Below the pieces are notes generated by a model, which ran no database searches, was not told the origin of the DNA, and worked only from the letters and a program-made list of their open reading frames with translations. This document shows, one piece after another, positions 1 to 64,000 of a DNA stretch of 64,000 nt. A program made the position numbers and the translations under genes. The DNA is from Zygnema cylindricum (taxonomy: Eukaryota; Streptophyta; Zygnematophyceae; Zygnematales; Zygnemataceae). Numbering within the stretch: the stretch's first letter is position 1; the number at the start of each line of letters is the position of its first letter. The DNA lies in the NCBI GenBank assembly GCA_037447655.1, contig JBBHKE010003121.1, forward strand, positions 186,001-250,000, in the 5' to 3' direction.

Positions 1-868
1 GTGAGACCTGTCATATCGGAAGCCATGGTTCCTCCTCCCATCTTCTCCGGTATCAAATAATGTGGCGCCACGTGGCACCGCGTGACGCTATATCCGTATG
101 CCGCCAAAAAGCTCACTTCGCGTGGCGGCTATAATGCCGGCCGTCCGATCAAAACATATTTTACACGGTTCAGATTCGCGTACATGCAGAAATTGCTCCT
201 TTTGGTTAGTCTGCTGTTAATTAGCTGTTTCGTTAGTATTTATATATTTATGAAACCCATTGTGGATCATTTCATAACGCCTTAATGGTTAAGGCGTTAG
301 GCTATTAAGAATCTAGAGGTCTCAAGTTCAGATCTAGACCTAGGCATCATTTTAGCCAAAATACCCTTAACTGCAAAAACTGCCACTTTCTAAATATGGC
401 GGCAGCCATGGCGCGCCTTTGATCTTACTCTCTTTCTTTAAAACAAAACTAAAATAGGGAAGTGAATTATTAATTACCTCTTTTCAATAGTTACAGAAGA
501 CTAGGGATATTAGTTATGAAGAGGCCATGGTAGTATGGGAGGAAGAGGAAGGGGAGGTAGGGGAGGAAGGGGAGGAGGTTTTTTCTAGATGACATGTTTA
601 ACCTATATTTGGAGTAAAGTGATTTCCAATAAGGAAAGATAAAGGAGAGACGTCTTGTCAATGCCCGCAACAAGATGAGATAATTTTAATGTGAAAACAA
701 AACCATGTCCTACAAATTATTGCAAAGATGATTTTTTTGTGCTTTAATGTGAACCTATCATTTATCATTGTTGGCATGGTGTAACATTCGCAAGTCAATA
801 GAAAGATGGTTTTTATTTTCTGCCATGTGAACTTTTATTTTTTCGTTATTGACATTGTATAGTTAAGC
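1..868. other. Intergenic stretch with a tRNA-like remnant
   Basis: I see no convincing gene here. Positions 272-345 resemble a decayed tRNA or a tRNA-derived SINE head: a D-arm/A-box-like TGGTTAAGGCG at about 286-296 is followed about 35 bases later by a T-arm-like AGTTCAGATCT, but the acceptor stem cannot be paired. Positions 535-580 are purine-rich. Positions 60-90 carry a CCACGTGG core also seen in the family 1 LTR. The short open frames look random. Confidence 0.4.
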
Positions 869-1035
869 CATGTTGAATCACCGACGATGCAGCCTGGTCG
901 CTGGTTCCCATAGTAGTTCATCGGTAATACGGCTTCGTCGCTGGTTCAACAACCAGCGACGAAGCAGCTTGGTCGCTTGTTTGGCACCGTGGTTGCTGGT
1001 TCAGCGCCGTGGTTGCCGTGTCGCTGGTTTTTTCA
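869..1035. repeat. Cluster of GTCGCTGGTT repeats with perfect hairpin
   Basis: The motif GTCGCTGGTT or close variants recurs about six times. A perfect inverted repeat has 15-bp arms at 932-946 and 951-965 around a 4-base loop. The same motif recurs near 63,260, at the other end of the window, so it is a dispersed repeat. No coding function is seen. Confidence 0.6.
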
Positions 1036-1224
1036 CTTCACTATTTTTCTGCGTATGCCTATCAAAAATTTGAAATGTGAAACTTTCAAAAATCAAAAAA
1101 TCTACGGAAATGTAGTGGTACATCGGTAGGTACGCATTTTACAACTATTTTTTCATCGTTAAATGCGTATCGTGCGTAGTATTCGCACGTTTGTTTAGTG
1201 TATTATCGCGGGACAACTATGATG

Positions 1225-1441
1225 TACACCATGCATCGCTATTAGCGTTAATATTTTTTCGCCTCGTAAAACATCTTTTCTCCGTGCACATTTTTCTTAT
1301 TTTTAGAGGGTGACCGATAATCGGAAGGTGAGAATTTTACCTTTTAATCGCAACTGTCAGATTCAAAATCCGGCAAGTGTGTACGAAAAAACGTTGTTAG
1401 TGGCAAAAAAAGCATTAACCCTAATAGGAATACACGGTGTA
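1225..1441. mobile_element. Palindromic MITE, copy 1
   Basis: A 217-bp element begins TACACCATGCATCGCTATTAG and ends CTAATAGGAATACACGGTGTA. The inner arms are also complementary (TTTTTTCGCC on the left, GGCAAAAAAA on the right), so most of the element can fold on itself. The outermost TA on both sides fits a TA target duplication, as in Tc1/mariner-type MITEs. There is no coding capacity. Confidence 0.7.
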
Positions 1442-2654
1442 CCACAAACAGATCCAAAATAATAAACAGATCCAAAGTAACTTAATCCCGCAAATGGAAA
1501 TCCGAAAATAATGCAATCGCCACGAGAAATAAGTCGCGGCGACATACACCGCGTCGAGAGGGAAAGATTAAGAATCATCTTGGCATAGATGGCTACGATA
1601 TCAACCCACACTGTATTTAGATACTGAGAGGTGAAAGACAAAGAAGATAAACTAATACATAAAAAAATAGGCAAAAAAGCGCGTTGTCATATTTTGTACA
1701 TGGATTATATATTGCCCAAAATTTGTGTTTAGTGGCAAAGGTGTACCGACCAACGCTATTAAAATTAAATCACGCAAATCCGAGTGAGTTTATGTTTGAT
1801 GCAAAATCAATAATTAGTGTCACTAACACTATTGGATTAAAGTAGCCTATATTGAGCCAGGTGGCAAAACAAGATCTAGTGTAGTTGATTTCAGAATTTA
1901 AAAGTCACAAACATTTCGATATTCTTAATTAAAGACGTGGAGTTGAAAACATTCCCCTTCCACAATTTTATAAAGTTTCTACACAACACAACTAAGAGAT
2001 AAAGCTAGAAGTCCCATGCAGTCACAAATCTGGCCACTGACGACCAAAAAAAAAAAATAGTCAATCCCTATTTTTTTCGTTTTCAGGTTTTTTTGTGGCT
2101 TGTGGCTTACACTATTTGAGGCTTAACTATCCATTGCACCTTCACAACAATTTCAAATTCGCACGTATGACGCGACGAGATGTGACATGACGTGACTTGA
2201 CATGTCATGATAAGTCGAGCCTCTCTCTATTTGAAGGCTCTTTTTGCGTGACATCGGCATAAGACAACTGCCACTCATGAAGCGCCATTTGCGTTTTTTT
2301 TCGTTAGTTATATTTCCGTGGTTTCATGAAGCGCCATTTGCATTTTTTTTCGTTAGTTATTTCCGTGGAAAAACGGAAAAACCTATCAAACCATTGCCCT
2401 AATATGACCTAAAAATCCTTTCCGAATAACGACAACATACGTCACCAACAAAAAGCAAAACCCTAAACCCTAAACCGTAAACCCCGGAATGACCATTTCC
2501 ATCATTGAAAACTAACCTAGTACGTCGTTAATTGAAACGTAACCCGTAAATTTTGTATTTTTAGGAAATGTTACCCCTCCATCCACATATTCCACTTCAA
2601 TACACACCACGAGTGACTGAGTTTTTTTATGTTGCAATCCAGAGTCGAAGAAAG
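1442..2654. other. Intergenic stretch
   Basis: No gene is visible. It is AT-rich. Two near copies of a 40-base segment (TGAAGCGCCATTTGC...) lie at 2277-2310 and 2325-2360. Positions 2560-2655 belong to a dispersed repeat related to 8345-8470. Short CATGACGTGACTTGACATG-type runs lie near 2185-2205. Confidence 0.5.
2459..2487. repeat. Short interstitial plant-type telomere-like run
   Basis: Two CCCTAAA units plus degenerate ones (CCGTAAA, CCCC) lie in tandem. This is the complement of the plant TTTAGGG telomere repeat. It is too short to mark a chromosome end and may be an interstitial scar or a chance telo-box. Confidence 0.45.
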
Positions 2655-2875
2655 TATACCGCGAAACGTTATTAGCGATAAGGATTTTTTCGCCACTTAA
2701 AACATCTTTTCTCCGTAAACACTTGTTGGAATTTTAATTTGAGACCGCCAATCGGAAGCTAAGAATGATACCTTTCAATCGCAGCCGTAAGATCCACAAT
2801 CCGACAAGTTTGTACGGAGGGAAGATGTTTTAAGTGGCGAAAAAAACCTTAACGCTAACAACGATTAGCGGTGTA
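2655..2875. mobile_element. Palindromic MITE, copy 2
   Basis: Same family as 1225-1441. It starts TATACCGCGAAACGTTATTAGCG and ends CGATTAGCGGTGTA, with long inner arms (CGCCACTTAAAACATCTTTT versus its complement near 2820-2842). The unpaired centre holds GAGACCGCCAATCGGAAGC, shared with copies 3 and 4. It is non-coding. Confidence 0.7.
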
Positions 2876-3045
2876 GTCAATCGTACGGTCACTCCAAAAC
2901 CCAGAAGAACTCATACTAACTACTATCAAGAAAAAAGAAATCGGTACAATTATCGCTATTAGTGTTGAAGGATAAACAAAACCAGGCAGTGATTTAGAAA
3001 CACACAGATTTTTTCACTAAATTTTATTTTTTTTATGAAAAACAT

Positions 3046-3048
3046 AAA

Positions 3049-3080
<32 letters not shown>

Positions 3081-3112
3081 CTAATTTATTTTAGAATAAT
3101 AATAATAATGTT
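3046..3112. repeat. AAT trinucleotide microsatellite
   Basis: An AAT/ATA run with interruptions directly follows (in the minus-strand sense) the stop of the possible exon at 3091-3297. Confidence 0.8.
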
Positions 3113-3297
3113 TTCACCGAAGATGGTGGTAACTTATTACCATCAGAAAGTGGGTTTTCTGGTTGTTTTAAACGGTCCAACATTTGTTGAGACTCTTCCT
3201 TAGTCACAAGAAGACTCAGAGACGTTTTTCCACGCCAAACCCCGACTGCCATTTGAGCCCCTATTTTGGGCAATTCCCAGAAAAAATTTGTGGTCCT
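3091..3297 (-). CDS. Possible last coding exon of an unrecognised host gene
   Basis: On the minus strand a good splice acceptor (a T-rich tract, then TTTGTACGCAG) is followed by an open frame of 68 codons and a TAA stop at 3091-3093. It begins RTTNFFWELPK, contains VGVWRGKTSLSLLVTKEES and ends in a Leu run encoded by the AAT microsatellite. The codon texture (mixed third positions, few simple repeats, charged helix-like stretch EESQQMLDRLKQ) looks more coding than the surroundings. I do not recognise the family, and I found no upstream exon between 3300 and 4500. It could be a decayed gene end or a chance open frame; RNA evidence would decide. Confidence 0.3.
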   Translation of the reverse strand, partial: RTTNFFWELPKIGAQMAVGVWRGKTSLSLLVTKEESQQMLDRLKQPENPLSDGNKLPPSSVKTLLLLF

Positions 3298-4798
3298 CTG
3301 CGTACAAAATGATTCATAAAAGAATCCACAATTAGGGCAAAAGATTCCAGAAAAAAAAGGTAACTTTTTTTGTCTTTTATGGATCTGAAAATTCGAACTT
3401 AGACATACATGAAATTTTAGGTGTCAATCGATCCACATTCAATGCAAGATTTCACGTCTGGAGTACACAAAAAAAAAAAACTTTTTTGTTATGTTTTCTT
3501 TTAACAGATAGGCTCTAAGACCTACTTGAAGGATATATTTTATCTGTACTTTTCAAGCTAAGTGTCTTGATAGACTGTTATGGTCAAAGTAGTGATTGAC
3601 ACATAATTAAATGAAATTCATCATCAATAAATTCAAATTAGTGTTGTTTAAAAAGGTTAAAAACACACTATGTAAGAGGAGTTGAAAAAGGGAAGCATTC
3701 GCATTACTAGAATGTATACTGCCTATAGCCCTAAAAACCCTAAGGATAACATTCAAAAGCATGAAAAAAAATAAAAACAACTAAGAATGCCTACATACCA
3801 ATTTGAAATAGATCTCTTAAAACCAGAATACCTACATAATTATACAATTAAGAATATTAAACCAATGCCTAGAATGGATGCAGAGAAACTGTATTCGAAG
3901 TCTTCCAATATATGCATGCGTTATATATGGTCAGAAAAGGACTTTTGAGTACAGTTTCTAAGAATATCTCAAAACAAGTTTTTTGCTGTCATATTTTACA
4001 GAACCCCTGTTTAAGAATAATAGTCAATCAATATAATGGCATCAACTCCAAATTCTTCTGGACTAAAAACATGTACTTATGTGTAACTGTAAAAGACTCC
4101 ACCATAGAATTAGGTTTAACATTTTCAACATATTCAACCTCGTTCTTACCAGAAGGGAGACAGGGAAGGGAGACAGGACAGGGGATATAAGAGAGAATAG
4201 AGGGAGGAGAGGAGGGGAGAGAGGAAAGAGGAGGGGAAAAGAAAAGGGAGAGGAGAAGGAGAGGGAGAGGAGAGGGAGAGGGAGAGGAGAGGGCGAGGAG
4301 AGAGGGAAGGTCTTTCTTACAAGAATGTAGAGTTAAAACAAAACATCCGAGGAGAGAAGACTCTAAAGTTACAACTTACTTAGGATTCTCTAACTCCGCG
4401 AACCGTAAACTTCTACAAGGGAGAAGTTAACTGAAATCAGAAAGGGGAAAACGAGACAGTCTGTTTGATCAAGTGAGGGAGACTTTCGGAAGTGATACGG
4501 AGAGCACAAGGAGAGGAGTTTTCTCGTAAAGTTTGGCGTTCCTGCAAACATACCAAAAAGAGTAATCGAAATCTACCAAAAAGAGTAATCGAAATCTGGT
4601 CAGGAAATCATTGCGCAAACAAATTAATTAATGCCCGTTTAATTGTAGAAATATGATCCTCTCTCTCCCTCTTCCCTCTCCCCGTCTCCCCACTGCCCAT
4701 CACCCCTCTCCCCACTCCTTAAAAACGGTGGCAAACTTTGGTCAGGAATCATAGTCTTAACGCCCGGAAAACTAGCAACAAACTGTAGCCAACTCTAG
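3298..4798. other. Intergenic, purine-rich tract and short tandem repeat
   Basis: No gene is seen. Positions 4150-4310 are a GA-rich low-complexity tract. A 23-26-base unit (ACCAAAAAGAGTAATCGAAA) is tandemly duplicated at about 4551-4597. Positions 4660-4725 are pyrimidine-rich and lead into the CT microsatellite. Confidence 0.5.
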
Positions 4799-5870
4799 CA
4801 ATATAATCCCCTCTCTCCCTCCCTCCCTCCCTCCCTCCCTCTCTCTCCCTCTCTTTCTCTCTCTCTCCCTCTCTTTTTCTCCCTCCCTCTCTTTCTCTCC
4901 CTCCCTCTCTTTCTCTCCCTCCCTCTCTCTCTCTCCCTCCCTCTCTCTCTCNNNNNNNNNNNNNNNNNNNNNNNNNNNNNNNNNNNNNNNNNNNNNNNNN
5001 NNNNNNNNNNNNNNNNNNNNNNNNNNNNNNNNNNNNNNNNNNNNNNNNNNNNNNNNNNNNNNNNNNNNNNNNNNNNNNNNNNNNNNNNNNNNNNNNNNNN
5101 NNNNNNNNNNNNNNNNNNNNNNNNNNNNNNNNNNNNNNNNNNNNNNNNNNNNNNNNNNNNNNNNNNNNNNNNNNNNNNNNNNNNNNNNNNNNNNNNNNNN
5201 NNNNNNNNNNNNNNNNNNNNNNNNNNNNNNNNNNNNNNNNNNNNNNNNNNNNNNNNNNNNNNNNNNNNNNNNNNNNNNNNNNNNNNNNNNNNNNNNNNNN
5301 NNNNNNNNNNNNNNNNNNNNNNNNNNNNNNNNNNNNNNNNNNNNNNNNNNNNNNNNNNNNNNNNNNNNNNNNNNNNNNNNNNNNNNNNNNNNNNNNNNNN
5401 NNNNNNNNNNNNNNNNNNNNNNNNNNNNNNNNNNNNNNNNNNNGACAGAGAAACAGAGACAGAGAGGAGATTTCCTGCTTGCTCCACCTGTTTGTGTTTG
5501 TCAACACAAATAGAGAAACCTGTTTGATGAAGGAAGATAGAAGAGATAGAAACAGAGTCAACCCTGTTTGTCAAACAAAGTGTCAAACAGAGAACACAGA
5601 TAGAGTCAACAGAAACAACCATGTTTGTCAAACACAGACAACACAGAGAGACAAAGAGAGTCGTGTTTGTCAAATAGAGACAGAGAGTGTCAAACAGAGA
5701 AGAGTCAACAGAGACAGGAGCCAGAGACAAGAGATAAGACAAACAAGGAGACAGAGAGCCAGAGACAAGAGACAAGACAAACAAGGAGACAGAGAGACAG
5801 AGACAAAGAGACAGAGACAGAGAGACAAACAAATGACACAAACAAAGGACAAACATCCGTTGTCATTTCT
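4799..5870. repeat. CT microsatellite, 492-bp assembly gap, GACAGA-rich repeat
   Basis: The left flank (4810-4951) is CT-rich, the gap of N runs 4952-5443, and the right flank (5444-5850) is a GACAGA/AGACAAAC low-complexity sequence. The right flank contains several short palindromes of the type TGTTTGTCAAACA (near 5568, 5611 and 5660). Open frames spanning the N run are artefacts. The strand bias flips from pyrimidine to purine across the gap, so the missing piece is probably a long simple repeat that defeated assembly. Confidence 0.8.
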
Positions 5871-7655
5871 TTGCACTTTTACAATAAACCACATTTCTTT
5901 GCACATTTATAAAAAGCCATATGACTCGCTCGAGACTTATAATTTTATTTTATTTAGTTTTTGTTACTAGAGACTATTAAAATGTGATCCTCCCTGATAA
6001 AATTCACCGTTCCAATTCACCGTTCCACATAAATATATGCAATGCCTTAGGAATAAGAAAAGTTATCCCCTCCCCCTCCCCCTCTACAACATATGCATCA
6101 CATCATAAGACATCACTACACGGCCTTCTTAAAAATCTTCTATTAGTTTTCATCATGGAACAAAAAACATGGAAAAAAACAATAAAAATATCGAAAAAAC
6201 AATAAAATCCATGGAAAAAAACAATAAAAACATGGAGAAAACATTAAAAATATCGAAAAAACAATAAAAACATGGAAAAAAACAATAAAAACATGGAAAA
6301 AAACCTTATGGGCTCAAAGTGGCAATATAAACATTTCCCGGAGAGGTTACAAGAAGCATATAAGGGGCTGCCCGGCGAAAAAAAAACAGATGTGACGTCA
6401 ATTCCTCATTTTATTCCCATAGCCGAAAAATCACTCAAAAGCATAGCCAACACGTTTTGGAAAAAAAAAATTATAAGTTTCCTCGCAGTTTTTGATCTCA
6501 TTCACCCTTGCCTCAGACTGAAGAAATTCCTCTAAATTTCATGGAGCGAGCTCCTTACATCGTACGGCGGCCATATTCCCAAATCGACATCGTTAAATTG
6601 GAAGGAAAAAAAAAATCATCATTACATCATGATTGGTATTGACAAACCTACATGAAATTTATAAACAAGAACCTACCATATTACTTATTTCCAAGCTAAA
6701 AAAAAAAGGAAAAGAAAAAAAAAAACGTCCACGTACCACAGTTTTTATTTTTGTACATGTGTGGCTCATTTTTTATGCAAAACTTATTTTCGACAAAAAA
6801 GATATTGTAACAGCCACATCCTTAAAATAAACACCATACCACCTGTACGGCACCTAATTCCGAAATTTCCGAAGCAAAAACACACCTAATTCGGAAATTT
6901 CCGAAACAAAAACACCAAATTCCGAAAGTTCCGAAGCAAAAACATAAAACCTTATGACTCCTTCCTATCCCGTGGAAGATATTTAAAATTGTACGGCCAA
7001 CTTTATCGAAACATTGTTTCACGACTCGATGTTGACGGGTATCGGTTCTGAATTACATAATCTAGAGCGCTTGAAATTTTAAATTGCAACACTTTTCTCG
7101 ATTTCCAAAAGATTTCGCTCCAACAGATACTCTATGTAGAACTTCACCTCTCATTTAAGGGCACATGCCATAGATGCAATTGAAGGGTAGGTGGACCATG
7201 AAAGCTTTAGATGTCTTATTCCACAAAAGAAAGAGAGGACAAAACAAAGAAGCCAAAGAAACTAGTCATTTGTAAGTTTTGTCCGGTAATTATGTATTAT
7301 TCTATGGTGGAGTACATGAAATCTCCTATCAAGTCTGCGACACGAGCTTTAAGTAAAGCAAAAACGATGTGATTCCACAAGAAAAGTGGAAACCATTATG
7401 TTGTTGAATTTGAGCGAGTCTATTCATAATATCATATTCAATGCACTTCAACGAAGACTTACAATGAGACGTCGAAACGTCACATGATTGACATTGAGGT
7501 ACTAATTTATTGTCTCACTTCTTGTTCAAGGCCTCGGGCTCGACACTTTTGACCTTTTCCCATATTTAGCACTCTATGTCCAAAATTGTTTTATCATTTG
7601 AGATAAAAAATTGAAATTTGTACAGTTTAATACATATTTATGTTGTTTATCTTAC
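5871..7655. other. Intergenic with minisatellites
   Basis: No gene is seen. Positions 6165-6305 hold a tandem array of an A-rich unit built on CATGGAAAAAAACAATAAAA. Positions 6848-6945 hold three copies of an about 30-base unit around ATTCCGAAATTTCCGAAGC. The predicted short peptides are simply these repeats translated. Confidence 0.55.
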
Positions 7656-8136
7656 GGAGCAAACAATTTCTTTCTCGTCAAGAATTGTCATTGGTCGATC
7701 GTCATCGACACAATGAACGAAGCATTGACCGTTCGCGGCGAAAGAACAAAAACAATTTAACGATTTAATACAACAATTGTGGTCGTCGTGATAATCTCCA
7801 ACGGTTATGAGGATGACATGAATGAAAGAAAATAGTTTGTGCGTGACCACGGTGAAAATAACTAACAATTAGATAAAAAAACAAAGTAACAACCAAGAAT
7901 TGGTGAAAGGTCAATTGAAAAGTGAATTGTTGGTCGCTACCTTGTACTTTTAACCAATATAGTGAAACCGGTCAATTTCATCCATATCATCCTCATTATC
8001 GCAGAGACTCATGGTAACTAGTATCATTGCATTAAACCAAGTTTTTATCGCACACAGAAAATCAATGCCCGTCTATCAATTAATAATCCACCAATGACAA
8101 TTCTTGACAAAAATGAAATTGTTTGTTCGCTTGGAC
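7656..8136. repeat. Fold-back pair (inverted repeat, 46-bp arms)
   Basis: The arm at about 7656-7702 (containing TCAAGAATTGTCATTGG) is nearly the reverse complement of 8091-8136 (CCAATGACAATTCTTGA). About 390 bases lie between. It could be a non-autonomous fold-back element. No target duplication was confirmed. Confidence 0.45.
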
Positions 8137-8228
8137 TTTGGTAGATAACATAAACTACACAAACGCCAATTTTCATCTAGATGAAAGAAAAAACAATTAG
8201 TAAACATCTTGCCAAATTATAGACCCAA

Positions 8229-8302
8229 AATGCCGTAGACACCCTTTTACAATAAAGAAAGAACCAAATGCCGTAGACACCTTTTTACAAGAAGGAAAGA
8301 AC
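8229..8302. repeat. 37-bp tandem duplication
   Basis: Two adjacent copies of a unit containing ATGCCGTAGACACC, ending GAAAGAACCAA, with few differences. Confidence 0.65.
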
Positions 8303-8344
8303 CAACAGAGCATTCACCAAGTACATTGTTCAAATGAAATATGT

Positions 8345-8470
8345 GAATTTTGTACTTTTGGGAGAGTTACCCACCCATCAACATATCCCACTCCAACACA
8401 AACGAAGAGTTCAAAAAAAGAAAATGGTTGATTAACTTTATATTACAACCCAAAGTCGAAAGGAAGTACT
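8345..8470. repeat. Dispersed repeat related to 2560-2660
   Basis: TGAATTTTGTACTTTTGGGA, then a CATCAACATATCCCACT-type segment, then CAACCCAAAGTCGAA parallel the order of similar words at 2560-2655. This points to an old dispersed repeat of unknown class. Confidence 0.4.
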
Positions 8471-9053
8471 CGACAATGGTCGGGCCAAAACCTTTTCAAA
8501 TAGGTAATATCAATGTCTTCAAACTAGAAATGCTATAACATAAATGAACAAGTTGAACAACTAAGATGATTATCTACTCTATGCAGAATCTTATATGCAA
8601 TTGTCGATCAAAGCATTGTGAAATTTGACCAATTTCAATCTAAGCAAATGGAGACGATAGAAACAAATGTTTATAAAAAAAAAGACACACACACAAAAAG
8701 TAAATGGTAATCTATCCCTTTTAAAAGTTGATTCTCCCCATCACTATAAATCAATGCATTCTTGCCACATAATTTCGAGTTTCAAAAAGACACACACAGA
8801 CTCCTTCATGAAAAAAATTCCTTCTCTTAACCTTACTTTTGTCACTTTGTCAACATTTTATTCCAAACTGCTAAAGACATTTCGACAACAAAAAAGTTGT
8901 CTTTTACAAGATCACCCAACAAAAGCAAAAAACCACCAAACATAAATAATATTTTTTCGCCCATTAAGAAGATATGGCAACGCACCTCTGCATCATTCGC
9001 CCGACAAAAACTGCTCCCGCCTAAGTTGTGCCCCGTGCCTCAACCCCAACCCC

Positions 9054-9114
<61 letters not shown>

Positions 9115-9205
9115 TCGAGAGAGATTGCGAGAGAGAGATTGAGAGAGAGAGATCGAGAGAGAGAGATCGAGAGGCAAAGATCAAGAGAGAGAGATCGAGA
9201 TCGAC
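9054..9205. repeat. TA then GA microsatellite
   Basis: A (TA)n run followed by a (GA)n run with interspersed GATCGAGA units. Confidence 0.85.
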
Positions 9206-10014
9206 CTCCTAAGTATCATGCGCCCCGCCTCAACCCCGCCTCAATCTTGACTGTAACATGTACCCATTATGAATAATAATGAATATTATTACCAATATAG
9301 ATGAATAGAGTCAATCCCACCAATTCCAAAGACTCGATGTCTCAATTTCGAGACCTTAAATCCGCTTTCACCCGTCATTTTCATCTGCATTTTAACAATT
9401 CTATGCGTGTGTGGCTGCAATTTTTTGTTCCCACCATTAATACACATTGCGACTGTCATAAAAACATAGGTGCCCAAAAATCATTTTAGGTGATCCTTAT
9501 TGACGCTCGCGGTTTACGACAACCAAAATTTCCATAAAAAAAAGTGAAAAAAACAGAACAGATAGAACTATGAGAATAACCATAACAAATGTACTTGTGA
9601 TTTTTCATGGAAAACAACACTTGAAAAAAAAAGGAAAAAAAAAAGAATAAACAAAAAAGGATTCACAACATTTCATTTCAACAGAAAAAAAACAAAGCAA
9701 TTCCCCAAACAACAATAAACCAACCCTTTTGTATGTTTCCCCTCCCCCTCTCCCCCTCCCCCCTTCTCTCCCTCCATTCCTCATGCACAAATTGGCAATT
9801 GCAGAAACATAAGGAATCAACACAACATTGAAATTTTCTCACTTCCACATTTTGGAAAATTTGCGCATTTTCTCTTTTCCTTTATTTGAAATAGACACAA
9901 TACAAAGAGGAGAATTTGAAAAGGAAACTTCAATGAGGGAATTTAAAAAAAAACGAACCAGTCCTCTCCTCCCGAAAGCGTCAATAAGAGTGTTGTAAGT
10001 CACAATATATATAG

Positions 10015-10057
<43 letters not shown>

Positions 10058-10679
10058 ATAGCATTTGCCTCCACAAGTCCATATTTTTCATAAACATCAG
10101 TAAATACAGAATATAAAACAATATCGGCGTAAAAACCACAAAATATATATAATATATATATATATATACATACATATATATATAATAATATTAATAAAAA
10201 TAAAAGGTTTGACAAAATTGATATAGCATTCAATTCCCATAACCATAAAGACGCCATACAAAACAATTTGCCTAAAAAGAAAATATAACACATACATAAA
10301 CACATCGCAACAAAAAAAAAAAAAAACAATTAGGAAAGATTGATTTGAAAAACTTTTCTTTTCTTGAAACACCAATAAGAACAACAAAAAAAAATCCAAA
10401 ATCCAAAACCCAAAACCCAAAAATAAACTTAAAACACACACTATTTGTCGGGAAAAACGCCCGCACAAAAAAAATCCACCTGTAATCCCGCCTTAAAGCC
10501 ATAGAAATACTCTATGGCTTCCGGATGAAACCCGGCCTTTGCGTATCGGCCAATGAGAGCACTCCACGTCAGCAAATTGGGTTTGACTCGCGACAATCGC
10601 GTTTATTCAAATAGTCTCGAAGCTTCTCGAACTCGACGGGATTTTCCCATCATGTTTATTAATGAGGAAGTAGAGGAAA
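9206..10679. other. Intergenic, AT microsatellites
   Basis: No gene is visible. (TA)n tracts lie at 10017-10055 and 10143-10185. Phe/Tyr-rich open frames here are translations of A/T runs. Confidence 0.55.
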
Positions 10680-11220
10680 CCTGAGAGAGAGAGAGAGGAA
10701 AAGAAAAGAAAGAGATAAAGAGGGCAAGAGGGATTTCCTCATTAAGTTTAATAAGGCATTCCCAAAAACCTGAGAGAGTGAGAAAAGAGAGAGGGAGAGG
10801 AGAGTGAGAAAAGAGAGAGGGAGAGGCAGTGGGAGGGAGAGAGGGAGAGGGAGAGAGAGAGGGGGGAAGGAAAGGACAGAAATGGAGAAGGAAGAAGAGG
10901 GAAAAAAAAAGTGGAAAAAGGGAGAAAAAGAAAAAATCGAAAAGGAGAAAGGAGAAGGGAAAGGGAAGAAAAGGAAGAAAAAGAAAAGCAAAGAGAAAGG
11001 AATAAAGGAAAAAAACGGAAAAACAAAGAAAAAGAAGGGAAAAGAAAGGAAAAAGACGTAAGATCGAAAAGAAAAAAATGAAGAAAAGGTTAAAGGAAAA
11101 AAAAGAAAAAGGAAAAAGGGTAAGGAATAAAAGGAAAAAGGGAAAAAAAAGAAAAGAAAAAATCCATCAAATAAAACATGGAAAAAAACGAAAAGAAAAA
11201 ATCCATCAAATAAAACGCAA
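10680..11220. repeat. Purine (GA) tract about 500 bp long
   Basis: Almost uninterrupted purines on the plus strand. A near-perfect direct repeat GAAAAGAAAAAATCCATCAA lies at about 11153 and 11190. Long frames on either strand (Phe/Ser-rich or Lys/Glu-rich) reflect composition only. Mirror-symmetric GA tracts can form triplex DNA; that is inference. Confidence 0.75.
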
Positions 11221-12562
11221 TTTTGTTTCATGAGTGTTCTCTACCTGAGAAAAAACAAAAACTAAACCTCTCACAAACTTGTACAGCATTTCCATGTTGT
11301 GACAATTCAACAAAGAAGAATTACTCACCACATGACCTCCAGCCAGCTGCCTCCACAAAAAAAAATCAACGATAACTTATACCAATAATAATAAAACTAA
11401 CAATCATCTAAAAAATGTGTCAGTTAACAAAAAAATGTCAATGTCATAACATCTGTCCTCCAACCAGATACCTTTGTCGAATTGTTTATACGACATCGAT
11501 TTTTCCCACTTTCCCATACATGTCCAACAAATTATTAAACAGTTCTCCCAAAAAAACCAAAACATCCCAACTTAAAAAAATAACCCAACATAACAAAATA
11601 AAAAAAACCCCAAAAATAACCCAAAATAATCCAACATCACCCAAAAAAGACAATATCACCCCAATATTATCTTTCTTATCTCGCCCATCAGATTTCAAAT
11701 CCTTCCTTACATCACCCTCCAAATTTCAACAAATTTCAACAAATTTCTCCAAATTTCAACAAATTTCTCCAAATTTCTCCAAATTTCCACAAATTTCTCC
11801 TAATTTTAACAAATTTCAACAAATTTCTTCATATTTTAACAAATTTTAAGATTTGTTTTCCAAATTTCAACAAATATCTCTAAATTTCTCCAAATTTCAA
11901 CAAATTTCAACAAACATGATTTCGACTTTGGCGGTTATTCTTTTTATAACTTATTTTTTCTAAAACACCAATTTGCAAAAACACCAAAGTACCCTAAATT
12001 CCCAAAAATCCACATACCCACATACCCAAATGCCAAGAAGCTTAAATATCGAACCCCACAATAATAATAAAAACCCAAAAATTAAATACGTCTCTGGCGT
12101 AATTTTTGAGGCCTTCTTTTGTTAGTACATATTGAGAGCCTCCATAACACATCCCCCTTTTCCATACCCATAAAATCAGCATATTATATGTCACTTAAAA
12201 AGAAAACCAAAAAAAAAAAAAAAAATTACCCAAATTAAAAATTCTTTGTTTTCGCTTTGTTACTTTTTTCAATTTATTAGCTGTTTTCATTCGAATGAAT
12301 ACCACTGTCCAAATAACCACTTTCACTTTATTCCATCGTTTTCACGTTATTATTATTTTCCTCTTTATTATTTGTTTCGACATTGTTGCCACTTTCTGGG
12401 TAACTCCTTTCGTTTTAAAAATATGTTCTTCTAATTTCACCTTAGGACCACTTCCTTTTGTACCAGAAATATGATAGATGTCAATAAAACAGGTAATATA
12501 TAATGAAGGAATAGCAAACTTAAGTTGATATCGATATGATGACGTCTACAACGTTGGCAAAT
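11221..12562. other. Intergenic with AAATTTC minisatellite
   Basis: Positions 11720-11910 are a tandem array of a 10-12-base unit alternating CAAATTTCAA and CAAATTTCTC. It accounts for the Ser/Asn/Phe/Gln-rich open frame. No gene is seen in the rest. Confidence 0.6.
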
Positions 12563-12800
12563 TACACCGTGTATCGCTATTAGTGTTAATGTCCATTTTG
12601 TCTCTTAAAAAGGACCAAAGGAGTGAAACATTTTTCACTGTACACACATGTGCGATTGTGGAATCTGACGGGTGCGATTGAAAGGTGAGATTCCCAGCTT
12701 CCGATTGGCGGTCTCAAACTGAAAATCGGACAAGTGTGTACGGAGAAAATATGTTTTAAGTGGCGAAAAAAATATCAACACTATTAGCGATACACGGTGT
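12563..12800. mobile_element. Palindromic MITE, copy 3
   Basis: Starts TACACCGTGTATCGCTATTAG and ends CTATTAGCGATACACGGTGT. The left arm is partly rearranged (ACATTTTTCACTGTACACAC), while the right arm keeps the family sequence (AAAATATGTTTTAAGTGGCG). It lies 40 bp from copy 4. Confidence 0.75.
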
Positions 12801-12840
12801 GTAGTATTGTTGTTTTCCGACGTTTGAAACATCCGTCAAG

Positions 12841-13045
12841 TACACCGTGTATCGCTTCAGTGTTAATATTTTTTTCGCCACTTAAAACATATTTTCTCCA
12901 TACACACTTGTCCGATTTTCAGTTTGAGACCGCCAATTGAAGCTGAGAGTCTTACCTTTCAATCGCAACCGTCAGATCGAAAAATTGACATGTGTGTACG
13001 TTAAGTGGCGAAAAAAATATTAACACTAATAGCGATACACGGTGT
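12841..13045. mobile_element. Palindromic MITE, copy 4
   Basis: Starts TACACCGTGTATCGCTTCAG and ends CTAATAGCGATACACGGTGTA, with complementary arms over about 60 bp. The right arm lacks the GGAGAAAATATGTTT piece present in copy 3. The central GAGACCGCCAATTGAAGC is shared with copies 2 and 3 (in copy 3 in the opposite orientation). Confidence 0.78.
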
Positions 13046-13423
13046 AGTACGGAGAATCTTCACAACGTAACAAAGCTTGATCGCAAGCTGCATTTGCATG
13101 CGGCACATACGCCAAAAAGCAAAAATATATGCAACCAATCAATATCAAGAAGAGCGTTGGTATGGTCAAAAAGCACAGTGGGAGCTTTACATAAAAATGT
13201 TTTCCACCCATTACTGACGCGTGGCTTTTCTTGTTTATATTTACATGTAAATGTCCTTAGCATGTGATCAAACATCTTTGTAATGTGTTAAAGTTGGGAC
13301 AAATGTTAAAATGTAACAAAATGCACTACAGTAGTAACGTAAGATATACGTGTCAAGGAGAAAAGCGATTGTGACAACTCACGGTATGCAATCTAAAAGA
13401 AATGGAGAGAAGGTGGACTACAG

Positions 13424-14945
13424 TACACCGTCAATCGCTATTAGCATAATGGATACTGATTCCGTCAATAACATAACTTAGGGCACTTTCCCATGTGCTA
13501 AAGTTATAGTTATTTTTTGTCGTTTTCCTTTATAACTTGGAAAAAAAAGAAAAAAATTGCAGCCGTACCAAAAAAATCAAATTACCACCGTACAAGTTGC
13601 GTCCATTAAAACTTTAGCCGTACCGCAAGTTTGTCGTCTATCGCGATGCAGTTTATCGTTTAGCGAGTTTCGACCCACTTTCGCGTCCTTCTAGATCATC
13701 TTCAAACTTTATATAAAATCACCTCGCGAGGTGATTTTAAATAAAGTTCCACGAGGTGGGCGAATATGCATATGATTTCGCACGCGTCGGAGGTTTTTGA
13801 CAAAATTTTCCTCAAAAAAAAAACCCACTGCACATGCACGTTTACAGCCTGTACGTACTTTTTCCGTGCACCTTTTTCCGTACAGAGGAAGTGGAGGGGT
13901 CTCGACCAACGGACGCTATTTTGCAAAAGCGAAGTTTGTGAAGGCGCGCCTCTCTCACTCCCTCTCCCACTACCGCGTCTATCTCACTATTTTTGCAACG
14001 AAAATTGTCTATAATGGTATCAAATGAAAGATCTGTGAAAACGATTTCTTTTTACTATCTTTGAGCGTATTTTGATGGCAAGTAGAGTTAGAAAAGACAA
14101 AAAACAACAATCGGGAAATCATAGCGGAAAGTTGTAGAAGTTGTGACCTGGGCGCTGTCATAGTTGAGTGTGACGTGCGTGACGTCACGATGTCACAAAC
14201 CCTAAACATCTGCAATACCTCCACGTCGACAATGTGGCGTGCAGATATTGCGAAGTGACAAAAATTGTTCAACGTGCGGGTGGACGTCTAAAATCGAAAT
14301 TGAGTGGAAGTTTTATGTGTCACATGTTTCGTACATGTCTACGCTTGTCACTTTTTGAAGTAACAAGTTATTTGCGATTACATCGGAATGCTCATAAAGA
14401 TGTACGGAGAATCTTCGCTAGAAACAAAGTTACAAGATTAAAGTTTTGGTTACATGGGAAAGTGCCCTTATTCTGTTTTTTTTCTTTAAGCCATTTGGGG
14501 GTTTTTTTTAAGTATTGTACAAAATGAAAGTACATTGTCTTTTAAATAGTGTGGTGTACGGTCAGTGTCAAATCGTACGGAATCGTACCTTTTTAAGTAA
14601 AAAAATATAATTAATGAGTTTTGGTAACTGCGGACGCATGAGAAATGCGCTCTAAAAAGGGGATGAATTCGGGCTGTCAAATATCACGTTCGCACATATT
14701 CGTCCAACAACCACGTTTCGATTGTGTAAACATACGATTTGTGTACGATTTATCAGATTTTGTACAAGTACCTATATTAGTGTAAGCATGTTTGCGACCG
14801 ACATTTTTTTTTTCAAAGACCCAAATTAGCATTAGTAAACAATTAGAATGTATGTTTTTTTGTAATTTTCAAATTCCTAATTAGCGTAAATCACTGTAAT
14901 TATTTCGCTAAAGAAACCTGTACGCTAATAGCGATTGGCAGTGTA
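13424..14945. mobile_element. Possible 1.5-kb non-autonomous TIR element
   Basis: The left end TACACCGTCAATCGCTATTAGC and the right end GCTAATAGCGATTGGCAGTGTA are near inverted copies with the same terminal consensus as the MITEs. Inside, a perfect 17-bp inverted pair (AGGGCACTTTCCCATGT at 13480 and its complement at 14452-14468) lies asymmetrically. No transposase frame was found. It could instead be two neighbouring partial elements. Confidence 0.4.
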
Positions 14946-15130
14946 GTGTAACCGAAACTTTGAAATGTAACTTTGGATCGTAAGTTCATAGCTTTGGATT
15001 TTAGCGAAGATTCTTTGTAGTACCGTACTTTACAGAATGTTCCAAGGTGAAAATGGCACATGGGGAGACAACTTAAATCAATGATGTGTGCACTTGTGTA
15101 CGTTTGTTGAAAAAGTACGCATAAGTTCAG

Positions 15131-15629
15131 TACACCGCGAATCGCAATTAGAGTAAATTACTCTAATTCGGTCGCTCGAAATTTTGACTCTATCACATGA
15201 AATAGACTAAATGGTTATAATTTTTTCATTATTCTATTTAAGGTAAAGCTTAATTAGCGTTTTTAATTCTAATATAGGTTCGTTTTAAATAGTGTGGAAT
15301 ACGGACGACGTGCAAAATTGTACTTTATTAAGTAAAAAAGTTCAAATAATGATTTAATACAGGCCGTTATCATGTAACTGCGTTTTAACAAACCGTGTAA
15401 TGCAAACGTCATAGTGACGATAAACTGGACGGTTTGCCAAATTCTGTACAAATACCTTATTTACAGTAGAGGATATTAGCGTGCCAAATTATAGTACTTA
15501 AATTAATTAGAGTAAACTTCATAGTTTAAAAATTTCTATCACATAAATTAGCATTAATTACTCTAATTGTTTTTTTTTTAGTTTTTGTACTCTAATTTTT
15601 TTATTACTCTAATTACGATTCGAGGTGTA
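15131..15629. mobile_element. Possible 0.5-kb TIR element of the same superfamily
   Basis: The left end is TACACCGCGAATCGCAATTA, followed by GAGTAAATTACTCTAATT; the right end is ACTCTAATTACGATTCGAGG, then TGTA. The termini are inverted with TA at both edges. The interior is AT-rich and non-coding. Confidence 0.45.
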
Positions 15630-15649
15630 GTGTCATTTATATTTTCACT

Positions 15650-16890
15650 TTCTCTTGAGTGAATCCCTTCCACTACTCCCAAAATTTTAATTTCTTCCAA
15701 CTTATCTAAATGCACATATCCAAGCCTTTTATGTTATAACATAATATCATGAACACCATCATAATAAAGTTTCTTCTTTTCATTGCTTAAAATCAGCCTA
15801 AAAATCCTTTCGTTGCCTTTTTCAGCAGTGAAATAAAATCCCTCTTCAAAACTTGCCGTAAAGGTTCCCTTCCTAGTGTTAGTTTCAAAACCTTTATCAT
15901 CCAACACTAATGTTGGGATGAGGATTTTGTGTAACTCAAGAATAAAAAACATGTCAGAGAATATAACTATTGTTGTCTTTCCCTCCACTAAGACTTTCAT
16001 ATCTACCGATCGTTCCAAAGTAGTTGTTACCACCCTCCCATCCCCAACCTCTAACTCTACGTTGGGAATCTTTCTTATCTTAGTGAATAAGTGTTTATCC
16101 TTACACATGCGTATAGAAGCAACTAAATCCATAATCTAATTTGTTTCACTTATGAATCCTCCATAGGCACATTTCTTTTTTCGTGGAATTTTGAGCTCGG
16201 TCTTCACCTCCATCTCCTCATCCAACAAAAGCTCATCGTCCTCGGAATTCCTCTCATGTATCTTTGTCACAAAAGCCTTTTCTTTTCTCTCGGTGGTCTT
16301 ATCTGGCCCTCCTTTAATCGGAGTTCTGTTAGTTTAAAGCACTCCGCCATATAGTGGTCCGATTTCTTACAAAAATGACACAGTACCCTTCAAACCCCTC
16401 GGTCTGGACTCATTTGTCCGGTTTATCTGCCCCCCCCCCCACCTGCATAGCTTCCAATCAGCTTCGTTGGGTCCTTGTTCCTCCAATCGATTCCGACTCT
16501 CAAAGCTTGGTCGCTCTTTCCTCCCCTCCGGATCTCTGTTGTATTCTCTCGGACGAGAATCATCCCTCCACGGAGTTCAATATCCATCTGGAATCCTGTA
16601 GATCTTGCACACTGTTAACTATATTTTCTTAGTCATCACGCACCTCCATAAATAGACAATTCACTTTACCTTTCCAGCATTCTCTTACTCCATGAAGAGG
16701 TTAGCAAGCTCATTACAAAAATCTAGCATCTTCCCCCCTTTGTATTCATATGCATCAATTTATTGATCTCCCAGCTGTTGTTGTTGAATTGTACTACTTT
16801 GGTACATTTATATAAGTGTCACCCATAGATGAGATGCCCTTTCCACTTGCAAATAAGGTGATGCAAGTCCTTGGGTAAGATGAAAAAGTA
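15650..16890 (-). pseudogene. Copia gag-protease relic (family 1 related)
   Basis: Read on the minus strand, the segment gives gag (16890 to 16150) and then protease (16140 to 15734). The zinc knuckle at 16380-16339 reads CHFCKKSDHYMAEC (CX2CX4HX4C). The protease-side frame contains KDKHLFTKIRKIPNVE and GDGRVVTT, aligning with the intact element at 24.34-24.42 kb. Frames are shifted or stopped repeatedly, and the Asp-Ser-Gly site is lost (the sequence runs into a stop then MDLVAS). Integrase, RT and RNase H are absent, and homology fades near 15,650. It is non-functional and older than the copy at 22-28 kb. Confidence 0.85.
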
Positions 16891-16899
16891 TAGAGCTCA

Positions 16900-17345
16900 A
16901 TTTCTATGCGTTTCTTTCCCCATAGAAATCGCCGATCCAAATAGGTTTATCTAGATAGTGCTAACTCTAAGTTAATACAAACCCAAATGACTAACACCTT
17001 GATAGTTAGAACCCTAGTACAACTTCACCGTTGTGAAAGAAGAATTTATGTGTGCTCAGTTCCCCCACGGAATGCAAAGCTAAAATATCAGTATTTGGAC
17101 CCAATCCTCCACTTTGACTTTGAAATTCTACGGGCTCCATTGACACAAAAAAATCTCAAATCCAAAGAAGCTATTCTAGATATTGCCGACTCCAAGCTTA
17201 AATAAACCGAAATGATTGACCCCTTGACAATCGAAAAGCCATCACAACTTCACCCATGTGAAATAAGACTTAATGTGTGCTTAGTTCCACCACAGAATGC
17301 AAAGTTAGAATATGAGTTTTGGATTACATTCCCCAACTTTATTTT
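16900..17345. repeat. Tandem duplication, about 225-bp unit, two copies
   Basis: Words such as ACAACTTCACC, TTATGTGTGCT, AGTTCC, CCAC and GAATGCAAAG recur in order in 16985-17110 and 17225-17345, about 225-230 bases apart. The duplication lies between the minus-strand LTR and its gag relic, where the gag N-terminus should be, so it has replaced or displaced that region. Confidence 0.65.
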
Positions 17346-18258
17346 CCCTTAGAGATGTAGCCAACCTGGCAGGAAAACACTTTGACCAACTACACCCCTG
17401 TGTAGCTTGGACTCTCTTGAGTCAGCAGCAAAAACAATCACTGAAAATGGTCAACTGAGTTAATAGTTATGGCCTACCAAAGTTTGCCTTTTATATAAGT
17501 TGCTCTCTAGGAGAGGCGGCTACCTTTCCAAATAATTATAAGTCCTAAATCCCTCTCTAAACCCCCTTGTACTGAGTTACTGACCTATCACATGACCGTA
17601 CTGTACAAGAAAGTACAAGTCTCGGAGTACTTTCTCTACGGTTTGTGTATGGCTTTGCCATAATGTGACATTTGTCACATTCGGACTTGATAACGAGCTT
17701 TTCGGAGATTTTGTAAACTGGTCACATGTTGCCACGTGTCGTCCGGAGTGGTGGTGCCCGAAAACGCCAAATCGCCTACTCCAGAATCCCGGCTCGCACC
17801 ACGGCCGTTCGATGAAGACATGTATTTAATACAGACCGTCGAAACAAATGTCCGTACTATTTTATTTTGTTCGTTACTAAATGTACAGTTGTTTCCATGC
17901 CCTTTAAACCGTAATCCTGTTAACTGGAACACCCTACGAGTAACTATTTATATAGTTATCAAAACCTACATGTACTAGCACTAGTCCTAGACTAAACGGA
18001 CAAAGCTACCGGCTACGGGTTATTTTATGGACTGTTGGTACCAGGTTCAAATCCTGGGTCCGTCAAATACCTTTTTAGTAAACCTACCATTATCTACTCT
18101 TGTCTCTCTGGAGAGCTTAGGCAGCCATGGCTCTAGATCCCTATCCTACCTTTAGTGACTACAACAAGTGTGGGGGCTTGGAGAAGGGAGCCAGAAGCAG
18201 ACCGCCTCTGCTCTTTTTCTATCCTAAAGCAGACCTAGAAAATACTGAAATATCAACA
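17346..18258 (-). mobile_element. Old family 1 LTR, minus strand
   Basis: Read on the minus strand it begins TGTTG at 18258 and aligns with the LTR at 22157: TATTTTCTAGGTCT near the start, CTTGTTGTAGTCACT, GCCATGGCTGCCT, a TATATAAAA box near 17490-17500, and TCAGTGATT...GAGTCC...GCTACACAGGGGTG near its end. The bases upstream (18259-18270, AAATAAGGGGAG on the minus strand) are the family polypurine tract, so this was a 3' LTR. A gag relic nevertheless follows downstream, implying a recombined LTR-internal-LTR-internal arrangement or a later insertion. The exact 3' edge is uncertain. Confidence 0.8.
17995..18065 (+). other. tRNA-like sequence antisense within the old LTR
   Basis: A perfect 5-bp T stem with a 7-base loop (CCAGG TTCAAAT CCTGG) is followed by GTCCGTC, which pairs 6 of 7 with AACGGAC 63 bases upstream. 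GGTTCAAATCC fits the Pol III B-box. The D and anticodon arms do not fold convincingly, so it is not called a functional tRNA gene. It occupies the same place in the LTR as 22365-22441 of the younger copy. Confidence 0.5.
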
Positions 18259-20104
18259 CTCCCCTTATTTTCTAGTCTATTTCCCTTTCGACTCCCACGC
18301 ACAAATAAACAAACACTCCCTCCTTTTTTTTTCTTTTTCCTGTTCCTTTCATAAAACTTAAGAAAATACTCTCGTATTTAAAACAGTGCATTAGATGAAC
18401 CAAAACAAAAATTGCATCACATTTTATTTAGCATCCCACTTTTCATAAATTCGAGCAAAGATTTTTTCCACCTCATCTCATTTCTATCCACACTAAATCC
18501 AATTTTCCTCATGTAATTCAAACAGCCAACCCCATCTCCAATCTGCAACACACACCCAGATGCTGCTAACCCTTTTACAGGCACACCTTGATAAATGCCA
18601 TCACTCCTTTTAGAGATGTCAATTCCATTACCCCAAAAAATAAACTTTCCTCACTCTCTCCCATGGATTTCTTTCCACTCTCACTTTCTAAATTTATTCC
18701 TAATAAATATTTCTCCTCCCCTAAACCTTTAAATAAATATTCCTCATCTCCCCTATACTTTAAAACCCCTTCTAGTTTCACTTTTCCCCTTTCCTCGGAA
18801 TCCTTCGAAGTCTCCCTTTCCAACCACTTTTTTGTTTCCAAAATATCAATAAAATTATCTTCGTTATTTTTATTTTTCCCTTTTTCAACAATGGATCCTA
18901 GATCTGACTTACTCATTTCTAAGTCATCCTTTCTACACTCGTTGATATCCACATCATGTCTAACTCCCACAAGAACCTCTCTTCCCTTTTCCTCCCTTAT
19001 ACCTCCAAAAGCACACTGTTGTCTTCGTGGAATTTCTGTGTAATTTTCTCTCTTTTCTATTCTACCGATGTGAAGATACTCCAAGATTTCTTCATCCTCT
19101 TTCTCCTCTTCCCTTCTTTCGCCTCATTCACATTTCAGCTTCTAAGTTTTTCCAAACAAGGACACTCCTCCATATAGTGACCCGGTTCTCTACAAAAGAA
19201 GCAAACCCATTTTTTCAAAGCTCCCTTATCTTTTCCTCTTTCTATCTTTCCACAAAAGTTCCGATATGGTTTACCTTTGTCATTTTTCCTCTCATCACGC
19301 TTCGGCTCGTCACCGCCGTTCCTCTCATCATGATATCGCCATTCACCACCAGCTGTAAATGCATTCACAATGTCGTGCATGAGAGACAAGCAAGAGTGAT
19401 CATGCATCACAACCAGCAAAGTCATGAGATAAACATATATACAAACGAAAAATGAATGAGAAAGAGAAAATAGTATATACATCAAGATAAAGAATAAAAC
19501 AGAAAATTACCCAAAAAGAGAAAAGGGAAAAATACTCCCCTAGAGTGAAGTGACCCGTATAAATTTGTAATCTTAAATTTCAGGTTTCTCATGAGCATCC
19601 CGCCACGACGATTGCCTCTCATACTTAACTGAATATTTTCAATCGCTTGCTCAAAGGTAAATTTCTGTGCGTATATTTGACTGAGATGAGTCTGAATGAA
19701 TTTTTTTGATTGAGGAGGAAACTGTCCCATGAATTTTTGGACAGCCTCTGCATCAAACATAAGGTCTCGTAAAGCTTCTCGAAGGGTTTCCATTTGAGCT
19801 CGTAAAGCTGGGGCAGTCTCACCCGGCCTACGTTTGAAGTTCATCAACTCCTTAACCTGATCGGATTTTGCATGTGGTGTTTTTCATGGGGAAGATGAAA
19901 CATGACCGATAGCGGGTCACGTAAAAGAATTAATAATCCCAGTCTAGTTGGAACTGCCGCACGCTGGTGAGGAATTGCGGGGATGGGTGGATATAGATCA
20001 TCCCCATTAACGTCGAATACTGCCCGAACTGCCGCCTGGTAAGGAATTTCTACTTGGCCGGGAACGGCTAGGAGTCCTGTTAAGGGTGGAGAGTGCTCCG
20101 TCAT
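18259..20104 (-). pseudogene. Second decayed retroelement gag region
   Basis: On the minus strand, 20104 starts MTEHSPPLTGLL and runs to a frameshift near 19850. A second frame (19847-19482) contains FMGQFPPQSKKF and TFEQAIENIQ, resembling a gag capsid helix region. A third (19485-19135) has a zinc knuckle CFFCREPGHYMEEC. The frame at 19084-18575 starts with EIPRRQQCAFGGIREE, the gag-protease linker also found in the intact family 1 element (EIPRRQKCALGAIREA), then an acidic stretch I cannot place. An intron-like CATTTACAG acceptor near 19350 may separate capsid and knuckle. Pol is missing: sequence goes from here to a polypurine tract at 18259-18270. Best read as an internally deleted copia-type element. 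Confidence 0.6.
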
Positions 20105-22151
20105 TTGACCGATACACTTATACTTCCGCGTGTATAAAGTGAGAGCGAAACCGCAAAAGTATTGACCGAGGAGAGAGAGAGCAGCCCTAAGGTTGAATCG
20201 GTCTTAATATCGGAACACTAAGTCCCTCATTTCCGTGTCACAAAGCATGTGGAAATGAGATAAAGACATCGAATCCCTAAATCCGGAAAAACCAAATTGC
20301 ATCCTACCCATGGATCCTTTTGAGGAGGAAGTCATGTTGTCAAAGAGAGGATGCAGCGGCTGTTCCAAATTTGGACTAATTGAAAATTAAAATGTAAGAG
20401 AATGAGAAAGGATTTCCTCTAAAAAGTCTCTTTTAGTTCTATCTAGGTGTGACCTAGAGGAAACCGATAATAATGATGAGACTGTGGTCAATACTTATCG
20501 AACTGAGGAGATCTAGAGGCCACAACTGAAACTGGTACGTCCGTAGACTCAGGAAAACTGGAAAGATTCTACTGCGGTGGATGAAAAACTGTCCCGCCGC
20601 GGGTAGATCCGGATTGATAACGTAAGTTATCCCAATTCGTGGGCATAAAAGAAAAGAAAACCCTCGATTACGACTATGAAAGAATGGATTGGCCTAATCG
20701 AGGTGCGTCAAATAGAAGGCGAAACCACAAAAAACAAGTGAACACACGAAGTCTTTATCAAGACTCGGTGGTCAGATCTACCAAAAAGCCGAAATACCAA
20801 AACCTTTACTTGCAAACAATGGGGCAAGGCCAAAGGGCCAGATCTATAAAAACAATCAAAGAACTATCCAAGCACCTTTTGGTGCAGATCTACAGCGTCA
20901 CAGACAGAAAATTGTCTAAACAGTGCCACCCACGGCAAGATCTATGAAAAAAAATCCAATCCAGATAGTCATAGGGAAACCTCAAGACCACTCACGGCCA
21001 GATAGCATGCAAGGAAAGTAGGGAAAATGCAAATGCTCAAAAAGAAAGGTTCGTAATAGAACCAATCCACACCGAAGCCCTACAGGAGTGTCCACACTAT
21101 ATCGTGACACTGTTGCACCCGCAAGGTATCGGGATACTTAGAAACACTTTTAATACTAAAGTGAGTACTAAAAGAGAACCGGACTTGGTTGAAGCAAGTC
21201 GGATTTTGCAGAGTTCTCAAGAACGTGATCCGCCTCGGTTCCGAATAATCGTGTCCAAGACCACCACTAAACACCCAAACAATTAGTATCTTGCTAGGGT
21301 ATGCGTATGAGCGCTATGCCATGCAATACCGAACTATAAAGCAATTATAATTATATGTTATAATTCGTGCAATTGTAATATATTGAACATATATTTTTAT
21401 TTGGCTAGGTTTTACGAATGATTATTTTTGGAAAAGGGAAAAGAAAGAGAGTATCAAATCCACCACAAACCAAGCATCAACAAGTTAGCAAAGGAATTTT
21501 CAACAAGGAAAAGGGAGATAAAAAAAATATTGAGCACACTTTAAGGTGAGACACAAATTAAGGTGGAATTAGGCAAAGAAGGTTTCCCAAACCCTAATTC
21601 CACGCTGTAAAAATTAGAAATCTGCGACCAAAGAATGGTAATATGCTGATCTAGGGTTAAGGATTCCGAAAAATAAACTCTAAATCCGTACAAATCCTAA
21701 GTCTGCGTCCCAAACCCTAAATCTGCAGCCAAACCCTAATACCGCAGATTAACCCTAAAATCTGACACAAATTTAGACCTGAATCTGCAGACCATAAGTA
21801 GAGTGGCAGCAAGATAGAAGACAAGGATTGAAAGCAAGGAAGAAGAAAACAAAAAAACAAAACAAAATGTGTTTTTTATTTTTTTATAAAAAAATATAAT
21901 TTATAATTTTTTTTTTTTTTATTATTTTTTTCAAGGGCAAAACTGAAAGTGAAAGCCAAAATGGAGAGAAAGAAGGAGGAAAACTTGTAGAAAGAAAAAA
22001 ACAAGGAAAAAACCAAATCAAAAATAAGTGGAAAAAAATATAGAAATGAAAAGATAGATTTTATATTGAAAATAATGTATTTTTATATATATATAACGGC
22101 AAACTAGTAAGACTGGAGACAGATTAGTAATTTGTAGCGTAAAGTTTCAAA
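20105..22151. other. Intergenic; AAACCCTAA-rich patch
   Basis: No gene is recognised. Positions 20640-20945 are open for 102 codons but without a recognisable family. Positions 21585-21795 repeat an AACCCTAAATCTGCAG-like unit imperfectly several times. Positions 21850-22080 are AT-rich. This DNA is the target flank of the family 1 element. Confidence 0.45.
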
Positions 22152-22156
22152 AAGAC
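22152..22156. repeat. Target site duplication, left copy (AAGAC)
   Basis: AAGAC directly precedes the 5' LTR and is repeated directly after the 3' LTR at 28573-28577, giving the 5-bp duplication expected of copia integrase. Confidence 0.9.
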
Positions 22157-22364
22157 TGTTGAAATAAGTAGTTTTTAATATATTTTCTAGGTCTAAATTT
22201 ATTAGAAAAGAAAAAGTAGGCAGCCTACCTCTATCTCTTCTCTCTCTCGCCCCCATACTTGTTGTAGTCACTGAAGGAGAGAGAGAGAGAGCAATGGAGC
22301 CATGGCTGCCTCAACTCCATAGGAAGGACTAAAGAGTGGCTTAAGCCACTCTCAACAAAAGGTT

Positions 22365-22441
22365 GAGTCCGGAAGGACTCGAACCCCCGACCGATAGAGC
22401 GCGGCGTAGCCGTTAGCTCTAACCAGTCTGTCGTAGAAGTC
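22365..22441 (-). other. tRNA-like sequence antisense in family 1 LTR
   Basis: Read on the minus strand: TA at positions 8-9, a D-arm-like AGACTGGTTAGAGC, a possible anticodon loop CTACGCC (ACG would be Arg), B-box GGGTTCGAGTCC, and an acceptor that pairs about 5 of 7. The anticodon stem has mismatches and the variable region is long, so this is a degenerate tRNA or tRNA-derived module. It is repeated at 27745-27821 in the 3' LTR. The segment GAGTCC-GGAA-GGACTC also forms its own small hairpin. Confidence 0.5.
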
Positions 22442-22972
22442 CGTTAGGAGATATAGGGTTTCATTAGTATTTAGACTATTGTAATGTACTAGATTCATTT
22501 AACTGAAACCCTCAACGCCACACATAGATACAGTTCTACGAAATACGAAGTACTGTACTTGTTTGAAATGGATATCGCGCATTTTGTTTCGAAAGCGAAA
22601 CAAATATCGCGCAAGTATTTATTACGGCCGAGATTGAATTTCACGTCAAATCTAACGGCGCACATTATCGCCGAAATCCCGGAATGGTCATTTTGGCATT
22701 TAGTGACGTGGCATGACCTGGCGCCACGTGGGAAGACATCATTCGGTCGCGGGAATTCCGAGGAACGTACGGACGAGTGGAAAGTGGACACGCGTCCACT
22801 TAATGGCCTTGTCGTACAGAGGCCGTACAGAAAGTACATCGGCAGTAGTACTTTCTTGTACTATACTGTTTTTGATTGGTTCGTACAGGCAGTAGATAGG
22901 AGCTGTGAGAGGGAAGTAGGAAAACTAGGACTTAGGAAAATTTAAGTAGATAGTCCTCTCTCTGAGAGTTTG

Positions 22973-22979
22973 TATAAAT
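22973..22979 (+). promoter_or_regulatory. LTR TATA box
   Basis: TATAAAT about 215 bases before the LTR end. The older LTR on the minus strand keeps a TATATAAAA in the equivalent place (about 17490-17500). Confidence 0.65.
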
Positions 22980-23173
22980 TGGCATCTTTGCCACCCTATA
23001 ATTTATCGCCTGGTTGGCCTTTTTCAGTGATTCTTTTTTCTACGGACTCAGGGGAGTCCAGGCTACACAGGGGTGCAGTCAAATTGTCAGTTTGCCTTCT
23101 TGGGCAGCAGTGGTTGTGGCTTAAAGTGGGTTAGTTAAATACTATCTAGAGGCTTCCTGTATTCTGTGGTCCA

Positions 23174-26100
23174 ATGGAGGACACAGAATTGCAGGTTATG
23201 GGCCCACCCTCTAGGGTGCCCACCTTCAATGGATCTGGGTTCATCTATTGGGAAGCCATGATGATGGGAGCTTTGTGTGAAAAACGATACTGGGGTATCG
23301 TCAGTAGACAAGTGAAACGTCCACCTTCGGGAACTCCACCAGGATTTGGGGGAGTAAGGTTTCCTGCAACAACGGCTGCCTCGACGGAGGAGGCAGATGA
23401 TGGGGACAGCAGTGTGTCCGAAAAGGGGAAAGGGAAGGAGACACCCCTCACTCCTATTGCCACAGTATCGAGAGCGGCAACCGTGAAGACCGTGGAGAAC
23501 GATACTCAAATGTGGGAGGATGTAAACATGGCTGCCAAGAACTTCATTCTGAGGCACCTCACTCAAGGTTTGGCCACTCCTCATCTTCACATTTACAAGG
23601 CCGAGGAGTTGTGGGTGAGTTTGGTGGAAATTTATAGAGCTGGAACTATTCAGGAGCTCCAGTTGGCTGAGCAAAAGCTATTGAGTTACACTTACAAAGG
23701 AGGAAAGATGTTAGATTACTGTAATGATCTTTCTTGTTTGTATACGGAAATGGAAAGTGCCGGGTGGATAGGTACAATGAAAATGAAAGTTAACACCCTT
23801 ATCATGAAATTACCAAATGAGTTCGAAAACTTAGTGTACCGAGTACAAGGAATGCCTGATAGTTCATGGAAATGGAACACAGTAGTCAGGATGATACTTG
23901 TGCAGGAAAACACAATGGAGATTAGGAGAGGAGGAAAGAGCATTCAAGCTCTAGCAGTAGGGAGGGACCGATGGGGGAAGGACCCGAAGAAACCTTATAG
24001 AGGGGAAAGAGATCATTCAGGGGGACAGAGGCCCCCAAAGGGTCTTTGTCATTATTGCAAAAAGCCGGGACACTTTATTGCAGATTGTGTCAAGCTATCA
24101 GAGTTGAGGCTCCAAGAGAACCGTGGAGGGGGTTCTTCCGGAGGGAAGAAAAAGGCACTTGTGGTTACAAAAGTGTCAGGAGAAACCGAGGATGAGTCCT
24201 CTGAGGAGGATGGGGAGCTTCTTCTTGACGAGAGTTTGGAGGAGAAGGAGATTCCTCGGAGGCAGAAGTGTGCCCTTGGAGCCATCCGGGAAGCTCCACA
24301 GGAAGGATGGATCATCGACTCAGGTGCATCCATGCATATGTGTCGTGATAAAGAACTCTTCACTAAGTTAAGAAAGATTCCTACTGTAGAGATAGAGTAT
24401 GGGGATGGGAGAGTGGTTACTACAGATCTAGTGGGATCAGTAGATCTGAAAGTCTTAGTGGAGGGTAAGACTTCTATACTTACATTCTCAGATGTACTTT
24501 ACATTCCTCAGCTGAGTAAAAATCTTGTCTCTACGTCTGTGTTAGATGACAAAGAGTTTTATACCTTCTCCAGAAAGGGAGTCTTTACAGCTAAGTATGG
24601 GGATGAAGTTTACTTCACAGCAGATAAGGGTAGCCAAGGAATGTTTAGGCTTAACTTGAGTAATGAAAAGAAGAATGCTTACTATGTTGGTGTTCCTAAG
24701 GTGATGATTTGGCATAAGCGGTTGGGGCATGTACATTTTGATAGGTTAAGGGAAATGAAAAAACTTGGGGTAGTAGATGGCATTGAATTTGGGGATAATG
24801 AAATGATGGATGAATGTAGTGGTTGTGCTCAAGGTAAGGCTCACAGACTTCCCTTTCCCAAAGCCGCCACATATAGAGGTGAGAAAGTATTAGATTTAGT
24901 CCACACAGATATTTGGGGGCCTGCAAAAGTACCTTCGGTTGGAGGAAAGAGGTTTATGATGACAATAACTGATGACTGGTCTAGATACTCTAGAGTCTAC
25001 TTTCTGAAAACAAAGTCTGAAGCATCAACTTACTTCAAAGAATATAAAGCTTGGAGTGAGAAGTTGCATGAAACCCCCATTAAGAGGATAAGGAGTGATA
25101 ATGGGGGGGAATATACCTCTAGCGAGTTTGAGGAATATTTGAGAGATGAGGGAGTGCAGCACCAGAAAACTGTACCATATAACCCAGAACAAAATGGGGT
25201 AGCTGAGAGGTTGAATAAAACACTGGGAGATAGTGCATGCAGTATGTTGGCAGACAAGAAAATAGGAAAGAGATTTTGGGCAGAGGCAATGAACTGTGCC
25301 AACTATATTAAAAATAGAGTCCTTACCTCAGCTGTAAAGGGAGTGACACCTTATGAGAGATGGGTTGGAAGGAAACAAGATATCTCACACCTTAAAGTAT
25401 TTGGTAGCCAAGTTTACAGTCTTGACACGGATAGGAAAAACTGGAAACTAGATGCTAAGGGAAAACCTGGATACTTTGTGGGATATGATGAGGATGTTAA
25501 GGGATATAGAGTCTATGACTTAGCAAAGAAAGATATCATTCTGGTCAAACACTTAGTTGTCATGGATGAAGGGAAGTCATTTGACCCCTTCAAATATACA
25601 AAGAAGATAAGGATCAGATTTGAGTCCGAAAGTGAGGAGAACTCAGTCGTTCCCGAAAAAGACATGAGTGAAACTGTGATTACAGATTCAGGGGAGATCG
25701 AAGATACAGGAGACTCACCGGAAACCTCACATACTCCTATGGACTTCGAGGAGATGGAAGAAGCGGGACAAGATACGGTTTTTATAGACAGGGGAGCCGA
25801 TGAGACAGTGAGAAGAAATCCAAGACTTCCATCCATTCCAGCTTCGGAGTTTGAGGGAGGAAGGAGGAGCAACAAAAGGATACAAGAAAAACAAGCTGCC
25901 CATAAGGTAACTAAGCTATCTCACCCAGATGAGCCTCAGTCTTACTTAGAGGCAGTGAATAGTCCAGAGAAAGAAAGATGGATTAGAGCCATGAATGATG
26001 AGATGGCTTCTATAATGGAAGCAAATACTTGGGAACTAGCGGATTGCCCTCCAGACAGAAAACGTATTGGATGTAAATGGGTATTTAAACTAAAACTGAA

Positions 26101-27523
26101 CCCAGATAATACAATTGAGAGGTATAAGGCTCGATTGGTAGCGAAGGGGTTCACCCAAAAAGAGGGGATTGACTATGAAGAGACCTTTGCTCCAGTTGTT
26201 CGGTTCCCATCGGTAAGGATTCTCCTCAGTCTGGCCGCAGCGGAAGACATGGAAATTCACCAGATGGATATTAAGACTGCTTTTCTTAATGGTGAGTTAG
26301 AGGAAGAAATTTTTATGAGGCAACCCGAGGGGTTTGTGGAAGAAGGAGAAGAGAGCAAAGTGTGCAGGCTCATAAAGTCTTTATATGGACTAAAACAGGC
26401 TCCCCGATAGTGGAATAAGATACTAGATGAGTTTCTCACCGATCTGGGGTACATCCGGATCAGCTCTGACCATTCTATCTATATGTTTGAAGATGAGAAT
26501 GGTGTCATTTTTATTGCAATTTATGTGGATGATCTGCTTGTGTTAAGTAAGTCTTTAGAGAATATCAATAGGCTAAAGAAAGATCTTAGGGGCAGATTTG
26601 ATATGAAGGATTTAGGGGAAGCAAAATATATTTTGGGGATCCAAATGGAGAGAGATAGGGGGAAGAAGATTATCAGACTTACTCAGAAAGAAGCAATAGG
26701 TAATATGCTTGAGAAATTCCAGATGGAAAATGCTAACAGTTGTACCACTCCCATGGACTTGAAAAAAGGAAGTGATGGGAGTGTAGAAGGAGGAGTGATG
26801 ATCTTAGACGATCAGATGAGTCCAGAGGAGAGAGAGTTCATGAAGTCTATCCCTTATAGACAGGTCGTAGGAAGCTTAATCTATTTTATGAATTGTACAA
26901 GGCCGGACATAGCGGCGGCAGTTGGTGTACTCAGTAGGAGTCTTAATGATCCTAGGAAGAGGGATTGGGAGGCAGCCAAGAGAGTCATGAGATATCTGGT
27001 GGGAACTAGAGAGTTATGGTTGCATTTGGGAGGGGAGCACACTGACATCACTACTTGGAGTGATGCCAGTTATGGGGACGCACCTATGAGACGATGCACT
27101 TCTGGGTATGTGTTGTATGTTGGGGAAGGTGCTTGCTGTTGGAGCAGTAAGCAACAAAAGGTGGTTGCTCAATCTACTATGGAGGCTGAGTATATGGCGT
27201 CTTGTTCTGCTGTGAAAGAACTAATGTGGGTGAAGTCATTATTGCAAGAACTGGGATATATGAAGGAGGGAGTGCATGAAATCTTTTGCGATAATCAAGC
27301 TGCAATCGCAATCGCAGCCAATCCAAAACATCATTTCAAAGCAAAACATATGGACATAAGATTAAGCTTCGTAAGAGAAAAAGTTGAAAATAAAATTTTA
27401 AATCTTGTGTATAGAACTGATGAAGAAATGGTGGCTGACATGATGACCAAACCTGTGCCCTCTCCTAAATTAAAATATTGTCGGGAGAAATGCGGGTTAA
27501 AAGAAAAATTAAAATTTGACTAG
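23174..27523 (+). CDS. gag-pol: Copia gag-pol polyprotein, interrupted by one TAG
   Basis: A single frame of 1449 codons encodes the retrotransposon structural and enzymatic polyprotein. Gag: residues 1 to about 370, with zinc knuckle CHYCKKPGHFIADC (about 291-304). Aspartic protease: IIDSGAS (DSG at about 381-383). GAG-pre-integrase: WHKRLGH (512) and CSGCAQGK. Integrase: HTD (about 578), RSDNGGEY (about 641) and NGVAERLNKTL (E about 678). RT: WVFKLKLNPDN, HQMDIKTAFLNGELEEE and YVDD (about 1117). RNase H: SDASYGD, QSTMEAEYMAS, FCDNQAA and VADMMTKP. The start ATG lies 20 bases inside the LTR and is the only good one before VMGPPSRVP. Codon 1079 is TAG where relatives read Gln (LKQAPRQW), so RT/RNase H would not be made without readthrough. 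Downstream sequence stays in the same frame, which points to one point mutation. Confidence 0.93.
23194..23208 (+). promoter_or_regulatory. Primer binding site for half initiator tRNA-Met
   Basis: GGTTATGGGCCCACC starts right after the LTR. It is the exact complement of nucleotides 26-40 of plant initiator tRNA-Met (anticodon arm GGUGGGCCCAUAACC, recalled from the known plant sequence), not of the tRNA 3' end (TGGTATCAGAGC would be expected for most plant copia). Drosophila copia is known to prime from a tRNA-iMet cleaved in the anticodon arm. The same bases are gag codons for VMGPP. Confidence 0.85.
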
Positions 27524-27524
27524 A

Positions 27525-27536
27525 AAATAAGGGGAG
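27525..27536 (+). promoter_or_regulatory. Polypurine tract, family 1
   Basis: AAATAAGGGGAG sits directly before the 3' LTR, one base after the polyprotein stop. It is the plus-strand primer site and is preserved next to the old LTR at 18259-18270. Confidence 0.9.
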
Positions 27537-28572
27537 TGTTGAAATAAGTAGTTTTTAATATATTTTCTAGGTCTAAATTTATTAGAAAAGAAAAAGTAGG
27601 CAGCCTACCTCTATCTCTTCTCTCTCTCGCCCCCATACTTGTTGTAGTCACTGAAGGAGAGAGAGAGAGAGCAATGGAGCCATGGCTGCCTCAACTCCAT
27701 AGGAAGGACTAAAGAGTGGCTTAAGCCACTCTCAACAAAAGGTTGAGTCCGGCAGGACTCGAACCCCCGACCGGCAGAGCGCGGCGTAGCCGTTAGCTCT
27801 AACCAGTCTGTCGTAGAAGTCCGTTAGGAGATATAGGGTTTCATTACTATTTAAACTATTGTAATGTACTAGATTCATTTAACTGAAACTCTTAACGCCA
27901 CGCATAGATACAGTTCTACAAAATACGAAGTACTGTACTTGTTTGAAATGGATATCGCGCATTTTGTTTCGACAGCGAAACAAATATCGCGCAAGTATTT
28001 ATTACGGCCGAGATTGAATTTCGCGTCAAATCTAACGGCGCACATCATCGCCGAAATCCCGGAATGGTCATTTTGGCATTTAGTGACGTGGCATGACCTG
28101 GCGCCACGTGGGAAGACATCATTCGGTCGCGGGAATTCCGAGGAACGTACGGACGAGTTGAAAGTGGACACGCGTCTACTTAATGGCCTTGTCGTACAGA
28201 GGCCGTACAGAAAGTACACGGCAGTAGTACTTTCTTGTACTATACTGTTTTTGATTGGTTCGTACAGGCAGTAGATAGGAGCTGTGAGAGGGAAGTAGGA
28301 AAACTAGGACTTAGGAAAATTTAAGTAGATAGTCCTCTCTCTGAGAGTTTGTATAAATTGGCATCTTTGCCACCCTATAATTTATCGCCTGGTTGGCCTT
28401 TTTCAGTGATTCTTTTTTCTACGGACTCAGGGGAGTCCAGGCTACACAGGGGTGCAGTCAAATTGTCAGTTTGCCTTCTTGGGCAGCAGTGGTTGTGGCT
28501 TAAAGTGGGTTAGTTAAATACTATCTAGAGGCTTCCTGTATTCTGTGGTCCAATGGAGGACACAGAATTGCA
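27537..28572 (+). repeat. 3' LTR, family 1
   Basis: Nearly identical to 22157-23193, with about 14 substitutions and one missing T near 28,218. Ends GAATTGCA followed by the AAGAC duplication. Confidence 0.95.
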
Positions 28573-28577
28573 AAGAC
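28573..28577. repeat. Target site duplication, right copy (AAGAC)
   Basis: Matches 22152-22156. The next base but one begins the 5' LTR of the family 2 element. Confidence 0.88.
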
Positions 28578-28637
28578 ATGCGTCATCATTTGAGTGCAGC
28601 ACTGGACAACGCAACTGCGACCTAGACAAAACAACAC

Positions 28638-28770
28638 AGCTGCTATGCAGACAGAGCAGCGCAACAGCGCAGCTGCTATGCAGACAAAGCAGCGCAGCAG
28701 CACAGCTGCTATGCAGACAGAGCAGCGCAGCATCGCAGCTGCTATGCAGACAAAGCGGCGCAGCAGCAAA
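28638..28770 (+). repeat. 33-bp minisatellite in LTR U3
   Basis: AGCTGCTATG starts at 28638, 28671, 28704 and 28737, an exact 33-base period. The 3' LTR (33705-33890) has more and shorter units, so copy number and period have changed since insertion. Apparent Gln/Ala-rich frames here are the repeat translated. Confidence 0.85.
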
Positions 28771-28921
28771 GCTGCGACACAGACAGGACAAACGCAGCTG
28801 CGGTTACTTTGAATATGATGCGTACAGACAACCCAGCTGTTGTTATCTTGTATATGATTCAGTACGGGACACAGCAGCTGCGTTTGATATAAACCAAGTC
28901 AATGGACCTCAACTTAGTGGG

Positions 28922-28977
28922 TAGCTCAGTGGTAGCTTAGTGGTAGCTCAGTGGTAGCTTAGTGGTAGCTCAGTGGT
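28922..28977 (+). repeat. Array of A-box-like 11-mers
   Basis: TAGCTCAGTGG and TAGCTTAGTGG alternate five times head to tail. TAGCTCAGTGG is a textbook tRNA A-box (D-arm) sequence. No B-box was seen nearby. The 3' LTR keeps degenerate versions at 34036-34075. Confidence 0.75.
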
Positions 28978-29309
28978 AGCTTGACAGATTAGTACTAGCT
29001 TGGTAGATTGAAGTACCACTCTGGTACACTGGTACTGCCAGTACAACACAAGTATAAGACTTAGGACTCAAAACACATCTTGTATCCAAACTTCCAAGTA
29101 GTAAAATTGCAGACAGTTTTTGGGAAACTTCTAAGTATTATATCTTGAGTGTTGTTCGGTAAATTGTACTAAAACTTTGAGAGTTGTCAGTGTGTATGCT
29201 GCTCTATACTTTGATAGAGCTGTGTGAAATTTGGATGTTTGTATAAGAGTTGTTGAGCACGTGTAAACAATTGTTTTGTAGGATTCTTGATAGCTTCTAA
29301 TAGTGTATC

Positions 29310-30087
29310 ATGTCTACTTCTACTTCTACTGCTGCTCCTCCACCTGCACCGGTGGTCGTAGAACAACAAGTTATGGGCATGTCATCAAGAATTCCTATCT
29401 TTTCGGAGGAAAAGTATGTTTATTGGGCGGATATGGTGGAGACACATTTTGAGAATGTCAATCTTTTGGATATATTGGATGGTTCGCTTGATGAATCTGA
29501 TCCGTCATTATCTAAGAAAAATACGTAGGCTCGTTCTATTCTGAAATTTTGTATATCTGAAGACTTAGCTATTGGTGTCAGATAAAAATGAAAAAAATAA
29601 TTGATATTTGGAAATCTCTTGAAAATGATTATGAAAAAGCTAATGTCCAGGAAGAGCTTCTATTAGCTGGAAAAATTTGGGACTATAAGTACATTGGTGG
29701 TACAATGGCTGAATATTCTAACAAATGTCGCATCCTTGTAGATGCACATGCTTAAGCAGGTGGGTTGTTTCCTCAGTTTCAACAAGCAGCATTACTCATG
29801 AGGGGTCTCCCTCGTAGTATGAAAGGAGCATCTGATATGCTCAAGCAGAAAGATAAGGCTAGCTGGACTTTACAGTTAGCTATCAATGTTGTACTAGAGG
29901 AGGAAGCTACATCTAATATTCTAAATGTTGAGAAAGTAGAGGCTTTTAATTCAAAGTTTGAGAGGAAAGGACAATTTAATCAGCAAAGGAATCAGTTTAA
30001 TCAGTTAAGACAGTTTAACCAAGGTGGAAAAAGACAATCCAACAATGCATGTTTCTATTGTAGTGAGAGAGGTCATGGATAAAAATT
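29310..30087 (+). pseudogene. Family 2 gag relic
   Basis: Starts MSTSTSTAAPPPAP inside the LTR, then VMGMSSRIPIF, parallel to VMGPPSRVPTF of family 1. A TAG at 29526 falls where a Gln codon is likely (CAG to TAG). Further stops and frame changes lie at 29580-29760. A frame at 29765-30082 has the capsid-like LLMRGLPRSMKG and a zinc knuckle ACFYCSERGHG with a stop inside the knuckle. The segment AGTTATGGGC at 29369-29378 is a weakened form of the half-tRNA primer site. Confidence 0.85.
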
Positions 30088-30267
30088 ATGTCTTAAGCTT
30101 AAAAAGGCTAACGATACAGGTTTATAAAGGCCGGGTTGGCAACAAAGTAAGTTTTACAAAAGCTTCACGGGGCATACGCCTCGTAGAAATGCACTATTTT
30201 CGGCTTTTTTGTCTCTCCAATACGAGACTTTGACATTTCTGCGGAGGACTAAACGGAGCTATTTGCT

Positions 30268-31570
30268 ATGGCGACAACAATGGAGGGCGCGAAGGACCTT
30301 AGATGGATAATGGTTACGGGAGCGTTTGTCCACATGTGCTGGAACAAGGCCATCATCAAAAATCTTAAAACAACGCCGGAGAAAAATATTTATTATGCTT
30401 GTGGAATGAGTGTTCAGACTCGTGCTGTGGGTGATGTATCCTTGCTAGTTGATATAGAAGGAAAAGCAATTGAAAGGACTCTTCACAATGTCTTATTTGT
30501 GCCTGACTTTAAGAAAAATATGTTTTCTACGTCTTTGGTAGAGAATAAAGGCTTTGAGATTAATTTGAAAAATGGTCGGCAGGTTGTTAGCAAAAATCGA
30601 AAAGTTGTGGTTACAAGTACTAGAGATAACAGCAAGATGTACCGCATGGATATAGCTTTTACCAAGGAAAATGATGTTCTATACTCCGGTGTTTTGCACT
30701 CAGATGAGTTGTGGCATAAAAGATTAGACCATGTAAACTATGATATTTGAGAAAAATGGTCCTTGCTGGAAAAATAGAGGGTGTATCAATTATAGATCAG
30801 CCAGTCAAAACATGTGATTGTTGCGCTTTAGGCAAAATCCACAAAATGCCATTTCCTAAAGAGTTTGAGCATCGGTCAACAAAACTTTTACAACAAATTC
30901 ATTCGGATGTTTTTGGGCCTGCGAAGGTTCCATCTGTCGGGGGGATGAAGTATATGGTCACCTTCACAGATGATTTCTCCAGGTTTACAAAAGTTTACTT
31001 CATGAAAGAAAAGTGTGAGGTGTTTGGTCACTTCAAACACTATAAAGCATGGGTTGAAAAACTTCATAATTTACCTATTTTGCAGCTCTGATCGGACAAT
31101 GGTGGTGAATACACATCGAAGGAATTTGGAACCTTTTTATTCGAGGAAGGTATAAGTCATCTATCGACTGTTCTATATTCACCGAAACAAAATGGGGTAT
31201 CGGAGAGATTAAATAGAACTCTTACGAAGAGCTCTAGGTCGATGCTCGCAGATAAAAATGAGGATCTACATTCTGGGATGAGGCTCTAAATTGTGCAGTT
31301 TATATTAAGAATATGATAGGATCAAGATCGGTAGAAACTACTCTTTACGAGATCTGGACAGGTAGCAAACCAGATGTTAGTCATTTTAAGGTCTTTGGTA
31401 GTCAATGCTTTATCTTGGATACGTCTACAGATAGATGGAAAATGGAACCGAAGGGATTACCGGGTATTCTGTTAAGATATGATGATCACTCAAAAGGTTA
31501 TAGAGTCTTCGTGTTTGAGAGGCAGAAAAATAGTTGTAGCACGAAATATTATTGTAAAGGATGAACTTGA
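30268..31570 (+). pseudogene. Family 2 protease and integrase relic
   Basis: Protease-like EGAKDLRWIMVTGAFVHMCW keeps spacing but not the DSG triad (VTG instead). LWHKRLDHVNYDI then shifts frame by one base. CDCCALGKIHKMPFPKE, IHSDVFGPAKVPSVGGMKY (first integrase Asp) and, after CGA became TGA at 31089, SDNGGEY (second Asp) follow, then NGVSERLNRTL (Glu) in another frame. The C-terminal SHFKVFGSQCFILD is recognisable. Several breaks exclude function. Confidence 0.85.
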
Positions 31571-31785
31571 CTCCATAGATTTATTTCAAATGACAGTGCA
31601 GCAAAAGCAGCAAAATGTACAGGAGTATGTCATTTTAAAGTGCATGCAAGAAATTGTCCCGTAGATGCAACATTCTCTATTGGTGACTCCGTATTTCGCC
31701 TCTCTCGAAGTTCCTCCGCGAGTCCAGTTCCAACCGGACCACCAGCGGTCAATACACAAAGATCGCAACCAGCACAATCAGCGTA

Positions 31786-33483
31786 ATGCGCGGCATCCGA
31801 CGATCTCAGCCTCAGAATTTCCTAGGGGAAGAAGATCTAGCAGCCGCCTGCAAGCAAGCTCTCACTTTGCCTATTCAGAAAACCTCAGGGGAGCCTTTGA
31901 CCATCCAAGAGGCCTTCTCATCACCAGAGCGGAACCAATGGATTGAGGCAACAAATGACGAAATGAAGTCCATCATGGAGACTCAAACATGGGAGTTTGT
32001 GGACCTTCCTCCGAACCGAAAAGCGATCGGCAGCAAATGGGTATTCAAGGTGAAGTTAAATCCTGATAATACCATTGGACAATATAAATCCAGACTTGTG
32101 GCAAAGGGTTATAATAAAAAGGAGGGCATTGATTTTGAAGAAACATTTTCTCCGGTTGTAAGATTTCCGACAATTAGGATTTTGCTGTCCTTAGCTGCTA
32201 TAGAAGATATGGAAATACATCAGATGGATGTAAAAACAACCTTTCTGCATGGAGAACTAGAGGAGACCATTTACATGCAGCAGTCTGAAATGTATGCAGA
32301 ACCAAGAAAAACACACTTACCATGCAAATTGTTAAAATCTCTGTATGGTCTGAAATAGGCCCCTAGGCAATGGAATCTGAAGCTTGATGAATTTTTAACT
32401 AGCCTACGATTTTAATGAATAAGCTCTGATCACTCAGTCTATGTTCTAAAGGGTGAGGATAGGATAGTATATATAGCGGTGTATGTAGATGATTTACTAT
32501 TAATTAGCAAATCAATGGCTGAAATTAACAAAATCAAAACTACTCTAAACTCACGGTTCGAGATGAAAGACCTTGGTGAGGCAAAATATACTTTAGGTAT
32601 CCAGGTAGAGAGGGACAGAAATAATAAAGTTATAAAGTTGACTCAAAAAGAGGCTATTGGAAACATGTTAGATGAGTACCGAATGTGGGGGGCAAAAGGA
32701 TGTCTAACTCCAATGGAGTTTCGGCAGAAGTTAGAAGGAGAAGAGACGGAACCGGGTGTCATTGTTAGCGAGTATTTAGAGTCACGGGAGAATGATCCTA
32801 TGACACTAATACCTTACACACTAAAACCTTACAGACAGATAGTGGGAAGCTTAATATATTTCATGAACTGTACCCGTCCTGACATTTCTGCAGCAGTTGG
32901 GGTACTGAGCATAAGTCTTGAGAATCCGAGAAAATCTGATTTTGATGCAGCAAGGAGAGTCTTAAGATATTTGGCCGGAATCAAAGACCTCAAACTCACA
33001 CTAGGCGGAGGAGAAGTAAAACTGCAAACGTGGAGTGATGCAAGCTATGGCGACATGCCAAGCCGGAAATCCAACACGAGAATCGTTCTACAAATTGGGA
33101 ACGAGACTTGCTGTTGGAGCAGCAAACTTCAAAAGGTTACAGCACAGTCGACAATGGAGTCAAAATATATGGCAGCAAGCTCGGCCCTCAAAGAACTCTT
33201 ATGGGTAAAATCCATGTTACAAGAACTAGGATACATGGAAGTTGGTCCACAGGTGATCTGGTGTGATAACTTGGCTGCCATTGCCATTGCTTCTAACCCG
33301 AGTCATCACTTCAAAAGCAAGCACATGGATGTACGATTACACTTCGTAAGAGAAAAGGTGTTCTCTAGAGTGATTAAATTATGTTATTTGCCAGATGCAA
33401 AAATGATTGCTGATATGCACACTAAAGCCCTTCCTGCTCCTAAGCTTAAGTATTGTAGGGACGCAGTGGGATTAAGGGAATAG
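31786..33483 (+). pseudogene. Family 2 RT and RNase H relic
   Basis: RT motifs: SKWVFKVKLNPDNT, HQMDVKTTFLHGELEE, then TAG in place of Gln at LYGLK_APRQW, a TAA-TGA pair about 20 codons later, then YVDDLLLISKS. RNase H motifs: WSDASYGD, TAQSTMESKYMA, WCDNLAAIA and IADMHTKALP. The last 334 codons (32479-33483) are open. Losses are mostly C-to-T style changes at Gln or Arg codons. Confidence 0.88.
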
Positions 33484-33643
33484 TTGAATTGCTGCACTGC
33501 TATACTAACACTCTACGATAATTCCACCATTGTGAGATAGTGGGACTGGGTGACTTGCTAATTGCTATATTGCTATGCTGTGATGTTGCGCTAGTTTATC
33601 ACCGCAGCTGCGCCATGATACTGAGTCTAAAGCTTTAGGGGAG

Positions 33644-34461
33644 TGTTGTCTTTTTGGAAAGCTTTCAGTCTCAGAGCAACGTAGCTACTTTAGAGACAAA
33701 GCAGCGCAGCTGCTATACAGACAGAGCAGCGCAGCTGCTATACAACAGAGCAGCGCAGCTGCTATACAGCAGCGCAGTTGTTATACAGCAGAGTAGCTGC
33801 TATACAACAGAGCAGCTGCTATACAGCAAAGCAGCGCAGCAACAGAGCAGTTGCTATACAGCAGAGCAGCGCAGCAGCACAGCCGCGCAGCAGCGAAGCT
33901 GCAACACATACAGGACAAAGGCTACCATGATTATATTTGATATGGTCCGTACAAACAACGCAACGTCTAATATTCTTAATGTGATTATGTACAGGATAGA
34001 GCAACTGCGATAGATACGATTCTAGTAAGCTTAGTCATAGCTCAGTGGTAGCTTAGTGATAGCTCAATGGTAGCTTGACAGATTAGTGGTAGCTTGGTGG
34101 TTTGATGTACCTCTCAAGTATAATGGTGTTGCCAGTTCAACACAAGTATAAGACTTAGGACTCATAACATATTTTGTATCCAGACATCCAAGTAGAAAAA
34201 CTTCAGATAGTTTTGGGAAAATTCTGAGTATTATATCTTGAGTGTTGTCGTGTCAATTGTGCTATAACTTTGGGAGTTATCAGTGTTTATTCTACTCTAT
34301 ATTCTGATAGAGTTTTGTGAGGTTTAGATGCTTGTATAAGACTTGGTGAGCACTTAAGAACAGCTTTTTGGTAGGATTCTTGATAGCTTCTGAGAGTGTA
34401 TCATGTCTACTTCTACTACTACTGCTGCTCCTCCACCTGCACGAGTGGTTGTAGAACAACA
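33644..34461 (+). repeat. 3' LTR, family 2
   Basis: Starts TGTTGTCTTTTTGG after the polypurine tract, holds an expanded GCAGCTGCTATACAG minisatellite, and ends GTAGAACAACA. Downstream sequence is unrelated Ty3/gypsy remains. Confidence 0.85.
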
Positions 34462-35225
34462 CATTTTTCTAAGTGGATCGAGTTGGTGTTTTTGCCCCGT
34501 AAGGAGTCCAAAGCAATGGCAGATGCCTTTTTGAATAGAGTTTTATCCTAATTCCAGGCGCTTACGAAAGTTCTAACCAACCAAGGCTCCGAATTTGTCG
34601 GAGAATTTTCTAACCTCTTGGAATAATTTTTGGTCGACCATCGGCTGACTTGCCGTGTCCACTCGTAAGGCGTTGGCTTGGCTCAAATGTGTATACAAAC
34701 AGTGAAGCGGTCACTACAAAAATATGCGGTTCAAAAGACTTGGGGAGTGGGACAAGAGAGTGCTTTGGATAGCTATGGGCTACCGATATTGCAGGCATGC
34801 TTCTCTCCTCTCCTATAGCCCTTATTTCATTTTATTTGGACAGCATCCCATCTTGCCCAGGGCTGCATTGGCCCAAGCAGTGGTCCTTCGAAGATGGATG
34901 ATAAGACAGTCGAAAAACTAAACGGCGACAGAGCCAAAATTTTCCACGGAGATATGCCTCTCCCAATGGGAAATTTGCAAGAGGCTCAACACGGAGATCA
35001 GTGATGGTATTCTCGACGCCAGAGCGATAGTTATGTGCCCAACAGGGATGATTTTTACCTTTGTATATCGAATGCAATAGAAAAAGGACACGCTGGATAT
35101 TTCTACCGGAAAAGGTAATTTTGAAAGTGGTCGAAGTTTCCAACAAAGGGGTTCTTACATTGGAAAGAAGGGATGGTCAAAGAATTAAAGAGAATCAGAT
35201 CAACTTGGCCCCTTGCCATCTCTAG
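34462..35225 (+). pseudogene. Ty3/gypsy integrase C-terminal relic
   Basis: Conceptual frames (shifted several times) give FSKWIELVFLPRKESKAMAD and LTNQGSEFVGEF, the gypsy integrase core with its second Asp changed to Asn (normally TDxG). SPYFILFGQHPILPRAAL is the typical region after the catalytic Glu. LKVVEVSNKGVLTLERRDGQ with an ending NLAPCHL then stop is the usual C-terminal tail. Stops and frameshifts throughout mark it as dead. The family 2 element ends exactly where it begins, so family 2 may have inserted into it. Confidence 0.75.
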
Positions 35226-36335
35226 GGATTGGAAGATGAACCAACCTTCCACTTGACTTACTTTGCCAATCCTCTTTCTTGTTCATCCAATTGCCATCAG
35301 TCCTCCCAGCTGCCCGACATATTGGTCTGCAATTTACTGTGGTCAATGTTGGCACTAATCCTCTGTCCCTTCCTTTTGGAAGCTACAGCCTGTACCCTCC
35401 ACCACCTGGTTTTGTGGGAAATGCGAATGGAGTGGGTAATTGTATTATTATCTTAGTCACGACTGACTAAGGGGGGCAGAAATTGGGATATTAGCCTGAT
35501 TACCGAAAACCAAATCCCTTTCCGCGGTTATGGGGGAAGGAAGGGGGAGGGGATCACTTTCGCTTTCTCCTTCCACTCTTTCTTATGCCCTGTCCCATAA
35601 TATCTCACATTAGGAAGCATATGTATGGGAGGGATGTGGGCAACATTGGGCATGATCATCATTTTGGGAAGCATTCGCATTCGGGGTTTATTTGCACGAC
35701 CCCAATGCCGACGACTCTGGGCTGTGGGCCCTTTCCTCACGTTAATCAGGCTTGCTTGACAGCAGTCAAGCTAATTTGCTTTACAGGCACACCTTTATAT
35801 CACCAAGGATTTCGGTGACCTTTCCCACCTGTACTGTCATCACTATACGAAGGAAGGAATGCACCTAGTCAAACGAGATTCTTGGATTTTCCCAATTGAA
35901 CGGATTGCACTTTGTTTCACGCCTAACGGAGGCCGAACGACCAAGTTATACCGTCTCAAAGATTACCATCCGGTTGCATGGAACCATTCGCAACCAGCCC
36001 CTGTGGGGAGTACATTGTAGATTGCCACTTAACTTTCCGGATTTGCATTTAGATTATGCTAGTAGCCGTCAGTAAGAATTTAGTTCAGCCTCAGCTGACT
36101 TTTTTGTCCATAAATTATGTTAGGTCAAAGTATGGCAAGTTAGTGTCCATTTCAGGACTTTGTCTTATAATAGTGGACAGAGTAATTACTTCTGGCCGTG
36201 TATCTAGCCGCAATCCGGAGCACAACTTTTAACCCCGAGTGTAGTACATAGTATTTTATCTTGTGTCAGTTGAATTGCACTTGGTTGCGGCTCATTGGTT
36301 AAAGCATAGCTTTGACTTTTGGACCTGCAATTTTG
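35226..36335. other. Unassigned region with short coding-like frames
   Basis: A frame at 35279-35470 contains LPAARHIGLQFTVVNVGTNP, a Pro/Tyr stretch and GFVGNANGVGN. Its rhythm recalls C-terminal beta-rich domains of phage or large-virus structural proteins, but this is weak. 35585-35818 is open and His/Gly-rich (GHDHHFGKHSHSGF). A 30-base piece CTGTGGGCCCTTTCCTCACG with following TTAATCAGGC recurs at 36878 and 45133. I do not recognise a gene. Confidence 0.3.
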
Positions 36336-36897
36336 ACAAACTTTGATGTACAAGGCACTTGGGGTCGAGGAGACAGGTTGCTTTTCACTACTGTCTCCTA
36401 TGAAAACCCTCAGAAATTCCAACAAACCTTCTTTTTGAGAATATTTGTCTTGTTTTCGACCATATTGCCATCTTGGTTTTGAATCTGTCTTTTGTGGAAA
36501 TCAGAGTCCAGGCGGGTAGTTGGCACTATCTTCCTTTTTAAATGATTTTCAACTTTGTGTTGTTTGAACCTATAAGAGTCTGGTCGGTTCTAAGCTGCGG
36601 ACACCAAAGGTTGCAAGATTACCATACGTTTTTACGAGACTATCGAGGAGGAGTCGCTGCTTTCTAATTGTCATCGTTAATTGTTGGGGTATGTTAAGCT
36701 CGTTTCGTTATATTTCACATTTTCTATCTTTTATTCTCTTTTTTGGGGCGAGGGGATATTGTTTAATCTGGAAATCCAATCATATTTATTGATATATATA
36801 TCTACGTGAGAGTGCATTTGTGTCTTCGTCTAGAGTTCCCTTGTGCTTTAGAGTGACAGATCCGGAGTAAACTGTGGGCCCTTCCCTCACGTTAATC

Positions 36898-38044
36898 AGG
36901 CAAGCCCGACAACTTGAAGTTGGATGAGCTTTTAACTGGACTACGTTTTAAAAGAAATAGTTCAAATCACTTTGTGTATGTTTTCAAGGGTGAAGATGGA
37001 GTACTTTATATTGCTATATTTGTAGATGATTTATTACTTATCAGCAAATCCATTAGTGATATAAACCGCATTAAGGTAGCCTAAAAAACAAGAGTTGAGA
37101 TTAAAGACCTTCGCGAAGCCAAGTATATATTCAGAATATAAGTAAAGTGAGATAGAAAAAATAAGCTAAACATGCTAACTCAAAAAGAGGCTATAGGAAA
37201 TATGTTATAAAAGTTTGAAATGAAGGAGATAATCGGGTGTATAACAGTTATGAAGTTCAGGCAAAAATTAGAGGGAAGTGATTTTGACTTGGATATTATG
37301 GTCAGTGAAAGGCTAAAGTCAGGGGAGGAGGATTTGGTAGCTTCTAAACCATACAAGTAGGTAGTGGGGAGCCTCATTTAATTTATGAATTGTACAAGGC
37401 CTGATATTGCAGTTGGTGTAAGTGTTCTAAGCAGAAGCTTGCACAATCCATTGGTGTTCAAAATAGAAGTTTGCTGAATCCAAAAAGCTCAGAGTGGGAA
37501 GGTTCTAAGATATGTGACAATGACTCAGAACCTCAAACTGGTTCTTGGAGGAGGACTAGTGAAATTGCAGACTTAGAGTGACGCAAGTTATGGCGGCAAA
37601 CCTAGTAGAAAATCAACGACCGAGTTTGTCCTAGAGATTGAAAATGGAACCGCTGTTGGAGTAAGCTCTAAAAGGTCACAGCTCGTCTACAATAAAATCT
37701 GAATACATGGTAGCAAGTTTTGCCCTTAAGGAACTTGTATGGGTTAAGATACTTTTGCAGGAACTTGGCTACATGTAGATTGAACCTCAAGTCATTTGGT
37801 GTAATAATCAAGCAGCTATAGCCATTTCCTCCAATCCCAATCACCACTTTAAGAGTAAATATATGGATGTCACACTTCATTTTGTTCGAGAAAAGGTGCT
37901 TGCTAGAGTCATTAAACTGTGTTATTTACATGATAAAAGGATGATGGCAGATATGTTAACCAAAGCCCTTCCTACCCCTAAGTTATAGTTTTGTAGAACA
38001 GCTATAAGGTTAAGTGAGTTACAGAGTCTAAAGGTTTAAGGGAG
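36898..38044 (+). pseudogene. Copia RT/RNase H relic, unit A
   Basis: Starts QARQLKLDELLTGLRF (the RT region after LKQAPRQW), then FVDDLLLISKS (YVDD box as FVDD), LTQKEAIGNML, FMNCTRPDIAVGVSVLSRS, SDASYGG and a degenerate RNase H tail. At least a dozen stops occur. Closest within the window to family 2. It ends in the polypurine tract GGTTTAAGGGAG at 38033-38044. Confidence 0.85.
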
Positions 38045-39306
38045 TTTTGGATTTAGAAAGCTTTGTCCTTAGTAGATGGGGCTCAGAGGGGAGCTTTAGC
38101 ACTTAAAATATTTGGTCTAAAGTTAGATACAATACTTACCTTTTATAGTATTACAATAGAAAAGAAATAGTGTATTGTACTTTTAGAATGACTTGCCTCA
38201 GCACTTGAGGACCTTGCATGTACTTCGAAATGGCCCCAACGCCCACATACACATGGTAAACATCGAACGAGTGAATTTGCACAATCGGATAGACGAAATT
38301 TGAAGCAAATATCCCGAAAATGTCTTGTACATAAGCAAGTATGAATCATTAATACGAATCGAGTCAACGGACGCGATTGGAGTGGGGACCACAAGTGACA
38401 AAATTTGCCGTACGTACTCAGGTGTTTCGTAGTGCATGACTACAATTGGCGGGACTTTTGTGACCAATGCCGTCTAAGCGGCAACAACATTAAATGTACG
38501 GTTTTATATTGTGAATATATGAAAAACAATTGTTTGTAGTTAAGCACATTGGGAAATAGTGTTTCATTCTTTATTTTGTGGCAAGTTGCAATTCAGGTTT
38601 TGGAAGTACTATGGGTAAACTGACGTACAATTTTAGTATTTTGTCGTATCGTGGTACATTAATACAGTTCGAGGTGTAAACATCTGATTTGACGGTTTCC
38701 ATTACACATACAGTTCGAGGTGTAGACATCTGATTTTATGTTGAGCATTAGACACTCACTCAGTATAAAAATTTAGGACTTAGTGAAATTTATGTATCCA
38801 GTTTTGAGACTATGATAATCTAAAGGCAATTTTAGGGAAACTTCTAGATGCTATGTCTTATGGTTTACCGGATCAATTAGGCTCTAATTTTGGGATTGGA
38901 TCAATTAGGATGTAGTTTTGGGAATTGGCAGTGTGTTAGGTGTTATGAATTTGCGCTTAATTTGGTGTGGATTGGACTTTAGGGTTGGACTTTGTAGTGT
39001 ATGAAAAACAACTTTTTAATAGAATATAAGAGGTGTAATTTTGGAAATTGGCAGTGTGTATCGTGGACTTTGTTGTGTCTGAAAGACAACTTTTTGATAG
39101 GATGTAAGAGCTCTAATTTTGGGAATTGGCAGTGTGTATGGTGTTTTGTATTTGTGCTTAATTTGGTTTGGATTGAACATTTGGGTTGGACTTTGTAGTG
39201 TTTGGAAAACAACTTTTTCATAGGATACTTGTTAGCTTCTGCTTTTAATCATGTCTACATCTACAACTATTGATGCAGCTCCACCTATGCCAATGGTAAT
39301 AGATAT
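38045..39306 (+). repeat. Family 3 LTR, unit A
   Basis: Begins TTTTGGATTTAGAAAGC (TGTTG degenerated) right after the polypurine tract; this parallels the start of the family 2 LTR. It ends around the segment encoding MSTSTTIDAAPPMPMVIE, the gag start, as in family 2. It contains three copies of an about 80-bp tandem repeat at about 38940-39230 (TTGGCAGTGTGTATNGTG / AACAACTTTTTNATAGGAT). Confidence 0.7.
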
Positions 39307-39381
39307 ATAAATTCAAGAGGAATTATTTGTAAGTTTCTTTCAAAAACGAAGTCAAATGGGAGTGATCGAAAAAAAAATGTG

Positions 39382-40052
39382 AAAATGGTGGCATTTTTGT
39401 GTTGCGAAGGACTTCAACCAGTTTCAATAGTCGACAGTTTAGGTATGATTAATTTTGAATTTAATTTAGGATGGGTTTAATATGTATGTCATTATAACTT
39501 ATACATTGGAGCTACATCACTATTTTCTTTTCATTCTTATCATATCTTAAATTTATATTCGTACGTTTTTTTTTTAATTATTATTATTTGTTTGTGATGT
39601 TGTTGTTTTTGATTTGTCTATCCATAAAAATAAATTGTCTCGATAATACCCTTTTTTATTGATCTTGGTTAGTAATTGTAAGATATTTTCTTATTGTTTT
39701 TTTTTTCCCAAATTTCAAGCATTTTGTCAAACATTATTTGATGTTAGTGTTTCATCCAACAAAAGTGTTGACATTGATCAACTACTCCCGTTTGTGAATA
39801 ATGTAAAAAAAATACATTATACCTTCCACAAAAGATATTCGTAGTTTGATCCAAACAAAACTTAAAGAAAATATTGATAGCAATATTTTTGTCGCATTTA
39901 GGACCAATTTCCGAACCAAGAAAATATAAAGAACCTCATTCATGTTAGTAACCGCTCATTTTATCGAAAAAGAATTTAAACTTCATGCACGCAAGCTTCA
40001 AGTTGACCATTTTCCGGAGGAAAAACATACCGCGCAAAACGTTTTAACGGCA
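39382..40052 (+). pseudogene. hAT-type transposase relic, unit A
   Basis: The piece MVAFLCCEGLQPVSIVDS is followed by GTATGATTAA, a T-rich 240-base intron-like stretch, and CAAATTTCAAG, then FCQTLFDVSV. Later frames read SLIQTKLKENIDSNIFVAF and VTAHFIEKEFKLHARKLQV, which match the order seen in hAT transposases with a BED finger. Stops and one frameshift break it. N-terminal BED finger and the C-terminal dimerisation domain are missing. Confidence 0.65.
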
Positions 40053-40089
40053 AAAAATAACCAAATTTGAAATGTCTGAATTTGATGTT

Positions 40090-41100
40090 TTGGAAAAGTG
40101 ATCATCATAGACTTAGCACACTCAATCAAAGCCCTATTGAGTCTCTCAACAACACCATTTTGTTATAGATTGTACAGAACAATAAACTCTTGAGAAATTC
40201 CATTTTTTTTCAAGTAATCAATTAATACATTTGTCTCTCCACCATTTGTTACATACTCTCCACCGTTGTCAGAACGCAAAACAAGGATTGAGTTCCAGTG
40301 GAGTTTCTCTGCCCAAATCCGGTAAAACTTGAAATGCATGAAAACCTCACTCATCTCATTCATGAAATAAACTCGTCTGAAACGCGAGTAGCTATTTGTG
40401 AAGGTGACAATGTATTTGCAGCCACCAAGGGAAGGGACTTTGGCGGATCCCCAACTATCTCAGTGGATAAGGCCGAGAAGATCAGGCCGAGAAGATCCTT
40501 TGCTCGGTGATGTGAAAAATGAGGTAAGGGAAGCTTATGAAGCTTCTCGAGAGCACAACCATCACAAACATGGGACTCTTTTTGACTAAGTGGAACACCT
40601 TTCATCATATTAGTCTTAACCATCGTTTCCAATATGTCATTATGCACATGCCAAGTCTTTTATGCCACATAACATTTTCAGAAAAGACAATGGAGTATTC
40701 AAAATCCGCTTTATTAAGTAAGACCATCTGATACAACATGTTTGGGTCTTTGGTTCTCAGTAAGGCTTATTTATCATCCTTTCTTACTATTTTTTTGCCT
40801 TTGCTCTAAAGAACATCAAGTCCCTTACTTTATGCAATAGAGGTAGAAAACACATTTTTCTTAAATTTTGGAACATATAAAACGTCATGCAAAGTTCTTA
40901 TTACAGATTTCCCATTATTCCAAAATTCAAATCTATGTTACCTTTAGCATTTGCTTTACTTGTAGCACCACAAACATGAAAGTTATGATAAGTAGGGATA
41001 AGTGGCATATCATTGACATATGATTTGTTCCAATATATGTATGAGAAACTACCGTAATCCATAATCCACCCGAGATCTTTCTCTCCCTCCTTCATCTTGG
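40090..41100 (-). pseudogene. Copia protease and integrase relic, minus strand, unit A
   Basis: Read on the minus strand: EGEKDLGWIMDYGSFSYIYW (protease region; DYG replaces DSG) at 41095, then CDGCALEKLHKLPLP (pre-integrase) near 40,570, and LRSDNGGEYVTNGGE (second integrase Asp) near 40,260, then a stop and NGVVERLNRAL near 40,150. It stops abruptly against the hAT relic near 40,090. Confidence 0.82.
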
Positions 41101-41149
41101 CGAAAAAAAATAAAACTCAGTGTCATCAACTTAGGGAAACTCACAATCT

Positions 41150-41880
41150 GTGATATTTATTCTTCTATATCTCCTTCACCGGTTTCTATTTTGCCGCAAA
41201 AAAAGCCATAATTTTGATTTGAGGCCTCGGTGTAAACGGGGCTTTTACTTTCTATCCATTTCGATAAAAACATGTTTCACACGCTTTTATATTCAAAGGG
41301 CAAGATCTGAACAAATGACAACCTTCTCCATCACCTTCACCGGTTCCTCTTTTTCTGCAGAAAAAACTGCAACTTTGATTTGAGGCCTCGGTGTAAATGG
41401 AGCTTTTACTTTCCATCCCTTTCGATAAAAGCATGTTTCAAATGCTGTTATATTCAAAGGGCAAGATCTGAAAAAAATTCCATTTTTATAGTAATAACTG
41501 ATTTCTAGATTTGTTATCTCTATGAAATTGAGCACCTTCTCAATCTCCTTCACCGGTTCCTCTTTTTACCCCAAAAAAGTCGCAGTTTTGATTTGAGTCC
41601 TCGGTGTAAATGGGGGTTTTACTTTCCATCCCTTTTGATAAAAACATGTTTCACACGCTTTTATATTCAAAGGGCAAGATCTAAGAAAAATGACCATCTT
41701 CTCCATCTCCTTCACCGGTTCCTCTCTTTCCGAAGAAAAAGGCGGAGCTTTGATTTGAAGCCTTGGTGTAAATGGAGCTTTTGCTTTCCATCATTTTCAA
41801 TAAAACCATATTTCACATGGTTTTATATTGAAAGGGCAAGATCTAAACAAATTACCATTATTATAGTAATAACTGATTTC
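41150..41880 (-). repeat. Four-copy duplication inside gag, unit A
   Basis: A 150-165-base unit (plus strand: CTCCTTCACCGG ... TTGATTTGAGGCCTCGGTGT ... TTTTATATTCAAAGGGCAAG) occurs four times. Units 2 and 4 are each followed by the same 70-base spacer (TAGTAATAACTGATTTCTAG), so a doublet plus spacer was itself duplicated. On the minus strand each unit encodes CETCFYRKGWKVKAPFTPRP or a close form, probably derived from the gag zinc-knuckle region. Confidence 0.8.
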
Positions 41881-42529
41881 TAGATTTGTTATCTTTATGA
41901 AATTGATCATTGTACAATTGCTTTCGAGAATTAAATGTCAGCTGAGTAACTTCTTCTTCTAAAACATACTCTATAGCTGTAGGAAGATTTAACTTAGACT
42001 TATCTAGCTTTTTCATATGAGGCTCCTCATACATATTAGGAACCCCCCTTACTAAAATCATAACCTGATGATACTCAGAAAAAGATCCCACTGAGCATGC
42101 ATTTTTTGCTATTAAAAGTCTGAAATTATTGCAATACTCTACCGTGCTTTTGCCTGTATATTTATATTCCAAGATCACCCAGCAGTTATAACATCATATT
42201 GTGCATTAATTCTATGTCTTTTTCAAAGCATCCCAGATTTTTTATGCTTTAGTAGCCTGAATGTAGGACATATGCAGCTCCGTAGAGATCATTAATTTTA
42301 TCAAATGAAGAGCCTGCTCATACTTTTGATCATAATTGGCATCATTTTTTGCCATGGATCCATTAACAAAATTAAAAAGCTTCACTAATACAAAGTAATT
42401 CCTGATAAAACCTGCCCTATATGAGTATTTGCATCCATCAAACATTGGAATTCGTGAAGGTAGGTCCGTGACGTGTTGTTTTAAGACAAATAATGGTATT
42501 GAAGACGACAACGATCGAAGTGTAGTCAT
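41861..42529 (-). pseudogene. Copia gag relic, minus strand, unit A
   Basis: Starts MTTLRSLSSSIPLFVLKQHV at 42529 and continues LPSRIPMFDG, aligning with the gag starts of families 1 and 2. A break near 42,240 leads to a second frame (42178-41861) with YKYTGKSTVEYCNNFRLL, LVRGVPNMYEE and EYVLEEEVTQLTFNS. It then enters the repeated segment. Confidence 0.82.
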
Positions 42530-43365
42530 CTCAAAACTAAAACAAGCATGTAAGTTTCACAAAAAATCTGTCTAAAAAACAAAAACCTCAACAGTTGGTA
42601 ATTCACAAACTAGAGATGCAATAACTTTGCAAATCTTTAAGAGTTGGTAATTCACAAACCATAGACGCAACAACTCTGCAAATGAACTAAAATGTAAATG
42701 ACAACAGGAGGAACACACATAAAAAATATAAAGTAATTTTGTTCAGAGATCTTTGAGATATTCTAGATAAACTTACCAAAATCTGAATACACGTTTTGAT
42801 ACAAATTGTTCCTAACTTCAAAATGACTAAGTCCTACATACATACACTGAAGCAACACCTACTAAATGTACAAAGGCATAACGGCAGTACAGCTAGCTAC
42901 CTGACACAACTACACAACTACTGTGCGTATACCCGAATAAACAAGGTATGTCATATTGAAAACCATCTACACTAATTAACTAATTAGCAAAGAGACAAAA
43001 TTATGTTCTACAAATATGTACATCGACATTTGGTTCAAAACGCTCCATGGGATTACCATGAATATATTCGTTCTTTCGTTAGCATCTGTCAACGCCCTCG
43101 CCCTCTGTTCGCCATTCATCAGCTTGTTGGTCAAATTGGGTCGCGTAGGTTTTGTCGGTTCAATCTGATTCCGATCTTACATTCTGAGGTGAACGCGACA
43201 AACGTAGGAATTTTTGGTCCTATAAAATTTTAAGATAGTTCCACGTAAATGTTTATCCTTTTTGGGTTTGCGGATGCTCATAAACTTTAGACGAGCATTT
43301 AGCATATTTTTGGAGGTGTAAATTATATTGAAGTAAGGAGAGCTATGTACTTAGACGTTTTATTA
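42530..43365 (-). repeat. Presumed LTR of the minus-strand copia relic, unit A
   Basis: Placed by position only: it lies immediately upstream of the minus-strand gag start and contains no gene. A 28-base word GAGTTGGTAATTCACAAACC is repeated near 42,592 and 42,640. I could not match it to another LTR in the window except its duplicate in unit B. Confidence 0.4.
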
Positions 43366-44582
43366 GAGGTATCCTAGAGGCTTCTTAGAAGTTGTTCACT
43401 ATGAGGACTTATGGAGGTCTCAGAGTTTTAGGTTATGGGCCCACCCTCTAAGGTACCAATATTTTATGGAACAAGCTTTATATAGTGGGAAAGTATGATG
43501 ATAGGAGCTCTATGCGAAAAAAGGTTTTGGGGGATAGTGAGTGGACAGTTGGGGCGTCCATCAAGTCTTGGAATCCCTCCAAGGTTTCGATGAAGCAGAT
43601 TCACCAGGAAAGAGGATCCACCTTCAACGGAGGAAACAGAGGAAGGAGAGGTGGTGGACAAAGGAAAGGAGAAGGAGACAACCACACCAATAGGAATTGG
43701 TTCGGCATTCATGTCACCTATTCCGAGGAACGAGGAGAATGATATTGAACCCTGGGACTTCAACAATATGGCGGCAAAGCACTTCATCCTACGCCATCTC
43801 ACTCAAGGACTTGCATGTCCTCATTTGCAGGTAGAAAGGGCATCCGATCTTTGGATGGCTCTCATAAAGATGTACAAAAGTGGTACAATTTAGCAACAAC
43901 AGCTGGCTGATAAAAAAGTTAAGGAGTATGTATACAAAAAGGGGAAGATGTTAGATTTTTGCAATGAGCTTGCTACACTCTTCATGGAGCTAGAGAGAGC
44001 GGGAAAAGATTTTAGTGAAAAAGAAAAGGTTAACTGTTTTATGATGAAGTTACCTGATAAGTTCGAGAACATAGTCAACCGTCTGCAGGACTTGGCGGAC
44101 TCAAGATGGATATGGAACTCAGTGGTAGGGATGATTCTCATTTGGGAGAATACAATTGTGATCCGAAAGGGAGGAAAGAGTGGCTAAGCCTTGGCAATTG
44201 CGATCGATTGGAGGAACAAGGATTCCCGAAAACCGGTGAGAAACTATGAGGGAGGGAGCAGAAAAATCAGACCGACGAGTTTTCGGACCAAGGGCTCCAA
44301 AAGGTTTATGTCATTTTGTAAGAAACCTAGGCACTATATGGTAGAGTGCACTAAACTAACCGAGCTTTGGTTAAAGGAGGGGCAAACCGGTGATACCTCG
44401 AGAGGAAAGAAAAAGGCCTTGTGACACAAGTACATGAGGCGGAATCCGAGGGCGAGGACGATGAGCTCATTTTAGATGAGGAGTTGGAGGCGAAAAACGA
44501 GGTCGAAATTCCACGAAGGTAGAAATGTGCTTACGGTGGATTGAAAGGTGAAGCAGGCTGGATTATAGATTTAGGTGCCTTG
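43366..44582 (+). pseudogene. Family 1 LTR end, gag and protease-start relic between the duplications
   Basis: 43366-43430 matches the last part of the family 1 LTR (TATCCTAGAGGCTTC). GGTTATGGGCCCACC at 43431-43445 is an intact half-tRNA primer site. Gag follows with frameshifts: LRHLTQGLACPHLQVERA, MLDFCNELATLFMELERAG, then a zinc knuckle (FCKKPRHYMVEC, first Cys lost by a 1-base change), and IPRR-like and GWIIDLGA (protease DSG region). It is cut at that point by the start of unit B. Confidence 0.85.
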
Positions 44583-45157
44583 GGTTGATGTATAAGGCAC
44601 TTGGAGTCGAAGGAGATAGGTTGCTTTTCACTACTATCTTCTGTGAAACCCCGTCTATGTGAAAACCCTCATAAATTCCAACAAACCTTCTTTTGGAGAT
44701 TATTTGTCTTCTTTTCGACTTTATTACCATCTTGGTTTTGAATCTGTCTTTTGTGGAAATCAGAGTACTGGCGGGTAGTTGGCACTATCTTCCTTTTTGG
44801 GTGATTTTAGACTTTTTGTTGTTTGAACCTAAAAGAGTCTGGTGGGTTTCGAGCTGCAGACACCAAAGGTTGCACGAGTACCATACGTTTTTACGAGACT
44901 ATCAGGGGAGGGGTCGCTGCTTTCTAATTGTCATCGTTAATTGCTGGGGTATGTTAAGCTCGTTTCGTTATATTTCACATTTTCTATCTTTTATTCTCTT
45001 TTCTGGGGCAATGGGATATTGTTTAATCTGGAAAGCCAATCATATTTATTAATATATATATCTACGTGATAGTGCATTTCTGTCTTCGTCTGGAGTTCCC
45101 TTGTGCTTTGGAGTGACAAATCCAGAGTAAACTGTGGGCCCTTCCCTCACATTAATC

Positions 45158-46324
45158 AGGCAAGCTCGACAACTTGAAGTTGGATGAGCTTTTAACAAGA
45201 CTAGGTTTTAAAATAAATAGTTCAAATCACTTTGTGTATGTTTTCGAGGGTGAAGATGGAGTACTTTATATTGCTATATTTGTGGATGATTTATTACTTA
45301 TCAGCAAATCCATTAGTGAAATAAACCGCATTAAGGTAGATTAAAAAACAAGATGAAAGATGAAAGATCTTCGCGAAGCCAAGTATATATTCGGAATATA
45401 AGTAAAGTGAGATAGAAAAAATAAGCTAAACATGCTTACTCAAAATGAGGCTATAGGAAATATGTTATAAATGTTTGAAATCAAGGAGATAATCGGGTGT
45501 ATAACAGTTATGAAGTTCACGCAAAAATTAGAGGGAAGTGATTTTGACTTGGATATTACGGTCAGTGAAAGGCTAAAGTCGGGGGAGGAGGATTTTGTAG
45601 CTTCTAAACCATACAGGTAGGTAGTTGGGAGCCTCATTTAATTTATGAATTGTACAAGGCTTGATATTGCAGTTGGTGTAAGTGTTCTAAGTAGAAGCTT
45701 GCACAATCTGTTGGTGTTCTAAATAGAAGCTTGCTGAATCCAAAAAGCTCAGAGTGGGAAGGTTCTAAGATATGTGGGAAGGTTCTAAGATATGTGAAAG
45801 GGACTCAAAACCTCAAACTGGTTCTTAGAGGAGGACTAGTGAAATTGCAAACTTAGAGTGACGCAAGTTATGGCGACAACCCTAGTAGAATATCAACGAC
45901 CGAGTTTGTCCTAGAGATTGGAAATGGAACCGCTGATGGAGTAAGCTCTAAAAGGTCACAGCTCGTCTACAATAAAATCTGAATTCATGGTAGCAAGTTT
46001 TGCCCTTAAGGAACTTGTATGGGATAAGATACTTTTGCAGGAACTTGGCTACATGTAGATTGAACCTCAAGTCATTTAGTGTGATAATTAAACAGCCATA
46101 GCCATTTCCTCCAATCCCAGTCACCACTTTAAGAGTAAACATATGGATGTCTTACTTCATTTTGTTCGAGAAAAGGTGCTTGCTAGAGTCATTAAACTGT
46201 GTTATTTACGTGATAAAAGGATGATGGCAGATATGTTAACCAAAGCCCTTTCTACCCCTAAGTTATAGTTTTGTAGAACAGCTATAAGGTTAAGTGAGTT
46301 ACAGAGTCTAAAGGTTTAAGGGAG
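45158..46324 (+). pseudogene. Copia RT/RNase H relic, unit B
   Basis: Duplicate of 36898-38044, with FVDDLLLISKS kept and the same stops plus a few of its own. Ends in GGTTTAAGGGAG before the LTR. Confidence 0.85.
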
Positions 46325-47586
46325 TTTTGGATTTAGAAAGCTTTGTCCTCAGTAGATGGGGCTCTAAGGGGAGCTTTAGCACTTAGAATATTTGGTCTAA
46401 AGTTAGATACAATACTTACCTTTTATAGTATTACAATAGAAAAGAAATAGTGTATTTTACTTTTACAATGACTTGCCTCAGCACTTGAGGACCTTGCATG
46501 TACTTCGAAATGGCCCCAACGCCCACATACACATGGTAAACATCGAACGAGTGAATTTGCACAATCGGACAGACAAAATTTGAACGAAATATCCCGAAAA
46601 TGTCTTGTACATAAGCAAGTATGAATCATTAATACGAATCGAGTCAACGGACGCGATTGGATTGGGGACCACAAGTGACGAAATCTGCCGTACGTACTCA
46701 GGTGTTTCGTAGTGCATGACTACAATTGGCGAGACTTTTGTGACCAATGCCGTCTAAGCAGCAACAACATTAAATGTAAGGTTTTATATTGTGAATATAT
46801 GAAAAACAATTGTTTGTAGTTAAGCACATTGGGAAATAGTGTTTCATTCTTTATTTTGTGGCAAGTTGCAATTCCGGTTTTGGAAGTACTACGGGTAAAT
46901 TGACGTACAATTTTAGTATTTTGTCATATCGTGGTAGATTAATACAGTTCGAGGTGTAAACATCTGATTTGATGGTTTGCATTACACATACAGTTCGAGG
47001 TGTAGACATCTGATTTGACGTTGAGCATTAGACACTCACTCAGTGTGAAAAATTTAGGACTTAGTGAAATTTATGTATCTAGTTTTGAGACTATGATAAT
47101 CTAAAGGCAATTTTAGGGAAACTTCTAGATGTTATGTCTTATGGTTTACTAGATCAATTAGGCTGTAATTTTGGGATTGGATCAATTAGGATGTAGTTTT
47201 GGGATTTGGCAGTGTGTTAGGTGTTATAAATTTGTGCTTAATTTGGTGTGGATTGGACTTTTGGGTTGGACTTTGTAGTGTATGAAAAACAACTTTTGAT
47301 AGAATATAAGAGGTATAACTTTGGGAATTGGCAGTTTGTATGGTGGACTTTGTTGTGTCTGAAAAACAACTTTTTGATAGGATGTAAGAACTCTAATTTT
47401 GGGAATCGGCAGTGTGTATGGTGTTTTGTATCTATGCTTAATTTGGTATGGATTGAACATTTGGGTTGGACTTTGTAGTGTCTGGAAAACAACTTTTTCA
47501 TAGGATACTTGTCAGCTTCTGCTTTTAATCATGTCTACATCTACAACTATTGATGCAGCTCCACCTATGCCAATGGTAATAGAAAA
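46325..47586 (+). repeat. Family 3 LTR, unit B
   Basis: Duplicate of 38045-39306, including the about 80-bp tandem repeats near 47,220-47,510 and the gag start MSTSTTIDAAPPMPMVIE. Confidence 0.7.
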
Positions 47587-47660
47587 ATATATTCAAGAGG
47601 AGATATTTGTAAGTTTTTTTCAAAAACGAAGTCAAATGGGAGTGATCGAAAAAAAAATGT

Positions 47661-48332
47661 GAAAATGGTGGCATTTTTGTGTTGCGAAGGACTTCAACCA
47701 GTTTCAATAGTCGACAGTTTAGGTATGATTAATTTTGAATTTAATTTAGGATGGGTTTAATATGTATGTCATTATAACTTATACATTGGAGCTACATCAC
47801 TATTTTCTTTTCATTCTTATCATATCTTAAATTTACAATCGTACGTTTTTTTATTATTTATTATTATTTGTTTGTGATGTTGTTGTTTTTGATTTGTCTA
47901 TCCATAAAAATAAATTGTCTCGTTAATAACCTTTTTTATTGATCTTGGTTAGTAATTGTAAGATATTTTCTTATTGTTTTTTTTTTCCCAAATTTCAAGC
48001 ATTTTGTCAAACATTATTTGATGTTAGTGTTTCATCCAACAAAAGTGTTGACATTGATCAACTACTCCCGTTTGTGAATAATGTAAAAAAAATACATTAT
48101 ACCTTCCACCAAAGATATTCGTAGTTTGATCCAACCAAAACTTAAAGAAAATATTGATAGCAATATTTTTGTCGCATTTAGGACCAATTTCCGAACCAAG
48201 AAAATATAAAGAACCTCATTCATATTAGTAACCGCTCATTTTATCGAAAAAGAATTTAAACTTCATGCACGCAAGCTTCAAGTTGACCATTTTCTGGAGG
48301 AAAAACATACCGCGCAAAACGTTTTAACGGCA
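47661..48332 (+). pseudogene. hAT-type transposase relic, unit B
   Basis: Duplicate of 39382-40052, with the same intron-like break and stop codons. Confidence 0.65.
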
Positions 48333-48369
48333 AAAAATAACCAAATTTGAAATGTCTGAATTTGATGTT

Positions 48370-49366
48370 TTGGAAAAGTGATCATCATAGACTTAGCACA
48401 CTCAGTCAAAGCCCTATTGAGTCTCTCAACAACACCATTTTGTTATAGATTGTACAGAACAATAAACTCTTGAGAAATTCCATTTTTTTTCAAGTAATCA
48501 ATTAACACATTTGTCTCTCCACCATTTGTTACATACTCTCCACCGTTGTCAGATCGCAAAACAAGGATTGAGTTCCCGTGGAGTTTCTCCGCCCAAATCC
48601 GGTAATGCTTGAAATGCATGAAAACCTCACTCATCTCATTCATGAAATAAACTCGTCTGAAACGCGAGTAGCTATTTGTGACGGTGACAATGTATTTGCA
48701 GCCACCAAGGGAAGGGACTTTGGCGGATCCTCAACTATCTCAGTGGATAAGGCCGAGAAGATCCTTTGCTCGGTGATGTGAAAAATGAGGTAAGGGAAGC
48801 TTATGAAGCTTCTCGAGAGCACAACCATCACAAACATGGGACTCTTTTTGACCAAGTGGAACACCTTTTATCATATTAGTCTTAACCATGGTTTCCAATA
48901 TGTCATTATGCACATGCCAAGTCTTTTATGCCACAAAGCATTTTCAGAAAAGACAGTGGAGAATTGAAAATCCGCTTTATTAACTAAAACCATCTGATAC
49001 AACATGTTTGGGTCTTTGGTTCTCAGTAAGACTTCTCTATCATCCTTTCTTACTATTTTTTTGCCTTTGCTCTAAAGAACATCAAGTCCCTTACTTTATG
49101 CAACAGAGGTAGAAAACACATTTTTCTTAAATTTTGGAACATATAAAACGTCATGCAAAGTTCTTATTACAAATTTCCCATTATTCCAAAATTCAAATCT
49201 ATGTTACCTTTAGCATTTGCTTTACTTGTAGCACCACAAACATGAAAGTTATAATAAGTAGGGATAAGTGGCATATCCTTGACATATGATTTGTTCCAAT
49301 ATATGTATGAGAAACTACCGTAATCCATAATCCACCCGAGATCTTTCTCTCCCTCCTTCATCTTAG
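48370..49366 (-). pseudogene. Copia protease and integrase relic, minus strand, unit B
   Basis: Duplicate of 40090-41100. It keeps WIMDYGSFSYIYWNKSYV, LRSDNGGEYVTNGGE and the same terminal cut. It lacks the 12-bp duplication seen in unit A. Confidence 0.82.
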
Positions 49367-49415
49367 CGAAAAAAAAAAAAACTTAGTGTCATCAATTTAG
49401 GAAAACTCACAATCT

Positions 49416-50146
49416 GTGATATTTCTTCTTCTATATCTCCTTCACCGGTTTCTATTTTGCCTCAAAAAAAGCCACAATTTTGATTTGAGGCCTCGGTGTA
49501 AACAGGGCTTTTACTTTCTATCCATTTCGATAAAAACATGTTTCACACGCTTTTATATTCAAAGGGCAAGATCTGAACAAATGACAACCTTCTCCATCAC
49601 CTTCACCGGTTCCTCTTTTTCCGCAGAAAAAACTGCAACTTTGATTTGAGGCCTCGGTGTAAATGGAGCTTTTACTTTCCATCCCTTTCGATAAAAGCAT
49701 GTTTCACATGCTGTTATATTCAAAGGGCAAGATCTGAAAAAAATTCCATTTTTATAGTAATAACTGATTTCTAGATTTGTTATCTCTATGAAACTGAGCA
49801 CCTTCTCAATCTCCTTCACCGGTTCCTCTTTTTACCCCAAAAAAGTCGCAGTTTTGATTTGAGTCCTCAGTGTAAATGGGGGTTTTACTTTCCATCCCTT
49901 TTGATAAAAACATGTTTCACACGCTTTTATATTCAAAGGGCAAGATCTAAGAAAAATGACCATCTTCTCCATCTCCTTCACCGGTTCCTCTCTTTCCGAA
50001 GAAAAAGGCGGAGCTTTGATTTGAGGCCTTGGTGTAAATGGAGCTTTTGCTTTCCATCATTTTCAATAAAACCATTTTTCACATGGTTTTATATTGAAAG
50101 GGCAAGTTCTAAACAAATTACCATTATTATAGTAATAACTGATTTC
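49416..50146 (-). repeat. Four-copy duplication inside gag, unit B
   Basis: Duplicate of 41150-41880 with the same doublet-plus-spacer order, so this amplification predates the 7-kb duplication. Confidence 0.8.
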
Positions 50147-50795
50147 TAGATTTGTTATCTTTATGAAATTGAGCATTGTACAATTGCTTTCGAGAATTAA
50201 ATGTCAGCTGAGTAACTTCTTCTTCTAAAACATACTCTATAGCTGTAGGAAGATTTAACTTAGACTTATCTAGCTTTTTCATATGAGGCTCCTCATACAT
50301 ATTAGGAACCCCCCTTACTAAAATCATAACCTGATGATACTCAGAAAAAGATCCCACTGAGCATGCATTTTTTGCTATTAAAAGTCTGAAATTATTGCAA
50401 TACTCTACCGTGCTTTTGCCTGTATATTTATATTCCAAGATCACCCAGCAGTTATAACATCATATTGTGCATTAATTCTATGTCTTTTTCAAAGCATCCC
50501 AGATTTTTTATGCTTTAGTAGCCTGAATGTAGGACATATGCAGCTCCGTAAAGATCATTAATTTTATCAAATGAAGAGCCTGCTCATACTTTTGATCATA
50601 ATTGGCATCATTTTTTGCCATAGGTCCATTAACAAAATTAAAAAGCTTCACTAATACAAAGTAATTCCTGATAAAATCTGCCCTATATGAGTATTTGCGT
50701 CCATCAAACATTGGAATTCGTGAAGGTGGGTCCGTGACGTGTTGTTCTAAGACAAATAATGGTATTGAAGACGACAACGATCGAAGTGTAGTCAT
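50127..50795 (-). pseudogene. Copia gag relic, minus strand, unit B
   Basis: Duplicate of 41861-42529, starting MTTLRSLSSSIPLFVLEQHV at 50795 and continuing PSRIPMFDGRKYSYRADF. Confidence 0.82.
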
Positions 50796-51625
50796 CTCAA
50801 AACTAAAACAAGCATGTAAGTTTCACAAAAAATCGGTCTAAAAAACAAGAACCTCAACAGTTGGTAATTCACAAACTAGAGATGCAATAACTTTGCAAAT
50901 AATTAAGAGTTGGTAATTCACAAACCATAGACGCAACAACTCTGCAAATGTACTAAAATGTAAATGACAACAGGAGGAACACACATAAAAAATATAAAGT
51001 AATTTTGTTCAGAGATCTTTGAGATATTCAAGATAAACTTACCAAAATCTGAATACACACGTTTTGATACAAATTGTTCCTAACTTCAAAATGACTAAGT
51101 CCTACATACATACACTGAAGCTACACCTACTGAATGTACAAAGGCATAACGGCCGTACAGCTAGCTACCTGACACAACTACTGTGCGTATACCCGAATAA
51201 ACAAGGTATGTCATATTGAAAACCATCTACACTAATTAACTAATTAGCAAAGAGACAAAATTATGTTCTACAAATATGTACATCGACATTTGGTTCAAAA
51301 TGCTCCGTGGGATTACTGTGAATCTATTCGTTCTTTCGTTAGCATATGTCGACGACCTCGCCTTCTGTCCGCCATTCATCAGCTTGTTGGTCAAATTGGG
51401 TCGCGTAGGTTTTGTCGGTTCAATCAGATTCCAATCTTACGTTGTGAAGTGAACACAACAAACGTAGGTATTTTAGGTTCTATAAAATTTTAAGATAGTT
51501 CCACGTAGATTTTTATCCTTTTTGGATTTGTGGATGCTCATAAACTTTAGACGAGCATTTAGTATATTTTTGGAGGTGTAATTTATATTGAAGGAAGGAG
51601 AGCTTTGTACTTAGACGTTTTATTA
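50796..51625 (-). repeat. Presumed LTR of the minus-strand copia relic, unit B
   Basis: Duplicate of 42530-43365. It ends the segmental duplication. Confidence 0.4.
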
Positions 51626-54600
51626 ACGTACTGAGTGTTGGAGGAATATATATATAGTGTATTTATTGTACATTTGTGTATCTTGCTTCTTTCAAAGGAC
51701 ATTCAAGTTTTAGGGGAAACATGAAAGGGAGAACCTTAGGAAATATTTGACGCCAAACACACATTTAAGGGGATCATAAGTACACATTGGGGGTAGCAAC
51801 AATTAGCAACCATCGTCTTCAACAAAAGGACATTAACTGAATAGGAATGGGGGGACATGTCGTCATCGAGGGACAGATCGCTTGAGGATTGTCTCCCAAA
51901 GGGTTAAAATGGTTAAACGGATACACCAAGCCCAAAGAAAATGGGCATACACATGGGGTCGACCTATATGGTATGTGGTGAACATAGTTATAGGGCGGAC
52001 ACTTATCGGATTCAAATGGTATGGGAATGGAGTAGTAACGGCGATTTAATGTTGGAGGTGAGGGGGAATAGTGGTGACACCCACCCTAGGGTGGTGCATC
52101 GGGGTGTAGGAAAGCGCAGGGATGTGGGTAGTGGTGTTAAGGGAGAGGAGATGGCGTGAGGAAGGAGGGGAAGAGGGAGGTTGAAAGGGATGTAAGCGGG
52201 AAAGGAGAGGGTGTAGCAAAAGTAGGGAGGAGAGAGGGAGAGGAGGAGGAACATATGGAGGGTAAGTGGGAGTGGAAAAGTGAGCGGGAAAAGATGGAAG
52301 AGAGAAGGTCGATGGGGGGGAAGAGGGATAGGTAAGGTAGGGGAGGAGAAGAGTGGCGGGAAGAATGAGAGGTTGAGGGAGGTTATAGGAGGTTGTTGTG
52401 TGGTCCATTAGGGAATAAATGGGTAGTCAACGGGGTGGGGAATGCGTTTTATAAATACAAAAAGTTGAGGGATAAAAAGAGGGGAGAGAGGAAGGGGAGT
52501 GGAGAAGGAAATACAGTGGGGGGAGGTACCCGGTGGGAGAGGGAAGGATGGAGGGATGGAATGCGGACGAGGAGGAAAGAGATGCTCTTTAAAAGAAACA
52601 TAAAGACATGAGAAGATATAGGAGGGGAGGGTACAAGAGTGGGAGAAGGGATGGTGGGAACATGGGCGAGGGCAAAGGTGATTGCTGGGATAGGAAAAAA
52701 AAAAGGGGGAGAGGGATAAAGAGGGAGATAAGGGCAGTGTTGGTGGGCGATTTTGAAGGCAACAAAAGGAATGAAAAATTGAAAGTTTCGAAGGTGAGAG
52801 GGGGGGGGAAATGGGTGGGGGTAAAGATGTAAGTCTTATTTTAGCATTTTTTTCATTTGGTTTTCCTTTTTTCCATGTGGTTGTTATGATTTATTCAAGA
52901 TTTTTATTATTATTATTATTATTTTTTTCTCATTTCTTGTGCTTGTGGGCTCTTTTGGTGCAATCCTCATCCCTTTCCTTGTCTTTTTCTTTTCTTAAGA
53001 TCGTTATGACGTTTTTCACCCTTTATATTTTATTTATTGGATACTCATTTCTGCATTACAATTGGAGTTTTTTGTTTTGTTTTGGGTACGCTTATCTGTT
53101 GGCTCATAGTTTTTACGTTATTTTTTTGAGTAGTTTTTGGGAAAGCAGGCGAGCGAGGGTGGGGGGGGAAGGGAAGGGGAGGTGATGGCCTCGCCTCGTT
53201 CGTTATGTTTGGAATATATTTGACTACCACATTAAATATTGGTGGATGGTGGGGCCGAAGAGGGGGGAGGAAAAGTTCAGTCTACCACATTAAATATAGT
53301 TTTGGAGAGGGGGAGGGCGGGGGGGGGGGAGGGAGGGGGGGGGGGTGAGATGGGGGGCGTTAAATTCCCTAAGGATAAATAGGGGTGAGGGGTGGGGTAG
53401 GGTGGTGATTGTGGGGAGGGATGATTGATAATATGGGCAGATACTCTACCCTCCCATACTAAATCCATTACTTTTTTCTGTGTGTGTGTATCTATCTCTC
53501 TCTCTCTCCCTCCCTCTCCCTCTCCCTCTCCCAAACTTGATGAACAACGTATTTTGCGATGTACTTGTTTTGGATTAAGCGTAGTGTTGCGTTGAAATTA
53601 CACTTGGACTAAGAAACGTACACAATAAAAATATTTATCTAAAATAGTTGGATTTCATATGAATAACTTTAGATTCGTGTATACTAACATGAGAAAACAA
53701 GAAACGTGTAACACAAAAAGAAAGGAAAAGTTTCGTAGGCTTCTTGATGTGATAAAGGTCTCCCTTATTTGCGACATTACCAATAATTTTTTTTTTGTCA
53801 CATCAGCTATTGGAGTTTTTCTTCAACAACCTAGTTATGAGTGATTTTCCATTAGGCGACTACAGTGACTAAATGTTATATTGACTTTCATTAAAAAAAC
53901 ACTAGAACATTTATGCCGTTTACATCAGTTATTATTGTTAGAAGTGCAATAGACAATTGAAAAAATAATAACCATATCAAAAACAGTTCATGAATTTTAT
54001 TTTTAGAAGTAGAGGCAAAATAGAGAAAAGGAATCATGAAGTGCCAAAAATATTTAGCATCACAAGGATTCAAGAAGACAAAATATCAAAGTTTCATATT
54101 ATCAAACATCAAGATTAGGGTTATTGTCTCATAATCCTTTTACCAAATCACATTCCATACTTTTGAACATTTCCATTTTGTCACCTGATGTATTTTAAAT
54201 AGAGCAATCTTCAACAGTCATTGTGTCTTTTCTCTAATTTGAGACATAACCAAGATTTCTTATGTTATCATTTGAGTTATAAGAAAATTCCTTTTCAGCC
54301 CTCTTGTTGGGAATGACTCAATCTCGTAAGGTGTTTCTATTGCCCCAAATTTGTATCCACTACTATCCTCTTTTCGATTTTAAACTCAAATATGGTCCAA
54401 GCCTTCAGCTAATCATAGTCGTTCACTTTCAAGACGTGATCGAAGATGAAACATTAGGCGATTTCCCTGCTTTCCCAAACATCAAGAGTCTTGGTAATGT
54501 TATCAAAGGTTAATACGGGGCATTCAATGTGACTACAAATTTACTAGCAAAATATAATGAAGTGATAAGTCCTTTGTTTGTTTGGGAAAAACGACAAATT

Positions 54601-55474
54601 TTGAGTTGTACGTTAGCTACCCTTATTAAGCAAGGCAACTAAAGTTAGCTTATTTTTTTTGGGAAAAATGAGGAAGTCACGTTATCCACTCAATATGATG
54701 GGATCTTTACGCATAGCCATAGTGTTTAACTCAACATAACATTTAAATGTGTCCACCCTTAATATTGTTAATTGATACGTCAAGCTCACAAACTTTAGTT
54801 TCGTCATCAATTTCACTTTTTAAATGTAGAACAAACGACAAAATAACTATTTTGTAATACAAACATTGTGGTTGTCATTGTTAAAGTTGTTTCAAGACTA
54901 TCAGAGTTTATGTTGATGGTTATTTATCTAAGTTTTGCAAAATCATACCACATAGTATATCTTCTTAAATTCTAAAAATCCTTACTTCTTCTCTAACGTG
55001 TTCAAGATGCATCACATTATGATAACACGTTCAAAATTTAATGACAATGATGATTAAAAAAAAAAAACATAAAATCATTACTCATATATGCATGTGCTAC
55101 TTTAAAAAAAAAATTCCTTTCATTTCTGTCCTATATTAGATGCATCACATTATTTAAAAAGATGAAAGAAAATTTGCAAAATCAACAAATTTAATTATTC
55201 TAATTCAGATCCTAAAAACTGTCAATTTTTAACTTATGATTTTTTTCTCGTGAAATTCTCACAACTATTTGCCCAAAAATGAGCTCAACTTAAACTGTAA
55301 CATTTTGCAAAGAAATGATTGGGCTGTACCTAGTTATGTTTATGAAGTGATTTTGGAGGAAAAAAAAATTCTTTTTTTTTCCAGATTGGTGACTGCATGC
55401 CAATATAGTGTAAGATGATTAAAAAGGGTTATAACCTAAAAGATTTCTTTGTTGTTTGAGCTTCACCTTCATAC
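51626..55474. other. Intergenic or 3' intron region, purine tracts and G-runs
   Basis: Positions 52040-52820 are purine-rich with only compositional open frames. Positions 53225-53350 carry ACCACATTAAATAT words and then G-runs. Positions 53485-53535 are a CT microsatellite. 54304-54513 is a 69-codon plus-strand frame without recognisable homology. If the minus-strand LRR gene continues past 55475, its missing 3' exons should lie here, but I could not find a kinase or membrane segment. Confidence 0.45.
53304..53361 (+). repeat. G-run cluster with G-quadruplex potential
   Basis: More than four runs of at least five G lie within about 60 bases, including two runs of nine or more, separated by single A or C. 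This is a strong quadruplex-forming pattern on the plus strand. Confidence 0.75.
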
Positions 55475-55716
55475 GGGTGGAGGAATTGGAGGCGTTGGGT
55501 TGAGTGCAGGTGGTGGAAGAGGTGAACGAAGGGGTGAAGGAGGTGGCCGAGGGGATTTTGAAGGAGGAGGTAAAAGGGGAGGTGAAAGAGGAGGGGGAAC
55601 GGGAGAGGGAGGTGATCTAAGCGGTGGTGAAGGAGGAGGTAAAAGAGGTGGGCGGCTTGGTATCAATGGAGGTGGTCCAAAACGTGGTGAACTTAGTGGA
55701 GGTGGCGGATTAAGTA
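55475..55716 (-). CDS. Exon: Pro-rich stalk
   Basis: Acceptor TTGTTTTCTTTTCTAG, then 242 bp encoding LNPPPPLSSPRFGPP and further PPPSPP-type repeats, to a donor GTATGAAG; without splicing a stop follows two codons later. The entry phase (one base from the previous exon) matches the end of the Cys-rich exon exactly. Hydroxyproline-rich extensin-like linkers have this composition. Confidence 0.65.
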
Positions 55717-58700
55717 CTAGAAAAGAAAACAAATCTTTAATGTTGGAAAAACCATATTTGTCAAAGCCTAAGATCCCTTTTTTTTGGGTAAACACTGTTG
55801 CTCAAAAATAAATCAATTATAGGTTTTATTTTACTGTTTGCAACTGTTTCCATAAATCAAAAATCTTTCCAGAAACAGTGAAAACATTTGTGCAACCTAA
55901 TGAGAATTCTTAAATATTAGAACACAATAAACAATATAAAATTCGAAATTTCGTGGATATATCACTATAAATCTGAGAGTGTGAGAGGCATGAGACCACA
56001 ACACCGGAAAATGTGCATATTTCTATTGCTGTGAAAAGGCAATCCATTTTTATAAGCCAAATAGCCACAAGCAATCGTACATTTGCAAGTGTATTTGCTT
56101 GCTGCATCGGTGTAGCCTTGGTTGCAAGCGCATTTCTGTGTGGTCCCATCTGTGCTATTGGAGCAAATGCCGTTTCCCCCACAAGACCCTCCAACCTGCG
56201 TGGCATTGCAGAATGCTTCACAATCGCTCTTGCTTCGTTGGTTGTCGAATCCGCATCTAGATGAGATGCTCGAGGCAGACAGACAATTTCTGGAAAACGC
56301 GTCACAGACAATTCGTCCGTGGACTACTACAAGGGGCCCACTGAAATAGTTGTTCTGAAAAGAACTGTTCATAAAATTCGTCAAAGGAAATGGAGAAGGA
56401 GTTAGACTTTGAATAGGCTCTGACTGTAACACTCTTTAATTTGAATGTAGCTCGTGAAAGGAAGGAAATGTGTTTTTGTTCTTTGTTTTTTTACACCCTT
56501 ATATTTGACAACATTTGGACGGTGGCAAAAGGGGAAGAAGAGGGGGATCTTTTTAGTCCTCCCATTTTCTCTTACAAAAGAAACAGTGTTTACGGACTTT
56601 TAATAAATAAAGGCATTTGGTATACTTCCTTTTTCGATTCTTCCTTTTTCCAGTGACAACATGATTTTTTTTTACCTTAGAAAGATAACATTTAATTTGC
56701 ACAATCTCGTCATTTTTAAGACCCTAAGAAATACTGCAAATGACAAAAAATAAGTAAAAATGGTTATAAAAAACAAAAACAAATAAATGCAAAACATATA
56801 GAAAGAACAATTAAGTAGGTAGTAAAGTTAGAAATGTGAGAGGGCGTGCGAGGGGGTGACCCCACCTTCCCTCTTACCCTTCCACATGCGCCTTATCGTC
56901 CCGTTAATTTCCATACCTTGGTTTCCTAATTGTTGTATGCATTTACTATTTTTTGTTGTTTTACTTATGTATTTTTTGTTTTTTTATTAACAATTTCTTT
57001 TTTTAACATTTTTGTCTTCGTTTATTATGGGTTTCAAACTTTTTATTATCTATTGATATCTTTCCTTAAAAATAATAAAGTTAGCGGGAAGCCTATGATA
57101 TATGTATTTACAATTTTTCAAAATCTGGCTCTTTGTTTTGCCTATCGATATTCATTATGTCCTTCAATTTCTCAACTCTAATTTTGTTTCAGTTTGTTAA
57201 CAAAAACTTTGGTTTAATATATTGCTGAAACCTTTGTGCTTAACGTGGAACTCTATTGATTTTTTTTTCTTGAAGTTGATCTTAACCTTCTTCTCTATTT
57301 TTGTTTTGAAGACATTCAAAGTTTTACCCTCTTTATTAGGCATCCTGCCCCCACCCCTCCTTTGCTTTTCCTTTATTTCTCTTTTCCCCCACTCGCCTCC
57401 GTTCTCCTCCTCCCTCCAGTTATCCCCACTTTCAAAATCCTTTGCCCTCCACTTCCTTCCGGTCCCCTTCCCTCCTCTTCCATCCTTTACCATCCCTTTT
57501 ATTCACTCCCCTCCCATTTTCCCTCCCTTTCGCTCCCCTCCTCTCTTTTCCCCTCTTTCTCCCGCTCTTTCCATTTCTTTTCTCCTCCCCTTCCTTTCCT
57601 CTCCTTCCATTCTTTTCTTCCTACGATTACTCACTCCAGTCTCTTCGCATTCCGCCTTAAAATAGGCCGAAAAAAAAAGATTAGAGAAGTTTTATGTGAA
57701 GGTGAGAGGAGAAGAGAGGCAGAGACGAACTTTCAACCTTTTGTTGGCCACTACATCCTTCATTGTTCGCCCTCCTCCCCTTTCGAACAACATTTTCCCC
57801 TCCATTTTGACCGTAATTGTCGTGGTTACTTTATAAAGACTAGCTTTTCTCACTCTCCTGCTTTCTCTCTACCCTCTCACAGCCACCCACTCTCCCCTCA
57901 CAGCTACAACTACTCCCTTTTCTGCCATCATTTCCTCAAACCCCTCTAACCGTGATCCTCTCCTATAATCTTTTTTTTTTTGGGATCCAGTCTCAACTCC
58001 ATCTCATTGTCACCCTCTACCCTCCCCATTCTATCTCGCAGCTAGTCTTTGCCTCCCTTTTTACCGTTACTTTCACAATCTCCCCCTCTTATAGCCACAG
58101 TTTTTTCTTCCCCTTTGACGAACACTCTCTTCATGCTGCTTTTCCTTTGATCCTTTCCCAAACTTTCCCCTCCCTATTAAAACTCCGTCTCTATCTTAAC
58201 CACCACACTCTCTCGACCCACTTCTAACCATGCTGCGCCCCCCTCAAACCGCCTATGTCTCCCTCCCTTCTACCACGACTCTCTCTCAATTTTTACCATC
58301 ACCCTATCGTCCTCTCTTCATGGCATTCTTTCCCTCCTCTTCCGTGAATCTTCATCCCTTCTTACAAACGCTCTCTATCTATCTTTTTCTTTCACCCGCT
58401 CTTTTTTTAAACACCTAGTCAAATGGGATCAAAAAATGGCAACTAAAAGGAGAGTTAAGTCATAAAATGTGAAAGTAAAAGAGAGAGGTGAGCACCGCCC
58501 CCCACCCCCAAGATGTTTGGAATTTTTTATTGTTAGCTTCGTTTGTCATACATGTATATATATTTAATTTTTTGTAGTTAGATTTTGTTTCTTACAAATA
58601 CCAAAGCCATGGAAGTTGACCGATGGACGATGGAATGATTCCACTGAACTGGTTGTTCTCTAACATCCTGTGACGTCATCCAACCCACCAATGAGGGGTG

Positions 58701-61027
58701 AGGATAAGCTTCCATTTGGGGGAGGTGGGGGATGTGGGGAAATGGGATGGGTTTTGGTATTAAGCTTCCAAACCACATAGGATTCTAACGGGAGCGCTGG
58801 TCTTTCCTTTACCTTCCCTTCCCCTTCCCCTTCTCCTCGTGCATGGAGTTATATTGTTTATTATTTTTAAAAGCTTTAGGACAGTTGAACATTCTGCTTA
58901 GAGATTTTGTTGTAAACATAAAAAAATATTTGTAACGTCAAAACATCAAAATTGAGCTAACATTTATTACCATTAAGCACAATTTTAGGGCAAATTTTAT
59001 CTCATTTTAGAAATAGTATTTGGTATTGTGTAGGATTTTGTCTTACAAGGAGTAGAAATTTGTGAGTTGACCGATGGAATCTGGAATGCTTCCACTCATT
59101 TGGTTGTTAAATATGTTTCTGTAACGCCATCCAGCCCATAAAGAGGGGTGAAAGTAAGCTTCCATGCGAGGGAAGCGGGGGAGGTCGGGAAAGAGAACGG
59201 GTTTAAGCTCCCCAACCACATTAATTATTGTAATGGAAGTGACAATCTCTTCCGCCTTTACCTTCCCCTCTCCCAACCCTTCTTCTTGTTTATGGAGTTG
59301 AAATTTTATTAATCTAAAAAGATTTAGGACAGTTGAACATTGTGATTAGAGTTTCTGTAGTAAATATGATAAAAATCGTAACAATTAGTACTTTCAAAAC
59401 ATAAAAAACGAGCAAACACATTCATTACCATTAAGCACTATTTTGGACAAAATCCAATATCTCATTTTATTTGTGTTGGATTTTGACTTACAAGCTGCGA
59501 AGGTTTGCTAGTTGACCAATGGAAGATGGAATGCTTCCACTCAATCGGTTGCGAGATATATCTCTGTAACGTTATCCACTCCATCAACTCGCCCACCCTC
59601 TAAATGCCTTTTGTTTATTTGTACCGGATTATAATAAAATTAAGAGGTAATGAGTATGGACTATGTTGGGTGCGTTTATGCAATTCTTCTGTTTTTTTCA
59701 TTTGTGATATTTAAATTCTATTCACCTTTTTTACGACATTTAGAGCATTTATCACTTTGCGATAAAGAAATCTATTAAAAAATGTCCAATCCATATTTTG
59801 CTAGAAAATATAAACATTGCATAGAAATATAAATGTTTTCTTAAAAATATGGAAAACAAAACACCTTGTTTGCTCGATTTTTGTTTATTTGGTGCTTTGA
59901 CCTTTTCACTATTATGTTTCGTATCTTTATTGAATTAAAAAAAATCCTTCTTCTATATTTTGAATTTTGCTAATGTCTTGAAAACTACACAAGGTATGGC
60001 AGCCCAAACCAGCATCTCGTTTTGTTTACAACGATTCAAAATGTCATCCTTCTTATCACTCCTTTAGTCTTTCCCCTCCAATTCCATCTCCCTTAGTCTG
60101 TCATCCTTTCTCTTCCTCTCACCTCTCCTCGCCTCCCCACCCATCCCCTCCCATACAACCATGTGTCCTGCCCTCGTTTACCCATTTATCCCATCCACTT
60201 CCCTTTTTTTCTCCGGACTCCCCTCCTATACTCTCTACTTCTCCTTCCCTCCCACCCATCGTCTTCCCCCTCGCCCTCCTATACATTCCCCCCCCCTCCA
60301 CCTCGCATCCCCAAACCCTTCCGTCGCTACAACACCCCCCCGCCCTACCTTTCTTTTCCATCCCTCCACTCCCCAACCCTTCCCCCACCCCACCTCCTAT
60401 TGCACTCTCCCATGCCTTGTACCCTTTTTCCCGTCCTCTTCTCTCGCCCTCACCTGTCGCCTCGCCCTCTCCACCCATCTCCTACCCTCTTTTTTTATCT
60501 CCCCTTTAATCCCTTAACCCTTCGCTGTTGCCCCCTCTTTTTCCCGCCCCTCCCCTTCCCTCCCCTCCCCTCCCTCTCCGCCCATCCCATGCTTCTCCTC
60601 TCTCCCGTCCTTCCCCCTCCCCTCCCTTCCATTCCACTCCCATTTTCACTCCCTCCCACACGCTGGCCCTCGCTTGCACCTCTCCTCCTTTTCACTCCAC
60701 CCCACAGTCCCCCCCTCTCTAAATATCTTTCTTTCCCCTCAATCTCGTCCCCACTCCCCCCACCTCCATTTTACGCTTCCCTCTACCACACTTTGTGTAG
60801 AATTAAATCTTACACTACATAGAGATTCGCCATTTGACCGATGCACGATGGAATGCTTCCATTCAACTGGTTGTTCCATAGTTCTCTGTAACGCCGTCCA
60901 CCCCATCAACACCCCTTCCTCTTTTAATCCCTATTTGTTTGGACCATAATATAATATTATTAAGAAAAAATGAACTTTAACTATTGTTAAGAACTGCATT
61001 CTACTCAGCAGGTTGTTTCACATATCT
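55475..61027 (-). CDS. LRR gene with Cys-rich EGF-like and Pro-rich domains (multi-exon, partial)
   Basis: Exons read on the minus strand: 60885-60814, 59563-59492, 59118-59047 and 58667-58596, each exactly 72 bp and one plant-type 24-residue LRR; then 56364-56081 (LRR end plus Cys-rich part) and 55716-55475 (Pro-rich). All junctions keep one phase. Repeats read NNQLNGSIPSCIGQ, NRLSGSIPSSIGQ, NNQMSGSIPDSIGQ and NNQFSGIIPSSIGQ, the SGxIPxxIGxL pattern of extracellular plant LRRs. Donors are GTAAG and acceptors CAG. The Cys-rich exon has ten Cys, including SCGGNGICSNSTDG. The Pro-rich exon is about 80 residues of PPPSPP type, like a wall-associated stalk. This suggests a secreted or surface receptor-like protein. 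The signal peptide, start codon, transmembrane or kinase part and stop were not found, so the model is partial. Confidence 0.8.
56081..56364 (-). CDS. Exon: last LRR and Cys-rich EGF-like domain
   Basis: Acceptor TTTATGAACAG, then SFQNNYFSGPLVV (a half LRR in register with the 72-bp exons), GRIVCDAFSRNC, SRCGFDNQRSKSDCEAFC, GGSCGGNGICSNSTDG, QKCACNQGY and YTCK, ending at a GTACGATT donor. Ten Cys over about 75 residues suggest a capping domain followed by one EGF-like module. Confidence 0.75.
57222..58440. repeat. Intron block plus pyrimidine tract
   Basis: The block at 57222-57345 (GACATTCAAAGTTTTACCCTC, TTATTAGGCATC) precedes about 1 kb of C/T-rich sequence. Related blocks precede C/T tracts at about 59990 and 61650. 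The Pro/Ser-rich open frames here are compositional. In the sense of the LRR gene these introns are purine-rich. Confidence 0.6.
58596..58667 (-). CDS. Exon: LRR (72 bp)
   Basis: Acceptor GATGACGTCACAG, 72 bp, donor GTAAGAAAC. Encodes MLENNQFSGIIPSSIGQLPW and the next repeat's Leu/Phe. Same phase as its neighbours. Confidence 0.85.
59047..59118 (-). CDS. Exon: LRR (72 bp)
   Basis: Acceptor GGATGGCGTTACAG, donor GTAAGACAA. Encodes NIFNNQMSGSIPDSIGQLTN and a terminal FYS-Leu. Confidence 0.87.
59492..59563 (-). CDS. Exon: LRR (72 bp)
   Basis: Acceptor GGATAACGTTACAG, donor GTAAGTCAA. Encodes DISRNRLSGSIPSSIGQLAN and a terminal LRS-Leu. Confidence 0.87.
60045..60780. repeat. Pyrimidine tract in LRR gene intron
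   Basis: C/T-rich plus strand, with Pro/Ser-rich frames up to 219 codons that I regard as non-coding. It is followed directly by the LRR exon at 60814-60885, parallel to the layout at 57.2-58.7 kb. Confidence 0.65.
60814..60885 (-). CDS. Exon: LRR (72 bp)
   Basis: Acceptor GGACGGCGTTACAG, donor GTAAGATTT. Encodes ELWNNQLNGSIPSCIGQMAN and a terminal LYV-Val. Confidence 0.85.
60990..61027 (-). pseudogene. Truncated decayed LRR exon
   Basis: The same acceptor GGATGGCGTTGCAG precedes a relic (D-M-stop-N-N-L-L-S-R) that carries a TGA and loses homology after about 30 bases. It is a dead exon copy upstream of the first intact one. Confidence 0.7.
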
Positions 61028-62519
61028 CTGCAACGCCATCCACCTTATCAACACCACTTCCTCACTTAATGCTTGTTTATTTGGACCAGAAATAATATAT
61101 TAAAGAAAAAATGAGCATGAGCTATTGTTAAGGACATTAGAAGGGCTCCAATCTAAATTTACTCTAGAGAAAATGGACAGCTACAACATATGATGAACTT
61201 CCAATCATAGATGATAGATTTGACAAGCCCAACCCCATTTTTTTAACAAACAGAACTGTAGGACGCAATTTTTGGTGATTTGTTTCCAAATGTTTAATGT
61301 TTAAGCGTGTTAACGCTGTTTATTTCCTTCTCGTATTCTTAATTTTTTGTTGTAAAAATTTCATTTATTTTTTTTAACATTTTGAGATTTTATCACTGTG
61401 GTTGTAAAAGCCATCAATTACTTTTTCAAAAAATATCCAACACAAACCCTCAAACTTTTTTAAATGTATTTTACAGGGGAAAATTATAACGTGAAAATAT
61501 GCGATGCGTTCTTAAAATTTTGGAAAACATAGCACCTTTTCCGGATGATGTATGTTTATTTAGTGCTTCAACTTTTTGCGATGATTTTTTGCAATTTTAA
61601 AACCTTCCACATTTTTTATCCTAAATATTGTTAATGTTTCGAAAATACACATCAAGCGTGGAGCTCTTTGATGATCCAAACCCTCATCTCATCTTGTTTC
61701 CAAGACATCCAAAGTTTCACCTCGCTTATCAGCTTTCTTGTCTCCCCCCTCCTCTTTCCTCTCTCCCAGAACGTCGTCTTTATCGTCCCCCTCCCCTCCC
61801 CTCCCTTACCCTCCCCTCCCCTAGCCTCCCCTCTCTTACCGTTCCCTCCCTTTCCCTCCCACCCTTCTCTTTTACTCCCACCCTTTCCCTTCTTCTTCCC
61901 CGCCCGTCCACTCCTCTCTTTTTTGTTTTCCTCCGCTCCCCTCCCCTCCCCTCCCATCTCCTCCCCATCCCACCCACTCTACCCTCTCATATAAACTCCT
62001 ATCCACTCCCCTCCTTGCCAAAAAGGAAGTTGGAAGACTACTGGACAATTTTTTCAAGAAAATAATTAAGCATTTATAATAATTAAAAATAAAGAGGGAA
62101 AATAAAAAACAAGAGAGGGAAAAAAACAAGGGGTTGGAGGTGGGGTAAAAGGTGCGTAGAGGGTATTGGGTGGAGGGTGGAAATGCAAGGAGTTAGAAGG
62201 CAAGAAAAGTGGTCTAGAAAATGGTTCGTGGGAGGTGGGGGGGGTGAAGAGGGTAGGGGAGAGTAAAATACAATATTTTTTGTGGTTTTTCTTTTCTATG
62301 ATCATTGTCGTTCATTTTATCTTTTATTTGTTTTTTTTTCTTGTAGAGTACTTTTCGTATATATGACAAAAGAGAATAAGGGGGGGAAAGGGGAGAGGGA
62401 ATAAAAAGGTGCATAAAAAGGAAAGAGGGAGGGAGAGGAGGGGAGAGGGGGAAGGAGCGGGGATTGCCTTCCTTGTTGGTCATGTTTTAAGGATTTTTAA
62501 GTACCACGCTATTTCTGGT
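61028..62519. other. Upstream flank of the LRR gene
   Basis: No LRR exon or signal peptide was found. 61650-62010 repeats the block-plus-pyrimidine-tract pattern without a following intact exon. 62100-62470 is purine-rich. The promoter and first exons of the LRR gene may lie here or further right. Confidence 0.45.
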
Positions 62520-63090
62520 TCAGGGGACGGGTGCGGGTATGCTCCCCTATCACAATGAATATGGTTTGTGGGAGGAGTGAGGTTAAGCTCGCCCGTCACA
62601 CTAAATATGCTAAGGTGGAAGATTGAGGGTAAGCTCCTATTCATACTTAATATTGTGCAGGGGAGGGGTGAGGGTTAGCTTCCCTGTCATGCTAAAAATG
62701 GCTTAAAAAGGAAGATAAAGGCAAAATTACCCTTGTACTGTTTGGGGAAGGGATAAAGGTAAGCTCCCATGTCACCCTAAATGTGGTTTGCTAGGGAGTG
62801 GGGGTAAGCACTTATATCACACAAAACTTGGTTTGGCAGAGGGATGATGGTTAGCTCTTGTTCACGCTTAATATGCTTAGGGGGAGTTGAGGGGAAAGCA
62901 ACCCCGTTACACAAAATATGGCTTGGGCGCAAGATAAATCCAGTCGCTGTCACACTAAATATGGGTTAAGGGAGAGATGAGAGTAAGGTTCCATACTAAA
63001 CATGGTTTGGGGGAGGGGTGCGGGTAAGCTCCCTTGTCACACTAGTTATGGTTTAGAGGAGTGATCGTTAGCTCCCTTGTTATTATAAAT
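62520..63090. repeat. About 50-bp imperfect satellite
   Basis: About eleven units of the form CACACTAAATATGGTTTG, then GGGGAGGGGTGAGGGTAAGC, then TCCCTTGT, with strong variation. Related words occur in LRR gene introns (58690-58770, 59145-59225) and near 53225-53400. Confidence 0.75.
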
Positions 63091-63470
63091 ATTATTGTTG
63101 GAAAGCTATAGTCTCACACATAAGGAACTTCAGAGGAACTTTAAGTTTGTATCTCTAAGACTATAATATGGCTGGAATCTATTAGGAAATGGCAGCAGAA
63201 GGCTCTCTTTGGTTTACCGACGAGAGAGCCTGGTCCCTCGTTTAAAGACAAAGTAGTCTCGTCGCTGGTTCAGCGGCAAGGGAGTCTACTCGCTACTCTT
63301 ACCATTGATAGCGTGAGTGGAAAAGAAGTTTGACTAAACCATGTCTGTAGTTACATTTTACGTACCAAATAATAATTTTTTAACGACAACGCGTGGAAAG
63401 ATCTATTAAAATGAAACGGAAGATCGAATGGCGATCGAAGAAGTGAGAGTGCAAGATCCATGTTAGTTGA
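63091..63470. other. Intergenic, GTCGCTGGTTCAGCG repeat
   Basis: Positions 63190-63300 contain GTCGCTGGTTCAGCG, also present in 869-1035. No gene is seen. Confidence 0.5.
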
Positions 63471-64000
63471 TACAAGAGTTGAATTGAAATTTTGGGCTAG
63501 GTACTAAACTTTGCATATTATATAAAAAATAGAGTGGAATCCAGAGTTGTAAATGATAAGACATCTTATGAACAATGGACAGGTATTAAACCAATTGTTA
63601 GTCAATTTAAATTACGTGGGAGTTAAGTATTTATTCTGCATGATACACAAACCAAATGGAAAATGGAACGTAAAGGTCTGGAAGGAATGTTATAAGGCAA
63701 TGATGATATTTCAAAAGGTTATAGAGTATATGTTCCAAAAAAGAAAAGGTCGCCATAGCTAGGAACATCTTTGTTAAAGATGAACAAAAATCACTAGAAG
63801 TTTTTCGCGTGACAGTTGACCAAAAGATAGAAAACGCCACGTGTAATGCTACATCAAAGGACTTTTGTAGAAACAGCTGAAAATCAACCGGTTAGCCAAC
63901 TACGACAACATTCCAGACCAGCTCCATCAAACGGTCTTGGAGGAGAGGTTTTACTGTTCCGTACTTAAAAAGTGTGGTGTGATAATGAAGCTGGAATTGC
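63471..64000 (+). pseudogene. Copia integrase relic joined to RNase H fragment, runs off window
   Basis: Frames give NRVESRVVNDKTSYEQWTGI, PIVSQFKLRGS, KWKMERKG and SKGYRVYVPKKK, the integrase C-terminal region with several breaks. At about 63970-64000 the sequence jumps to VWCDNEAGI, the RNase H box that lies over a kilobase later in intact elements. This indicates an internal deletion of RT. Confidence 0.75.

What the first reader, a model, noticed from the sequence alone, without database searches (positions are those of the whole stretch)
23194..23208. Copia element primed by an internal half of plant initiator tRNA-Met
The 15 bases directly after the 5' LTR (GGTTATGGGCCCACC) are the exact complement of the anticodon arm (nt 26-40) of plant initiator tRNA-Met, including the plant-specific GGUGGG side. 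Most plant copia elements instead pair with the tRNA 3' end. Half-tRNA priming is known for Drosophila copia, so here it would imply a plant-lineage copia clade using a cleaved tRNA. An identical site survives in a relic at 43431-43445.
Basis: partly seen in the sequence, partly recalled or inferred. Interest (0 to 1): 0.85.

Follow-up and report, generated by a model that had tools for sequence, protein, structure and literature searches.

The report
Plant copia element primed by half-tRNA
A jumping gene that is very common in a land-plant genome seems to start copying itself from a cut piece of the plant's own start tRNA; this trick was already known in mosses and algae, but here the landing site also lies inside the gene for the coat protein.

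Summary
GGTTATGGGCCCACC directly follows a Ty1/copia 5' LTR (22157-23193) and is the exact complement of nt 25-39 of the host's own initiator tRNA-Met genes, which I fetched. The host is a land plant, probably a bryophyte. The genome holds 1517 exact GCA+15-mer sites (reversed control 2). With only the flanks fixed there are 888 junctions; of the first 100, 61 keep all 15 bases. No conventional 3'-end tRNA site lies beside this LTR. Half-tRNA-Met priming fits best, but is not new to plants: Neumann et al. 2019 report it for Osser, Bryco and part of Gymco-II. Synonymous bases inside the site barely vary, those outside do, so the constraint is on nucleotides. Base +1 is free (24 of 100 differ; 0-5 of 100 at each of +2 to +15), so the primer most likely ends opposite +2. 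A new, abundant member of a known kind.

The parts
22152..22156 (+). target-site duplication, AAGAC
   Evidence: same 5 bases at 28573-28577
22157..23193 (+). 5' LTR, TG...CA
   Evidence: 98% identical partner at 27537-28572
22973..22979 (+). TATA-like box; the first ATG after it is the one at 23174
   Evidence: pattern scan; promoter use not shown
23174..26410 (+). gag-pol reading frame that opens inside the LTR, reads through the PBS and is cut by a premature stop in the RT domain
   Evidence: the ORF listing; Pfam gag, integrase and RVT_2 hits, zinc knuckle below cut-off; in-frame stop upstream at 23147
23194..23208 (+). primer binding site region; base 23194 (+1) varies freely, 23195-23208 is the conserved core; holds an in-frame ATG at 23198-23200
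   Evidence: complement of host tRNA genes; variation counts
26483..27523 (+). rest of the RT and RNase H region, same frame, after the stop
   Evidence: RVT_2 hit; homologs, best listed identity 45%
27526..27536 (+). polypurine tract
   Evidence: AATAAGGGGAG next to the 3' LTR
27537..28572 (+). 3' LTR
28573..28577 (+). target-site duplication, AAGAC
29310..29378 (+). second, older copia family: in-frame ATG in the LTR (LTR end 29368), then AGTTATGGGC, 9 of 10 bases complementary to the same tRNA arm
43411..44421 (+). relic gag (family B) with an identical 15-base site at 43431-43445; this copy has a stop just before the site

Best explanation
A Ty1/copia retrotransposon of a land plant that starts minus-strand DNA synthesis from the 5' half of initiator tRNA-Met, cut next to the anticodon loop. 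The half-tRNA pairs its nt 25-38 with bases +2 to +15 after the LTR; base +1 is most likely an unpaired spacer between the LTR end and the primer. The same bases are translated: Gag starts at an ATG inside the LTR, or possibly at the AUG inside the site, and the site encodes V-M-G-P-P. Shown: position, complementarity to the host's tRNA genes, copy number, nucleotide-level conservation of +2 to +15, free variation of +1, open frame through the site. Inferred: that the tRNA half is the primer, where it is cut, which AUG starts Gag, and that plus-strand synthesis re-copies the site from the tRNA at each cycle.
For: Exact complement to host tRNA genes at the LTR edge. 1517 exact places against 2 control. 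Flanks fixed, 15 bases free: 888 places, control 0; of the first 100, all fetched, 61 exact, +1 changed in 24, each of +2 to +15 in 0-5 (Fisher p 1e-15). Copies with the flanks exact and one change: 110 at +1, 14 at +2. In 83 family-A copies the fourfold synonymous bases inside the site (+4, +10, +13) vary in 2 of 249 cells, third codon bases from +28 to +58 in 110 of 913. With -3 to +1 free: 1126 places; in the first 100 listed, -2 and -1 changed in 5 and 4, +1 in 18. LTR ATG at -20 in 59 of 67 copies, ATG and open to the site in 55 of 67. An older second family in the window has the same layout.
Against: No RNA, cDNA or small-RNA data. This copy is broken (stop in RT). +1 G lies in a CAG context where methylation can drive G to A; in a less filtered sample G at such CHG sites differs in about 25% of cells (A 13, C 5, T 7), as much as +1, so +1 behaves like an ordinary free base and not like a marked hot spot. 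Letters at +1 show no signal on the tree (23 changes against 22.9 shuffled; 22 against 22.7 on 91 copies of which 19 were picked for +1 variants), but four of 99 other variable columns show as little, so this does not prove that +1 is set anew at each insertion. 7 of 67 copies have a stop in the eight codons before the site's ATG, the window's relic too. Conservation of the LTR end could serve integrase. The outside third bases are not all fourfold and were read without gaps, which can inflate their variation. Exact flanks favour young copies.
Confidence: 0.88

Rival explanations
1. The 15-mer is simply conserved gag coding sequence (VMGPP) that happens to match the tRNA.
For: It is in the gag frame of the element and V-M-G is kept in the relic and the second family.
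Against: Synonymous bases in it barely vary: 2 of 249 against 110 of 913 outside. Exact complement of the host tRNA at the LTR edge.
Confidence: 0.03
2. A whole tRNA-iMet pairs through its anticodon arm as an anchor, while priming uses another site or self-priming.
For: Ty1 RNA binds tRNA-iMet at the PBS and two further boxes (passages); self-priming is predicted for TAR and Tcn1 elements. In the second family a 3-mismatch match to the 3'-end site lies at 29573, about 205 nt after the LTR.
Against: No 3'-end iMet site within 23150-23500 at up to 3 mismatches, and apart from the site only 7-base complementarities in 23150-23400; the site abuts the LTR end, as a primer site should.
Confidence: 0.06
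3. The primer ends opposite +1 (tRNA nt 39, as recalled for Drosophila copia) and +1 varies because the primer end is heterogeneous or miscopied.
For: +1 variants include C and T, not only A, and lack tree signal.
Against: An unpaired spacer explains the variation as well; weak tree signal is also seen at four of 99 other variable columns, and free G sites elsewhere vary as much.
Confidence: 0.3

Closest known systems
Bryco, Osser and part of Gymco-II lineages of plant Ty1/copia (Neumann et al. 2019, PMC6317226; section 10 read, other passages seen)
   Same: PBS complementary to a half-molecule of tRNA-Met, in green plants; Bryco is the moss group, which fits a bryophyte-like host.
   Different: No REXdb sequences were at hand, so lineage was not tested; the passages seen do not mention a PBS inside the gag frame.
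Drosophila copia and yeast Ty5 (genus Hemivirus)
   Same: Half-tRNA priming in copia, and priming from a cut in the anticodon loop of tRNA-iMet in Ty5 (passages); genus. That copia uses nt 1-39 of tRNA-iMet is recalled.
   Different: Fruit fly and yeast hosts; here the site carries the plant-type side of the stem and a free +1.
Yeast Ty1
   Same: Gag start codon in the LTR with the PBS inside the gag frame (recalled; the passages seen do not state it).
   Different: Ty1 primes from the 3' end of the whole tRNA (passage).
Bianca lineage
   Same: Half-tRNA PBS in plants.
   Different: Uses 1/2 tRNA-Ile.

Membership tests
Ty1/copia (Pseudoviridae) | gag, integrase before RT, LTRs with 5-bp TSD | tested here: met
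   Pfam order gag_2, pre-integrase, rve, RVT_2; LTRs and TSD
Half-tRNA (Hemivirus-type) priming | PBS complementary to an internal stretch of initiator tRNA-Met, not to its 3' end | tested here: met
Half-tRNA (Hemivirus-type) priming | tRNA half actually used as primer | not testable with these tools
   needs cDNA or small-RNA data
Bryco / Osser / Gymco-II | branching with reference RT, RH and INT domains | not tested
   reference sequences not available; the best listed homologs are unnamed, 45% identity at most (best 120 of 683 listed)
Bryco | moss host | tested here: inconclusive
   host has LHC proteins including a CP24-like one; after one long multi-copy chain (9vfj) the best LHCII matches are 8htu and 7xqp chains, recalled as Physcomitrium patens; host name not given
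Bianca | PBS complementary to 1/2 tRNA-Ile | tested here: not met
   site is the exact complement of host tRNA-iMet

The most novel reading that the evidence does not exclude
In this lineage the AUG inside the PBS, the complement of the primer's own anticodon, is in frame with Gag in what I recall as a strong start context, so the same tRNA may both start Gag translation on it and prime reverse transcription at it. Five Gag codons are then rewritten from a host tRNA at each cycle, and base +1 records where the tRNA half was cut.
Probability: 0.2. Interest if true: 0.6.

Novelty: new member of a known kind. Interest (0 to 1): 0.36.

Why it matters
About 1500 intact sites in one genome make half-tRNA priming in a land plant open to direct test: the cut point predicted from base +1 can be checked against tRNA halves. 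The overlap of PBS and gag lets coding and pairing constraints be told apart in one stretch.

Tried and rejected
Chance match: rejected. Pure coding conservation: disfavoured by frozen synonymous sites. Gag homologs elsewhere: two protein searches found none within their length limits; a viral-contig scan with the RT-RNase H piece found none. Host identity from window ORFs: of the 19 ORFs scanned, three gave retroelement domains, one a below-cut-off EGF hit, the rest nothing. A further contact site for the tRNA: only 7-base matches. The genome counts of conventional TGGTATCAGAGCC sites and of +4 changes were asked for and never answered.

Full report
What is there. The finding sits at the left edge of a full-length LTR retrotransposon. 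The LTRs are 22157-23193 and 27537-28572, 1024 of 1040 aligned positions identical, with TG...CA ends, AAGAC on both sides and a purine tract before the 3' LTR. Pfam finds copia gag, a zinc knuckle (below cut-off), pre-integrase, integrase and RVT_2 domains. The frame is cut by one stop at 26408-26410, so this copy looks dead.

The site. GGTTATGGGCCCACC at 23194-23208 follows the LTR with no gap and recurs at 43431 in a relic. The whole genome behind the window could be searched only now and then: 352.8 Mb, 2689 contigs. Nine places match GGTGGGCCCATAACCCAC. ARAGORN calls six distinct initiator-type tRNA-Met genes among them (two neighbouring genes appear in both L030 and L031), L033 is tRNA-like but not called, and L035 and L036 are element junctions. 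The 15 bases are the exact complement of raw nt 25-39 of the host's tRNA. I had first used a recalled plant sequence.

How common and how constant. The 18-mer GCA plus the site occurs 1517 times, against 2 for the reversed pattern. To avoid choosing by the site itself I fixed 8 bases before and 12 after and left 15 free: 888 places, control 0. The first 100 listed were all fetched and counted by script (92 distinct): 61 exact. Changes per base: +1 24 (A 15, C 8, T 1); +2 to +15: 4, 1, 2, 1, 3, 5, 3, 0, 1, 2, 5, 0, 2, 1. Fisher p for +1 against the rest 1e-15. With exact flanks, copies with one change number 110 at +1 and 14 at +2. With -3 to +1 free instead there are 1126 places; in the first 100 listed, changes are 36 at -3, 5 at -2, 4 at -1 and 18 at +1. 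So +1 is a loose base between two firm parts: the CA end of the LTR and the paired core.

Inside the gag frame. The frame opens at an ATG 20 bases before the LTR end, the first ATG after a TATA-like box, with an in-frame stop before it, and runs through the site as V-M-G-P-P. In 67 exact-site copies (the first 67 listed of 1517), 59 have that ATG, 60 have no stop in the eight codons from there to the site's ATG, and 55 have both. Two sub-families (48 A, 19 B) share the peptide pattern, commonest forms MEDTELQ and MEVSELQ. Read without gaps, majority letters of A and B agree at 4 of 20 and 9 of 20 positions in the 40 bases before the ATG and at 14 of 17 from the ATG to -4; missed indels and integrase needs at the LTR end could add to that step. 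The window's relic has a stop just before the site. An older second family (LTR about 28607-29368) has its own ATG in the LTR, 20 open codons and then AGTTATGGGC at the junction. Because +4, +10 and +13 are fourfold synonymous yet change in 2 of 249 cells, against 110 of 913 for third bases from +28 to +58 in the same 83 copies, the site is held by a nucleotide-level function and not by Gag alone. The outside third bases are not all fourfold and were read without gaps.

Reading. Half-tRNA priming is the best account. If pairing at +1 mattered, +1 should be as firm as +2; it is not, so the primer end most likely lies opposite +2. Letters at +1 are scattered on trees (23 changes against 22.9 shuffled; 22 against 22.7), which would fit being set anew at each cycle. 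Against this: four of 99 other variable columns are as scattered, and G at CHG sites elsewhere differs in about 25% of cells in a less filtered sample (A 13, C 5, T 7), so plain freedom plus some methylation-driven change would also do. I leave that open.

What is known. PMC6317226 states that 1/2 tRNA-Met PBSs occur in Osser, Bryco and part of Gymco-II, and 1/2 tRNA-Ile in Bianca. PMC8515867 and PMC3599292 (passages) define hemiviruses by a short tRNA segment, and the second doubts that the split from pseudoviruses is clear. So the mode is known in plants. I saw no mention of a PBS inside the gag frame of a plant half-tRNA element in the listings of ten paper searches or the passages read; supplements were not open to me, so this is not proof of absence.

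Host. The genome has 88 LHC-domain matches. An LHCII-like protein (L178) scores best, after one long multi-copy chain (9vfj, 550 bits), against chains of 8htu and 7xqp (463 and 462 bits), then 8c29 (439) and 1vcr (433). I recall 8htu and 7xqp as the moss Physcomitrium patens; the output names no organisms. L180 matches CP24, recalled as a land-plant protein. A bryophyte is likely, not shown.

Noticed in passing
36343-43365 and 44585-51625: A 7-kb direct repeat, 95.6% identical, with 1.2 kb holding the gag relic between the copies; looks like a tandem segmental duplication that cuts through a copia relic.
   Followed up: no
28607-34461 (approximate): A second, older copia element of another family right beside the first, LTRs about 75-86% identical, with 33-bp tandem repeats in the LTR start.
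   Followed up: partly
15626-16891, minus strand: Relic gag and integrase pieces of the same clade; the gag N-terminus was not found.
   Followed up: partly
12640-12999: An imperfect inverted repeat of about 360 bp, 85% identical to its own reverse complement.
   Followed up: no
sampled copies, LTR codon 5 (for example L001): Codon 5 of the LTR-encoded peptide often reads K, and in six of 67 copies a stop, instead of E, in both families; cause not known.
   Followed up: no
host contigs C519, C2590, C1116: Dense clusters of LHC-domain matches on both strands.
   Followed up: no
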